Source of the DNA: Amphiura filiformis
Lineage: Eukaryota > Echinodermata > Ophiuroidea > Amphilepidida > Amphiuridae
DNA length: 64,000 bases
Assembly: GCF_039555335.1 (NCBI RefSeq)
Contig: NC_092628.1
Location: 95,925,782-95,989,781, forward strand
Direction of reading: 5' to 3'
Shown one piece after another: positions 1-64,000 of the stretch; the stretch's first letter is position 1; each line of letters opens with the position of its first letter. Made by a program: the position numbers and the translations under genes. The notes beneath the pieces are model-generated. The model did not search any database. It was not told the DNA's origin and worked only from the letters and a program-made list of their open reading frames with translations.

Positions 1-1
1 T

Positions 2-430
2 AATAAATCATATATCGGCGAGACAGGGAGAAAATTCCAAACAAGACTGAATGAACACAGAAAAGATGCTGAAAAAATCAAAGATGTTAAATATACCAGA
101 GCAAAAAGAAAAGAATCCGTCACTGAACAGCATAAGTCGGCCATCACCGACCATGTAGCACAGGAGAACCATGTCATTGACCGGGCGGGGGCAAAGATCC
201 TCGCAAAGGACTCAAATAAACACACAAGATGGATACGCGAGGCATTATGGATCAGAAAGAGGGGCAGGAGACGCTAAATCGCGATGAAGGTGTATATTCT
301 CTAAATCACATATATGATCCACTACTAAGAACTGTGCACCCTAGGGATGAGAAGTCTCGCGGGAAAACCAGTGGATCATCGCATTACTGAAGAAGTCTTC
401 CGACCAGGAAGACGAAACTGTCTAAGTGAG
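2..430 (+). mobile_element. Penelope-like element, 3' end with GIY-YIG endonuclease domain
   Basis: A reading frame opens at base 2 and runs 91 codons to a TAA at 275-277. It contains YIGETGR, then RLNEH, an AITDH block and RWIREALWIRK, the pattern of the GIY-YIG endonuclease that closes Penelope-like retroelement proteins. Similarity continues past the stop in another frame (a segment reading NRDEG then HIYDPLL), so this copy has at least one frameshift. The reverse transcriptase part would lie left of the window. The 3' part ends in a hammerhead-like motif, as known for this class. Family assignment rests on recognised motifs, not on a search. Confidence 0.8.
380..430 (+). ncRNA. Hammerhead ribozyme motif of the Penelope-like element
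   Basis: The core CTGAAGA (387-393, fitting CUGANGA) is followed by a perfect 7-bp stem II (395-401 with 407-413, loop GACCA), then GAAAC (414-418) and a GTC cleavage triplet (420-422). The flanks CATTA and TAAGTG can form a short bulged stem I. Stem III is minimal, as reported for Penelope-element hammerheads, which are thought to act as dimers. Activity is inferred. Confidence 0.6.
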
Positions 431-707
431 TAGAATTTCATTGGATTTGACTACATAACCAAAAACTTTAGAAATATAGGATGTCAAAGTGTTCACTCAC
501 AGAAAAATTATTCTTAGTTTTATTTTAACAAAAGTACAATTAGGGCCTATGGCCAAATCAACCATGTTTGTTCACCAATACAAAAACTATTGAGGGCGCA
601 GGCCTTGAATGAAATGTGTAGTGTAATAATTATAACCTTGTTGCATATGATGTACGATGCATACCAAATCAACTAGCACATAAACATAAAAGTCCCCGAA
701 ACTAAAA

Positions 708-709
708 AT

Positions 710-737
<28 letters not shown>
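708..737. repeat. (AAT)n microsatellite
   Basis: About ten AAT units just left of the inverted-repeat element. Confidence 0.9.
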
Positions 738-741
<4 letters not shown>

Positions 742-764
742 GAAAGAATAACAATTAGTAAGTG

Positions 765-1318
765 TTTAGCGGGTTGCCGTCGGACAAGTTATAAGCTTTC
801 GTCAGGAGTAGCTCTGAATTATTATGGACAAAGTGTCTAAGTATGAGACATGTAGACCGACTTTTGCCTACTGATGGCTCTGAAAAGGGCCGTTAACTGA
901 AGACTGCCCCTTGCGAACAGTGAACAAGCAGCCCTCCCCCATTTAAAAGTTTTTGGTGGCTCTGAAATGAACCGTTCACTGAAGACTGCCCCTTGTCAAC
1001 AGAAAAAAGTAAATAAGTGATGGCTCTGAAAAGAGCTGTTCACTGAAGATTGCCCTTTAAAAAGATCATCTGACGTCAGTCTGTATGATCACTGACCTCA
1101 TATGCAAAGGGCAGCCTATTTATTTAATAATCACATAAGGAGGTACAGGAAAGCTATACTTCATTACAAACTCTCTGCAGTCTTCAGTGAACGGCTCTTT
1201 TCAGAGCCATCAGTATAGGCAAGGGTCGCACTTCATGTCTTACGTACTTTTATGAAGTCAGAGCTACTTCTGACGACAGCTTGACAGTTCTAACTTGTCC
1301 GACAGTGAACTCGCTAAA
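765..1318. repeat. Inverted-repeat element carrying four histone-type 3' stem-loops
   Basis: The outer 150 bases on each side are imperfect inverted copies: TTTAGCG near 765 with CGCTAAA near 1318, then the CGGACAAGTT and GTAGCTCTGA blocks. Each arm contains a histone mRNA 3' stem-loop sequence. On the - strand copies are at 876-891 (one stem mismatch), 958-973 (degenerate) and 1022-1037 (one mismatch). On the + strand 1193-1208 is perfect GGCTCTTTTCAGAGCC. Each stem-loop is preceded by the same GCAGTCTTCAGTGAAC context. No histone coding sequence is adjacent. It looks like a fold-back mobile element that acquired a histone 3' end. Confidence 0.65.
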
Positions 1319-2199
1319 AACTCCCGTCGTAAAGGGCCATATATTTTTTTTATTAGGCTAGGTGTTTTCAAATCAGGTATTTAGTAATGAAATTGAGTGT
1401 ATTTTTCAACGGATGGGATTATTTTCCGTTTTCTCTGTTTCTGTGTGTATTAGGTGGCAGTGGTAAAAAATTATGATCAAAATAATAATGTTATCATTGG
1501 CAATTATAAGCTACATGTTTTCAGCGCTGCTGATGCAGTAGTTTTATCTCAAATAACTTACATGTCTTCTTTGAGAAGTTGAGATGTATCAACAGATGAC
1601 GCTGTGTGCCGTGTGTGGTTTTCAGTGGAAGCTACTTGGTTTAGCAGAGGGTAAACTTTTGTTTAGTTATAGTTACTCAACGTTTGGTAAAAATCGTAAA
1701 ATGTATGCAACGTGTTTGCAGTGTACTATGCGTCAAAGATCTGTCTTTGACAATTCCCTTTATTGAAATTATTATCACCAAAATTATTAAATTTGGGAAA
1801 AATACCCCAAAATTTAAAGCAAACATTAACATTCCAAAATAAAAGCCAATGGCGGTGGGAGGATTTAAAAAAAAAATAGGGGGTGGGGCATATTTTATTA
1901 AAGCTTGACAAAAAACAAATTTAGTCTATTTAAGTCCCAGATGAAGGTTGGCAATTATTATTGCTTTATTTTTCTTCTAGTATAAGGACATTGTTAGCGG
2001 GGACGTCCCCAATGGAAAATATTTAGGGGCCTTTAGGCCCCGTCCCCCGCCTATAAAACATATTTGTACTATTATAGTATACAAATATGTTTTGTTTCAC
2101 ATCTATAGGTGTCTTGGTCATTCCCTTGCAGGGGGGGGGGTAGGTCGCGTCTTCCGCTTTCCAGAAGCCACCCTGTACTTCTAGTTTGCCACTGAGCCA
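1319..2199. other. Intergenic stretch, no gene recognised
   Basis: Short open frames here (such as 1584-1766) have no recognisable domain. I see only AT-rich unique-looking DNA and a G-rich run near 2127-2142. Confidence 0.5.
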
Positions 2200-2383
2200 C
2201 CCATTTATTAAAGCATCCCTGAAACTGACTGTAGCACGTGATTTGTCGTTGAACTTTGTCTCCTCAGATATCGATAACAAAACAAAAATATTTCTCTGAT
2301 TTGCCCTTTTGAATTCTAGGGGAAGCATACAGAGCACCAATACAATTTATGATATAAATTACCAGTAATTTATACTTATCAAA
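2200..2383 (+). promoter_or_regulatory. Proximal promoter of FABP A1
   Basis: This stretch is conserved with the DNA upstream of A2 (36400-36600). Shared blocks include GCACGTGATTT with an E-box CACGTG (2235-2240), CAGATATCGATA, TTGCCCTTTTG and a shared stretch just before the start codon. The A2 copy has TATAAA at the equivalent place; here it reads GATAACAAAA, so any TATA box is weak. Conservation between paralogues while the surroundings diverge argues for function. Confidence 0.55.
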
Positions 2384-4215
2384 ATGGACAAATTTTGTGG
2401 CAAATACAGTCTCGAAAAGAGCGAGAACTTCGATGAATTCATGAAAGCATTAGGTAAGTCGTTTTACAGATTGTTGTATACAGCAGCGTAGCCAGGGGTA
2501 TAGCAACAAGGCAAAATTTGACGAAAAAAGTGTTTGTTGGTACAAACACAGATATTGAACATCTGTGGTACAAAACTATATCCAGAATTTATGGTCAACA
2601 TTCTAAAATCATTGACATGTATTTAATTTTACAGCAGAATGTGAAATATTTATTTATCTTTTAACCTGTTTTCAGTGGGAAAAGAGAATCATTATACCTT
2701 TTTCATGATAAAACAGTAAAAATAGTAAAAACAATTTTGTATCGTTGTGTATTAATCGATGCATTCGTTTGATTTCACAATTGAACTCTTGATAAACTCG
2801 ATGCTATATCATTGTACAGTCTTCTTCCTTAGTAAAAGTGATACAATTATGATTCTACCTCTGCTTTGTTAACTTGAACATATCTCGATATTAAAACAAG
2901 CAAATTGAACAGAACAAGCGGCATTTGAAAACTAAGACTACACCCTTGACGTAGATGTAAGCATCTGTCACAACACTATTTTCTAATTGCCAAAGAGGGC
3001 GCTTTTTACTTGCACAATTTTTTTTTGAGACAGGCTGTATATCATCTTCTCATTGCAGGTGTAAACATAGCCTTACGTAAGATCGCGCAGTTTAACAAGT
3101 CTCAAATGACCATCTCGCAAGAAGGGGATCATATTACATTCTTCTCAGAGTCTTCCTTCAAGAACTTCAAAGTCACATTCAAACTTGGGGAGGATTTCAG
3201 CGACACGTCACCCGACGGCAGGAAAGTTATTGTAAGTTTTGTACAAGGTGTTATTATTCCAAAACATATCAGGAACACAATGGGATTAATTGATTGATTG
3301 ATTGATAATTGGTTGATATTTTGATTGATTGAGTGATGAGGTGGTGGGTGGATGTGTGTAGATGGCGGGGGACTGTGTGCAGTGGCGGCACCAGGATTTT
3401 GTTTTGGGGGGGGGCATTGGGGGAAAAGTGACATGGGGGGAAAATCAACAAATATTGCCCAAAATTGCCGCAAAAACGGGGAATTTTTATAATTTTGGGT
3501 TTTTTTTTTTTTTTGTGGGGGGGGGGGACAAGAAATATAGCCTATTTGGTGGTAAATGTCTTCTCCCGCCGTAGCGCCGCCACTGACTGTGTGTGTAAAG
3601 AATTTGTAACATTGGCCAATTTGTTATTGTAAATCGTTTTGAGAGGAGACCCGGGATATGGAAAGAGGACACTCATTTTTGTGAAATGCTAAAATAATCA
3701 ATATGGAAAACATAATAATTCTAGTACTCGTACTAAACAAACGTGGCCTTCTACAGTGTCTGTCTGCATTATGGTTCCGGTATTATACACCGCTGTTTCC
3801 GCATTGTGATAGATGGTTTTAACTTATAAATATTTTGTATGAAATCACAGAATAACATGTATTTGGAAGATGGCAAATTAATTCAGAAAGAGAAACCAGC
3901 ACCAGGAGAATCAGGCAAGGAGGTTACATACGTCAGGGATATCGATGCCAATGGCGACTTAGTAGTAGTAAGTACACTGAAGTTTAACATTATTTTATAT
4001 CAAACTTTGAATTTCATTTGTGACTAAAATAGATCCCTACAGTTTGTACCACAACACAGGTTTTTATTTTATTTTATCATTATTATTTTATTTTGAGGGA
4101 TCCTTTGTCGCAATGTTCAAAAATAAAAATTCTAAAATGTTTTATTACTTTTATTTTGTTTCAGGTTTGTACAGTTGAAGACATCACATGCAAAAGATTC
4201 TTCAAGAAGATTTAA
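2384..4215 (+). CDS. Fatty-acid-binding protein, type A, copy 1 (four exons)
   Basis: Exons are 2384-2453, 3059-3231, 3851-3967 and 4165-4215, all with GT..AG introns, giving a 136-residue protein, the normal size of cytosolic FABP/iLBP proteins. Exon 2 is 173 nt with phases 1 and 0, the invariant layout of the family. The N-terminus reads GKYSLEKSENFDEFMKAL and fits the FABP signature. Members are 10-strand beta barrels that bind long-chain fatty acids, retinoids or similar lipids and carry them through the cytosol. By eye, the carboxylate-binding Arg (human FABP4 R106) is the R of TYVRDI. The second site, usually R-x-Y near the C-terminus, is here R-F-F, so the Tyr is replaced by Phe. A2 keeps the Tyr. 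The ligand is unknown. The start is chosen by homology with A2 and the position relative to the signature. Confidence 0.9.
3380..3585. mobile_element. hAT-type MITE in intron 2 of FABP A1
   Basis: Inverted ends CAGTGGCGGCACC and GCGCCGCCACTG are flanked by an exact 8-bp target duplication ACTGTGTG (3372-3379 and 3586-3593), the hallmark of hAT elements. The 206-bp body is G- and T-rich. The matching place in A2 (38978-38985) has a single ACTGTGTG, and the inverted A fragment lacks the element too, so the insertion is specific to A1. Confidence 0.85.
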
Positions 4216-4329
4216 ACCCAAACCAAGTATAAGAGCATTTTATAAGTTCAGCTATTACAGAACGATCAATCGAGTATTCATGAGCGACTACATGAGCCTG
4301 ATCAACTATTAGATAGGTTTCAGTTTCTT

Positions 4330-5045
4330 AGGGCAGACTAGGTATTGTTGGTCGAAGCAGTCAAAAATCGATTTCATCGAAGTTCATTCTACAAATTAAA
4401 TTATATACTTTGAAAACTTGCTTGATTTATTGTTGTTAAAGGAAGGGGACCTGATATATTTGGAAAATCAAATTCTTTAAAACTTACGTATAATATAAAA
4501 TGTCATCCCTTTCAAGCACTCATGCAAAAAGAACATGTAAATGTTTTTTGTAAATGTGACTAATTCCTAATGGAATTACCGACATTTATACAGCGTGATA
4601 TTGGTAGTCTACAGTGTTTTTATTAATGATAATCATCATGATCATGTCATATATTGATTTCAAGTGAAAGGTCCTATTTTTCTCATAAACACATTGAAAT
4701 TAGAAGTTCCAACTCAGTGCATTTCCGAAGGTATCATCAAAAAACTGCCTAATTAGTCTCAAATATGGTATACATATATACATCAAATATATCGATTTGG
4801 AACGCCAAATTTCAATATGTTTATGAGAAAAATATGAGCTTTCATCTGATACCAAAATCAGCATTTTGATGAGGTAAAGTGGGGGATGAGATTGTCAATC
4901 AGGTTACCCACCTTTAATGAGTTATGTACGTTTTATGTTGTTGTTTCGGCCGTCTTTACAACATAACTTAAGAACCACAAGACCTACATAAGTATATCTG
5001 TATCCGATAGTATACAAGCTCATACAATCACAAGATCATTTCCAG
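4330..5045. repeat. Dispersed repeat downstream of A1, split by a TTAA element
   Basis: The blocks around GGTATTGTTGGTCGAAGCA (from 4341) and the segment containing TTACAACATAACTTAAGAACC (from 4954) recur together at 37077-37320 inside A2 intron 1. In this copy they are separated by the insertion at 4440-4913. The class of the repeat is not recognised. Confidence 0.6.
4440..4913. mobile_element. TTAA-flanked (piggyBac-like) MITE
   Basis: TTAA lies on both sides (4436-4439, 4914-4917). The ends AGGAAGGGGACCTGAT and ATCAGGTTACCCACCT are imperfect inverted repeats, and the interior is partly self-complementary (CTCATAAACACATTGAAAT with ATTTCAATATGTTTATGAG). The related repeat copy at 37077-37320 has an uninterrupted single TTAA at this place, giving a clean empty site. 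Confidence 0.7.
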
Positions 5046-6189
5046 GATTTGTGATACAACATACATGTAGATACGGTACCGTAACTGCGTGTATGGTACC
5101 CTATGCGTCTGATCATCACAAATCATATAGGCTAACCTGCCAAGGTCGGTGTGCTAGTAAAGAGAACCGGCAAAACTTTTTGTTTTCCTAAAATATATAC
5201 CTATTTTACCTTAACATGCAAAATAAACACAATATTTCTGTTTCCGTTTTGTTTATAAATTACTAACACAAACAACAGAAAAGTGATATCAAGTAATACT
5301 GTACTTGGCAACCCAGTACAAAAAGCAATTTAAGCAACCAACATAGGGGCCTACTATTATAATAGCATGCAAGAAAAAATATACAGAGTAGGCCTATTTT
5401 ATCAACTTTTAAACAACCAACATAAGACAATACACACATTAAATCACAGAAAAATAAAAAGTTACATTAAAAAAATCTAAAGTTTTTAATACCACCCATA
5501 ATCATTCAATCATACGTAAACATAATTATCAATAGGTAATGTACAGGCCTGGTATTGTTGGCGCCGTCTCAGTGCGCCATCAGGCCAACTCAATGTATGT
5601 CCAATTTTGTTTCGTAGGAGGAATAGGGGCGTTGTATGTGTAATTGGAGTTTGAGAAAGCAATGCAACATAATTATTAACAAGCAACATAATTATTAACA
5701 AGTGAGTCAAATGTCAGGCCCGTAGCCCCCGGAGTAGCCAAGGGGGGGGAGTATGGGATGGTGGTGTTAATGGGGGTGCTAGAGAGGCGATACCCACACG
5801 AAATGACTCTCCAAAAAAGTCTGTCTCAGCGACGGCGGGCTTGGTCATGTAGCTTCATGTTGGTGTTGTTGCGGATGCCGTATAAAATCTCTCAGTCGTG
5901 ATTGCAAACCGTAACCGTAACCGGGCCCGGTAACCGGGGCCGTAACACAACTTTTCATAGAGCAACCAGAGTATACACAAGTAGGCCTACTTGCACATGA
6001 GCCGAAGAAGGATTAGTCTAGGCTATGAAGATGGACTCGCTGAAAGATCTCCTTAAAAATTCGACGGGTATTCTCAATAGTTGCCTTTTCCTAGCTTAAA
6101 ATTACCCTCCAAATTGTCTAAAATCGCGGAGTTTCCGGCACCCGTCGGGCCTGGGCTTCGCCACTGGACCCCAGGGGCCCTATTGATAT
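5046..6189. other. A1-B1 intergenic DNA, no gene seen
   Basis: No reading frame here carries a recognisable domain. A G-rich run lies near 5742-5750 and a CCGTAACCGTAACCGGGCCCGG-type low-complexity patch near 5910-5945. Confidence 0.5.
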
Positions 6190-6364
6190 ACCCTTAACCC
6201 ATGTGGTATCTCCCAGAATGAGGCGTATTAAAATGAAAGATAACATCATGGACTATGTACAGTGACAATGAAACAATCTTACAACTGATTTTATTCATCA
6301 AACACGATTGGTGCGTAAACAATTCTGCACAAATTTGCAATAAATTTTACATTAATTTCCAACC
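6190..6364 (+). promoter_or_regulatory. Proximal promoter of FABP B1
   Basis: About 175 bases are strongly conserved with 21131-21307 upstream of B2, including CATGTGGTATCTCCCAGAA, GAAAGATAACATCATGGAC (with a GATA-type AGATAA site), a reversed CCAAT box (GATTGGTGC) and the ATTAATTTnCAACC run into the ATG. No good TATA box. Which motifs work is inferred. Confidence 0.55.
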
Positions 6365-9300
6365 ATGGCTGCTAATAAATTCTTGGGACATTACAAGATG
6401 GAATCAAGTGACAACCTGGAGGAGTTTATGAAGACATTAGGTAACGTTATTATGTCATTCTATTTTCATTGTCGTATATCCTGGTCGTACATGTATATAT
6501 TTTACAATGCATTGGTCTGCGTAACGATATCAGAGCTCATTCGATTTGCTCAAAGATAAGATCATCATTAATGCATTAATGATCTTTAAACCTTACTACT
6601 GAGCCTCACCATGCCATGCCCATAAACATGCCCATGTGAACAAAATGCATTGCTGTAACATAAAGTGTATATTATGAAAATGCGTATTCAGTGTAAACCT
6701 ATTATTATAGTTTTCTCTCTCTTTCTATCTCTCCCGTCCTCCCTCCCTCCTTCTCAGTATGTATCTTCTGTTTTGTAACTTAATTTTTGTAATTTTCTAC
6801 ATAATCGTTATGCCCCCAGCCTTATAAAAAAGTAAAGAAATACGAGGGGGTATCAAAAAGTTTTTGAAATCGCCCAAAAGTGAAAGCGCTATATCAATGA
6901 AATTTTGTCAGTGCAATCACTCAGAGGATGATTTAAGGAAGCCCCATCATGCACTGTAAAAGTGTTATCACTAGAGTTTCAACTGCCACTTTACTTTTCA
7001 AATCCCATTGAACTCTGTGCAAAAGATGTTGTTTTAGAATTGCCCGTGTGTCATTATTTCTTGGTCGATTTCAGATCTAAAGTGATGTATGCATGAAGGA
7101 TAATTCACACCTCCTGTATATAACATAAAATGTGAAATCGACCAACCTCTAGAAGGTGTTTTTACTGTAAATATATCTGTCCAAATTCAAATTTAACCAT
7201 GCACGTGTGTATGCAGTGGGCGGGCAGTGGTGTCGTGTTCACTCACACAGCTGTGCTAACCGCAAGACTTGCTGGGAAGTGCTTAAATCATCCTCTGGCA
7301 ATCACTGGTCCTTATGTACATTTTAATAGGTAAATTTTCACGGGAAAATTTTCTGGACACGTGACACCCATGGGCGCAGACATATAAGCATTATGGAATG
7401 TGACCCCCGCACAGCGGGAGTTCTTCCAATGTATTTGAATAGGAAGAATAACTCATTTGATGCAAAATAAATAAGTTACTTGTCGCAAGTTAATAATATT
7501 ATGGTAAGAGTTTCCGTAGATAAATATTTTTTTCCGTAGATAGATATTTTTGAATTTTTTTGATGATATTGTGAAGAAATTAACATAACATAATATTCAA
7601 TAAATTTGCAATGCACAAATTTCTATCAATATAGCGGTCAAAAATACTATTCCAAATCAAAATTACTAAGACTTGAATAGCGAGGTCACCGCCGGGGGTC
7701 AGAGATCAGGCTCGAGGTTACACTCACATTAATACTCATTGGTCACGTGTCCAGAAAATGTTCCCGTGAAAATTTACCTATTAATTCTGACGTTGTATGT
7801 ATGTAAGTATGTTTACTCTTTTTACAGGTGGTGCTAGATGCCAATAACCTGCTGCTGCTGCCCCAATTACTGTGCATAAACTGCAAGATTGAGAAAATTG
7901 AGGCAAGCAGCGTTATTAAGATCCTGCTTTTGAAGGGTTGCAGTGCCTAGAAAATCGATGATGAAATGAAAGTTATCTTCGGTGGTGATTGTGATATGTC
8001 ACTGTTGCTTTTTGGAAAAGGAATTTTTATTCCATCACAGATTTTATGGGTACTGTAACCCTTAAAATGCAACTTAATCATGCTACATGCCTCAATTTTC
8101 TCCATTTTGCTGGTTATGCAGTTACATAGGCAGGTACTGACATCTAGCGCCTGTAAAAAAAAAGTAAACATACTTATGAGACCATTTTTGCACCATAATG
8201 TACATAAGGACCAGTGATTGCACTGACAAAATTTCATTGATATAGCTCTTTCACTTCTGGGCGATTTCAAAAACTTTTTGATACCCCCTCGTAGGTCTAC
8301 CTTAATGGGCCTTTTAAATCAAAGAGAGTGGCTTTAGGGGCCATAAAAAGAAAACAAAGATACCTTAATGGCCTATATAAGGTCTCCTTTTTTAAGATTC
8401 ATTCTAAATCTGAAAATAATTGATCAAAAACGTATTTGTAATTTTACCATTGATAAATACATATATTTTTAGATAAAAATATATAAGCTGTAGCTCGGAG
8501 ACACAGATTAAAGTGCTAAAATATGTTAATTTAAAGTTATTTAATTAAGGGACCGTTCACAAACACTTGTTAGGGGGGCCTGATGCAAAAAGGGGGGCCC
8601 TGAAAATTTTTGAGGTCTATAAAGGGGGGGAATGTCGCGATGAAATTTTTTTTTTGCATCAGCCCCCACCCTAACAAGTGTTTGTGAACGGTCCCTAAAT
8701 ATAGTTTTTCTGATGACGGAGAACCCGTAATCTGGAAAACGCACAACGTGGTATTAGTGTGACGCTACAGTACACGAAGTGTATGGCTATAGTGTCGGGG
8801 TGGGGTGGGGTGGGGTGGTAGGGGGATGTGGGGCAGGGGTACGTCCATCCCCGCATACCGTACCCCCACATACCCCCGGATGGATGGGGTGTTTGTTATG
8901 GCATAGACCATTTAAAATGGTCTATGGTTATGGGCGCACCATCACTTGCGGGGGCTGGATTTTTTTTTAAACTTCCCCCATGAGCACTATTCCCCACAAC
9001 CACTGAAAAAAACCTTTCCACACCTACAATAATGCATGAAAAATAATAATAATAACACCTCGGCAATATCTAGTGTAAAAAAACCCATCTTGCTAGAAAG
9101 ATAAAGCAACAACATTTACTTCTTCCTCTTTCGAAAACATTCGCATCATGTGTCTAGATATAAACATTTTTAAATGTTGCAATATCTATGACGGAACTTT
9201 TATAAAAATGTTGCAGTTGCTCAAAACACTCTAAATATTGATCAAATTGTTTCTTATCTTTTCTTTTCTTTTTATAATCAACTTATTCCCGTATAGGCCT

Positions 9301-12300
9301 CTTTAATTTTTTGTTTGTTTATTTTCGTATATTTCAGGTGTCAATATCGTGCTTCGTAAAATCGGCATGTCGAGTTATCCTGATTTGACAATGGAGCATA
9401 TCGAAGGCGACCATTACAAAATCAACGAATGGACGATGATTAAGTCACATATATGGGATTTCACATTGGGTCAAGAATTTAAAGACAAAACTGTGGATGG
9501 TAGGAATGTATTGGTGAGTATAATTTTTATAAAGGAAGGTTTTCCAATATTATGATAGTAAAGAAGGGTCCAAAATATGGGCTCCAGCAAACGTCAAATA
9601 ATGGCGGCCAAAGCTTTCTTTATTTTTTTACGACACACACCTGTTCATGTAAAAATGGTAAAATCCAGGCTATGTTATGTTTCTTCTCTTATACTGTATG
9701 TTGTTCCTCGTAAGGTATACTACATATATGAAAAAATATACATATAAAATAATGATACAATCATTCAGGAAGATACACTCTATAACCTTTTAGTGTATGA
9801 CGGATAATTGATTCGCACAAGTGCATTTGTCAAGTTTTATCACACTTGGCCGTGGAGTGCATGCACTTTTCACAAAAACTTGCTTCTATGATTCTGCAAT
9901 TGGAATGTTCTTCTAGCTTTAGGAGAAACAATTGGTTCCGGGGGGGGGCACTCCCATATCCTACACCCAATGACCCCGTTTTTTTCAGTAGCCTACACTG
10001 AATGACCCCCTTTTTTGAACAATTAGTCCTCAAAATTGAAATTTCGGCGCGCTTCGCGCGCATTATCCCTAGACACTGAAATAAAGAAATGCCTCACACC
10101 AATTTTTGGACATCTTGTCAGTCATTCAGAAAGAACGCATAATTTATTCATGCAATGCTTTGAAAAAATTCATTGGAATCAGCCAACTAATTTATTGATT
10201 TATGGTCAACTTTTTACCGGACCGAGCCTCCCAAGCAACTACTAGTACTTCGAAAGCCAGTTGCGCCTATAAACCAAAAGTTCCGTAAACTAGATGGACG
10301 GCGGTTCTCGGATGTCGCGGTTTTCGACGCACAGCGTCGACCGAGATGCCTCCACCTAAGGGAGCGATTTAGCACAAAGTTTGATACAAAGTTTCGAGCC
10401 GCTAGGGCAGACTGAATTTGACCTGGCTCCAAATGTTGACTGCTGTACCCACCAAGTTTCATGCCCATACGACCAAATTTATTAATTTGACCTTAGATGA
10501 CCCTGGATGACCCCAAAATGACCTCTAAAAATTTGGCTCTCAATGTTGACTGTACCCACCAAGTTTCAAGCCCATACGACCAAATTTATTAATTTGACCT
10601 GAGATGACCCCTGGGTAACCCCGGATGACCCCAAAATGACCTTCCAAAAATTTGGCTCTAAATGTTGACTGTACCCACCAAATTTCATGCCCATAAGACA
10701 ATATTTAGTAATTTGACCTCAGATGACCCCTGGGCGACCTCTGATGACCCTGAAATGACCTTCCAAAAATTTGGCTCTAAATGTTGACTGTACATAGGCC
10801 TACCAAGTTTCATGCCCATACGACCAATTTTATTAATTTGACCTTAGATGACCCCGGATGACCCCAAAATGACCTCTCACAAATTTGGCTCTAAATGTTG
10901 ACTATACCCACCAAGTTTCATGCCCACACGACAGTTTTTAGTAATTTGACCTTAAATGACCTTTATATGACCCTGAACCCCACCAAAAAAAATAGCCAGA
11001 GTTTTTGACCATGACCCACCTATCCTGAAAATCTGAAGTCAATCGGCCCATCCATGCCCGAGATACAGCATCCGGACGGAAGGACGGAAGGAAGCACGGG
11101 CATTGCAAAAACAGTATGCCTCGCGGTGGAGGCATAACAAACAGGGAACTATTTCGCCAGGACTGGATACTGGCGATGCACTATCTAACGATGGAGAAAA
11201 TATAAAGACTGCATCTAACGATGCATCATCTAACACTGGATAGAATATAAAGACTGCATCTAACGATGACAATATAAAAAGCCGCGGACTTGCATATATC
11301 AAAAGGAATTAAATGGCTGACCCCTTTCTCATTTTCATATTATATTCATATTTGGATTACATGGTGGGCATCAGTAGAAACCAACGCCCAATCTTCTAGC
11401 AGGCAAATACCCACGAAGATTGGAAACACTAAATAGAATTTATTAATGTAATATATGTATAATTATGTACATTAAATTGATCATTTTAGAAAAATGATCC
11501 AAAAACTGTCCCAGATTCCTTGACACACATTGCCATGCTTTGGAAGCTTATGATATCGTATACATCACTAGGTTATGATGCCTACTCTAAATACAATATG
11601 ACAGCCTATCCTAGAATTCAACGCGATAACTAGCCGGCTGCGCAACCTCATAAAAACTTGATCACAATATTTCCTTTTTATTTATATTTTGTTGAACAAG
11701 AAAATTCTGAGGGCATAGTACTTGGCCCCTGATATGTCTAGCTATAATCCCATGCCCAACCTTGTGTTGATTCCTTCATTCCCGCTATACACAACATTAA
11801 TCAACCAAAATACCGCCCAAGACTGAAATTGCATAAATTGAAACAATTTACTAATGCTTCTGAAGAAGAAGCAACTTAACCACAGTATTTTACAACGATA
11901 TTTAAAAATTTATAACTGCGCCACAGCATAAAACGTGTTGCTGAATTAGAACTGAACCTGAAGTGATCTACTCACGCACTCTCACACCTTAGTCATACTA
12001 TTACGCACGGAAAGACATCGGTATATTCTAACCCGAGAACTCTCAACCAATTATGTTTTCCTTTCTCCTTCCAGACTCAAAATGGCACAAATTAAATCAA
12101 TTTAACTAATGTTTCTGAGGAAGAAGCAAACTTCACCACACTATTTCAATGAGAATAAATATTACAGCTGCGTAACAGAATAGAACATAATGCTGAGATA
12201 GAAACTGAAGCTGAAGTGAACTACTCGCACACGTACACCCATATAGTCATACTATTATGCAACACAAAGCACCGTGACATCCAACATATTCTGATTTCAT

Positions 12301-14089
12301 TTCATTCTTAATTACATTTTGACTTAAAGATGAAACCTTTATGTGATTTGTCTCACTCTTGCGATACTCATTTTTGACGCCCTGTCCACTATTTTGATCA
12401 ATTTTAATTAGATCAACCCTGACATAAAGGGAGTAGTGGGTGGGAAAAATGTTACGTTCACTCTGTATGCTTGACTGACATAGAATGAGTCCTTTAATAG
12501 CGACAAACTAGCGCTGCGGACCTGGCCGCGAAACTATCACATGACTTCACTACGGAAGGCAATTTCAGTCGAAACTATCACGACTTCACTACGGAAGGCA
12601 ATTTCAGTCGCGAGATAATTTGATCTTTTATTCGACGAGCGAATTAAACTGCATTTTGAATAAAATAAACGAGTTTTGTCTATTTTGTACTGTAAAATTG
12701 GGTAAAAAGTCATTTTTGATTGTTAATGATGTGAAATTTTGGGCGCTCCCTTACAAAATCATCCCATTTTTGACATTGCCAACACCGAATGACCCCCTTT
12801 TTTCTGAAAATTTCTACAATGATAGACCCCTAGTTTCGTACGCTGGTGGGCACAGGTACGTCACTTTCATATTCGAGTACCCCCCCGGAATTGGTTATAA
12901 GAAGATTCATAACAATAGGGTTCTAGTGACGTTCATTTGACATTTGTAGCCGTGTGTCTGATACTTATTTGTTCGTTTGTTTAATCTTTTTTTCAGTCAA
13001 CTATTAGAATAGAAGGAGACAAGTTAGTACACACCGAAAAACCGGCCAGTGGGGATGGAAAGATCCCTTCATACACATGGGAAATCAAAGACAATAATGA
13101 TCTCCATATAGTAAGTAGGGCTATATGAATATACCGTAAAACCTCGTCGACAAGCTTATAGAGTGCTTCTGATGAAAGCTAATTCAGCTAAATTAATCCA
13201 AGCGCCTTTAAGGAGTTTGAGCAAATAAATTACAGATCCAAGCATAATACAAGCAAGTATTGTTGTAAGACCAATATATTGTATTGGCATATTTACATAA
13301 TCATGTATCGTATCAATAATTTAGCTTTCATCAAAAACACTATATATGCTTGTAGACGAGGTTTTAACCTACTTATTGTTTATTCTCTCGTAAACTAATC
13401 GTATATGTTCATCAAATGTGAAAACAGAATGGCTATGGCAATGATTTTTCTTGTACATCAGGGTTTATTCAATTCAAGTAGGCTTATTGTGCTGGTAATA
13501 CAGTGTGTGTCTCAAAAAATGTTTTTTTCTTCTTCTTTCTACTAGTACAAAAAGGACGTCGAACATATCATTGGCTGTGTGTAGCATGATGTCGGCCAAG
13601 TCAGAATTCCTTTTTTTCTATGTGATTTAGAACTTTTACCAAAATTCATATGGTCCAATTTCTACACATTGAGCTAACAGAAAAATGTCACAATTTTAGA
13701 TATTTTTTTCGACTAGAACAAAAGGGATACGAAATTATTTTTCTTGGGCATGTGTAGCATGATGTCGGACAGGTCAGGATTTATTTTCTTTTTTTTAAAT
13801 GTGATTTAGAACTTTTACCAAAATTCTGTTTCATGTGGTCCAATTTCTATACAGTGAGCTAATACTATAAGAAGTTTAGTATACGGAAAGTGGACATACT
13901 AGAATTTTTATCTCATCATATCTTTGAATGTAGATTCCGAAACATTGATGACATGATGATGTTGTTTTCGGTGTTTTTAAGGCATAATATTTTGCCAATT
14001 TTTAATTATTTATGCCATTGTTTTCATTTTCCCAGACATATGAATTGGAAGGTGTGATATGCAACAGAGAGTACAAGCGACTGAAGTAA
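6365..14089 (+). CDS. Fatty-acid-binding protein, type B, copy 1 (four exons)
   Basis: Exons are 6365-6440, 9338-9513, 12997-13110 and 14036-14089, with GT..AG introns and the same intron phases as A1, giving 139 residues. The N-terminus has GHYKMESSDNLEEFMKTL, close to the FABP signature except Leu where Phe/Tyr is usual. Exon 2 encodes GVNIVLRKIGMSSYP and a KDKTVDGRN turn typical of the family. The C-terminal R-E-Y keeps the Arg-x-Tyr ligand site, but the residue matching Arg106 appears to be Trp (SYTWEI versus TYVRDI in type A), suggesting a different ligand mode. Intron 1 (2.9 kb) and intron 2 (3.5 kb) are swollen by mobile elements; intron 2 is only 0.5 kb in B2. Confidence 0.9.
6922..7298. 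mobile_element. hAT-type MITE, 377 bp, copy 1
   Basis: Ends CAGAGGATGATTTAAG and CTTAAATCATCCTCTGG are flanked by the 8-bp duplication CAATCACT (6914-6921, 7299-7306). Removing it restores the mariner arm sequence GTGCAATCACTGGTCC seen in the opposite arm. A second copy of equal length is at 23740-24116. Confidence 0.85.
7327..7780. mobile_element. TTAA-flanked MITE, 454 bp
   Basis: TTAA at 7323-7326 and 7781-7784 flanks roughly 40-bp inverted ends starting TAGGTAAATTTTCACGGGAA, with one or two mismatches. The target preference is that of piggyBac-type transposases. It sits in the left arm of the fold-back mariner. Confidence 0.8.
8549..8695. mobile_element. PIF/Harbinger-like MITE, 147 bp
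   Basis: Inverted ends GGGACCGTTCACAAACAC with about 45 bp of complementarity are flanked by TAA on both sides (8546-8548, 8696-8698). The B2 intron 1 is colinear on both sides but lacks the element (near 26832-26846), so it inserted in B1 after the B duplication. A partial copy ends at 15579. Confidence 0.75.
10292..11139. repeat. GATGACCCC minisatellite element, copy 1
   Basis: It opens with GATGGACGGCGGTTCTCGG and GATGCCTCCACC and closes with GGTGGAGGCATAA, so the ends are inverted copies. Between them about six degenerate units of roughly 100 bp contain ATTTGACCTNAGATGACCCC, AAATTTGGCTCTAAATG and CACCAAGTTTCATGCCCAT. The 3' part has a GGACGGAAGGA patch. A second copy is at 61680-62857. 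Confidence 0.75.
11812..12296. repeat. Two diverged copies of a ~240-bp block
   Basis: The stretch from GACTGAAATTGCATAAATTG to TAGTCATACTATTACGCA recurs from about 12068 with many small differences (AATGGCACAAATTAAATC to TAGTCATACTATTATGCA). It lies inside the 9938-12888 insertion. Confidence 0.6.
12530..12611. repeat. Short tandem duplication (~40 bp x 2)
   Basis: GAAACTATCAC followed by GACTTCACTACGGAAGGC occurs twice in a row, with a 3-bp difference. Confidence 0.8.
13134..13366. mobile_element. Tc1/mariner-like MITE (CCGTAAAACC family), copy 1
   Basis: The left end TA-CCGTAAAACCTCGTC has an inverted partner GACGAGGTTTTA at the right, and the interior AGTGCTTCTGATGAAAGCT is mirrored by AGCTTTCATCAAAAACACT. 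It lies in B1 intron 3. The same place in B2 intron 3 (28190-28210) is uninterrupted. An intact relative is at 41857-42066. Confidence 0.75.
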
Positions 14090-14432
14090 GCTGCACGTTG
14101 ACGAAGAATCGACAAAATATCGATGGACATTCGATTGAGTATCGATGAACAATTATTGACGAAACAGACAGGCGACTTAGTTCTGACGTTGTAACATCAA
14201 TTATGTAATTTTTTTAAAATCATATTTTGGATTCTGAAAAGTGCAATGAGTTCATATTCTGCTTGAAAGAAATCAAATCAACGGATTTCCGAAAAATTAC
14301 CCAAGGTAATTTTGTCCCTCCATAGACACATAAATTTATTCCCATGATATTTTCAAATATTTGATTAATCATCAAATTTTAACACAGACGAATAAAAAAT
14401 ATTGGAAACTGCAGCACCGGGCAAGTAAACCA

Positions 14433-14438
14433 AATAAA
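14433..14438 (+). promoter_or_regulatory. Candidate poly(A) signal of B1
   Basis: AATAAA about 345 bases after the B1 stop, in a block (GAAACTGCAGCACCGGGCA then AACCAAATAAAAATTC) conserved after B2 at 29835-29840. Confidence 0.45.
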
Positions 14439-15141
14439 AATTCTCTTTAAAAGGAAATAGTCGATTATGCTACCTGCATGCAACGAAGGAGTTATATCCT
14501 TAATTTGAATGGAGTGTAAATATTGTGGTATAATATAAAGAAAACCATAATATATTTCACAAATATTTTTCTAACTAACGATCTCGGATTTCAGGCCCAA
14601 GACAAAAGAAGCAAAAATGCACCAAATGGTGCATCTTTTCAATAATGAAAATGCTTAGTAGTTTCATAGTTATAGTCGTCGATGATGTTGAAGTCTTGGA
14701 GTTAAGGGGCTTTATTTTTTTATACAAATCTATTCCAAAACATATATCAACCTCTGCGTCTGATAAAAGAATTAGTTGCTTCCACCTCATGACACACATT
14801 TTTTTTACTATTGCTTGAAGTTGATTTGTTTGTTATTGTTTTGTTAAATACATTTTTTTAATAAGAATAGTAATAGAAATCGTTTTAGTATAACTATTAA
14901 AATGATTTGTTATTTGTATGTTTATTTCTTTCATTTATTTTTATTTTCTCTCTTCCTTTCTTCTTCGATCTTAATTGTGTACTGCAACCCATACTATATA
15001 CTGCATCAACGCAATTGATTAGTCTTATCACGTTTATTCTGACAAATTTGCCAATATTTCTCAACACCCACCCACCACCCCTTACACTTATCCCTCGTTT
15101 AGTACGTTTCCGACTCATTCGGAGCTGTATAAAAGTTTCTA
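14439..15141. other. B1 downstream DNA, no gene seen
   Basis: AT-rich sequence, partly alignable with the DNA after B2 (30780-31075). That shared part includes GCTTAGTAGTTTCATAGTTATAG and AGTTGATTTNTTTNTTATT. The B duplication therefore extended about 1 kb past the coding region. Confidence 0.5.
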
Positions 15142-15366
15142 CCCAGTGAGCACGGTTGATGTATCAACGTTGAAGTTAACGTTAATTTGAAATTGACGTC
15201 GAAACAAAGTTTTCAACGTTGATGTGTGTCCGGGGTCAGTGTTGAGTTGAAGATGGACACGGATTTCAACATAGGTTAAAACAGGTCGAAATCAGGTTTA
15301 AGAACGTCAGCGTTGAATCAACGACGATTCGTGAACGTTAACTTGAAACCTCGGGTGGCCACTGGG
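15142..15366. mobile_element. MITE with CCCAGTG ends
   Basis: Ends CCCAGTGAGCAC and GTGGCCACTGGG are imperfect inverted repeats. The interior is rich in self-complementary CAACGTTGA and TTAACGTTAA motifs. Target duplication not clear. Confidence 0.55.
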
Positions 15367-15525
15367 TGAGGGCATTGTGGGCAAATTATTCTACTTCGAA
15401 GCTATTTAGATAGTTTGTATATTATGTAGAATAACCGTAGAGTTATGTATAGAATAAAATGGGCAGCTTTAGCGAAAATTTCAAAGAATTATATCTCAAC
15501 TGTGTATAATTGGCGAAAATTTTCG

Positions 15526-15579
15526 CGATGAAATTTTTTTGCATCAGGCCCCCCCTAACAAGTGTTTGTGAACGGTCCC
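15526..15579. mobile_element. Right-end remnant of the GGGACCGTTCAC MITE
   Basis: From GCGATGAAATTTTTTTGCATC to GAACGGTCCC it matches the right half of the element at 8549-8695, again followed by TAA. The left half is absent. Confidence 0.65.
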
Positions 15580-15638
15580 TAAGGCCCAAAAATATTGTTA
15601 CCCTATGTGGGGAAATGGGAAAGTTTATCCGACAATTA

Positions 15639-16110
15639 TGCATCGATATTCCTGACGTATGTAATCTCTTTGCCTGATTCCCCTGGTGCTGGTTTCTCTT
15701 TCTGGATTAATTTGCCATCTTCCAAATACATGTTATTCTGTGGTTTCAAAAAGAGACCATTCTATCACAATCCAGAAATAAATGGCAGTGGGGACCGTGA
15801 CCAGAAAATACTATATGCAGACAAACATTGTAGAAGTCTGCAGAACTATTTGTTTAGTACGAGTACTCATTGTTATGTGTCTTTCCATATTTAATTGACT
15901 ATTTTAGTATCTCCTCTCACACAAGTATTGAACCCGGGTTACTATTGAAATGATTTCCATATCCCGGGTCTTCTGTCTCCTGTCAAAACCATTTACAAGA
16001 ACAAATTGGCCAATGTTACATACAAATTCTTTACACACCCCATCCCCTACACATCCACCCTCCACCCCCACACACCCCATCCCGGCACTAAATACTCGCA
16101 TACAGAACCT
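15639..16110 (-). pseudogene. Inverted fragment of an FABP type A gene
   Basis: On the - strand, 15737 down to 15639 reads NNMYLEDGKLIQKEKPAP and on to YVRNIDA, then TAA. This is type A exon 3 with an intact AG acceptor, cut off before the conserved NGDLVV end and its splice donor. Upstream on the - strand (15740-16110) it matches A1 intron 2, including GAATTTGTAACATTGGCCAA-like text, the CCGGGATATGGAAA block and AGTACTCGTACTAAACAAA. No exon 1, 2 or 4 is found nearby. It resembles A1 more than A2 (MYLEDG versus ITLDGN). It lacks the A1 hAT MITE. A dead partial duplication placed head-on between B1 and B2. Confidence 0.85.
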
Positions 16111-16139
16111 AATACCCTTAAGGTTATACTAAACTTTGC

Positions 16140-17338
16140 AATGATCGATCCAGAATGAGACTGCATGTAGCCCCCTTTAAAATGATCTATTTCTGGAAAT
16201 AAATATCGTAGAGAGAAAACGCAAACTACGTCTAAAAGCTGAAAGTGTAAGGGTTATTATTATGCTTGAATTTTCCACTTGGCTCAAAAAGAAATGTACT
16301 TTTCAATCATTTCAATTTTTTTTCAATATCCGGAGCATCAAGATTTTTGGGAACACGGCCATAATTTCTCAGTGGAAGTGGCGATTTTGTTGGGAACTAC
16401 GACGCACATTACAAACAAGTCAATAAAAGAATGTGCATATTCATTCTTGATATTGCTTGTCTCGATTTGTTTTAGTAAGCTTACATGTTTGCCGAATTTG
16501 AAGTAAAATGGCCTCCACTTGTATGTCGTTTTGTAACCAGTAATAACAATTCCGTGCACGATTTCATAGACAAAATTCTGACCTACATTATTTCTATAAA
16601 CCCTCTTCTATATGCAGGTGCTATTTAAATTTTTATTTCGATAGCAGAAAATTGAGATATTTGCTATTTTTCCGACTCGCTGCTGTCAAATTGTCTAGTT
16701 TCGCGATAAAAAGATACAGCGAAATCAATTTTTTTAGAACCATTTCACCTCGTTTCGGCTTGTGCTTTGAAGTACAAACTTCAAAATTGATATAGTGATT
16801 CTATATTTCAAGCTGCGTCATACTGTGTTTTTCTTACCTCTGATTGTCGCTGCTCAAGGCCAAAATTCGAAATTTTTGGACAAAAGTGACACTCTCATTT
16901 TTTTTTTTTAAACACGCTGTTTACGTATACGACGGGCTCTATTTGCCCGTTAAAGTGGTGTTGCCGAGTTTGGATTTTAAAATATTTAGGTATTTTCTAG
17001 CTTAAAATCTAGCGCCAATGAACCTGGTGCATGGGAGGGAAAAATGTTGGGGGGGTAGTTAGGGCGCGAAAAAAATGTGCACATTTTCATGCTTGCTGCG
17101 CTTGCAACAGGTAGATATTTAGAAATCCATTTAAGGTATGGGTATGAAAATTGGGGATCCCAAAAAATTGGCATATAGGCCTAGGCCTATGCAAAGGGGG
17201 TGGGGCATTTTCAGCAGGCCAAGGGCGAGTGGGCACAAAAATTTGGCAGTCCAGGGGGTGCGGACAAGTGATTTTGGCTGGCCGAGACGGGAGGCAAGCG
17301 ATTTTTAGCGAGTCGCTTGGAAATGTTGGCTTATAATT
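16140..17338. other. B1-B2 intergenic DNA, no gene seen
   Basis: Short frames at 16279-16559 and 17151-17336 show no domain. The last 250 bases are G-rich runs with GGGCA and AGGCCTA words. Confidence 0.45.
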
Positions 17339-17589
17339 CAGGGTCGGATCCAGGAATTTTTGATAAAGGGGGCGCCTTTTGGTCGACGACGAAAAAAATG
17401 TGTTAAAGGGGGTTACCCCCTCGAAAACTCAACGGTTTTGGCCCATTGTTTGCTGTTCATGGCCGAATTTGTTCCTTTTTTTTGAATTTCTTACAATTCT
17501 GGTATTTTTAAGTTACCGGCGCCCTTTGCTAGGGAAAAAATAGAGGGGGCGCGCGCCGGCTGCGCCCCCCCCCCCTAAATCCGCCCCTG
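17339..17589. mobile_element. MITE with CAGGGNCGGATCCAGG-like ends
   Basis: The left end CAGGGTCGGATCCAGGAAT and the right end TAAATCCGCCCCTG are degenerate inverted repeats, with GGGGGCGCC and GGCGCCC inside each arm. Flanks share only TAATT, so the target duplication is unresolved. Confidence 0.5.
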
Positions 17590-18310
17590 TAATTAGTAGG
17601 CTAATACCGGTACTGATTGCACAGCCTTTTGATTTCGAGAACGCAATTTTTGGCAAGCCGGGGCCGGGGAGGGAATAAATTTTGGCATGTCGAAAGGGAG
17701 GAAGAATGACTTTACCTAGCACACATTAAAGGGGCATTTCGTGATCCACAACCTCATACAACCCCATAGGCCTACGTCCTTTCTCACAAGTTAAGATTTT
17801 TATACCACTCATCCCGCTCTGGCCACATGTTTAGGAATTTTCACGCAGATCAATTCGTTAAGCAATGGAAAATATTGCCAAATTTGAATTTCGTTTTAAA
17901 AGCCTACTCCCCATTAAAAAAAACACTAATTTTGGGGGGATTAAAAAAAAGTTCTGTAAAATGAAACAAAAGGCTGCCTCAATCTTAATTATTCATTTAA
18001 GGCCAGGCCTTCATTTCTGAAAATAGCGGGAGCTCAGTTAGTCCCTGTACTCAGGAGCTTGACAAGGAGCTCAATTATATAATATCAATATTAAACCATA
18101 GGAGCAGCTCAATAAATGCCATTGGTAAAATTATTAGGCCTACGATATTTTATTTGACTGTGATCCGTTTTAATAGGCTATATACACTTATATACCTTTA
18201 AAATTTCTAAAATTGGTGGAATTGAACAAGCTCTAAATTTCTCATACGTCCAGCATAACCAAGGGCAACTGGGGGTGGGTGGGAAAGCCCCCTAGCTATG
18301 GCCATACCCG

Positions 18311-18506
18311 TAGTGGCGGAACCAGAATTTTTTTTCGCGGGGCATGGGGGGAAGTGAATTTGAGACGGGGGCACTTGGAAATCATTGCACTAAATTGCCG
18401 CAAAAAGTGGAAAATTACATAATTGTGGGGATTTTGCCTAAAAACTGGGTGGGAAAGAAAAAATATTGGGGGAAATACTGCCCCCCCCCCCCTAGCGGCG
18501 CCACTG
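18311..18506. mobile_element. hAT-type MITE, relative of the one in A1
   Basis: Ends TAGTGGCGGAACCAGAATTT and TAGCGGCGCCACTG and an internal AAATTGCCGCAAAAA match the 3380-3585 element. Flanks CATACCCG and CATATCCA agree at six of eight positions, consistent with an aged 8-bp duplication. Confidence 0.65.
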
Positions 18507-21130
18507 CATATCCATCCATGATGCTAGAATGACGGAAGTTCTGGCGCTGAAATTCAATTTCAATATCACGAGTTTTTATCAGGGATTTTACCAAGGGAAG
18601 GCGATAGGTGTAGGATTTTGCTGATATACCAGGCAACCCGAGAAAGGAACTGAGGTGTGGCTAAATAAGGGAGTGTTCATTATAAATATTTGCCATTATC
18701 ATACTTTCGACGCCGAGAGCATAATTATTTGAAGCGTACATCAAATACTTTGCGTACATCGTGTCAGTCACATGGTCACATATTTTCTGTTGAAAGAGAA
18801 ACGCACATGTCTCTGATTTAATAGCTCGGGGATTCAGCTACTGCGCGCTGCGTGCTGGCCTGTTGTTGTCCCGGGTTGTCGAGTGGAAATGGAAAATTTA
18901 TGAATGAACTTCCGCAACTTTGCAACATCATCACGCAGCGGCGTAGCTGGGATTTTTTCCAGGAGGGGCAAGACTAGGCCCTATGGGGCGGGGCCCAAAT
19001 CCACCAAATTTCCCACTGGGGGCGGGGCCCAAATAGACAATTTTTGCCAGGCTTATTGATAATAATCGTATATGGTAGGCCTATTGAGCTGTATTGCATA
19101 TCGTTTGGATTCCCCATCTCTCTGCCCCTCCTCTCACCCTCTCTTTTTTTCCTTTTCCCCCCCTCTTGTAGTTGTAGCTACGCTACTGTCATCACGGTAG
19201 ACATACGCGGTAGCCTACAACTACAAGAAAGGTTTACAGACAAATATAGGTCTAGTAGGCTTATCAAAATGTTATATTTTTATATTTTCTGGTGGACTCG
19301 CGGAGAATATCATGTCATGGAGGTCCCGGCGCTGGGTTGGGGGGGGGGGGGGTCTCAAGGCATTTTGGTATGCCTACCCATGCTTGATTCCGGGAGGTTT
19401 TTTAGCAGGCCCGACCATTTTTTTTTTATAAAAACACCTCGGGCGGGTCTCTTCAAAACATTTGTACCGCGGGGATCAAAGTCACCCACATTTGGCCTAA
19501 TTTGACGCTTTTTTATTGGGCACTTTTGCCAAAATGCGCCCAAAAGTTGGTCTTCGCTGTAAACCCACCCATCATAGTCGTTGAAAAGGTAGGCCTACCC
19601 CAAAACTGTGGCACATCCACGAACCCGAGGGAGAGACCTCCGCGGGTAAAAACACACCTCTAGCGGGACCAGATTTATAATTTAAAATAGGCCTACATTT
19701 TGGAAGCCAGTCATCACGACAAAACGGGCCATGGTAGTGTTAATGGTATTATCACTTTGATTTTAGGCTTAAATGATGAGTGTAGGCCTATAAATTGCAA
19801 ATTTGCACACACCCCGGGGGAACCTTCTCAAGTTGGTTTGGGTAAGGATGTGAGGCTGTGACTCCGAAAAACTACGGTACGATTTTAAACCAAATTTGAA
19901 TAAAACAGACCCAAAATTGTATCAACTTTTGGACTGAAAGTTTTCGCAAATTTTACTTTTCGAGAAAATCATTGAAAAATACCCTTCTTAAACCTAATTT
20001 TCAAGACACCGAGGGTCAATAAAATCATGGCTAAAAATACAACAGAGTCTAAACTAAATGGCTGAAAATGCACCCCAAATCTGCCGCACATCACGACACC
20101 GTATTTCACCTTATAGATTTGAAAATTGTCGCAATAAAATAGGCCCGAACTTATCCCAAATTATCCCCGAAAAAATATTTTTTGCAGGTGAGGTTGGAGT
20201 CTTATTATTTTTATTCTCAGAGAGGATAGGGTTGATATTTTTAGCAGGGTACAGTTTGTCTTGTTTTTGTTTTTTTTTTTGACGTTGAAGTTCCAGATTC
20301 TTTTTTTCATATATTATTATTCATTTATTATTTATACCCTGTACGTGGGGAAAAAGACACACGACAGCTACAGAGAAGCCACGAAAAAACTCCTGTGAAG
20401 TGCATGAAAATGACCCGAAAATGTGCCAACCGAAACACCCGAACAGGAAGATAAAATAAAAAACAAAACCAAAAACCCAGGAAATTTCCCGAAATAAGTT
20501 TCAAATTCTTTGTCCCCACTAAAATATATTATGAACACTCCCTTATGAAGTCTGCCCTCTTCCGGCTATTCTGGTAGTAGGCGTTGACAATTACCTTACG
20601 CGATTACCATATTTTTGAAGCATGTTTGAACCCGATTTGTTCTCTATTCACATTTTTAACGTTGCAAGTAACATTTCAAGACCTCTATTTGTGACAGGTA
20701 TTTAATTATCTTGCTAGAGATGTGCCTAAAGTTGAAATTCAATATTTCGGATCGCAAAGATCGAGAGATATAAAGTTGCTGAATATCAGTTTAACACCAT
20801 GGATCATATGGGCGTCGTATATGAACGATTATGATAGCTAAGCAAAATGGCTGGGATACAGGTTGTATAAATACTACATGAATATTCATGAACTATACAG
20901 ATTCCATTCTTCTCTAATAATAAAGATGTCAATCACTCTCCTAGACGACAGTTGCTTGGCGCTTGTAAACAAATCGAATAATAGTGCTTGACAAGAGCTA
21001 AAAAAATAGGCTAAAAACACATTTTCACACATTTTTTCCGGATTTTTTATTTCACATGATAAGTAGACATATTTTCTTACGTATAAGGTAATAATATATT
21101 TTTCTGGAGGTAAAGCCCTTCAACACTTTG
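18507..21130. other. B1-B2 intergenic DNA, no gene seen
   Basis: A 153-codon open frame at 19044-19505 is dominated by C/T- and G-runs and shows no domain. Remnants of CAGCGGCGTAGC-type MITE ends occur near 18938. Nothing else is recognised. Confidence 0.4.
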
Positions 21131-21307
21131 TTTAACCTTAACTCATGTGGTATCTCCCAGAAGGAGGCGTATCAAAATGAAAGATAACATCATGGACCAT
21201 GTACAGTGACAATGAATAATTTTACAACTGATTTTAGTCATCAAACAAGATTGGTGCTTAAAGAATTCTGTACAAATTTTCAATTAATTTCACATTAATT
21301 TGCAACC
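21131..21307 (+). promoter_or_regulatory. Proximal promoter of FABP B2
   Basis: Conserved with 6190-6364: CATGTGGTATCTCCCAGAA, GAAAGATAACATCATGGAC, ATTTTACAACTGATTTTA-like text and a reversed CCAAT (GATTGGTGC), leading directly to the ATG. Confidence 0.55.
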
Positions 21308-24300
21308 ATGGCTGCTAATAAATTCTTGGGACATTACAAGATGGAATCAAGTGACAACCTGGAGGAGTTTATGAAGACATTAGGTAACGTTATTGCTGTT
21401 GTCATTTTATTTTACTGTCGCATATAGTTTACAATGCATTGGTTTCCCGAGCCCATTCGATCATTTTGTTCAAATAATTTATAAAGATTATCATAACTGG
21501 CAAATGATCTTTAAACCTTACTACGACGCCGAGCCTCGCCATGCCCCTGTGAGGAAAATGCATTGCTGTGACAGAAAGTGTATTATTATCAACACGTGTA
21601 GGCTACATATATACCGTTTATCTTTCTCTCTTTTAACAGTTCTCACCCTCTCCTTCTTAATTGCATTTGTATAATAATATTTTATACAAAAATAATTCTT
21701 TTGTTAAGTAATTGAAGACCCATGACGTCGACAGGGGGTAACGGGTACGTTACCCTCGGAGTCTCAGGGCCCGTATACTGGGGGGGCACTTCAATTTGAA
21801 ATGGATAAAGGTGAGGCCCGGGAGGTGAGGGCTGGCACTTTCGCACTAAGGGGCATTCAGTGAGAGCAAAATGTAAAAAATATGGGGTCATTGGGTGAGA
21901 TGAGAGCATGATTTTTGGCATTCGGTGAGAGCAAAATGTAAAAAATGTGGGGTCATTGGGTGAGAACATGACCTTTTTTTAAATGGAATTTGGGTGAGAA
22001 CCTAAACAGCGCCACAGAAACCTCGAAAATCGGATTTCTAGTTCTAAATGGCTTCAAATTTCTTTTGTTTTTTCAAAATAAGTAACAAAATTAGTGATAA
22101 ATGAAAGTTGCTGTTCAAATTGAACTTCAAAGGGTCTTTGGGTGACAGATCAAATTGAATAATAGGGAGTCTTCGGCTGACAAAGCATGTGTTCGTAAAA
22201 AAATTGGGTCTTTGGGTGACAGCGATGCTGAAAGGGGCACACAGGATCACTAAAAGTGGGAAATTTTAGACATTGTTTTGTATTGTATCTTTAAAAATAA
22301 TGATGATAAGTACATAAAAGTATACATTTTCTGAAAGGAAATGACACAAGGAATCCAACTAGCACGGCAGACTTCAACAAAAATGAGTAGTTTTTGAGAA
22401 AAGCGCAAAAATTCCCCCATAACAACTTACTCTAAATACCAAAATTGACGAAAATTGTATATTTTTGTTCTAAAGACACAAATCTAGAAAGTGTTTCCTC
22501 AAATTTTTGAATTTTTTCTTCGTTTTGAAAATATACCTTAAAATATCCCAGATTTTGGTCAAAATTGAAAAAAAAGTCAAATTTTGATCCTTTTTGACTC
22601 ATATTTTTAAAACGAAGGAAAAATTCCAAAATTTAAGAAAAAACTTTCTAGATTTGTGTCTTTAGAACACAAACATGCAATTTTCATCAATTTTGATATT
22701 TAGGGTAAGTTTTTTTGACGGACCGAAAAAAATTGGCATGGAAAATCACTTTTAACGCTTTTCTCAAAAAATGCTCATTTTTGCAGAAGTCTGCCATGCT
22801 AATTTGATTCCTTGTGTCATTTCCTTTCAGAAAATGTATACTTTTATGTACTTATCATCATTACTTTTAAAGGGGGGTAACCCTATTGGTTTTGGATATG
22901 GATTGTCTTTAAAATTACATAATAATATCAAATATCTCCCCCTTTATGCTGCTTTGTGAAAAAACGAGAGCATTTTCAGCGTAAATGTGAATAAATAGCC
23001 AAATTTGCAATCCAATACCTTGTATACGTGAATTGCATTCTGGGTAGGCATGCAACAACAACAATTCCCGTTCGTATGACGAATGCTGACATGCTGCAAT
23101 GCCCGGCCCGTATTGAACGGAAAATATTTGGTTTTTTTTGGTTTTTTCGTACCGTTTCAGAAAAAAAGGAAACAAAATATATTTCCCCTTGCAATATGTA
23201 CATTTCAAATGAATATAAAAAAGTTTGGGTTAAAAATGGAGAGGAAAAAACCTTCCGATACCGGGTTTTGAACCGGGTACCTCTAGGGTAAAAGAACGGC
23301 GCGCTAGCCAATTGAGCTATTTCACCAACTGAAATAATCAAGGAATTGTTTTAATTATATACGGCGGACCGTCTCCTCAGCACTTAGCGTAGTCTCGAGC
23401 CAGACTGTATGTGGCTATCGACGAGGATCGACGAGTGTCAGACCGACGCAAACTGGCTGTGTAGGAGACTACACTTAGCGTAGTTCGCTTTTTCTCTTCC
23501 CATGATCCGAAGTAATTTTATTGTTTACAAACTGGTATACCTGTAAAAACCGCTGTGATTCATGATTTCTCCGGAAATACATCGACTTGGAGCGTCAAAT
23601 TTCAGGATAGTAATGAGAAAAATAGTATCTATTATGTGATACCAAAACCTCATCAACAATGAAAACAAGAAATGTCTTTAAAAAAGACGGCGCAGTGAAT
23701 GAAGAAAAAATGTTGGATTTCACATTCACTGAGAGGACCCAGAGGATGATTTAAGGAAGCCCCATCATGCACTGTAAAAGTGTTATCACTAGAGTTTCAA
23801 CTGCCACTTTACTTTTCAAATCCCATTGAACTCTGTGCAAAAGATGTTGTTTTAGAATTGCCCGTGTGTCATTATTACTTGGTCGATTTCAGATTTAAAG
23901 TGATGTATGCATGAAGGATAATTCACACCTTCTGTAGATAACATAAAATGTGAAATCGACCAACTTTTTGAAGGGGTTTTTATTGTAAATATATCTGTCC
24001 AAATTCAAATTTAACCATGCACGTGTGTATGCAGTGGGCGGGCAGTGGTGTCATGTTCACTCACACAGCTGTGCTAACCGCAAGACTTGCTGGGAAGTGC
24101 TAAAATCATCCTCTGGAGAGGACCTTTGGCTTAAAAATGAGCTTTTAGAAACGACACTGTAAAAAGGAGAATGATGTTTGTTTCCTTTATTTTATTTTGT
24201 CTTAAAAACCCACAATGAGGGCACAAATTAATTTATATGCTGAGTACTTAATTCATTTCTTGGTATACTTAATAACATATGATGACATTTACTTAAAATG

Positions 24301-27300
24301 AAGAACATAATTATTCTCAAGTTTGTACTTAACATAAATGAGTTAAAAAGTTGTATGCATTTGAGCCTTTAATAAGGCCTAGGAATGATTATTAACATAA
24401 TACTGTGGTATGGGGTAATAGCAATTCCTCATTGATAGCATGGATAGTGTCTAAGTCTGATGACGAGTCTTCAGGTTCATATTGTGGTTTGGATATACCA
24501 TTGACTGACATCGGGTATGGCCATTGTTTTCAATTTTGCGATGAATAGTTATATCATTTTATGAACCAATTACAGGTAGGCCTATTTCTGGAAAGCATTA
24601 AGAACAGAGATTAAACTGACCAAAATTCGAAATCAATATTCAGGGTGTACTAGACGATATACAGTGTGTAAAAATGAACTTTTTAAGGAACATGTGGTAT
24701 ATTTTTCTTATCAGGAATATTTTCTCAATCTGAGGACCACAAAATCAAACAGAGCTTGAATTGAAAAAGCCAACCAGAAATATACTTTATTTTGGGTGCG
24801 ATGTTTGCTTCTATGTATACAGGGTGATCAAAATTTACTTCATTAACAGACCTAATTATTTATTCAAAAGGTTTAATTAGTGCTAATTAGCTGCTTAAAC
24901 TGCTTTCAGTCATAAATACTCATTCCAAACCAGAGAATACAATATCTCTTTGTCAGTTTTAGACTACACTTGCAATTCTGATAATTGACTGTTTTACATA
25001 GACCCCTATGAGGGGTGTAAGTATTCATTTTGAAAATATCATTATCATTTCATTTGTTCAAGAAAAATGTCACGCCGTCAGTCTTTTGGGAGTCTCAACT
25101 TATAACCGCATGGTCCTTTACACTGCGCCATTAGGCCTATCAATTTAATACCCAGACCGAATAGGCTATTTAGTAATAAATAAAGCAACTTGAAACAAAA
25201 TGATGGAGAAATTATCACTTTCGTAAAAACAAAATAGTATGGTCCACAACAAAGAAGTCCTAAACAAACTGTAGGCCGAAACAACGGCCGAAAATTGCAT
25301 AAAAATAGCTGACATGTACCGAAATATAAAAAACTGCATTTGGTACATTTTACAGGTTCACTTTACCATGCTTACAGCACGGTGTGTCAATTGCGGGAAA
25401 TCCGTCAAGGTGTCCCGAAGAATAATCATTTACAGTTGAGTCACGGTCACCGGCCATCTCGTTTGCATATCCATATTAAACTACAGCGCCTCTAATGACG
25501 TGCATGCACTGTTACTGTGCGACTGAACAACCTTTGTTTATTACTTTAGACAGATCAGCACGCTGTGATTGGATGTACTAGGCCTATGTAAATAAGTAAG
25601 TTGTTGTTGTAATGGTAACACACCATACTTTGGTAACACGAAACTTCACCCATCCCATCCACATGTAATGACACGTGATACAGTTTTTGAAAGCTAACTC
25701 CCCAGGCTAAATCCATATTCCTCCGCCGGCAAAAATATAGCCCATGATAAAATTAATCATAGTTATAATTATTTTCTTCAAATGTGGTTGTCGGGTTCAG
25801 TATACCACAATTAATACAACAATAAAACAATTCCCACCAGATAATTACTTGATATGTAGGCCTATACTTTCTCAATCTAAACCTGAGGTATAATATGGTT
25901 TCAGATCTAAACCAAAATCAGTACCACTGACGTCATCTCTGTCTACCAACCAAGTTATCAAAATTTGTCTATGGCATATGCAAGGTATTCTACCGGGGCA
26001 ATACACTAGGATAAATTATTACTTGTGCTGTGATAGTTGCCACCTGCGACGTGATTGGAAATTATGCACATTTACAAAAACATAGGCCTACGTTTAAACT
26101 GCTAAAATACATCACGCATTTTGACTATAAACTCATCTATACCATTTTACTAGAAATGTACTATCTCCAAGGACGCTACGACCAACTCAACGAACTCATG
26201 CATATGCAAACGAGCCCAATCCCTATGCTAAATCAGGGGTGTGAGAGTAGAAATTGACAGGACGCATGCTCAGCTAATGCTTGTAGCTAATATTCCTCAT
26301 GCAAGGAGCCCAGGTTGAGTGTGTTGTTGAAAATCATTGCATTAAAAAACACTTCTTTCAATGAAATCGCATATAAAATCAATGGATACACAACCAAAAT
26401 TCTACAAAAGTCAATCTTTATATTAATAAAGCTATCGATGTGTACGAAAAACTTCAGTGGTACAAAATGCCTTTCACATTCGAAAATTTCAGTATAGTAA
26501 CACCCAGCCAATTCAGAATTAATGCAGCACTGCTGCAAAAATCGGGGGGATGATGCTGTCGATCGGGTTACGGACCTTTAAAGATACAATACAAAACAAT
26601 GTCTAAAAATTCCGACTTTGAGTGATCCTGTGTGCCCCCTTAACAGCCCTACATACGCGTTACCTCCAAAGTTTGAGTGTCCCCGGGCTCGTACATACAT
26701 AATTCTATAATCATTTATCAAAAACGTATTTGTAATTTTACTATTGATAAAACACATATATTTTTAGACAAAAAATGAACAAGCTGTAGCCCAGAGACAC
26801 GGATTAAAGTGCAAAAATATGTTAATAAGTTATTCGATTGAATAGTTTTTCCGACAGAAAAACCGTAATCTGGAAAACGCACATTCGGCCCATTTATCTG
26901 CAACATGCCGTATTAGTACAGTATGACGCTCATGCAGTACATGAAGACTGAAGAGTGTGTGAGTTAACTTGTTCGGTGTCGGGCGGTATGTGGGGTATGC
27001 TGGGATGGATGGGGTTTTTGCAGTGGCGTAGCGACGGTAGCGTAGGGGCACGGCCCCCAATCGATTGCAAAATTAAAAAAATCCCATAGGAAAATTGCCA
27101 AAAACCCATAATTATGATGACCCACTCTACAAAATGTACGCCACTGGGTTTTTGTTAGGTAATTCTTGCTGGGATATAAAGCAACACCATTTATTTCTTT
27201 GTCTTTCAAAAACATATGCATCATATGTCTCGATAAACATTAATATTGTAATATCTTTATGACAGAACTTTTATGTTTGTTTTTTCTTTAATAACAAACT

Positions 27301-29044
27301 TATTTCGGTATATGCCTCTATTATTTAATTTTCATTTGTTATTTTTCATATATTTCAGGTGTCAATATCGTGCTTCGTAAAATCGGCATGTCGAGTTATC
27401 CTGATTTGACAGTGGAGCAAATCGAAGGCGACCATTACAAAATCCACGAATGGACGATGGTTAAGTCACATATATGGGATTTCACATTGGGTCAAGAATT
27501 TAAAGACAAAACTGTAGATGGTAGGAATGTATTGGTGAGTATAATTTGTATAAAGGAAGGTTTTCCAATGTTATGATAGAAAAGAGGGGTCCAAAAAGTG
27601 GGCTCCAGCAAACGTCAAATGATGGTGGCCAAAGTTTTCTCTATTTTGTTTTTAGCTTGCGTTCATATAAAATCCACAGAACAGATCCATACAAGATGCT
27701 AGGCTGTGTTATTGACTGTTTCTTCCTTTACTTACATGTTGCTCCTGGCAAACTATAGGCCTATCATTTATTGTAATTTTCAAAAGATGCACATATCATT
27801 CAGGAATATTAAACTCTCCAAGTATATGACGGATAATTAATTCGCACACGTGCATTTGTCAAGCTTTATCAAATTTGACCGTGGAATGCATGCAATGTGT
27901 TCAGCGATTTACCCTTATCTTTAAAATGGTTACAAAAGACATACTTTTTGACAAAAACTTAATTGGCTCTATTATTGGACGTCAATTAACAATAAGGTTA
28001 GCGACGCTCATAATTTTGTAGCTGTGTGTCTGATACTTATTTGTTCGTTTAATCTTTTTTCAGACAACTATTAAAATAGAAGGAGACAAGTTAGTACAAA
28101 TTGAGAAACCGGCAAGTGGGAAAGGAAAAGTTCCTTCTTATACATGGGAACTCAAAGACAATAATGATCTCCATATAGTAAGTAGGGCTATGTGAATAAA
28201 TTAACCTACTAATATTATTGTTTATTCTCTCGTAACGTAATCGGGCGTCACTCATATCACTTCCTCACCCCAAGTTCATTCATTCACGAATATCTTTTAT
28301 CTTTAACCCGTTTAATAATATTATATTAATTGATAAAAGAGAAAACCGTAATAATTCATTATCTCGTGAGAATAACTGCAGGTTTTACAAACAAGACCAT
28401 CTATGTGCACCCAATTTGATAACATAATGGATGTATGGCAACGATACAGGGCATATTCGATTCTTACAGGGTGCATTTCAAAAAATGTTACAATTTTATT
28501 TATTTATTTATTTATTTATTTATGTAGAAGAAAATGGATATCGAACACAATTTTTTCTTGATGGTATGTAGCATGATGTCAGCAAAGTCAGGATTTCTTT
28601 TTTCTATGTGATTTCGAGCTTTTGCAAAAATTCATCAGTTCTAAGAGCAAGTTAATACTACACATGGAGCCATATAATTATAAAGGCATTTCAATTTAGA
28701 GGTTTTGAATTTTGATCACACCACATCAAATATAGAGAAAAGTGGACTAACTAGGATTTCTCTACTTTATGCAAATCGCCATGATCTTTGGATGTAGATT
28801 CTGAAATATTGTTCTTTCGATTGCAACATTTTTTGAGATACACGTCTGTATTAATGTAATTACCGTATTGTATGTAAAATTGGTTTGTGAAATGCCCGGG
28901 TGAAATGGTGATGATGCTGTTGTCGGTGTTTTTAAGGCGTAATATTTTGCCAATTTTTAATTATTTATGCCAATGTTTTTATTTTCCCAGACATATGAAT
29001 TGGAAGGTGTGATATGCAACAGAGAGTACAAGCGACTGAAGTAA
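21308..29044 (+). CDS. Fatty-acid-binding protein, type B, copy 2 (four exons)
   Basis: Exons are 21308-21383, 27359-27534, 28064-28177 and 28991-29044, the same lengths as in B1 (76, 176, 114, 54 nt) and the same splice phases, giving 139 residues. Exons 1 and 4 encode the same peptide as B1. Exon 2 differs at a handful of places (TVEQIEG versus TMEHIEG, KIHEWTMVK versus KINEWTMIK). Exon 3 differs more (TTIKIEGDKLVQIEKPASGK). Arg-x-Tyr at the C-terminus is kept and the Arg106 position is again Trp (SYTWEL). Intron 1 is 6 kb and holds a large palindrome, a tRNA-like segment and two hAT MITEs. A recent duplicate of B1 by sequence and by colinear introns; expression is unknown. Confidence 0.9.
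21780..22260. repeat. Dispersed GGTCTTTGGGTGACA repeat, copy 1
   Basis: Contains two near-identical blocks with GAGAGCAAAATGTAAAAAAT and TGGGGTCATTGGGTGA, then AAATTAGTGATAAATGAAAG and GGGTCTTTGGGTGACA units. The same order of words recurs at 51765-52055 in a prominin intron, and an inverted tail of the family is at 26578-26640. Class unknown. Confidence 0.55.
22289..22872. repeat. 584-bp near-perfect palindrome in B2 intron 1
   Basis: The left arm from CTTTAAAAATAATGATGATA and the right arm ending TATCATCATTACTTTTAAAG are inverted copies. They share ACATAAAAGTATACATTTTC, AATGACACAAGGAATC and GACACAAATCTAGAAAGT at mirrored places almost to the centre. The region just to its left continues uninterrupted in the inverted copy at 26578-26640, so the palindrome looks inserted. 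Transcribed, it would fold into a long hairpin. Confidence 0.75.
23252..23329 (-). other. tRNA-like segment (pseudo-tRNA or SINE head)
   Basis: On the - strand TAGCTCAATTGG fits a pol III A box and GGTTCAAAACC resembles a B box with a changed base, at tRNA-like spacing, followed by a T6 run. Acceptor and anticodon stems do not pair properly, so it is not a working tRNA. A tRNA-derived SINE head is the likeliest reading. Confidence 0.45.
23740..24116. mobile_element. hAT-type MITE, 377 bp, copy 2
   Basis: Same length and sequence family as 6922-7298, with ends CAGAGGATGATTTAAG and AAATCATCCTCTGG. The 8-bp duplication AGAGGACC is at 23732-23739 and 24117-24124. It sits at a different place in intron 1 from the B1 copy, so the two are independent insertions. 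Confidence 0.85.
24125..26700. other. B2 intron 1, middle part, no further element resolved
   Basis: AT-rich sequence. A CAGGGTGATCAAAATTTACTTC-like single end lies near 24829. The 26578-26640 end carries an inverted tail of the 21780 repeat family. Open frames have no domain. Confidence 0.4.
27021..27146. mobile_element. hAT-type MITE, 126 bp, in B2 intron 1
   Basis: Ends CAGTGGCGTAGCGACGG and TGTACGCCACTG are flanked by an exact 8-bp duplication GGTTTTTG (27013-27020, 27147-27154). The colinear B1 site near 8884-8900 (GGATGGGGTGTTTGTTATGG) is empty. Confidence 0.85.
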
Positions 29045-29216
29045 GCTGCACCGTGACGAAGAATCGACAAAATATCGATGGACATTCGATTGAGTATCGA
29101 TGAACAATTAATAAAGTATCGACGAAACAGGCGACTGATGTTGTAATATGAATTGATGTAATTTGTTACCATGTTTTGGATTCTGAAAAGTGCAATAAAA
29201 TCTCAAAAAGGAGATC

Positions 29217-29650
29217 ATGGGGGGGGGGTACTCAGTACAAATTACCATACGGGGATGTGCCGCAAATATTTTCTGCCTTTCGGTATATCAATGACCCCTT
29301 TTCTAGACCAACTTTCGTATATAAGGATGGGTCCTTTTTATATACGGTCATTTTTTTCCTCAAAATTGTCTAATATTTTTTCTCGGAAAATAGCCCAATT
29401 TTGCCTCACTGTAGCCAATATGTTTAAAAATTGCCCCATAATTTATTTTTTTTTTTTTTTTTTGGGGAATAGTAAAACTACTGTACAACAATTTGTGTTA
29501 AATTTGGCCGAAAATCTTAGACATTTGGTATATGGGTCCGAATTTCTTGCAATATTGGTATATCGATGGGTCCACTTTCAAATTCTTAGCGGCACACCCT
29601 ACCCAAACCGAACTTGAGTACCCGCCCGCCCCCGCCCCCGATATTCGGGG
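29217..29650. mobile_element. GGGGGTACTC-ended insertion 3' of B2
   Basis: A left run of G followed by TACTCAGTACAAATTACC is mirrored by GAACTTGAGTACCCGCCC near 29605-29625. The flanking DNA (GTGCAAT before, TCTGCTTnAAAGANATCAAATCAACGG after) is continuous in B1 at about 14240-14285, so the element entered B2 after duplication. Exact ends and target duplication are not resolved. Confidence 0.5.
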
Positions 29651-29834
29651 ATTCCGGGGTTCATTTCTGCTTAAAAGATATCAAATCAACGGCTATCCGG
29701 AAAATAAATCAAATTATATAAATTCCCATGATATTTTCAAATATCTAGGCCTTCTTAATTACAATGTATTATATTTTAATACAAACAATATTGGAAACTG
29801 CAGCACCGGGCAGTAATATTGTGCAAGTAAACCA

Positions 29835-29840
29835 AATAAA
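29835..29840 (+). promoter_or_regulatory. Candidate poly(A) signal of B2
   Basis: AATAAA in the same conserved block as 14433-14438. An earlier AATAAA at about 29194 is closer to the stop, so the true site is open. Confidence 0.4.
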
Positions 29841-30070
29841 AATTCCTTTTAAAAGGAAATAGTAGATTACCGGTACATGATTTATTCCTTTTATTCCAAA
29901 ATAGTGCATCTTTTCAAACTCGCTGTATTATACTGTAGGCCTAAATGCTTAGTAGTTTCATAGTTATAGTCGTCAATGATGTTGAGGTCTCGGATTTAAG
30001 ATGTATACTCTATTTTTTTTTTTGTATAAAACTCTATTCGAAAAGAAAGTTATCGGCCTCTGCGTATTGT

Positions 30071-30770
30071 TCCCAGCAAATACAAAAATGTTTAAAACGT
30101 TATAATAAATAAATAAATATAAATAATAAATTTCGGAATTTATATAGCGCTTTTTCCAGAGGATTCAAAGCGCTGTAATTTCGCTGCGTGGTGAATCATC
30201 ACAATCAGATCGCATCAACTAGGCTAGTTGCAGCCGAACCCGGCGCAAACCTATCCGCACTTAGATTGTAACATCCACCAATTATCTGTGCAGCTCCCCA
30301 GATTCCATTGGGTGAAGGAAGTGTTTGATAACCAAACAACTAATCACCGATTTTGAAAGCAGGAGGAAACCGGAGATCCCGGAGAAAACCTGCGAGAGCG
30401 AGCATGGATCGGGATAAACCAAATGCACATGAGTCCTTGGGCCGCGCCGGGGCTTGAACCCGGGACCTCAGTGGTGCAAAGCGAGGGAATTACCGCTGCG
30501 CTAACTCACCCTCCCATAAACATTGTATAAATACGTTTTGGTTTTGGTCAAAACGTTTTATAACATTTAAATGTCAGGTTATATAGAGCCATGAAAGCAT
30601 TTATAAAACGCTTTATATGAAAAAACACCACAACAACCTTGTTAAAATGTTATCAAAATGTTATTGTAAAATATCTTTGGCAAACATTGTTGCAAAAAAT
30701 ATTTTCCGAATGTTATTATAACCCGACATTTAAACGTTGTCTGTAAAACGTTTTGTGTTTGATGGGTTTC
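30071..30770. mobile_element. CCCAGCAAA-type MITE split by a SINE
   Basis: The left end CCCAGCAAATACAAAAATG and the right end AACGTTTTGTGTTTGATGGG are inverted, with AACATTTAAATGTC and GACATTTAAACGTT mirrored inside. A SINE (30103-30515) interrupts the left arm. Related copies are at about 31890-32058 and 45749-45996. Confidence 0.6.
30103..30515 (-). mobile_element. tRNA-derived SINE
   Basis: The - strand head GGGTGAGTTAGCGCAGCGG (A box TTAGCGCAGCGG) is followed by GGTCCCGGGTTCAAGCCCC (B box), then a body with TTTTCTCCGGGATCTCCGG and TTTCCTCC. A tail of CTTTGAATCC and AGCGCTATATAAATT leads to an AT-rich end (TTATTTATATTTATTT-like). This head-body-tail order is typical of metazoan tRNA SINEs. 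Confidence 0.85.
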
Positions 30771-31113
30771 CACCTCATGACACATATCTTGTTTTGATCT
30801 TTCTTGACCATCGCGAAGTTGATTTTTTATTATTATTTTGTTAAATACTTTTTTTAATAAGAAAAGTACAGAATTCGTTTTATTTTAACTATTAAAATTA
30901 TTGTAAACAATGCTGCAAACTTCCAACAGTGACGTTAGAATGTATAGTGTAACAACCTTTTAGTTAGTGTTATGTTTTGGCAGTCTTTTCTTTTACCCTT
31001 TTTGTTTTTGTACTACTGCATCAACGATCAGTGCTCTCACGTTTATTCTTACAAATTTGTCATTATTTCTCAAGTATCCCTCACTTGTCTCATTAAGGCA
31101 AGTCTGCAGTTTA

Positions 31114-31582
31114 GGGGTGGTGCAATAATTACGTGTACCCCCGGGGTGAATTATAGGGGGGGGGGCAAAGATTTTTTGGCAGGCCAGAAGGGGGGGGGCA
31201 AGCATTTTTTGGCAGGTCAAAAGGGGTCAAGCGATTTTGGCAGGTCGAAAGGGGGGGCAAGCAATTTTTGGTACAGATATTTTGGGTACCGTTTCTATAT
31301 TACGCCCTAAAAAGGCGTAGGAAAACATTAGAAACACATTCAAATATGCAAAATTTCCTGCTCGCTGCGCTCGCATTATATCATGTTTTAAATTCGGGTT
31401 CCCCAAAATCTTGCATGTGTAAGGGGGCAAAGATTTTTGGCACATCAAAGGGGGGGCAAAGGTTTTTGGCACGTCGAAAGGGGGGCAAAGATTTTTGGCA
31501 CGGCCAAAGGGGGGCAAGCGATTTTGGCAGACCATTTTGAAAATTCACCCCCCAGGGGTACACATAATTATTGCACAACCCC
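31114..31582. mobile_element. PIF/Harbinger-like MITE with internal short tandem repeats
   Basis: Ends GGGGTGGTGCAATAATTA and TAATTATTGCACAACCCC are flanked by TTA (31111-31113, 31583-31585). Inside, both arms hold several units of about 30 bp of the form GGGGGGCAAAGATTTTTGGCA. Confidence 0.7.
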
Positions 31583-31889
31583 TTAGCTGCTTTAGAGGAC
31601 GTGCAACTCAAGTAAGGACCCTTGTCCCCTACAGGATTGACCTAATCACCCTTCCCATCCCAATAAAAACACCAAGACGTGTAGTTTGCGAATGTGCACC
31701 TTTTAGTGGAGGGCATCTTTTTTCTAACATTCGTTGGATCCGGAGGCACCAACTGCAACGACCCTATGCTTAGTTGTAGGCCTACTATAAAACAAAAACA
31801 TACCCCACAGCAATAACAACTTTATTTTAACAAAACGCCAAGAAAATAAAAAGTTTGTAACAAAAATAATAACAACTTTATTTTATTTT

Positions 31890-32058
31890 GGGCTTTGGTT
31901 TAGGTCAAAACGTTTTTATAATATTAAATGTCGGGTTATATAAAACGTTTTGTATGAAAACACATTACAACAATTTCACATTACAACATTTAAACGTTTT
32001 CTGCCAACCTTTTATAACCTTTCGCGAATGATGTCGAAAACGTTCTGTGTTTGCTGCG
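31890..32058. mobile_element. CCCAGCAAA-type MITE remnant
   Basis: Contains GGTCAAAACGTTTTTATAAT, GTCGGGTTATATAAAACGTT and the right end AACGTTCTGTGTTTGCTG. The left end is lost. Confidence 0.5.
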
Positions 32059-32443
32059 TAAAGCGCTTAGTGACATATCACTGCAGAAACAAGTGTTAAT
32101 ATATAAACACTTTTGAGGAAGACTTAAAATATGTAATAAACACTATAAAATGCACACCACTTGTAACAATAACGCACCAATTTGAACACTTTTCTTAACA
32201 CTTACACTTGAACGTCAGTTTTAAAACGTATATAAATCTGAACATATAATGTTAAATTTGTAACATATATGTTGCCTTTATTAACACGTATGTTACATTG
32301 ACCACAATAACGTGTTAGTAAGTTAACATTTCCTTTTATCAATTAATTATCTGATGCAGGGGACATTGGATCAAAGGGCATCCAGAGATCATAGGGTTAA
32401 ATTACTCTCTTTGGACAGAAAAATACCTATTGCGAGAAATTAA

Positions 32444-34409
32444 GTGTTTGTAATGATTCAGGTAAACGTCATGCAAAGGGCATCAAAGTGAGAAGTCCTC
32501 ATCCACACATCCGCTAGTGTAACATGTTCAAATTTATATTCAATTAAGCAAAGACAAATATCGTCACAACAATATAAGATTGAAATGGGCTGTGTTCAAA
32601 TTTATACATCATCATGTTAAAACTGTCGTTCAAGTGTTCATGAAAGTGTTCCAAATTAGTGTTAAAATGTTTTAAAGAGGTATGGTGGACACAATAGGAT
32701 GGCGTTGCACGAAATGGGTAAAGGCTTTTGAATTTGGCGGGTGTTACCCATATTGAATACTGCCCTCCTATTATGTACGCCATGTTTCCAAAAGGCCAAT
32801 TAAGTCTTACTCAAAAGTGTTTATAATAACATAAAGACCTCACATGTTCTCTAATAAACTTATTTATATGTATAAGTTTTCCAAGTATTCCAAAGTCTAA
32901 AATCCCAGAAATTGAGGAGGGAGGGGGCGAGAACCAAAACATCAATTTTATACGGCCTTATTTTCGCGCTGGATTCAAATCAATACATAGCTTTTTTAAA
33001 TTCGGGGTTTTTGCTTTAAAATGTGTTGTTAACATTGAACGAAATTGGGCGAATGGGGTATCGCGTGTACTCATCTGCCTTATGTTAAAATATTGTCAGT
33101 GTTTGTAATGATTCAGGTAAACGTCATGCAAAGGGCATCAAAGTGAGAAGTCCTCATCCACACATACGCTAGTGTAACATGTTCAAATTTATATTCAATT
33201 AAGGGATCTAAAATGAGCGTTTATTGGGTTTCGACAGTATTTTTTGTGGGACCTGAGAGCACCCCAGACCTATCAATTGCATTCTGAATACGAAGCATGT
33301 CTTTCTGATATCAAATAATTTTCATTTTTGAAAATCACAATATAATACAAATTTTATGACAAATTATAAAAATTTGATATTTTTCAAATTTTTGATATAA
33401 TACAGTCCTCGAAGTAATTATATAAATCTAATGATATATTCTTAAAGTGTATGTAGCAGGAGGAAAAGCCGACAGTCAATTGAAAATTTTGACCTTTCAT
33501 ATTGAAGATATGGATTTTTTCCCAAAAGACCTAATTTTTTTGTGTTTTGGGAAAAAAAATCCATATCTTCAATACCAAAGGTCAAAATTTTCAATTGATC
33601 GTCGGCTTTTCATCGCACCTACATACACTTTAAGTATAAATCATCAGATTTATAAAGTTTACTTCAAGTACTGTTAAATATCAAAAATATCAATTTTTAA
33701 TGATTTGCCATAAAATGTGTATTAAATTGCGAATTTCAAAAAATCAAAATTATTTGATATCAGAATGACATTCTTCGTATTCAGAATGCAATTCGATATG
33801 TCTGATGTGCTCTAATGTCCCAAAATAAATACTGTCCAAACGTTCATACCCCAGCCCTTAAGCAAAGACAAATTATCGTCACAACAATATAAGATTGAAA
33901 TGGGCTGTGTTCAAATTTATACATCATCATGTTAAAACTGTCGTTCAAGTGTTCATGAAAGTGTTCCAAATTAGTGTTAAAATGTTTTAAAGAGGTATGG
34001 TGGACACAATAGGATGGCGTTGGACGAAATGGGTAAAGGCTTTTGAATTTGGCGGGTTTTACCCATATTGAATACTGCCCTCCTATTATGTACGCCATGT
34101 TTCCAAAAGGCCAATTCAGTCTTACTCAAAAGTGTTTATAATAACATAAAGAACTCACATGTTCTCTAATAAACTTATTTATATGTATAAGTTTTCCAAG
34201 TATTCCAAAGTCTAAATCCCAGAAATTGAGGAGGGAGGGGGCGAGAACCAAAACATCAATTTTATACGGCCTTATTTTCGCGCTGGATTCAAATCAATAC
34301 ATAGCTTTTTTAAATTCGGGGTTTTTGCTTTAAAATGTGTTGTTAACATTGAACGAAATTGGCGAATGGGGTATCGCGTGTACTCATCTGCCTTATGTTA
34401 AAATATTGT
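32444..34409. repeat. Tandem duplication of a ~655-bp unit
   Basis: Unit 1 (32444-33098) and unit 2 (from 33099, interrupted by 33203-33861) both begin GTGTTTGTAATGATTCAGG and end in GCCTTATGTTAAAATATTGT, with only a few substitutions and short indels. No gene is recognised inside. High identity means the duplication is recent. Confidence 0.85.
33203..33857. mobile_element. TTAA-flanked fold-back MITE, 655 bp
   Basis: TTAA lies at 33199-33202 and 33858-33861. The arms are about 320 bp each and mirror each other almost to the centre (GCATTCTGAATACGAAG with CTTCGTATTCAGAATGC; TTGAAAATTTTGACC with GGTCAAAATTTTCAA). The other tandem unit has a single TTAA at this site (32542-32552), a precise empty site. 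Confidence 0.85.
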
Positions 34410-34442
34410 GACTACAGTATGATTAATAGTTCCGAATGTGGT

Positions 34443-35952
34443 CAATTCCAAGCAACCTCGCCCAAATTGTCAAAATTTAAAAATCAAGTCAAGTATGTGA
34501 TTTTGGTCTCATATTGTAGCTAAAAAGCTATATATTCTGAAAACGTACTTTTTTAGGAGGAAATGGTGTCCATTGTTAAAAAAACATCCTAATTTGCATA
34601 AATTTGCATATTCTTGACTGGTAAAAGCAGCAAAACTAAAAACACAGCAACTGCTCTGTACTGTAAAATTTTGGAAACAAATTATGCATGTGAATATAAA
34701 GTTTATAAGTAGCTCAAAATATAAACACCAGAAATTTTCAAATTTTATAACGTGTAGCTTCGTCAGCATTGTTTGAGTACCAATTTTACGATTAAAAGCA
34801 TCATTCCGCAACACAAAAGTATCATTTATTACCACTGCAATTTTAAAATAAGGTTGATTTTCATTGAAACTAGAATGCAAAGCAAATTTATTCATCCCTA
34901 TCCAATGACCCAAAAATAATTTTCAAAAAGTCTAATTTGCGGCGGTAACGACCAATTAAAGTTGCATCATTCCGCAACGTTGCGGAATGATGCATAATTC
35001 ATAATGTGCCCATTTGAAAAAAAATATTCACAATTTTGGGTTAGAACTTTCTGAAATGCATTGCACAGAATTATCTTTACAGTAATTGATGTTTCAGCAT
35101 TGCCTGAACCATTGTAAGTGACATAACTCCACAAAACCCCTGCATCATTCCGCAACGCCATAAGGATTCATGGATTGCAAGGATTTTTTCTTTAAATTTA
35201 CGATAAAATAAAAACAGTGATGATTATTTCTTGATAGATGGTGATAGTTGTTATGTTACATCCTATGGCCAACACCCAGTGCTAAATTTCACTTCCAAGA
35301 ATTTTAGACTAGCAAAATGTTGACATAATTTTAGTTTCAAAATGTGACCATGCAACACAAGTTATCTGATTTAAAAAATCGGTGATAAATATTTTTGGAT
35401 AAATATTGATATTTGTCAGCTAACATAAGTAGCCAAGTATATAAAACACAATTTACTCAAATTTATTGATCTATTTATTTTTATTTTCAAACATGGACTG
35501 CTTTTCATTTTCTATGGGATTTTACACACAGCATCATTCCGCAACGCTCCTTGCATCATTCCGCAACGTGACCTAGTGTCGGAAAATTTGGCATAAAGAG
35601 ACGATGCCCAAATTTTTTTAAAATCGATACTGACAATTGTCAGTTTACATCCTAAGCTTTAGATTAAGTGGCAAATTTAATATCTCAGATTACTAAACTC
35701 ACAGAGTTTGTCAAAAATGTTTTAGTGCAAAAATACTGGTCCCGTGCGCATCATTCCGCAACGCGAACTTTGCATATGCAAATTAGGAAATTAGGGTGGT
35801 TTGGAAAAGTTTCTCCTACCTTAATCATTCACTAACCAAAAATACTTTAACATTATGCTATTCACCTTGTGCTGTTAATACATATTTGGCTGCTGCATCA
35901 AAAAGAAATTTGTACAAAGGCAGTTTGCATCATTCCGCAACGCTTGGAATTG
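34443..35952. mobile_element. Inverted-ended element with eight copies of a 16-base motif
   Basis: The left end CAATTCCAAGC (34443-34453) is mirrored by GCTTGGAATTG (35942-35952). Inside, GCATCATTCCGCAACG occurs at 34798 (last base changed), 34964, 35142, 35531, 35553, 35748 and 35927. An inverted copy at 34978-34993 forms a 30-base palindrome with the second. The DNA between motifs is AT-rich and unlike from copy to copy. Open frames at 34509-35161 carry no domain. Reiterated subterminal motifs like this usually bind a transposase; the family is not recognised. Confidence 0.6.
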
Positions 35953-36399
35953 CCCATGTAAAGACGTATTTGTCACGGCTGCGTGACTTTTTGTGCAGTC
36001 TTTTATAGCTCAATCCACACTTTTTGTGAGCATTAAAGACACCTTATCGCGGAAGTAAGAAACATGAAGCAAAAAACTCGGATTAAATAAAGACAACACG
36101 TATTCATAAAATGAAAACATTTTGACGTTTTTATAACATTTATATACACCACTCTCAAGTTAATATACTTTTCCAATTTTGGGAAGCATGAACATGATGA
36201 AGACGGAAATAAAAATTCTTCATACACACATAATTTTATTTATATATTTGCATATGTTTCTTTGGTTAAACATCAATTAATAACGCCAAGCTGCAATGTC
36301 TCGGCATTTAGCTCCCTTTATAAGCTTTTATAGCTTTTATGTTTGCTCCCGAGCAGCTCAATAAACATGCTACCTGAACCTGAAATACATTTTGGTAAA

Positions 36400-36600
36400 G
36401 CACCCCTGGTTTGAAAATGGCTTTGCCTATAATAGCTGATGCACGTGATTTATCATAAGTTTATCGAACTTAGTCTCCTGGTATCAGATATCGATATAAA
36501 ACCAAACTATAGTTCGCTGATCTGCCCTTTTGGCTTCTAGTGGAGGCATACACAGCACCAATCATTCAATTTCTTAGATAATTCCGGTATATTTATCAAA
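36400..36600 (+). promoter_or_regulatory. Proximal promoter of FABP A2
   Basis: Shares with A1 an E-box in GCACGTGATTT (CACGTG 36442-36447), the CAGATATCGATA block and GCCCTTTTG. Here TATAAA is present at 36495-36500, about 105 bases before the ATG, which would place the start near 36525-36530. Confidence 0.6.
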
Positions 36601-39600
36601 ATGGTGGACAGATTTTGTGGAAAGTACAAGCTCGAAAAGAGCGAGAACTTCGATGAATTCATGAAAGCATTAGGTAAGTCGTTATACAGTATTCTACCGT
36701 TTCTGCATCTCCATCATTCTCCAATCTTTTATACATATATTATACTTTGGTATTCATAAATGGAATGTTATTTGTGATGTGAAATATTTTAAATGTCTCA
36801 TTCTCAGTATAAAGTACAAAAGTATCATGCTTAGCCTAATTGCTGCTTTTGAAGGTTTGGAGACATATGGAATCATGTATACCACACGAACGAAGGAGCT
36901 CGAAGGATGACGATAGTCGAGTCGGTCATGATTGAATAATTTCAAGTCTTACTAAACCATGCTACCACCACGGCTACCCATGCTGTGCCCAATTTATCTG
37001 TTATGCATTTTATGAATGATCAAGTTCAACGTCATGTTCAGCATGAGCATGGTCTAGACATGCTTTAAATATTAAGGGTAGACGAGGTATTGTTGGTCGA
37101 AGCAACCAAAAAATCGATTATCATTATCTAGATCAATATATTATTGAAAAAATGACATCTTGATGTTTTGCAAAAGTTCATTCTACAAATCCTATACTTT
37201 GAAAACTTGCTTAATTTATTGTTGTTAATGAGTTATGTATGTTTTACAAAAGTGTTGTTGTTTCAGCCCACTTTACAACATAACTCAAGAACCACAGTAC
37301 CTACAAAAGTATATTTGTGATATTTGAATTCTTTTACATGCTCGCTATGAAATAAGTTATGCAGTTTTTGCCAAAGCTTACTACCATTCGCAAGATGCTG
37401 TGAACTACCATATCGCAACAGTTCAAAATAGTTAATAACCTTAAAATAGCATGGTATAGCAGTATCACTGTAATATAGCATATCTGCTTATATCGTTACA
37501 CCATATTCCGACATGTCCAAAGAGGACATATATTTTCACTATCAAAAACCAATGAGCACAGATCCTAGGCCTAGTCTTGACAATCATAATTTAAAAAAAA
37601 TTGCAACCCGAGTTTATAAATATGCCATACCCTATACCGCTCACATATATGCATTTTTTCTTATATTTATACATCTTGAAGCTACATAAATGTAAGACGG
37701 TAATAGACATAAATACTCGGCCAAATAATTAAATTTTCCAATTGCATTGTATATTGAACTTCAAACACAAAACTCGGTCGTAATAACCTGAATAAGGAGC
37801 AACATCTTTAGGGTTTTGGAGCTTTTTGGGGTCAAAAAGAATAGTTGAACTCATGGTGACACATAGAAAGCTTTAGAAAATCTCATTTTGACCTGTGCCT
37901 CAACTTACTCCAAGTTGTTACTGCTGTGTATGCACAGCAAGGCACTTTATTGGTTTTAATAACGATGTTTTAAAATATGCCCAAAACGTCTTTGGCTGCA
38001 TGGGCATATAAATATAGGCACATTTTGAAGCATGTTAAAGTTTGCTTTTGCCATCAAACATGAATTTATATGAACGATTACTTGCTTTCATTAGCATTTA
38101 ATAGATATGTACAAGATATTTTATTGCTTTTCAATGTTATCAAACAACAAATAAACCCAAGTATATTCATGTTGGCATATTTACATAATACTCATGTTTT
38201 CATATCAATAATGAATTAACATTCACCCTTTATCAATAGCCTCATCATCAGGATCTACAATACATTTTCTTCAGTCATTCCTGTAATTTTTTTTCCATTT
38301 CTTCTTTTAACTTTTCACAGCTTTATTTATTTTTAATTCTTTGGGTTTAGATAAGATATTGCATCTATTGAAAACACATTTTCCCAATTATGGACTTTTT
38401 TTCCCCAAGTGTAAAAATAGTGTGTGTGTATAGTATCAAAATGTAGCCGGATGTCTAATTTAGCATTTATATGTGATATTAGTTTCCTTTCTCACATAGA
38501 AATCAATTATCTAATATGGTGTGGTATCAGATTAAACATTCTAGATCAAAAATACCCATTTTTTCTATTATTTTTACCCAACACCGCTCCATAGTCACAT
38601 TCTGACGAAGTCATGCGCATATCCTGCTTACAAATTAATTTTACATATTATCATCATCTTCTCATTGCAGGTGTAAACATAGCCCTCCGTAAAATCGGGC
38701 AGGTTACCAAGCCTCAAATGACCATCTCGCAAGACGGTGATCAGGTTACCTTCTTCTCAGAGTCTTCCTTCAAGAACATCAAAGTCACATTCAAACTTGG
38801 GGAGGATTTCAATGATACTTCACCTGACGGCAGGAAAGTTATTGTAAGTATTGAACAAGGTGTAAGCATTTCAAAACAATATCAGGAAAATATGACACCA
38901 AGGAAAATAATTATGCTATTGATTGATATTATGTGTGGGTCGGGTGTGTATGTAAGAGGGATGTATAGGCCAAGGGGACTGTGTGTGCAAAAATTGGCAC
39001 ATTTGTTCTTGTAAATCGTTTTGAAAGGAGACACAGGATCTGGAAAAAGGACACTGTTATCAGCTTTATGAGAAGAGAAAACACGAAATAACTGCACGAA
39101 GTGGTTTTTGGATTGTGGGGTTATATAGCTAATTAATATATATTTTTTTATATTAAATCACAGAATAACATAACTTTGGACGGTAACAAATTAATCCAGA
39201 TAGAGAAACCAGCAGCAGGGGAATCGGGCAAAGAGGTTACATACGTCAGGGATATCGATGCCAATGGCGACTTAGTAGTAGTAAGTAATATATTTCAAAG
39301 TTTTAGGGGCCTGAGCTTTCGATCCTAGCAGGATCTTTATCAAAGGCAGAGTGACAAGACAACACACAAACATGCATATATATAGGGACATGGACATAAA
39401 GGAAAAGGAAATTAGCAAGACAATAGAAGACATACGCAGTCTTAATATATTTTGATCCTATTTTCCCGCATATAGTTCATATTTTGTGTGTTTTGAATCG
39501 GGATGAAACGCACATAAATACTCTTGTTCCATACGACAACAGCTATCATGCCTCGGGTCATGCCTACCTGTTAAGTCTAATATAAACTTGTGTGTGCCTT

Positions 39601-40661
39601 AAGTTTCATAAAAAAAAAACCCGACTGTAACCTGTTACGTATAAGTAAAGATGATTATAGTTCCATTAAAAATGACTATGCAAAGCGATCCTTAAAAGGT
39701 CATGAATTTATTAATCATAGGAGACGCTAATGAGGAAAACAAGCATAATGCCAAATAAAATAAAAAACATGTTTCACATATAGGGGTCTTTTTATTTTCT
39801 ATTTTTATCACAAAATCGGTGTAAATACCCATAATTAGAGCTGTTTAGCGGTATACAATTATGCCTGGAAAAAGGAGGAGGCCTCTTTTTATTTGTTGTT
39901 CTGAGAGGTAGCCCCCTCTAATTATCGCAAAACCATACAAAAGTGTTTCTTGTATATTAGCAAGGCTATAGATTAGAAAGCATCTCTACTTCCAAGACAT
40001 ATTTTTTTGAAAAGTTATATAACTGAATTTCAAAAAATAAAAATATAATTGATGAAACCTCAAAAAAGGTAGCGGGAGGGGACGTAGTCTTTGTCAACGA
40101 CTGACTCGCGATAGTGGGGGACACGCGATCAAGGGGGGTGAGCGGCGAAGCCGCGTAGCGGCGAGAGCGAGTATTGGTTTCCGAGAGTGTGTGGTTCCCA
40201 GTAGTTTCTCTCCCTATGGATAATACAGGTATACACGGTCTGTAACACAGACTAGAGGGGACGTGAAGCATGTTTATTTTTTTTATTTGGCCGAAATTGT
40301 TGTATTTTGGCTGTTCAGACCATTACGGGATTTTTATTTTCACGTTTTAGAACAACCTCTCAACATGCTCAATAAGTTACCTAAAGTTAAAAACAAAGCT
40401 TGCTGTGATTAAAATGCAGTACGGAATAAAATACAAAAGCTTTGTATATACCATGCGCACAACATAAATTTATCCAAATAAAAACTTTTTTTTGAGGGGG
40501 TATCCTTTATTCACAGTTTGCGAATATCCGCGAATGCTCAATCATAAAAATAAAGAAAATTCTTAATTTATTAAGACATTTGATTAATATTTTGCTTTTA
40601 TTTTCTCCAGGTATGTACAACTGAAGGTATCACATGCACAAGACTCTACAAGAAGGTTTAA
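36601..40661 (+). CDS. Fatty-acid-binding protein, type A, copy 2 (four exons)
   Basis: Exons are 36601-36673, 38671-38843, 39164-39280 and 40611-40661, GT..AG throughout, giving 137 residues. The start MVDRFCGKYKLEKSENF has one residue more than A1. Exon 2 is the canonical 173 nt. The ligand-site residues are complete by eye: the R of TYVRDI and R-L-Y in the C-terminal CTRLYKKV. So this copy looks like the more conventional of the two A proteins. Introns 1 to 3 hold unique AT-rich DNA, a dispersed repeat (37077-37320) and a degraded Penelope-type end (39301-39350). Role: cytosolic binding and transport of a hydrophobic ligand. Confidence 0.9.
37077..37320. repeat. Dispersed repeat, copy without TTAA insertion
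   Basis: Same sequence order as 4330-5045 but uninterrupted at the TTAA, in A2 intron 1. Confidence 0.6.
39301..39350 (-). other. Degraded hammerhead-like end of a Penelope-type element
   Basis: On the - strand a 5-bp stem GATCC-TGCTA-GGATC is followed by GAAAG, as in hammerhead stem II and core, but the first core block reads TTGATAA instead of CTGANGA. The text AGCTCAGGCCCC beside it is typical of these element ends. Probably inactive. Confidence 0.45.
39351..40610. other. A2 intron 3, no gene seen
   Basis: AT-rich intron DNA. The open frame at 39966-40271 on the - strand includes a GCGGCGAAGCCGCGTAGCGGCG low-complexity patch and no domain. Confidence 0.4.
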
Positions 40662-43190
40662 ATCTAAGTGCATTCTGCCAAAGCACAAAATATTGCCAAA
40701 TGTGTAAATAAGAACATTTATGAAGTGAACGACTGAGTATTCATGAACGAGTAGTATCTGACTATCTGAGCTTGATCGACTATTTAAAGTCTAAAGATTG
40801 GTGGAAAGATAATACAATCGGTAAAATAAGGTTTCAGTTGATGACATGACTTGTTTGCAAATTGATACTATAAAGCATTATCATATATAAACATGAAGAC
40901 ACAATTATAACGCATCGTTATCTTATCTCTATTTGATATTGCTAACGGTCGAGTGAGGTACCGTATACTGCTATATATCTTGTGACTGAATTAGGGCCAT
41001 GTATAATGCAAGTTCAAAAGAAAACGTGCCTTAAAATGCACCTAAAGAGACATGTCTTTATTACGTCATACACTGTTGAAGACATGTCTGCATTAGAGAC
41101 ATAAACAAGACGCTATTATATTTTTGCAGTGTACAGCGACTCAAAACACAAAACAAAGGGAATTTATGTTATTTGTCCCCTTACAGGTGGTTTGCAAACA
41201 GCAATAATTGAAACCTTATTTTTTTTGACAGTATTGCTTTATTTTTCTATCATATAACAACGTGACAATCAACATAATGCATCAAGTAAGCCTATGTAAC
41301 AAAAGAAGAAACTAATTGTACAATTTGGAATTGTTGTGAAATTGTAATATACAAAATGCAGGTGACTAATTATGGTGTATAGTAATTAGGCTTAGCCTAA
41401 AGGATATATAGGGCCTATAGCTCACTGAGTATTCTGTTATTGTATGACAAAATCCACAGAATACTGTGCGAATAGCATAATCAGCCTGCAGTTCAAGGGG
41501 AGGGTGTCACACGCATTTGTGGGTCGAATATCGGCAGACTTAGGTTCTTGAGCAAGCAAGCTATTTTACTTTCAAAGTTATTTTGTATTAAGTAGACATG
41601 GTAGTTTAGTTTTAGAGTGCAATAAATATTGCAGCTGTAGCGAAAATTACAAAAAATACATCTCAATTGTGTATAATTTGTTTCTCTGGTCGGACCAAAT
41701 AGAAAAAAAATCCAGTGACCGCGCCAGGGAAGGGCACGAGGTTCGTCCTACACCCCTTTAATCTTGTGCTTTGAAACAAGAAGTCGGCAAATTTTTGGAT
41801 CCCCACCAAAAAAATCTTGCCCCCACAAGAAAATCCTGCCACGCCACTGGCAAATACCGTAAAACCTCGTCTACAATCATAGAGTGCTTCTGATGAAAGC
41901 TACAGTAATCCAGGCGCCATTTATGGAGTTTGAGGAAATAAATTACGGATCCAAGCATATACAAACAAATATTATTTTAAGACCAATCTATTGTATTGGC
42001 ATACACTTGTTTCGAATTAATTTAGCTTTCATTAAACACTATATGCTTGTAGACTAGGTTTTACGGTACACCATGATAAGTAACGCAATGACCTCAACGA
42101 TGATGATCAGGCCCGTTACGCAGGAATTGGGACTTTACAAAAATGGCCCATTTTCATCTGAAAAGTGCGCATGCGTAGATTGTGTGAAAATTAGACATGC
42201 ACCCCATAAAAAGGCCCTTTTTGGACTTATCGAATGTCTATTTAAAAAAAAAAGGACATTTCGTCAACTTTTCTCCCACTTTTGGACCCTTTTAATGAAA
42301 AAAAAAAAAAAAATAGCAAGAAGTAGAACCTCCGCCGCCCTCCTCCTGCGTACGATGAAACATCAGCAGCTATTAATTTTTGGTTGTCATTTTCAGAAGA
42401 TATCATTTGGATGTCCTTATAGAGACACGTGGAAGTATTTGTATTACTCCATAGTCTACAGCCCTGCAGTAGTCTAGACTCTGTGTGAACTGCGACATAC
42501 GCCCCCTTTTTATCACCAATTATCGCAATCTCACCACCATTTGCGGATTTTTTTATCATTAAATTATCAGGATCTCACGACCTTTTGCGCTTTTGAATAA
42601 ATAGAATTGCTGGAAAACAAACGATCGTTACAAACGAAGATTGATAAAATGTAGTACCAACAAACTATATAGGCTACAAAGACAAAAGGTTCACGATGTG
42701 TGCCATGCTCATCAAGGCCTATAAAATGTGAGCAAAGTCAGGATCGGAGAAAAGTATCAATTTGCATCAATATGTATAGGAAATAGATTTATTTACTTAT
42801 GTATATTTTTTGCAAACATTTCAGTTGCTAAATGTTTTATCAACTTTTGAGGTACAAATATCATATCTGATTTCATGAAGTACAGCTCTTTCTGCATAAA
42901 AGGGTCAATACAAAGAAACACATGTCATCGGAGGTCTCGGGTTCAACCATCTCTAAATTCCACCCACTGATTGCTCTTTCAAACTCTTATACTTCCATCA
43001 CGTCTTTACTTAACACATGAGACCCCCTCTCATTTTTGCTGAACCATGAAATGGTATCAGCCTATATGAGTGTATGTTACTAGCTTACTAACTGACTAAC
43101 CATTTGGTCTGAAATGGACATATCTCTAAATGCCACGAAGGTATGACCCCATGAGTGGTGTCATATGAAAGAGGAAAACATAAAGAATAT
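40662..43190. other. Region between A2 and the repeat arrays, no gene seen
   Basis: The first 1 kb includes A2 3' DNA. A block near 41625-41690 (GCAGCTGTAGCGAAAATTAC) resembles 15463-15510. The MITE at 41857-42066 is the only clear element. The open frame 42073-42477 shows no domain. Confidence 0.4.
41857..42066. mobile_element. Tc1/mariner-like MITE (CCGTAAAACC family), copy 2
   Basis: CCGTAAAACCTCGTCTACAA at the left and CTAGGTTTTACGG at the right, flanked by TA on both sides (41855-41856, 42067-42068). 210 bp, more intact than the copy in B1 intron 3. Confidence 0.8.
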
Positions 43191-43250
43191 AATAAAAATA
43201 TTTCCAAACGTCAGAGGTCATCCAGGGGTCAAAAAAGGTCATTTTAACCG

Positions 43251-43670
43251 AAAATGCTCCGATTGAGCTTAAATTTAAATGCAATGATCCTTATGACATT
43301 CTAAACATGTTTAAAACATTAAAAAAATTATTTAAGGTCATTAAGGGGTCATAAAGGGGTCAAATGTCAAGGTTTTCAAAATGCTCCAATTGAGCTGAAA
43401 TTTATATGCAATGATCCTTATGACATTCTAAACATTTTAAAAACATTTGAAGATTCATTTAATGGCAATAAGGGGTCATAAAGGGGTCAAAGGTCAAGTT
43501 TTCCAAAATGCTCCGATTGAGCTGAAATTTAAACGCAATGATCCTTATGACATTCTAAACATGTTTAAAATATTTTAAAATTCATTTAAGGTCATTAAGG
43601 GGCAATAAAGGGGTCAAATGTCAAGTTTTCAAAATGCTTCAATTGAGCTGAAATTTAAATGCAATGATGA
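43251..43670. repeat. Tandem repeat, about four units of ~127 bp
   Basis: Each unit holds AAAATGCTCCGATTGAGCT, GCAATGATCCTTATGACATT and AAGGGGTCATAAAGGGGTC with moderate divergence. The GGGGTCA words recall the GATGACCCC element but the units differ. Confidence 0.75.
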
Positions 43671-44189
43671 CAGTGGTATAGGCCTACCACAATATACTGC
43701 AAAGCCACATGGTTCAGCTATGGTGCGGTTATCGCTCTAGTCTCTTGTATGGAAGGCAAATAAATAACTGATAAATAGCTGAATCAAAATATATGCTAAA
43801 TAAAATAAGATAATAAATAAATAATTATATTTATACAAGTGAATTTTTTATTTAAAAAAAAATATTTATGTTTATAATTTTTATTCATTTCAGCAAACAA
43901 AATTATACTAGTGAATTTTAATACATAGCAATATTTTGCTCCTATATTTTATAGGCCTAGTTGAGCACTATATCTAGCGATGGTTTCACTATTATTTCTT
44001 ACTATAAATAAACAAATAAATTTAAATAAATAAATATTGATATGTTGTCATTTTGGCAGAAGTATTCGTATGGACATGCTGATGAAGAAAATAACCGTGC
44101 GCCAAGCAGGTACTGACATGAATTAGAATGCAACATCAAATTCATCGTCAAAATCTAACTATATACAATTTTACACAATAATAGTGTCA

Positions 44190-44620
44190 AAATCATCCAT
44201 CAAATGACTTCGATTGGGGCTTTATTTTGCAAAATGGTCCAACTTTTGAGAGAGGACATGCCCCCCAGACACCCCCAGCGTATGGATAAACAAGTGACCT
44301 TTTTTGCCAACCATACACTTCATGTTTTAAGCAATAACTAAAATAATTAGGCACAAATGGCTTCAATTGGGCATTAATTTTCACACAATTTCTAATTTTT
44401 TATACTAAAATTTTACACAATAATAGTTTCAAACTCGTCCATCAAATGGCTTCAATTGGGCCTTCATTTTGCAAAATTTTCACCCCCCTTGCGTATGCAT
44501 AAAGAAGTTCCCCTTTTCGCTTCTGCTTTGGACACCATACTACCCGGCCATACACTTTATGTTTAAAGCAATAATAGAGAAAACTTGTCCACGAATGGCT
44601 TCAATTGGGCCGTCATTTTC
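44190..44620. repeat. Degenerate repeats with AATGGCTTCAATTGGGC
   Basis: The block CATCAAATGGCTTCAATTGG with CATTTTGCAAAATT appears three to four times at about 44200, 44357, 44445 and 44595, with ATTTTACACAATAATAG between. Class unknown. Confidence 0.55.
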
Positions 44621-47224
44621 GGCTTGTTCAAACTACAATAATAATGCCAAAATGGTCACCAAGTTGTCCACTTCTCAGGGGAACATCATCCCTTTGACAG
44701 CCGCCTGCTTCTCGGCCAATTTTTACATTTTCTACATCGTTTTTTTCAAATTGCCCCCCCCCCACTGCTCTAGATTCGTCACTGGGCTGCATAGTCTCTT
44801 TCTGAATTTCGGTGAGGACAAAAATGGAAGCACATTTCTGACATTAAGCAATTCACTATATTCAGGATAAGGCCCATGAAAGTCAATTCCGAGTTTATCC
44901 CGGGTTGGTGAGGTGACTTTTTCATTTTTCATTTTTCATTATTTCATCAGATTTCATTATTGACCTAAAATGCATGTTGATTTAAAGCCACACTCATACA
45001 TGTTATTTATAAACAGGTTTTTATATGGGTATGGACTAGAAAAGTTAGAAAAGAGCCTGGTTTTGCTTCCAAGTTATGAATTTATATGTTATACAAACAA
45101 AAATATATATTTCCAATTGCTAAAACTGGTGAAAACACCGATACTTTGAAAATAATGAATTATTTTGGCATTTTTGAAAATTTGACCCGGGTATTTTTGG
45201 TTTCCAAAAAGTGACGCGGGTGGGGGACGATAAACTCAGAATCGACTTTCACGCGCCTAATATTATATTATTACTTGTTTATTACAAATCCCAACTGCCT
45301 TATAACTATGTGGTATAAAAATAAATCTAAAACTTTTGTAATTTACAAAAATGCTTTATATTACTCCAATAATGAGGGTGCACCAGAAGCAAATTTAGTA
45401 ACAACCTCCTTTGATACTTATGAATACCATAAGCCACTACTTTTGCCGGATGAGAAGCCTTTTCCAGATTTTTTTTGTGAGCCAAAACTGAACAAAGCAA
45501 TACAGTGACCCAATCAAGTTAAAGGAGTTGTTTCTTGTTTAAAGGTGGGTGGGCAGATATTTTCATTTTTTTTGTATCTGACATTGAGCCTGTACCTGTA
45601 GAGTTTTCTTCTGATGCTGAAATCTCCATATTTATATGATACAGTGGGGATGGGGTTGTTGATCTGATCATACCCGTTTAATAAGATGAAAAAAAAAAAT
45701 TTCACATAGGTTGCACACCTTTCATTTTTACTATACAGCAAATATCCCAGCAAACACACGTTTCACAATAAAAATTTAAATGTCTGGTTATATAAAGGGT
45801 ATAAAAACGTTTGAATAATATTCATAAAACATTTTTGAAAACCAGATGCAAAACAATCTATTTTTAACTGTTGACAATATTTTACAAAAATGTTTGCCCA
45901 AAATATTTTACAATAACGTTTTAAAAATGTATTCATGATCTTTATATAACCCAACATTTAAATATTATTAAAATGTTTTGCCGGGGTACCACATTTTCTA
46001 CATGTATTTCTCTATTGAAAAAATCCAGTAAATTTTTTTTTTTGTTACAAAGAAAAAGACTGATGAATTGTTTTTTGCTGTTGCCTGGAAAGCAACTTTT
46101 TACATTACAACCAACAAAGTGGTCAAATAATTTGTTTTTCTGAAATAATCATATAATACTTGTCCAATTTTGATGGAATTTTAACCTTACTGTTTTAAAT
46201 GATAATCCTGAACTTGGCAACAACCCCATGTGGGTTGGATTAATACCTCAGTCTGGTCTATAATGCCAATCTAGCATCCTTTACGAAATCAGGTCTGCAA
46301 GCAAATCTGAAATTAGCTGCACGTTTCTACAAACTTTGTTGATGTTTTAAAGCAATGGTTTTTAACACAAGTCCCCACAAAGATAAATGGCAGCCAGTCA
46401 AAAACAAATCACTGACCATCTAGGATTTGAACATGGGACCTGTTTGTTCTTTTGTTTTTTGGGGCAGTGTGTGGGTTGATCAGCCCCATAGTTTTGTGGT
46501 GCAAGTGTAGTCTAGTGCAAGACGAACCTGAAGATAAAGGCAGAGATGATCTATGCACATAAAAACCAGAAAACCAGCAAACTTCACACGGGCAAAATCG
46601 CAACAGAGGGCTCCTGCTGTCCACTAATCCCAACTACAAGAACTTATACAATAAGTAACACCCTGGGTGCCTCCACTGGAGCAGAGCTAATGTGAGCATC
46701 AAAAACACCATAGCAAATTCAATTCAAAGCCCATATTTGTAATCATGGCACATCCTGATCGGTGGTACACTGGTACTGGTAACTCAACACACTTCTTCTG
46801 GTCCAGTTCTTCTTACACCTTGGGAAAAAAAGAAACAATCAAATATAAAATTTCACTTTCTTTCAAAGACACTTTTCAAAATGTATGAACAGTGGTGTAC
46901 CTAGCCAAATGAACACCACAAGTCCACAACAATGTGTTGATTTTATTCTGCTATTTTGAGACAAGGGGAAAATCTTCCCCTGCCTGGTACACCACTGGGT
47001 ATTAACCTGGGTGTATAGATAGAAATACTGTGCTCTTCTCATAATAGTATGGATTTTCCCAAGAATTTCTTGCAATCATAATTTGATTTTAAGATGGGTG
47101 TATGTACCTCTTTGTTGCACACAGCTCCACTTGCATACAACACTAGCCAAACAGTTATGGGGTGAAAAACACATTTATGTGATTGTGAGCCCATATTTTT
47201 TTAAAATAATAAGCTTAAACTTAC
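44621..47224. other. DNA 3' of the prominin exons, mostly unassigned
   Basis: Holds a CCCAGCAAAC-type MITE (45749-45996) and open frames without a recognised domain, including 45275-45508 on the + strand. The last prominin exon and its 3' UTR should lie in the right part of this stretch. Confidence 0.4.
45749..45996. mobile_element. CCCAGCAAAC-type MITE
   Basis: From CCAGCAAACACACG to AAAATGTTTTGCCGG, with inverted TTTAAATGT and ACATTTAAAT blocks. Relative of 30071-30770. Confidence 0.5.
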
Positions 47225-47283
47225 ATCAATTTCATCATATGGTGGTGGGGGTAGGTAGGGTTGAGACCAGGCACCAGATTTCT
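47225..47283 (-). CDS. Prominin exon: cytoplasmic tail with PPPPY
   Basis: 59 nt, entered with one base carried over (G|AG), encoding KSGAWSQPYLPPPPYDEID, followed by GTAAGT. PPPPY fits the PPxY motif bound by WW domains such as those of Nedd4-type ligases; that role is inferred. At least one further exon is needed. Confidence 0.75.
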
Positions 47284-50200
47284 CTGTGAAAACAATCAAA
47301 ATACATTGTTATGATTTTTGCAGAGTGCTGAATAACAGTTGACTATAAACTGCCCCTATCTCACACGTAAAGGTGGTTCGTCCAGCATGAGCAAAGTACA
47401 GCTTTACACTGGTAAAAAGTTGGTAATATTGCCCTCTGTTGATCAATACAGACAATTTACACTTGGATTCCATTCAGCAATATGTTGTGATCACAATGAT
47501 TATGATATATTATTATTGATGTTATCATAAATTAGGACTTCTATACTGTATTGAAGAGATCTTCCACCTAAAATCTTGAAAATCATATTAGCCAAGGAGG
47601 GCGGGGGAGGATGAATCGGAAATGAGTGATTAACCTTCTTACTCCATCTCACAAAGCGGCATCATTTACATTTTACATTTGCCGATCGAATGACCACATT
47701 TGTCTTCTTTCAATGGCAGCATTTTCTTTTTCTTTCTGCTTCTGTCAAATTTTTATTGTTATAAACAATTTGCTCATAATTTTGTAAACTTTCATCACAT
47801 CAAAATGTGTTAAATAGTTTGCAATTTTTCACTGTAAATGGCACAAAATGTACAATATTTCACAAAGCTCTTGTTAGGAACTCCTAATCCAATATTTTAT
47901 TGGATGCTCATTTCCAATTGCCTCTTTTGACTATTTTCTTCTGAGAAAACCATTTTTAAAGCCTGATATGCACTTGGACACATTAAGTGCATTTGATGTA
48001 TAAAATAAAATATCCCAGTGTATTTAACCAATAGTAAATAAGTTTCTCTGCCACATTTATAATTTGAACAAGAGTTATAATAAAAGGTATCATACTGTAG
48101 GAAGCATTTCACATACAAATCTTACCATTGTTATGTCCTGCAGACCCTCCTATGACTTGTATCATCTCATGATCCTCATTAACCATATTACTATGGTTAC
48201 TGGAAACTCCTTGGTTACCGGATCCTCCTTGGTTAAGGCTATAGTAGGCCTGGTTGTCATAGTGACTCAGACCATCATCATAATCATCTGAATAAGTCCT
48301 GACTCTATCTACCTGATTCTTGGGAAGCTTGACGAAATCCATGCGACGGAGATATTTGGCTAACTTGACGGCAAATATGAGGCTGATTGTCATCCAAAAT
48401 ACAATCCATCCAAGGGAAAACCATAGTGTGTTCTGTAACATTAAAAACAAATCACACTGTTTTCTTTAATGAACAGGTGATTATTACATTTACAATAAAC
48501 TGAAAGGTTTCATGTTGATGGTATTTTTACTGAGATTTTGCCATTTTTCAAGCCATCCATTTACTAGCCATTTAAGTATTTCCAGTTGAGTTGTAGAAAC
48601 AGATACATTCTACAGCAGATATGGATTTCTTATAAGAATTATTACTTCAGGAATGTTTTTGATGCGATGTTGGATTTAGAGGTGACAGAAGTAACTGAAT
48701 GCTCAAGAGTACACCAAGCAAATACTGTGTCATATGCAATAAGCAAGCAAATTAATGAGGTGTACTTTGTTTATATGCATGCTGCAATGAGAGTGCCCAA
48801 TTTAGCCACATGGCCCTTCGATTTAATGATGTTTGTTTCTTCATTTTGCTACTATAAACATGATATTGATTTAGTCTGTAAAGCTTATGTAGGATAAAAT
48901 CATCTCCCTGGTAGGTCATTCTTAGCTTACATCACAATTAATAATGGCGAATCTGTTTCAAGGACAATGAAATTGTGCATTTAAAAAACTGATAACTGAT
49001 ATTTTCAAAAGAAAATCATAATGACCAAAACAATTTACACTATTCTACCAACTTACCAACGATTCCAAGTCATAATGACACATAAGATTGATAGTTGCAT
49101 CATAGATGGTTCGTATTGGATAACATCTACCAAAGTCATATATCAACTGAAAAATAATAAAATGGTATTAATAATATGTCCATTGAAGACAAATAGACAC
49201 ATACAAATTTAAACTGTGATAACATTCAAACTTCTTTGAATGCACTTGTTTTGGAAGTCTTCCTAGTAGAACCAAAAGCTCTGATTTCATTAAATCAATA
49301 TTACCTACCATGCAAAATATTACATATGAATATGCCATGTAAATCCTATTCAGAAAGTAGAAAATATAGTATACAAATATTGACTGCTATGAGGGTCATG
49401 GTTAAAATTATAGGCCTAAGGTGATTTCAAAACCATGCTAGGACATGTGGCGCAGGGCCCCGGTTAGAACAGCTTTAAGCTGATTCGGGCATACCCTGGG
49501 TAAAGATAATAAATAATAATAATAAATAATAATGGTTTTAAAATCTTACACAGACTGATTATCAAAACCCAATATGCTTGTTAAATGGATGTATGGGGAT
49601 GTTGTGATTGTGTAGAATTTAATCGGGATGCACACCAGTCAATAGTTAGTTTCCATGACCGAGCATAGTTCATTTTGATGAAATTCTCTCAAATACAGGG
49701 CATAGTTAAAACAGTGCCCCACTTTTAACCAATCAGATGACAGGAATCTATATATGAGGTGTATAACACAAACTATCAACAAGACAGAAAGAAAGATGGC
49801 TGACAAATTTTCATGTTTTCTGTTTCTAGTGATGAACAAACAAAATGTTATCCCTAACTTACCTGGTCTATTGCTACATCAACAAACTGCTGCATGTACC
49901 CTATGACCACATCCAGATAACTTGACACAGATGCATCCAATACCTCTTCTAAGACTTTGGTATCATTCAAATTAGACTCTACCACAATCCCAGCTTTGCC
50001 AGTTTCATTAACAGCCAACTCTAATTGTGGTATGAGTGCTTGTAAGAGTTGTGAGTCAGAAAGCATTGATGCCTGTGATGAGACAAACATTTAAATAGCA
50101 AATAAATTTTGGGGTAAAAAATATCATATTAAAATGTACTTACAAATATATGTATTCTTTGGATATTTAAGATAATAACAAAGGCAACTTAAATCTGCAA

Positions 50201-53200
50201 ATGCATGATACGGAAAGGGGGAAAAATGCTTCACAAAAAAAAAATCAAACACAAGCAAACCATATCGAAAAAGAAAAAAAAATTGGAAATCTTTCTTGCT
50301 GTTTTTAACACTATGAAATTAAGTTGTTGTATGTAATCAAATGGCATTCAATGGAATGGAATATACGGGGGAATATAATGAGTTGATTATTTTATTCAAG
50401 CAGCAATGGCTGGCATTAACAGTGGCCATTGTATGTGTTCTTGGTATCTCACAATCCATCAAATGTATTTTTTAATACATTCATTCAGGGAGATCAAGCT
50501 CCCTTGTGCCCATGTAAAACATTTTTTATGTGTAGCACAGGGTTGTGGCTAGCCCAATTTGAGTATAGGCTAATTGTACTTTACAGTTGGAGTGCTGGCT
50601 CAGAGCACAATCATTTTAGCAAATGCGAGGTGTCAGGGAATAGGGTACAGGGGTATCACCCCCTTAAAAATGGGTGGTTCTTTTTTGCTTTTTAAGATGA
50701 AAAAATCATTTATTTAAAAAAATTATAATTAATTTCTTTTTGGTGCCAGTTACACCCAACAAGTGTAGCTACAACCTTGGTGTAGTAAGTGTGATTTTGA
50801 CATGTATCCTATGTGCCCACAAAGTGGTACATTATTGACTAATTTAAAGGTTTATTTGCTTTCCTTAAATACAAGTATAATATGTGATGTGATCAAGCAC
50901 AAAAGAAGGAAATGTTAAACTTACCGCCTCATATTATCAAAATGACACATTTGTAGTGCAATATGTTGTACAGGGAGTATAGTGGCAAGCGGAACGGGCT
51001 CTGACTCATGCGGGTTCGAGCCCAGGCGATGCAATCGTGTTGTGCCCTTGAGTAAGGCACTTTATCTCAAATACTCTGCTCCACTCAGGTGTACAAATGG
51101 GTACCGCCATTCTTAAATGCTGGGAAGGTAATAGACTCGCTGTGGAGGAGGTGTGGGGATCCACTCACAGCAACATTTCCCAGTGGAGTCTGGCCTTATC
51201 GCTAACGAAAGAGAGATGGGCATTCCGTCCTGTAAATACAGGTTCGACTCCTTTACCTTTATGTTGCTAAAATGCCATCTAAATGGGATATGATTGATGT
51301 GTGCCAAAGAGGCCAATACTTAAAGTATTACTTGAATAATACAAATGGCGTACTTGTTTTGGTTCTATTCTGACATGCTGATTCACACACTGTGCTTCAT
51401 TGCATAATATCTAAATAGTCACGCACATTCCATACTCACCATAGTATTCTCCATAACCTGCACAGTATTTTGCTGAATTTGTCTCAAATCCGATGCCACT
51501 TGCCTAAGATCATCTGCCACAAGAGCCTAAATCAAGCAAACAGATACAAAATAAACTGTATAAATAATGTGTTGTTTTCTTCGTTCTCTGATTTCTTTTT
51601 ATGTAACAAGCCTTTATGTCTTCAATAATGGGATGAATATGGGATCAAACCGCAAATAAGGCTGATGTCAGTAATTGTAGTTCTGATTTCATGATTTGAT
51701 GAGTTGACATTTTACATCATTTTCTTCACATAAATTGCTCAACAGCTGTATTTAAGATGATATAAATGGTCAAAAATATGGGGACATTCTGTGAGAACAT
51801 GAATTTACCAAAAAATATGGCTGTTGGTGATAGCCAGAACAGTCTTACATTGAATTTTTAGGTTTATATGGATTCAATGGCTTTGATGTTTAAAAATAAG
51901 CAACGAAATCAGTGATAAATGAATGTTGCTGTTGAAATTAATCAATAAAGACCTTTGGGTGACAAATTAAATTGTTAAATAAGGGGTCTTTGTGTGAGAG
52001 CGGTGTTGAAAATGGAGGTCTTAACATCACTTCTGAAATGAAAGTGACCCCCCCTGGACTGACAATTCCTGTGGTAATGCATATGATGGGCAAACGTCAC
52101 TTTCTAGCTAAGACCACTGTCCTGTACCCATCATGCATGAACTACTAATATGAACATATATATTTTCCTGAACATATTTGAAACAAATGTTAACTTTTCT
52201 TACATTGTTGTCTGCAGTTGTCTGCAGCTCTCTTGAATATGCGTTCAAATCATCTGTTGTCACATTCTCTTGTAACTATTGAAAAGCAAAAATGGAACAA
52301 GTTATAAACACTGAATCAGTTGAAACTCAACTTATTAAGTTAGATATCAAAGATCGATTGATTAAAAAATGCAGACTGCCAGATTTTCTTTTTCAAGGTA
52401 CACTTTCAATCTGACAGGACAAAAGGAAGATCAAAAGATTTCAAGTCATGTATCTTTGGACATAATTACTAGGGTTTCAAACAAAACCCACATAATATAA
52501 ATAAAAGTAACTGTCAAACCAAAACCTCTAATTACAACCTCTGTAGCAGTTGAGATTGAATTAATAATTTCCTCTCTCTTGGCTCAAAGGCTAACAGTAA
52601 AATTGTTGACATGATTTGTTGGGAGTGGCCTTCTTTTCCTTGTTCTTTATTTGCAATAAAGTTTCTTTCTTTTCACATAGGCCAGGATGCTTATAGGTTT
52701 TTAGCTTGGCTTGAGCATTGTGCTTGAGCCTGGGCCCATAAGGACCCAAATGTGCCTCTACACCGAGTGACCCTTTAAACAAACAAACTTGGTAAAAATA
52801 AATACACAATTGAAGACCTCATAATTAAAAGGCGGTTAAGTCAAATTGAGTGCATTTCAGGATAAATGGTAAAGAAGGTTGTTATGTCCATGTAGTTTCA
52901 TTGCAAGGAGATGGTTTGTCCATGTAGTTTCAATACTTATTCTACTATGAAATTAGCATAATAGGTGTATATAGCCCCATTGTAGCAGAAACAAGCACTA
53001 ACTCATTTTTCATGATTTTGTGACTTAACCCCCTTTTAGTTCTGAGGTGTTCAATATTGTTTTTATCGTGTTCATTGATATTCTCATATGACTTACCAGT
53101 GTTTCCATGACAACATAATCAATCTGATCCAACTGAATCTGATCTACAGAATATTGAAGCAATGGTCCAAGATTATCTGGCACTAAATCACTCAAATCAA

Positions 53201-56200
53201 CATCCCCTATGTCTATCTCATCTATCAGTTTGGCTGTCTGGTTTTTAACTTCAGAAATGATCTAAATATGAACAAATTATCATATCATTCATTATTTTGA
53301 ACTAATGTAGAAAAGTACATGCACATTGGAAATCACAACAGCAGAAAGCAAGTTGAAAAATTTGCTCAAATTTGGCATTACAATGTATTAAAATCAAACA
53401 AAAATTGGTAAGAGAAAATCAAATTTCACACAGAACAATTTTAATGACCTCAACATATTTTCACACTGCAACAATAGCTGAATGCTGAGACCTTATCATC
53501 ACTTGCATGCCACAAGATACAAGCATGTACCATTGATCATCTTCCTAGCAACTCAGTAAGTTAATATCTTGTAAGATTTCATTCAGTTCTCACCTTTTTC
53601 AAATCATTGACATCAATAATATTCTCTAATTGTAATGCACTGTAGATAGAAGAATTCTGCTCACAGTCTTCCAGAATAGATGTAGATGTTAGAGGGATAG
53701 AAGAATTACGCAGGAGGAGATCCCCTAGCCAGTAGCCTTCTGATAGCAAGTCTGGTTGGTCTATTGTCTGCAAACAAAGAAAGAGATGAACAGGATATTG
53801 ATGTACGGTTTAGCCTAACTCGAACATGAGGTTTGTTAACTTGAAAATTCAATTTCCTGTGTGATTATAGATAGAGATTTATGTGCAAAATAAGCTAATT
53901 GTTGAGAGGAATCACAATTACTACTGTTCCAACTTTTATCATCCTTGTCCATAATGTCTTCCAATTAAAGGAGTATTTTGTGATTCTAGCATCAACTTCT
54001 TAAAACCCAAAAACATTGTCGACACAATTATTTTGTCCCCATTCCCCCACCCCTTGTCAGATTTTCAGAGCTTGGGAAAAAGTGATGGAGTGATCAATAT
54101 ATCAACTTGCCACAGGTCACCATTAGCGTTTCTGGTGCAACTGCTTAAGTGAAGCAAAATCGTCATCAGAACGGTAAAGTGGCAGAAAAGTATGAATCCA
54201 GCAATAGCGGTCATTTTTCCATCTGATTCTGAGTTTTGTAAAAATGGTATTGTTTCTAACCCTCATGTACAATTTATTTATAGTATTGTTAACACGTTTG
54301 TTTGTTACCTAACATACCTCATTGAGGAGTTGTAAACTTTTGAGTGGTTTACATGTTAAGGTGATAGGAGCAAAAACACCAAAGAAGACAGATGTACATA
54401 ACATCAGTAGTGGGGTTAGTAGGAATGTTAGTACTACACCACTGTAATACAAAAATATGAAATAGTGATTACAACAAATAAGTGTTACGTTTAAGGAAAA
54501 CACACTATTAAGGAAAGTTTACATTCAGTTGGAATCAGGAGAATTTCATGGGGTAATAAAGAAAATATATGGTGGAGAAGGTGGTTCATTGTTATGTCAA
54601 CTTCTATAATAGATGTATTTTATGAGTGTATATTCACCTCCATTTAGGCAATTTTAAGAAAAAGACAATTGAAGATTTGCTCCTACTTATACTATTATAC
54701 TTATACGATGAGGCCTTGCTACACTGGCTTATAACTTTGAAATGGGTGTGTTCTGGAGATAAGGCTTTGTGTTATTACTGAAAGAGAATTTTTTTCTGAT
54801 TTTTTTTGTACCAAAATCTAACTTCCGCCAAAAAATAGAAATGAGGTAGTATTGCGCCGAGCCCTCAATATATGTGACCTGATCAAACCAGGTTAAAGGA
54901 GGCAGTTGTAAAAAGTAAGATACAGGTGAAAATAGGGAGAAAAAGAACCCCAAAATGCTGAAATACCTAGGAAAAATAAAAGCTCACAACTTTGCACCAT
55001 AAATATGCTAGGAGTGTAAGCATTTCAGTAATATCCCACATGGTACTTATACAAGTTGATAATGATGATATTTACTGGATTGTTTTCAAAAAATGCCTCC
55101 TGTGGCCTGGTTAGATCAGAGCCTGCCCTTATTGTGGCAATGGGGGACTTTGAACACTTTTAAGATGGATAAGCATATGTGAATAAACTACTTTGAATTG
55201 AATTGAATTGAACAAACTAGTTTAGGAATATTTGAGAGAAATCAGTGGGTGACAGCAAAACAAAAGAAAGTTAAAACAAAACAGGATTACTTGGTGAGAG
55301 GGAGTTACAAACAAAGTTTAATGCATTAACTACAACAGAATCATATACTGAGTGGGTTTACTCCACTTTCTGCTGACATAAACCTTTTTTGTCTTATTTT
55401 TGTCTACAGTCCAATCAACTTACAGCATAAGGAAGTTACCACAAAAGTTAGCAGCAGACGACCTTTCTCTTGGATCTATGTCTTTAGAAACAATAGATCC
55501 TAATATAAGTCCAATGGTAAATATACCGAAGATGAGAAAACATAGCAAGATGAGACCAAGCATTGTGTAATCTCTGAAAGAAAAAAATATAGCAATAATA
55601 AAGCATTTCAAATAGTGAATCAGATCAGTAGTCCCCAGTTTGACTCAAATTATACCTACAAATTACAATGCAAAACCAATGAAGTTAAAGGAGTATTTTG
55701 TGACCTTAGCATCCTCTTTTTTATGACATTTTTCAGTAGATATCCACGAAAAAAGCATATTCCAAAATTTCAGTTGTTTCCGATTTTGCTTTTGCAAGTT
55801 ATGCATGATTATGTGTATACTCGTACACTGCTCCGTAGGCCACTGTGTTGAATTGTGTTCTGGTATTCTCTTGGTCGGACTGACGTCACAAAGGGAAAAT
55901 AGCCTTGTAAAACCAGTGTGCGCATGTGCAGTTCCCCATTCTCAAACTGGTTGCTATACGCGCGCGCTTGTGCAAAGGCGACGAAGTGGACAATGTTCCC
56001 GACCGAGCGAATGCCAGAACGAAATTCAAATTTGGTGATATCTTTGTTAAACAAATTAATCTGCAAGAAATATTTTGTACATAAACATTTTGTAGCCAGA
56101 GGTTTCCAGTGGTATAAAAATCTCAACTTTTTTTGAGAAATGTGGGGGATGAGGCTGTGGATCATAAAATGCAAGAGGACATTAAAGGAATTGGCAGTCT

Positions 56201-59200
56201 GTTTTTCCGGAATTACATGTTGTTAAATCCTCAGCTTGAGACCAGTCTACTGAATCCCATTAACATTCTTGGTTCACTAAAATATGACATTTATTTGAAA
56301 ACAAAACCTTGACACAGTGGCAGGTTAACTTTATGTGGCATATATGTGAATGCCATGATATTTGGAATATTTACCTGTACAGAAGGTAGTCATCAGCCAC
56401 ATCAAGTCTGTCATGTATGCGGTTTTCATATTCCCCCATTTCATCTGAAATCTGGTTACAAAAATATTCAAATGGTCTTTTCACTCCCTGATATTTGATA
56501 TACATGTACTATACTGGAAAAAGAACCTCAAAGGCATTGGGCTATATGCTAGCTGATTGCCATACACACCCTTTTGAAGATATAACCTTAATCTTCCACA
56601 CACAGGGAGTATGAATCTCGAATAGAGTTACCTGAATGGGGGACTCCATTTGCATTTGCATATTTTTGAAGTTGCATAATAAAAATAAATAGGGACAACA
56701 ATCAAAGATAGAATAGAATAGAATAGATTTATTAGTGGAGGCGCACTCCAAACACAATCTTACATGGCAGTGTAACCAAGCTCAACATGACCGAAAAAAT
56801 GTATGAACCATCGTCCAAAGATATAGGCAGTGAACACCATGCATAGTACTGTAAAATTATAAAAAGGCGAAGGGCACAGAGGGTACCTGCTTCCAGTAAT
56901 AACCTTGTTATAAAACTTTAACCTTGCTTTAAAGATTAGAAAATCTTCTGCTGAGAAATTCTAAATTATATACTAACAGCCTATATATTGAAACCTTATC
57001 TTGGTTTCTAAAAAGAAATATCCATACATAACCAAAGTCATACTTTTTGGTTTATAATATTCAAAACTATGAATATTGAAAGATCATTTATAACATTCAA
57101 AACTATGAATATTAAAAGATTATACCAATCATATCGGTCTTTTGTGAAGTTTTGGTGGCTCTGAAAAGAGCCGTTCATTCTCTTGATTCGAAAACCTTTT
57201 CTGTCTCTTTTTAGAAACTATAGAGTCCTTTCTTGGACTCGAGTATGATATCAAGTCCAGACTAGGACCCGATGCGAATGATGAAACCTGACTAGGTTTG
57301 AAAAAACATCAAGGCCGCAGGCCCAATATAGAAGGGCTCCGTAAGGCATGAAAGCAATTATTTATTATTAAGACTGTGAGTCCTCTCTTGGACTCGAGTT
57401 TGATATCAAGTCCAGACTAGGACTTGATACCGAATGATGAAAACCTGACTAGGTTTTAATCTTGACGATGGTGACTGCGAGTCCTCTACTGGACTCTGAA
57501 ATTGATAACGAGTCCTGACTAGGACCCGCTACAGAATGACGTTTCTTACTGAGAACATCGCTATTTATCTTATATCTGCTGCACTCTCATTGGTCGGTAA
57601 ATCGGGATGCCTGATTGGACGGTAAGATTGGCTAATCGCGGAGCTCGCTAAAATGGCCAATCAGAGACGATGCTGTTTTTCTCGCCGTTTCTCGTTTATC
57701 TGCGTAGAATCGGCTAACCTCTTAGCATCATATGCAATGGTAGGCTTACCATTCATATATAAAACCTTTTTTGCTGTGGTTTTCATTTATTACTACGACA
57801 TTCAGAACTTTGAATATCTTAAATTTAGAACGCCCTTACCAAAAATAGAGAAACCTATACTTAGTGCGTGAACACATCATCACTTTAAAACATGTATAGG
57901 TCTGCATGTTTTTAAACTTAAAAACACTATAAATATTTCTTATTATAAGTAATAACTATTACTTATAAATAAAATATCGATGCCGACCGGCTTGGATAAA
58001 AAGCATACAGTTAGCTAGACAAGCCTGTTTCGATCCTCAAGGGATCTCATCAGTAGCACTGTTAAGGTCTATTTCTGACCTATGCATTAAGTAAAAATTA
58101 TAAATAATTTCTACTCCTCAGAAGACTCACTGGTCAACCGACTATCTTTTGAACTTTTAGTGGCTCTGAAAAGAGCCGTTCATTTCTGGAGAATACTTTC
58201 CGTAATATCTCGTCATGATAAACTTATCACTTTTGAAGGGTAAAAGCTGTCCCTTTCACAAACCTATATAAAAGTAAACTTACTTTTTAGAACTTTCGGT
58301 GGCTCTTGAAAAGAGCCGTTCTTTGTGTGATGGATCAAAAACATAAACTTTGTTTTTGGTAGAAGGAAAACTGTCGTTTTTTAAACGATACTAGGTTTTC
58401 TGGATTTGGTATGAAGTTAGGCCTTTCCCGAGTGCTAGAAATTCTTGATACGAAAATTTGTAATCTTACAAATTCATAATTGACTGTTCTGCTTTCTTAA
58501 TTAAAAAAGTCCGTTGCTGACTTTTTAGTTTATATTTTGACTGTTCGTCTTACAGTCTGATGTTTTATAATATTCTTGCGATTGACCTCAATCACTATTG
58601 AATGCAATTACTTTGCACGAAATATTTCTATAGTAAATATAAGTCAATATTTTTGCGATTTTGAAGATTTTGCCAATTGCGCGAGAGTTAAATTTCACGG
58701 TTTTGATATTGATACAATAGAAACCTAATGCAAAAGGTTATTTTTGTGAGTTTTTATTTTCGCGATTTTATGTCCACTCGCGAAATTCGCGAAAATAAAA
58801 ACCCCGCGAAAATGTCTACTTTTACAGTAAATATTTGTGAGCCTATTAATTGGCAACTACTTTTCTTAAAATCAAAGTAATCAAAATGAATCAAAAACCA
58901 ATTCAAGAGTTATCAACTTACTGCTGACAGCCTGTCATCAATGGTTGTGTACACATTGGCTATATTGTTACTGGTTTCAAGAAGAATATTTTCTACGTCA
59001 GTAATGGGGTCTTTGGCAACATCATTGATGGTCTGTGCTATTTGATCTAATGCAGCAACACCCTGGAAAGAAAATAAGGGGGTTAATACCATTTATTATA
59101 AATTTTTTAATTTTAGCTCTATTATTTATGTTCACAGGACACAAATTCTTTGAATTATGAATATCATGATTTTATGAAAATAAGGCAAAAAAAAGTTGTT

Positions 59201-62200
59201 ATTTATCCTCCAATTTCAGTGTCAAATTTTGAAATTTAGTAAAAGGTTTCTTTTTGTTGTCTTTACTGTACAAAAGAATACCTACTCTAATTTTATACAT
59301 CTCATAAAAAGTGTTTTTCGTTTCATAGTAATTGTAGTTTAAATTACTAGAGATTTCAAAAAAGTAATTTCACACTTCTTGCTTCAAAACATGAATGAAG
59401 TGATGTAATTATGATATATCCATATTCACATCTAATTAGGTTTCATTGCAAAGTTCCATGCAGTTTGGACTATGAAATTTACAAACACAAATTTTGAAAA
59501 CCATAAAAAAAAGTTTTTTTATGCCTATCTACTCCTACCCCAGACTATTTGTGGAGGACAAACAAACATCAGGCTATTCCAGTTGAAATCCATATGCCCC
59601 CTATGGAAGACATGACCTTAATTTCCCCCACATGGAGTGAAAATTTCAAATGGAGTCATCCATTCAGGAAATCTCATTTGAAATTCACATCCCCCTGTGT
59701 TGAGGATTAAGATCATGTCTTCCATAGGGGGTGTATGGGTTTCAACTGGAATAGTCCATTTTATTTTCTTGTCCGCAACAATTTTGTTCTATCTCAAGGA
59801 TTCACATTTGACTGACAAAATAAGACTTTATTTTCATATCTTATGCAATAACAGACAGATATTATCAGGAAATCATATTTTTAGAAAGGAAATAACACAA
59901 CGAAACATGCAACTTTAATTAACTCCAGAATTTGGGGAAATATCTATCTACATTTGAAGAGAATCCCAAAAATATGATAAATAAACTCATTTTGTACCTG
60001 GTTGTAGATATTAGTAATATTTGCTTCAGCTTTCTCAGCTCCATGGATTTGATCATCAAATTCTGGAAGCTACAAGAATCAAATTGGAAAACAAAGCAAA
60101 AAGGTGATTTTGTACGGTATAATCACAACTAAGAGAATCAATCAAATGAACTTTTATTTTCAAATCACAACAACAAAACACTAAAACATGTGATAAGGAA
60201 AATATTAAGGCCTTATTGCTTCAATTTTATCATGTATCTGGAGGTACCAATCTATACTGGGAATTTCAATTGAATGAACACAGCTGCACAATCCGACGAA
60301 CATCCTGTGGGATGGACGCTTGTGTGTGTGTGAGGCGGAAGTAAATCAGACCATGCCAACTCACTTGTGATTGGTTAGTATTGTATCCAAGGTCGTGCAT
60401 TCGCGTTGTAGTTTGAAATAAGCGATATATGATCGCGGTTGGATTGAATAGAGCTGTTGAAAGCTGAGTCATTCAATTGAAATTCCCAGTAGAAGTGAAT
60501 ACTTTGTGACACAATCTAATCCAAGCAAAACAAAGTCAGCAACAATGACAATGAAATATAGGCAAAAATAAGGAGCAAAAAACATACATGACACACACTA
60601 AGTTGATAACTTTGCAACCAAGTATGCCTGGTACTTACAGATTTCAACATCAGCAATAGGTACTGAGTAAGTTAGAAATAACAATAACAAAAATTGTTAA
60701 AATGTCTGACTTTGGTCTGAGTGGATCATCTCATCTCACATATCATATAATATTTTACTTATTTACTTCATTGATAACTTACTTGTAACTTCTTCTTAGT
60801 TACTGTGCAACATTCCTTGTGGAACAAGATGCATAGGATTGTGGTATGCATGGTGAGGACATATTTAGTCCTTACTGTTCTAATTCTGGGCTCTGATGAA
60901 ATCACCTACGGTGATTTTGAAGTGTTCAGGATCTGGGTATATGTACTGGTTTGGGGACAAAAGAGTACTTATGACTTATGCTTACCTGTGTATAGTCAGA
61001 AGAGTACTTATGCTTACCTGTGTATAGTCAATATTACTTGTCAGTCCATTATTAGATGGCACACAGCCAGTACATGTAGTATTGATACTATCTAATATAT
61101 CTGTAACATTCTCAAGCTGACTGTTCAAATTCCCTCCATTATTTATCAAGAAGATGCGAGAAATGTTCATGTTGTGAAGAGTAGAGCTGGTATCACTCAA
61201 ATCTGAAATAATAATTATTGAAAATTATGCACAGTCAAACATGCTCAGCTCAAAAATTCTTGTTGATAACTTCTTGACAGAGTCACAAGTCATATATTCC
61301 TAGATAAGAAAAATATGAATGTGTCTATATGCATTGCGCAAGAATTTGACAAGGAATTAAAAAAAACGATCAATGCACTTGTCGGCTGCTACATGCATCT
61401 CATTTCACATAATCGCTAGGAATAAATACCAGACTCATCCGAAGTGGGGGTCACTTCAAATCATCCCAAGTCACATGGTTCAGGAATACAGATAACATTT
61501 CTTATCCAATTTGACTTGGGGATGATTTGAAGTGACCTACACTTGATATGAATCTGGTATTTATTCCTATGGGAAATGTAGCAGCCGATAAGTGCATCAT
61601 TTTGATGTGGATGTACACATATTATGCTCAGGTCTTCTTCCAATAAACTATGTTTTTCATATTTTGACACATATTTCAACTAGATGGACCGCGGTTCTCG
61701 GATGTCGCGGTTTTCGACACAAAGCGTCGACCGTGATGCCTCCACCAAAGGGAGCAATGTGGCACTCAAAAGTTCATACAAAGCTTCAAGCCTAACAGAG
61801 CAGACTGAATTTGACCTCAGATGACACCTTCAACCTTCCAATGACACCTGGGTGATCCCGGATGACCTTCAAAAATTTTGGCTGTAAATGGTGACAATAC
61901 CCACCAAGTTTCATGCCCATAGGACAAATATTAAGAATTTGACAGTTTTTACTAATTTGACCTCAGATGACCCCAAAATGGCCTCCCAAAAATTTGGCTC
62001 TAAATGTTGACCTTACCCACCAAGTTTCATGCCCATATGATAGTTTTTACTAATTTGACCTCAGATGACCCCTGGTGACCCCAAAATGACCTTCCAAAAA
62101 TTTGGCCCTAAATGTTGACTGTACCCACTAAGTTTCATGCCTATCCAACAGTTTTTACTAATTTGACCTCAGATGACCCCTAGTGACCCCAAAATGACCC

Positions 62201-63764
62201 TCCAAAATTTTGGCTCTATATGTTGATTATGTTTACCAAGTTTCCTGCCCATGTGACTGTTTGTACTAATTTGACCTCAGATGACCCCTGAATGACCTTG
62301 GATGACCCCGAAATTACCTTCCAAATATTTGACTCTAAATATTGACTGTACCCACCAAATTTCATGCCCATACGACTTTTTACTAATTTGACCTCAGATG
62401 ACCCCTGGATGACCCCAAAATGACCTTCCAAAAATTTGTATCTAAATGGTGACTGCACCCACCAAGTTTCATGCCCATACAACAGTTTTTGCTAATTTGA
62501 CCTCAGATGACCCCTGGATGACCTCAGGTGACCTTGACCCCCTAACCAATACAAACATGTTCTGCCTGGGGTCAAGATGCACCCACCCACCAAGTTTGAG
62601 TAATGTGCGACCCCTAGTCTCTGAGAAAAGAGGTAAATAAGGAAATGACCTCAAATGACCTTTTACCTAAGTATATGACCTTGAACCTCACCCAAAAAAA
62701 AGTAGCCAGAGTTTCTGACCATGACCCACCTATCCTGAAAATCTGAAGTCAATCCGTCCATCCATGCCAGAGATATAGCCTCCGGACGAAAGGACGGCAG
62801 GAAGGACGGAAGCACGGACATTGCAAAAACAGTATGCCTCGCGGTGGAGGCATAAAAACTAAATAATTTCTACAACAAGTTTCATGCATAATGCTACTAT
62901 GAAATTTAAAAGAACAGAAGAAAAAAAAGAGAACCTCCTTACAAATAATCAAATAGCCAAATGGTACAGAAAACATCAATATTTGAGTCCATTCTTTTAG
63001 TCAAGCAGAATTTTGGCTCATATTATGGGCAAGTTTAGTAGTATCCGAGTTCATTCAGTCTGCACAGAGTATGTCTTGTTGCTAATAACTGTCCCAAAAT
63101 AAAACTGGCTCTTACGCTGAACAATATATGAGATATAGGTAGGGGCGTAGCCAGCTGTTTTGGTCGGGGGCAAAATAAAATTTGGGGGGGCACAGACAAA
63201 AAAATTACAGTTGCCTCATACAATATATAGAGACTGCGTGTCTTCAAGCTTTAAAAAAAGGCCTTATTGGGATGATGTGCACGCGTACCTTGCCCCTTTT
63301 CTTTTCCTTTGCCCTCCTGATTTTCTCTTTCATTTTTAAGGGGCACTTTTTTCTTTAATTTTTTGTCAGGGGGGACTCTGCCCCCCCCATGTACTGGATA
63401 TAGGCAATATATATATGGTCAAACAGAGAGAAAACATTTTTAAAGTAGGGTGTCAATTTAAATGTACCATTAGAGCACATGCTGGTGGCCTTTTGGGTGG
63501 TCTTAACTCAAAAAGTTTGAAAATGGCAGTTATTGGCTTTTGAATCGGAAATCTTCAACTGTCAAAAAACCAAGATACAACAACAACAACAAACGTCATG
63601 CCATCATTACTCACTGATGATGTAGGCGGTTTGAAATTCTTGACATATATATCAACTTGTCAACTTACTATTAATTAACTTTTCAAGCTCATTAAACAAT
63701 GACTGGACTTTGACCTCCTCCAATAAATAAGTCTGAATTGGTTCTGCAATTAGTGTGCCTGCAT
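47225..63764 (-). CDS. PROM1-like: Prominin family five-pass membrane glycoprotein, partial gene (15 exons)
   Basis: Fifteen exons on the - strand, each with AG and GT borders and all mutually in phase, give about 670 residues. In order they encode part of ectodomain loop 1, TM3, a short cytoplasmic loop, TM4, loop 2, TM5 and a cytoplasmic tail. Matches to vertebrate prominin, recalled from knowledge, include GNFLML before TM4, the CEQNSSIYSALQLEN block (vertebrate GTYGTLHLQN region), FGRCYP and FAVKLAKYLRRMD after TM5. About ten N-x-S/T sites lie in the loops. Prominins bind cholesterol and mark plasma-membrane protrusions. Exons for the N-terminus, TM1 and TM2 lie right of 64000. The terminal 3' exon is unsettled. 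Confidence 0.9.
48126..48432 (-). CDS. Prominin exon: TM5 and start of cytoplasmic tail
   Basis: 307 nt. It starts NTLWFSLGW, runs through TM5 and the conserved FAVKLAKYLRRMD, then a hydrophilic tail rich in Asp, Tyr, Asn and Gly. Ends with one base of the next codon before GTAAGA. Confidence 0.9.
49057..49146 (-). CDS. Prominin exon: end of loop 2
   Basis: 90 nt, 30 codons, with LIYDFGRCYPIRTIYDA and a second Cys, the conserved cysteine-bearing segment just before TM5. Confidence 0.9.
49440..49535 (+). mobile_element. Truncated SINE with AAT-rich tail
   Basis: ATGTGGCGCAGGGCCCC and GGGCATACCCTGGGTAAAG followed by an (AATAAT)n tail, the 3' end of a SINE in a prominin intron. Confidence 0.55.
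49863..50072 (-). CDS. Prominin exon: loop 2
   Basis: 210 nt, 70 codons, with two N-glycosylation sites (NETG, NDTK) and a helical pattern ending GYMQQFVDVAIDQ. Confidence 0.9.
50970..51290 (+). mobile_element. tRNA-derived SINE
   Basis: A-box-like TATAGTGGCAAGCGG and B box GGGTTCGAGCCC at tRNA spacing, then the common SINE body text GTTGTGCCCTTGAGTAAGGC and ACTTTATCTCAAATAC. A second GGTTCGACTCC lies near 51240. Confidence 0.8.
51440..51526 (-). CDS. Prominin exon: loop 2 helix
   Basis: 87 nt, 29 codons, ALVADDLRQVASDLRQIQ with a coiled-coil-like heptad pattern. Confidence 0.85.
51765..52055. repeat. Dispersed GGTCTTTGGGTGACA repeat, copy 2
   Basis: Same word order as 21780-22260, including AAATCAGTGATAAATGAATG and CTTTGGGTGACAAATTAAAT. 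Confidence 0.5.
52204..52275 (-). CDS. Prominin exon: loop 2
   Basis: 72 nt, 24 codons, LQENVTTDDLNAYSRELQ, one N-glycosylation site (NVT). Confidence 0.8.
53097..53261 (-). CDS. Prominin exon: loop 2
   Basis: 165 nt, 55 codons, starting IISEVKNQTAKLIDEI, with one NQT site and ending DYVVMETL. Confidence 0.9.
53594..53767 (-). CDS. Prominin exon: start of loop 2
   Basis: 174 nt, 58 codons. Contains LEDCEQNSSIYSALQLEN, the best conserved loop 2 motif of the family, with NSS glycosylation sites. Confidence 0.92.
54318..54441 (-). CDS. Prominin exon: TM4
   Basis: 124 nt, entered with the third base of a Leu codon. Hydrophobic TM4 from GVVLTFLLTPLLMLC, then TCKPLKSLQLLNE. Confidence 0.92.
55080..55215 (+). 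mobile_element. SINE 3' end with (TTGAA)n tail
   Basis: GCCTCCTGTGGCCTGG then GTGAATAAACTACTTTGAAT and tandem TTGAA units, a SINE tail pattern. No head is visible. Confidence 0.5.
55424..55573 (-). CDS. Prominin exon: TM3 and cytoplasmic loop
   Basis: 150 nt. TM3 begins at MLGLILLCFLIFG, then the short basic/acidic loop SKDIDPRERSS and CGNFLML leading to TM4. Confidence 0.92.
55689..56181. mobile_element. TTAA-flanked MITE, 493 bp
   Basis: TTAA lies at 55685-55688 and 56182-56185. The left end AGGAGTATTTTGTGACC and the right end GGATCATAAAATGC are imperfect inverted repeats with GAGGATGC and GGATGAGG blocks. Left-end fragments of the family recur at about 53970 and 17731. It lies in a prominin intron. 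Confidence 0.7.
56375..56451 (-). CDS. Prominin exon: end of loop 1
   Basis: 77 nt, ISDEMGEYENRIHDRLD to LLY and a split Arg codon (AG|A) joined to the TM3 exon. Confidence 0.88.
56555..56660. mobile_element. Fragment of the GGCTATTCCAG MITE family
   Basis: GATATAACCTTAATCTTCC then ACACAGGGAGTATGAAT matches the inside of the element at 59572-59757. Confidence 0.45.
57157..57172 (-). terminator. Histone mRNA-type 3' stem-loop
   Basis: Perfect 6-bp stem, 4-base loop (GGCTCT-TTTC-AGAGCC), with AAC before and ACCA after, and a candidate histone downstream element within 20 bases. Confidence 0.8.
57223..57525. repeat. Array of repeated short hairpins, three units
   Basis: Type 1 stems GAGTCC..GGACTC lie at 57223-57240, 57378-57395 and 57479-57496. 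Type 2 GTCC..GGAC stems around a GACTA-containing loop lie at 57255-57268, 57410-57423 and 57511-57525. Type 3 AAACCT-GACT-AGGTTT stems lie at 57284-57299 and 57440-57457. Compensating changes between units keep the stems paired (TTTCTT, TCTCTT and TCTACT loops; GTCCAGACTAGGAC versus GTCCTGACTAGGAC). Confidence 0.75.
57569..57764. promoter_or_regulatory. Divergent promoter-like region with four CCAAT boxes
   Basis: CCAAT boxes on the - strand are at 57589-57593, 57614-57618 and 57627-57631, and one on the + strand at 57657-57661. They lie between TATAAG on the - strand (57574-57569) and TATATAAAA on the + strand (57756-57764). The layout resembles divergent H2A-H2B promoters. Confidence 0.55.
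58007..58062 (-). ncRNA. Hammerhead ribozyme (type I)
   Basis: On the - strand ACAGTGCTA pairs with TAGCTAACTGT (stem I with a TA bulge). The core CTGATGA is followed by stem II GATCC-CTTGA-GGATC, then GAAA, a 3-bp stem III (ACA-GGCT-TGT) and the GTC cleavage triplet, cut between 58018 and 58017. Every invariant core base is present. The very short stem III is the form known from Penelope-like elements. Confidence 0.75.
58162..58177 (-). terminator. Histone mRNA-type 3' stem-loop, second copy
   Basis: Perfect GGCTCTTTTCAGAGCC on the - strand, preceded by GAAC, followed by ACTA and TTCAAAAGA. Confidence 0.75.
58301..58317 (-). terminator. Histone mRNA-type 3' stem-loop, third copy
   Basis: GGCTCTTTTCAAGAGCC on the - strand, one base longer than consensus (7-bp stem, 3-base loop), preceded by GAAC and followed by ACCGAAAG. 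The DNA upstream on the - strand again holds short hairpins (AAAAAGTC..GACTTTTT near 58505-58530; AATTTGTAA..TTACAAATT near 58455-58475). Confidence 0.65.
58922..59062 (-). CDS. Prominin exon: loop 1 helix
   Basis: 141 nt, 47 codons, GVAALDQIAQTINDVAK to TTIDDRLSA, amphipathic. Confidence 0.88.
59572..59757. mobile_element. MITE with GGCTATTCCAGTTGAAA ends
   Basis: Left AGGCTATTCCAGTTGAAATC and right TTTCAACTGGAATAGTCC are inverted, continuing through CCCCCTATGGAAGACATGA and its complement. 186 bp, in a prominin intron. Confidence 0.75.
59998..60069 (-). CDS. Prominin exon: loop 1
   Basis: 72 nt, 24 codons, LPEFDDQIHGAEKAEANIT with one NIT site. The short size makes it less certain, but phase and splice sites fit. 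Confidence 0.8.
60257..60489. mobile_element. TA-flanked MITE, 233 bp
   Basis: Ends CTGGGAATTTCAATTGAATG and CATTCAATTGAAATTCCCAG are perfect inverted repeats flanked by TA (60255-60256, 60490-60491), as in Tc1/mariner derivatives. The perfect ends suggest a young insertion. Confidence 0.85.
61018..61202 (-). CDS. Prominin exon: loop 1 with two cysteines
   Basis: 185 nt, LSDTSSTLHNMNIS to NIDYTQ, with NIS, NVT and NTT sites and a CTGC pair. A 32-bp tandem duplication repeats the exon end and donor site, giving a second GTAAGC at 60980-60985. Confidence 0.85.
61373..61597. mobile_element. Fold-back MITE with ATGCACTTGTCGGCTGC ends
   Basis: The left arm (ATGCACTTGTCGGCTGCTAC, then AGGAATAAATACCAGA and GTCACTTCAAATCATCCC) is mirrored by the right arm ending CAGCCGATAAGTGCAT. 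225 bp. Confidence 0.7.
61680..62857. repeat. GATGACCCC minisatellite element, copy 2
   Basis: Same start (GATGGACCGCGGTTCTCGG), GATGCCTCCACC, about nine degenerate ~100-bp units and the same end GCCTCGCGGTGGAGGCATA as 10292-11139, with more units in this copy. Confidence 0.75.
63130..63400. other. Degraded GGGGCGTAGCCAG-type MITE and low-complexity DNA
   Basis: A GGGGCGTAGCCAGCTG end followed by GGGGGGGCAC and, at the far side, GGGGGGACTCTGCCCCCCCC. No clear matching end or target duplication. Confidence 0.35.
63669..63764 (-). CDS. Prominin exon: loop 1, first exon in the window
   Basis: 96 nt, AGTLIAEPIQTYLLEEVK to NELEKLIN, amphipathic. It enters in phase 1, so an upstream exon ending in one spare base is required; none is clear before 64000. 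Confidence 0.8.
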
Positions 63765-64000
63765 CTGTGTAGAAAACAAAAGAAATAATTAGTATATGCA
63801 GAAAGCCTCACCTCTAGATAGTTGCAGTCTTTCAAAGGTACTCACATTATTGATGTCATATTTTTTTAGCCTATTTCTCTGGTCTGTTAAATAGTTAAAT
63901 GAAACATGCAGAACACAGATATTGAGTATTTCACAACTTTTTTTCATTGGTAGATAAATTGTCATCAAACATTTGATTTCATCTCAAGTTAATATCATAA

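Follow-up and report, generated by a model that had tools for sequence, protein, structure and literature searches.

Why does the genome of the brittle star Amphiura filiformis carry what looks like a short histone transcription unit that ends as histone mRNAs do and has no histone in it? A sequence-only reading of this locus had proposed either a non-coding RNA made and processed like a histone mRNA, or a mobile unit carrying histone control elements. We analyzed the whole 64 kb stretch of DNA in which it lies (hereafter the window; Table 1). The unit without a histone proved right as anatomy; of the two proposals, a mobile or repeat unit is favoured and a non-coding RNA less so. Our main reading, to which we assign a probability of roughly 0.45, is that the block derives from a repeat and is a mobile unit, probably a non-autonomous one, lying in sense orientation within an intron of a prominin gene; its mobility, transcription and processing we infer. 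The histone controls of such a repeat-derived non-coding unit would be either borrowed or convergent.

Table 1. Features of the two loci, with the evidence on which each was called
Feature	Position	Strand	Basis
Second hammerhead core, following the C-terminal part of an ORF of GIY-YIG (Penelope-like) type	387-424	+	core scan with three stems
Palindromic repeat around the second cluster, arms 761-907 and 1177-1322	761-1322		arms 75% identical
Second cluster, four stem-loops: 872-891, 954-973 and 1018-1037 on -; 1193-1212 on +	872-1212		pattern match, Rfam
Prominin gene intron holding the block, SL1 to SL3 and a hammerhead	56452-58921	-	flanking exons match consecutive parts of P0170
Candidate histone downstream element CACAAAAGA	57138-57146	-	7/9 to sea-urchin HDE
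SL1, perfect histone 3' stem-loop with ACCA	57153-57172	-	RF00032 above gathering; exact pattern match
Hairpin module C	57214-57303	-	folding, sequence comparison
Hairpin module B, with three hairpins (CCTAGTC at two of the loops)	57370-57460	-	folding
Hairpin module A, without first hairpin	57471-57545	-	folding, sequence comparison
TATA-like motif of the - strand promoter, ATATAAGA at 57568-57575	57561-57575	-	read from sequence
Four CCAAT boxes, three on -, one on +	57589-57661		motif scan; P ~0.26 per window, random placement
TATA-like motif of the divergent + side, TATATAAAA	57756-57764	+	read from sequence
Predicted type I hammerhead ribozyme core	58018-58053	-	stem I of 4 bp, continuing past an internal loop; stem II of 5 bp; stem III short
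SL2, histone stem-loop, then ACTA	58158-58177	-	RF00032 33.4 bits, E 8e-6, just under gathering; 1 mismatch
SL3, histone stem-loop with one extra base, then ACCG	58297-58317	-	RF00032 28.1 bits, E 0.00075, under gathering

A histone 3' end in a prominin intron

Rfam returned a single gathering-level match in the 64 kb window, SL1 (RF00032, 35.2 bits against a gathering threshold of 34, E 1.7e-6), which matches GGCTCTTTTCAGAGCCACCA exactly and has AATGAAC as its 5' flank. By Rfam, SL1 is a genuine histone 3' element, and the perfect stem-loop with ACCA claimed earlier on the minus strand is confirmed. The histone stem-loop pattern, with up to three mismatches allowed, was found six times in the window against zero in each of 100 shuffles. 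The candidate downstream element agrees at 7 of 9 positions with the sea-urchin HDE, CAAGAAAGA; this is equalled by 6% of background stretches, and the match is not significant. Two tandem 36 bp copies lie just downstream of SL1 (57051-57122); inspected by eye, both contain a small hairpin of AATATTC and GAATATT.

The intron is 2.47 kb long and holds the block in the sense direction. On the minus strand, the exons on either side of it (59065-58922 and 56451-56374) correspond to successive stretches of P0170, an A. filiformis protein annotated as uncharacterized that carries a Pfam prominin domain, and more prominin exons extend down to 47222 and match P0169 (prominin-2-like). Where the match is clean, P0170 and the window agree at 85-98% by exon; given these residue differences, P0170 may be the product of another allele or of a close paralogue. 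An inverted repeat with 20 nt arms, 95% complementary, is located in the same intron at 58750-58802, upstream of the stem-loops on the minus strand.

Elsewhere in the window, the first two exons of a gene for a fatty acid-binding protein (2384-2455 and 3058-3231) are 100% identical to an A. filiformis NCBI protein. This gene belongs to a tandem family (2384-4212, 6374-9513, 21317-28180 and 36601-40658), with an inverted copy of the third exon at 15746-15639. The arrays at 10424-10961 and 61841-62523 look by eye like a single repeat of about 108-119 bp. Two long palindromes (22467-22668 and 33465-33609) were matched by microRNA precursor models below threshold; as a guess, they are perhaps MITE-like.

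A promoter-like block and seven stem-loops without a detected histone

The divergent block described in the sequence-only reading was recovered in all its parts, with four of four CCAAT boxes and a TATA-like motif on both sides; its CCAAT cluster, at the same time, falls within chance. The boxes lie at 57589, 57614 and 57627 (ATTGG on the plus strand) and at 57657 (CCAAT on the plus strand), and form the densest group among the 165 such motifs in the window. At least four CCAAT within 95 bp arose in 26% of 2000 random placements, so that the cluster is not strong evidence alone. Read 5' to 3' on the minus strand, SL3, SL2 and the hammerhead are followed by the CCAAT/TATA block (57764-57561), the modules (57545-57214), SL1 and the candidate downstream element. 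The order from promoter through hairpin body to stem-loop is complete, and on its sequence the right-hand unit has everything that a short histone-type transcription unit would need except the histone.

That the histone is missing, as the earlier description had it, agrees with the protein searches. Searched by tblastn with five typed histones, the 64 kb window yielded no histone coding sequence (best E 0.23), and on that result a histone gene or pseudogene there was rejected. A protein read from the whole minus-strand body was likewise rejected, with several stops in each of the three frames of 57150-57560.

SL2 and SL3, which the sequence-only reading had missed, lie upstream of SL1 on the same strand. 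SL1 is 92% identical to SL2 over 38 nt and 86% identical to SL3 over 42 nt, and no similarity of SL1 to either was found beyond these stretches. At both, the candidate downstream element matches the HDE at 6 of 9 positions, against a background of 27%. No second copy of the promoter-hairpin-stem-loop unit was found within the 64 kb window, nor were clear element ends of the unit; the sole candidate, an AT-rich flanking repeat (57048-57062 and 58561-58575, 14 of 15 nt), may be due to chance. A second cluster of four stem-loops lies about 56 kb from the prominin-intron block. The window thus holds seven stem-loops in two clusters, six found by pattern plus SL3. Two such clusters in 64 kb without a detected histone coding sequence make a single odd gene unlikely and a repeat with histone 3' ends likely; seven stem-loops in two otherwise dissimilar places are more readily accounted for by a repeat than by one special gene.

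These observations bear on whether the block could be a histone orphon, i.e., a dispersed gene fragment that kept its promoter and 3' ends and whose coding part has disappeared or given way to repeats. Histone orphons are known from sea urchins, a precedent that speaks for this origin, and a CCAAT/TATA promoter and stem-loops are indeed parts of histone genes. We nevertheless consider it unlikely, because the tblastn searches with five histones left no histone coding trace, regular hairpin modules fill the space between promoter and stem-loop, and three stem-loops in one intron plus four elsewhere do not amount to one orphon.

The hairpin-rich body

The roughly 400 bases before SL1 had been called hairpin-rich, and folding bears this out: the folding energy of 57150-57560 on the minus strand is -140.5 kcal/mol, whereas 100 shuffled versions average -95.8 +/- 5.0 (z -8.88). 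The body contains three diverged hairpin modules with spacings of 155 and 102 nt. Module B folded alone gives three separate hairpins (z -6.3). When folded alone, modules A (z -4.3) and C (z -4.7) each form one longer helix from the arms of the second and third hairpins; in the full fold, module A shows two separate hairpins, and the second and third hairpins of module C remain merged. CCUAGUC is found at or across the loop in five body hairpins, and as CUAG is self-complementary, these hairpins could pair loop to loop.

Such a body might be expected of a host gene for a non-coding RNA that is processed in the manner of histone mRNAs, with the CCUAGUC-loop hairpins as its working parts. The complete promoter-to-3'-end order and the strong folding (z -8.9) argue for this explanation, as does the module pairing, which is kept in 98.3% of 60 cells and includes two pairs in which both partners have changed. 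Against it, with three modules compared, the covariation was equalled in 118 of 500 shuffles, too often to demonstrate selection on the RNA, and the compensatory changes were rejected as proof of RNA structure, since across the three copies they fall short of significance. Modules A and C also take a different, longer helix when folded alone, while the extra stem-loops and the hammerhead in the intron, together with the second cluster elsewhere, resemble repeat debris. On balance a host RNA gene appears improbable, and we retain the repeat-derived unit.

The second stem-loop cluster

The second cluster, also absent from the sequence-only reading, is enclosed in a palindromic repeat. Its plus-strand stem-loop has an intact 16 nt and the three on the minus strand have stem changes; RF00032 finds three of the four, all below gathering (24.2, 19.7 and 18.0 bits). 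No downstream element was found at any of the four, with 4-5 of 9 positions matching the HDE. By eye, TATTTAT and ATATGCAAA motifs at the centre of the palindrome make up a second divergent layout. A decayed hammerhead was considered in the palindrome arms (CTGACGA at about 1270 on the plus strand and about 805 on the minus strand) and rejected by eye, the GAAA box being missing.

In blastn comparisons (E up to 0.05), the two clusters have only 20-28 nt around the stem-loop in common, which fits constraint on the stem-loop part alone. AAC is kept before the stem in all seven stem-loops, and the stem is followed by ACCA in two, ATCA in three, ACTA in one and ACCG in one. Such kept flanks are what a protein such as SLBP would need and a mere DNA hairpin would not. 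The stem-loops are accordingly quite unlikely to be look-alikes of the histone stem-loop, hairpins formed at the DNA level by a DNA transposon or palindromic repeat and without an RNA role: the second cluster does lie inside a palindromic repeat and the region has many short inverted repeats, but a DNA hairpin needs neither AAC in seven of seven nor the ACCA or one-base variant after it, and SL1 scores above a curated RNA threshold.

Predicted hammerhead cores and a candidate Penelope-like ORF

Both loci also carry a predicted hammerhead core, neither of which was in the sequence-only reading. The window has two, against a mean of 0.007 in simulated windows of the same dinucleotide make-up (one in 150 windows). 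Both lie within 447 bp of a stem-loop cluster (P 0.0028 by random placement, in a test devised post hoc). The core in the prominin intron combines CUGANGA and GAAA with three stems that a script, counting G-U, scored at 4, 5 and 4 pairs, and strict cores like it occurred in none of 150 simulated windows. It scores under the Rfam gathering threshold (best RF03152, 31.2 against 56.3 bits, E 0.32). In the free-energy fold of this stretch, stems I and II are kept and part of the core is paired (z -1.4, equalled by 17 of 200 shuffles). It is the single match to this core in the window at up to three mismatches; tandem copies are thus absent there, which rules out a retrozyme array.

The left core, a minimal one, follows the C-terminal part of an ORF (2-274) that matches the GIY-YIG domain PF01541 below the cut-off (E 0.0028, 18.4 bits against 22.6). 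GIY-YIG belongs with the Penelope-like family. The ORF has 155 relatives at E up to 0.001; among the 120 of them listed, nearly all are unnamed and several carry precomputed PF01541, and the ORF of the window ends where relatives such as P0049 continue. None of 49 stretches from IMG/VR, a viral collection, contained a relative, and 2 of 64 in GTDB did, both as 19-residue matches only, in bacterial bins. An ATA microsatellite at 710-737, between the left hammerhead and the left stem-loops, suggests that they come from different insertions, and the left hammerhead (387) probably does belong to another insertion than the adjoining stem-loops. For the right locus, a Pfam scan at E up to 1 of the three minus-strand frames of 49997-63999 gave no match, in a scan insensitive enough to miss the prominin exons there too, and no stop-to-stop ORF of at least 90 aa was found on either strand of the prominin intron. 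The unit is perhaps linked to hammerhead retroelements, and might be tied to Penelope-like elements.

The exact stem-loop and module patterns had no match in IMG/VR, and in GTDB genomes the stem-loop pattern was likewise not found; as the two collections are made up of viruses and prokaryotes, misses there mean little.

Proposed mode of action

If the repeat-derived unit is active, RNA polymerase II would start at about 57540 on the minus strand, below the CCAAT/TATA block, and the product would be a hairpin-rich non-coding RNA about 390 nt long. Cleavage by SLBP and U7 snRNP would follow immediately after SL1, leaving an RNA that lacks poly(A) and builds up in S phase or in oocytes. SL2, SL3 and the hammerhead would represent further 3' ends, either of this insertion or of related ones. 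A broader proposal, which we regard as a long shot, is that one group of brittle star hammerhead-bearing retroelements and their non-autonomous kin end their RNAs with a histone stem-loop instead of poly(A), with SLBP providing export, stability and S-phase timing and the hammerhead acting as a second cutter.

Comparison with known systems

The histone 3' end is generally regarded as a property of histone mRNAs, and histone stem-loops are not known as parts of Penelope-like elements. Among the titles and abstract openings listed for the literature on the histone stem-loop, SLBP and Penelope, in which few subscription journals are represented, none mentions such a stem-loop within a transposable element. 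The word "histone" is absent from the main text of PMC7229834, and neither "histone" nor "penelope" occurs in that of the A. filiformis genome paper (PMC11310086).

Like the metazoan non-LTR retrozymes described in PMC7229834, the block is non-coding, low in GC and associated with a type I hammerhead; unlike them, it has a single hammerhead rather than a 150-450 bp tandem array, and histone stem-loops. The same paper reports minimal type I hammerheads in Penelope-like elements, which the left locus resembles in having a GIY-YIG ORF end followed by a hammerhead core, whereas the right locus has no element protein detected by our insensitive protein scan. With the sea-urchin histone orphons the block shares dispersed, solitary histone gene parts in an echinoderm, and it differs in having no detected coding remnant.

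The closest likeness in control elements is to the replication-dependent histone genes of animals, with their RF00032 3' ends: the stem-loop with its flanks, ACCA and the CCAAT/TATA layout are common to both, whereas the block has hairpin modules in place of a detected coding sequence and several stem-loops in one intron. If our reading is true, a repeat that took over the histone 3' end would be a parasite of S-phase RNA processing, would offer SLBP and U7 a non-coding substrate of natural origin, and would supply ready-made, replication-timed 3' ends across the genome.
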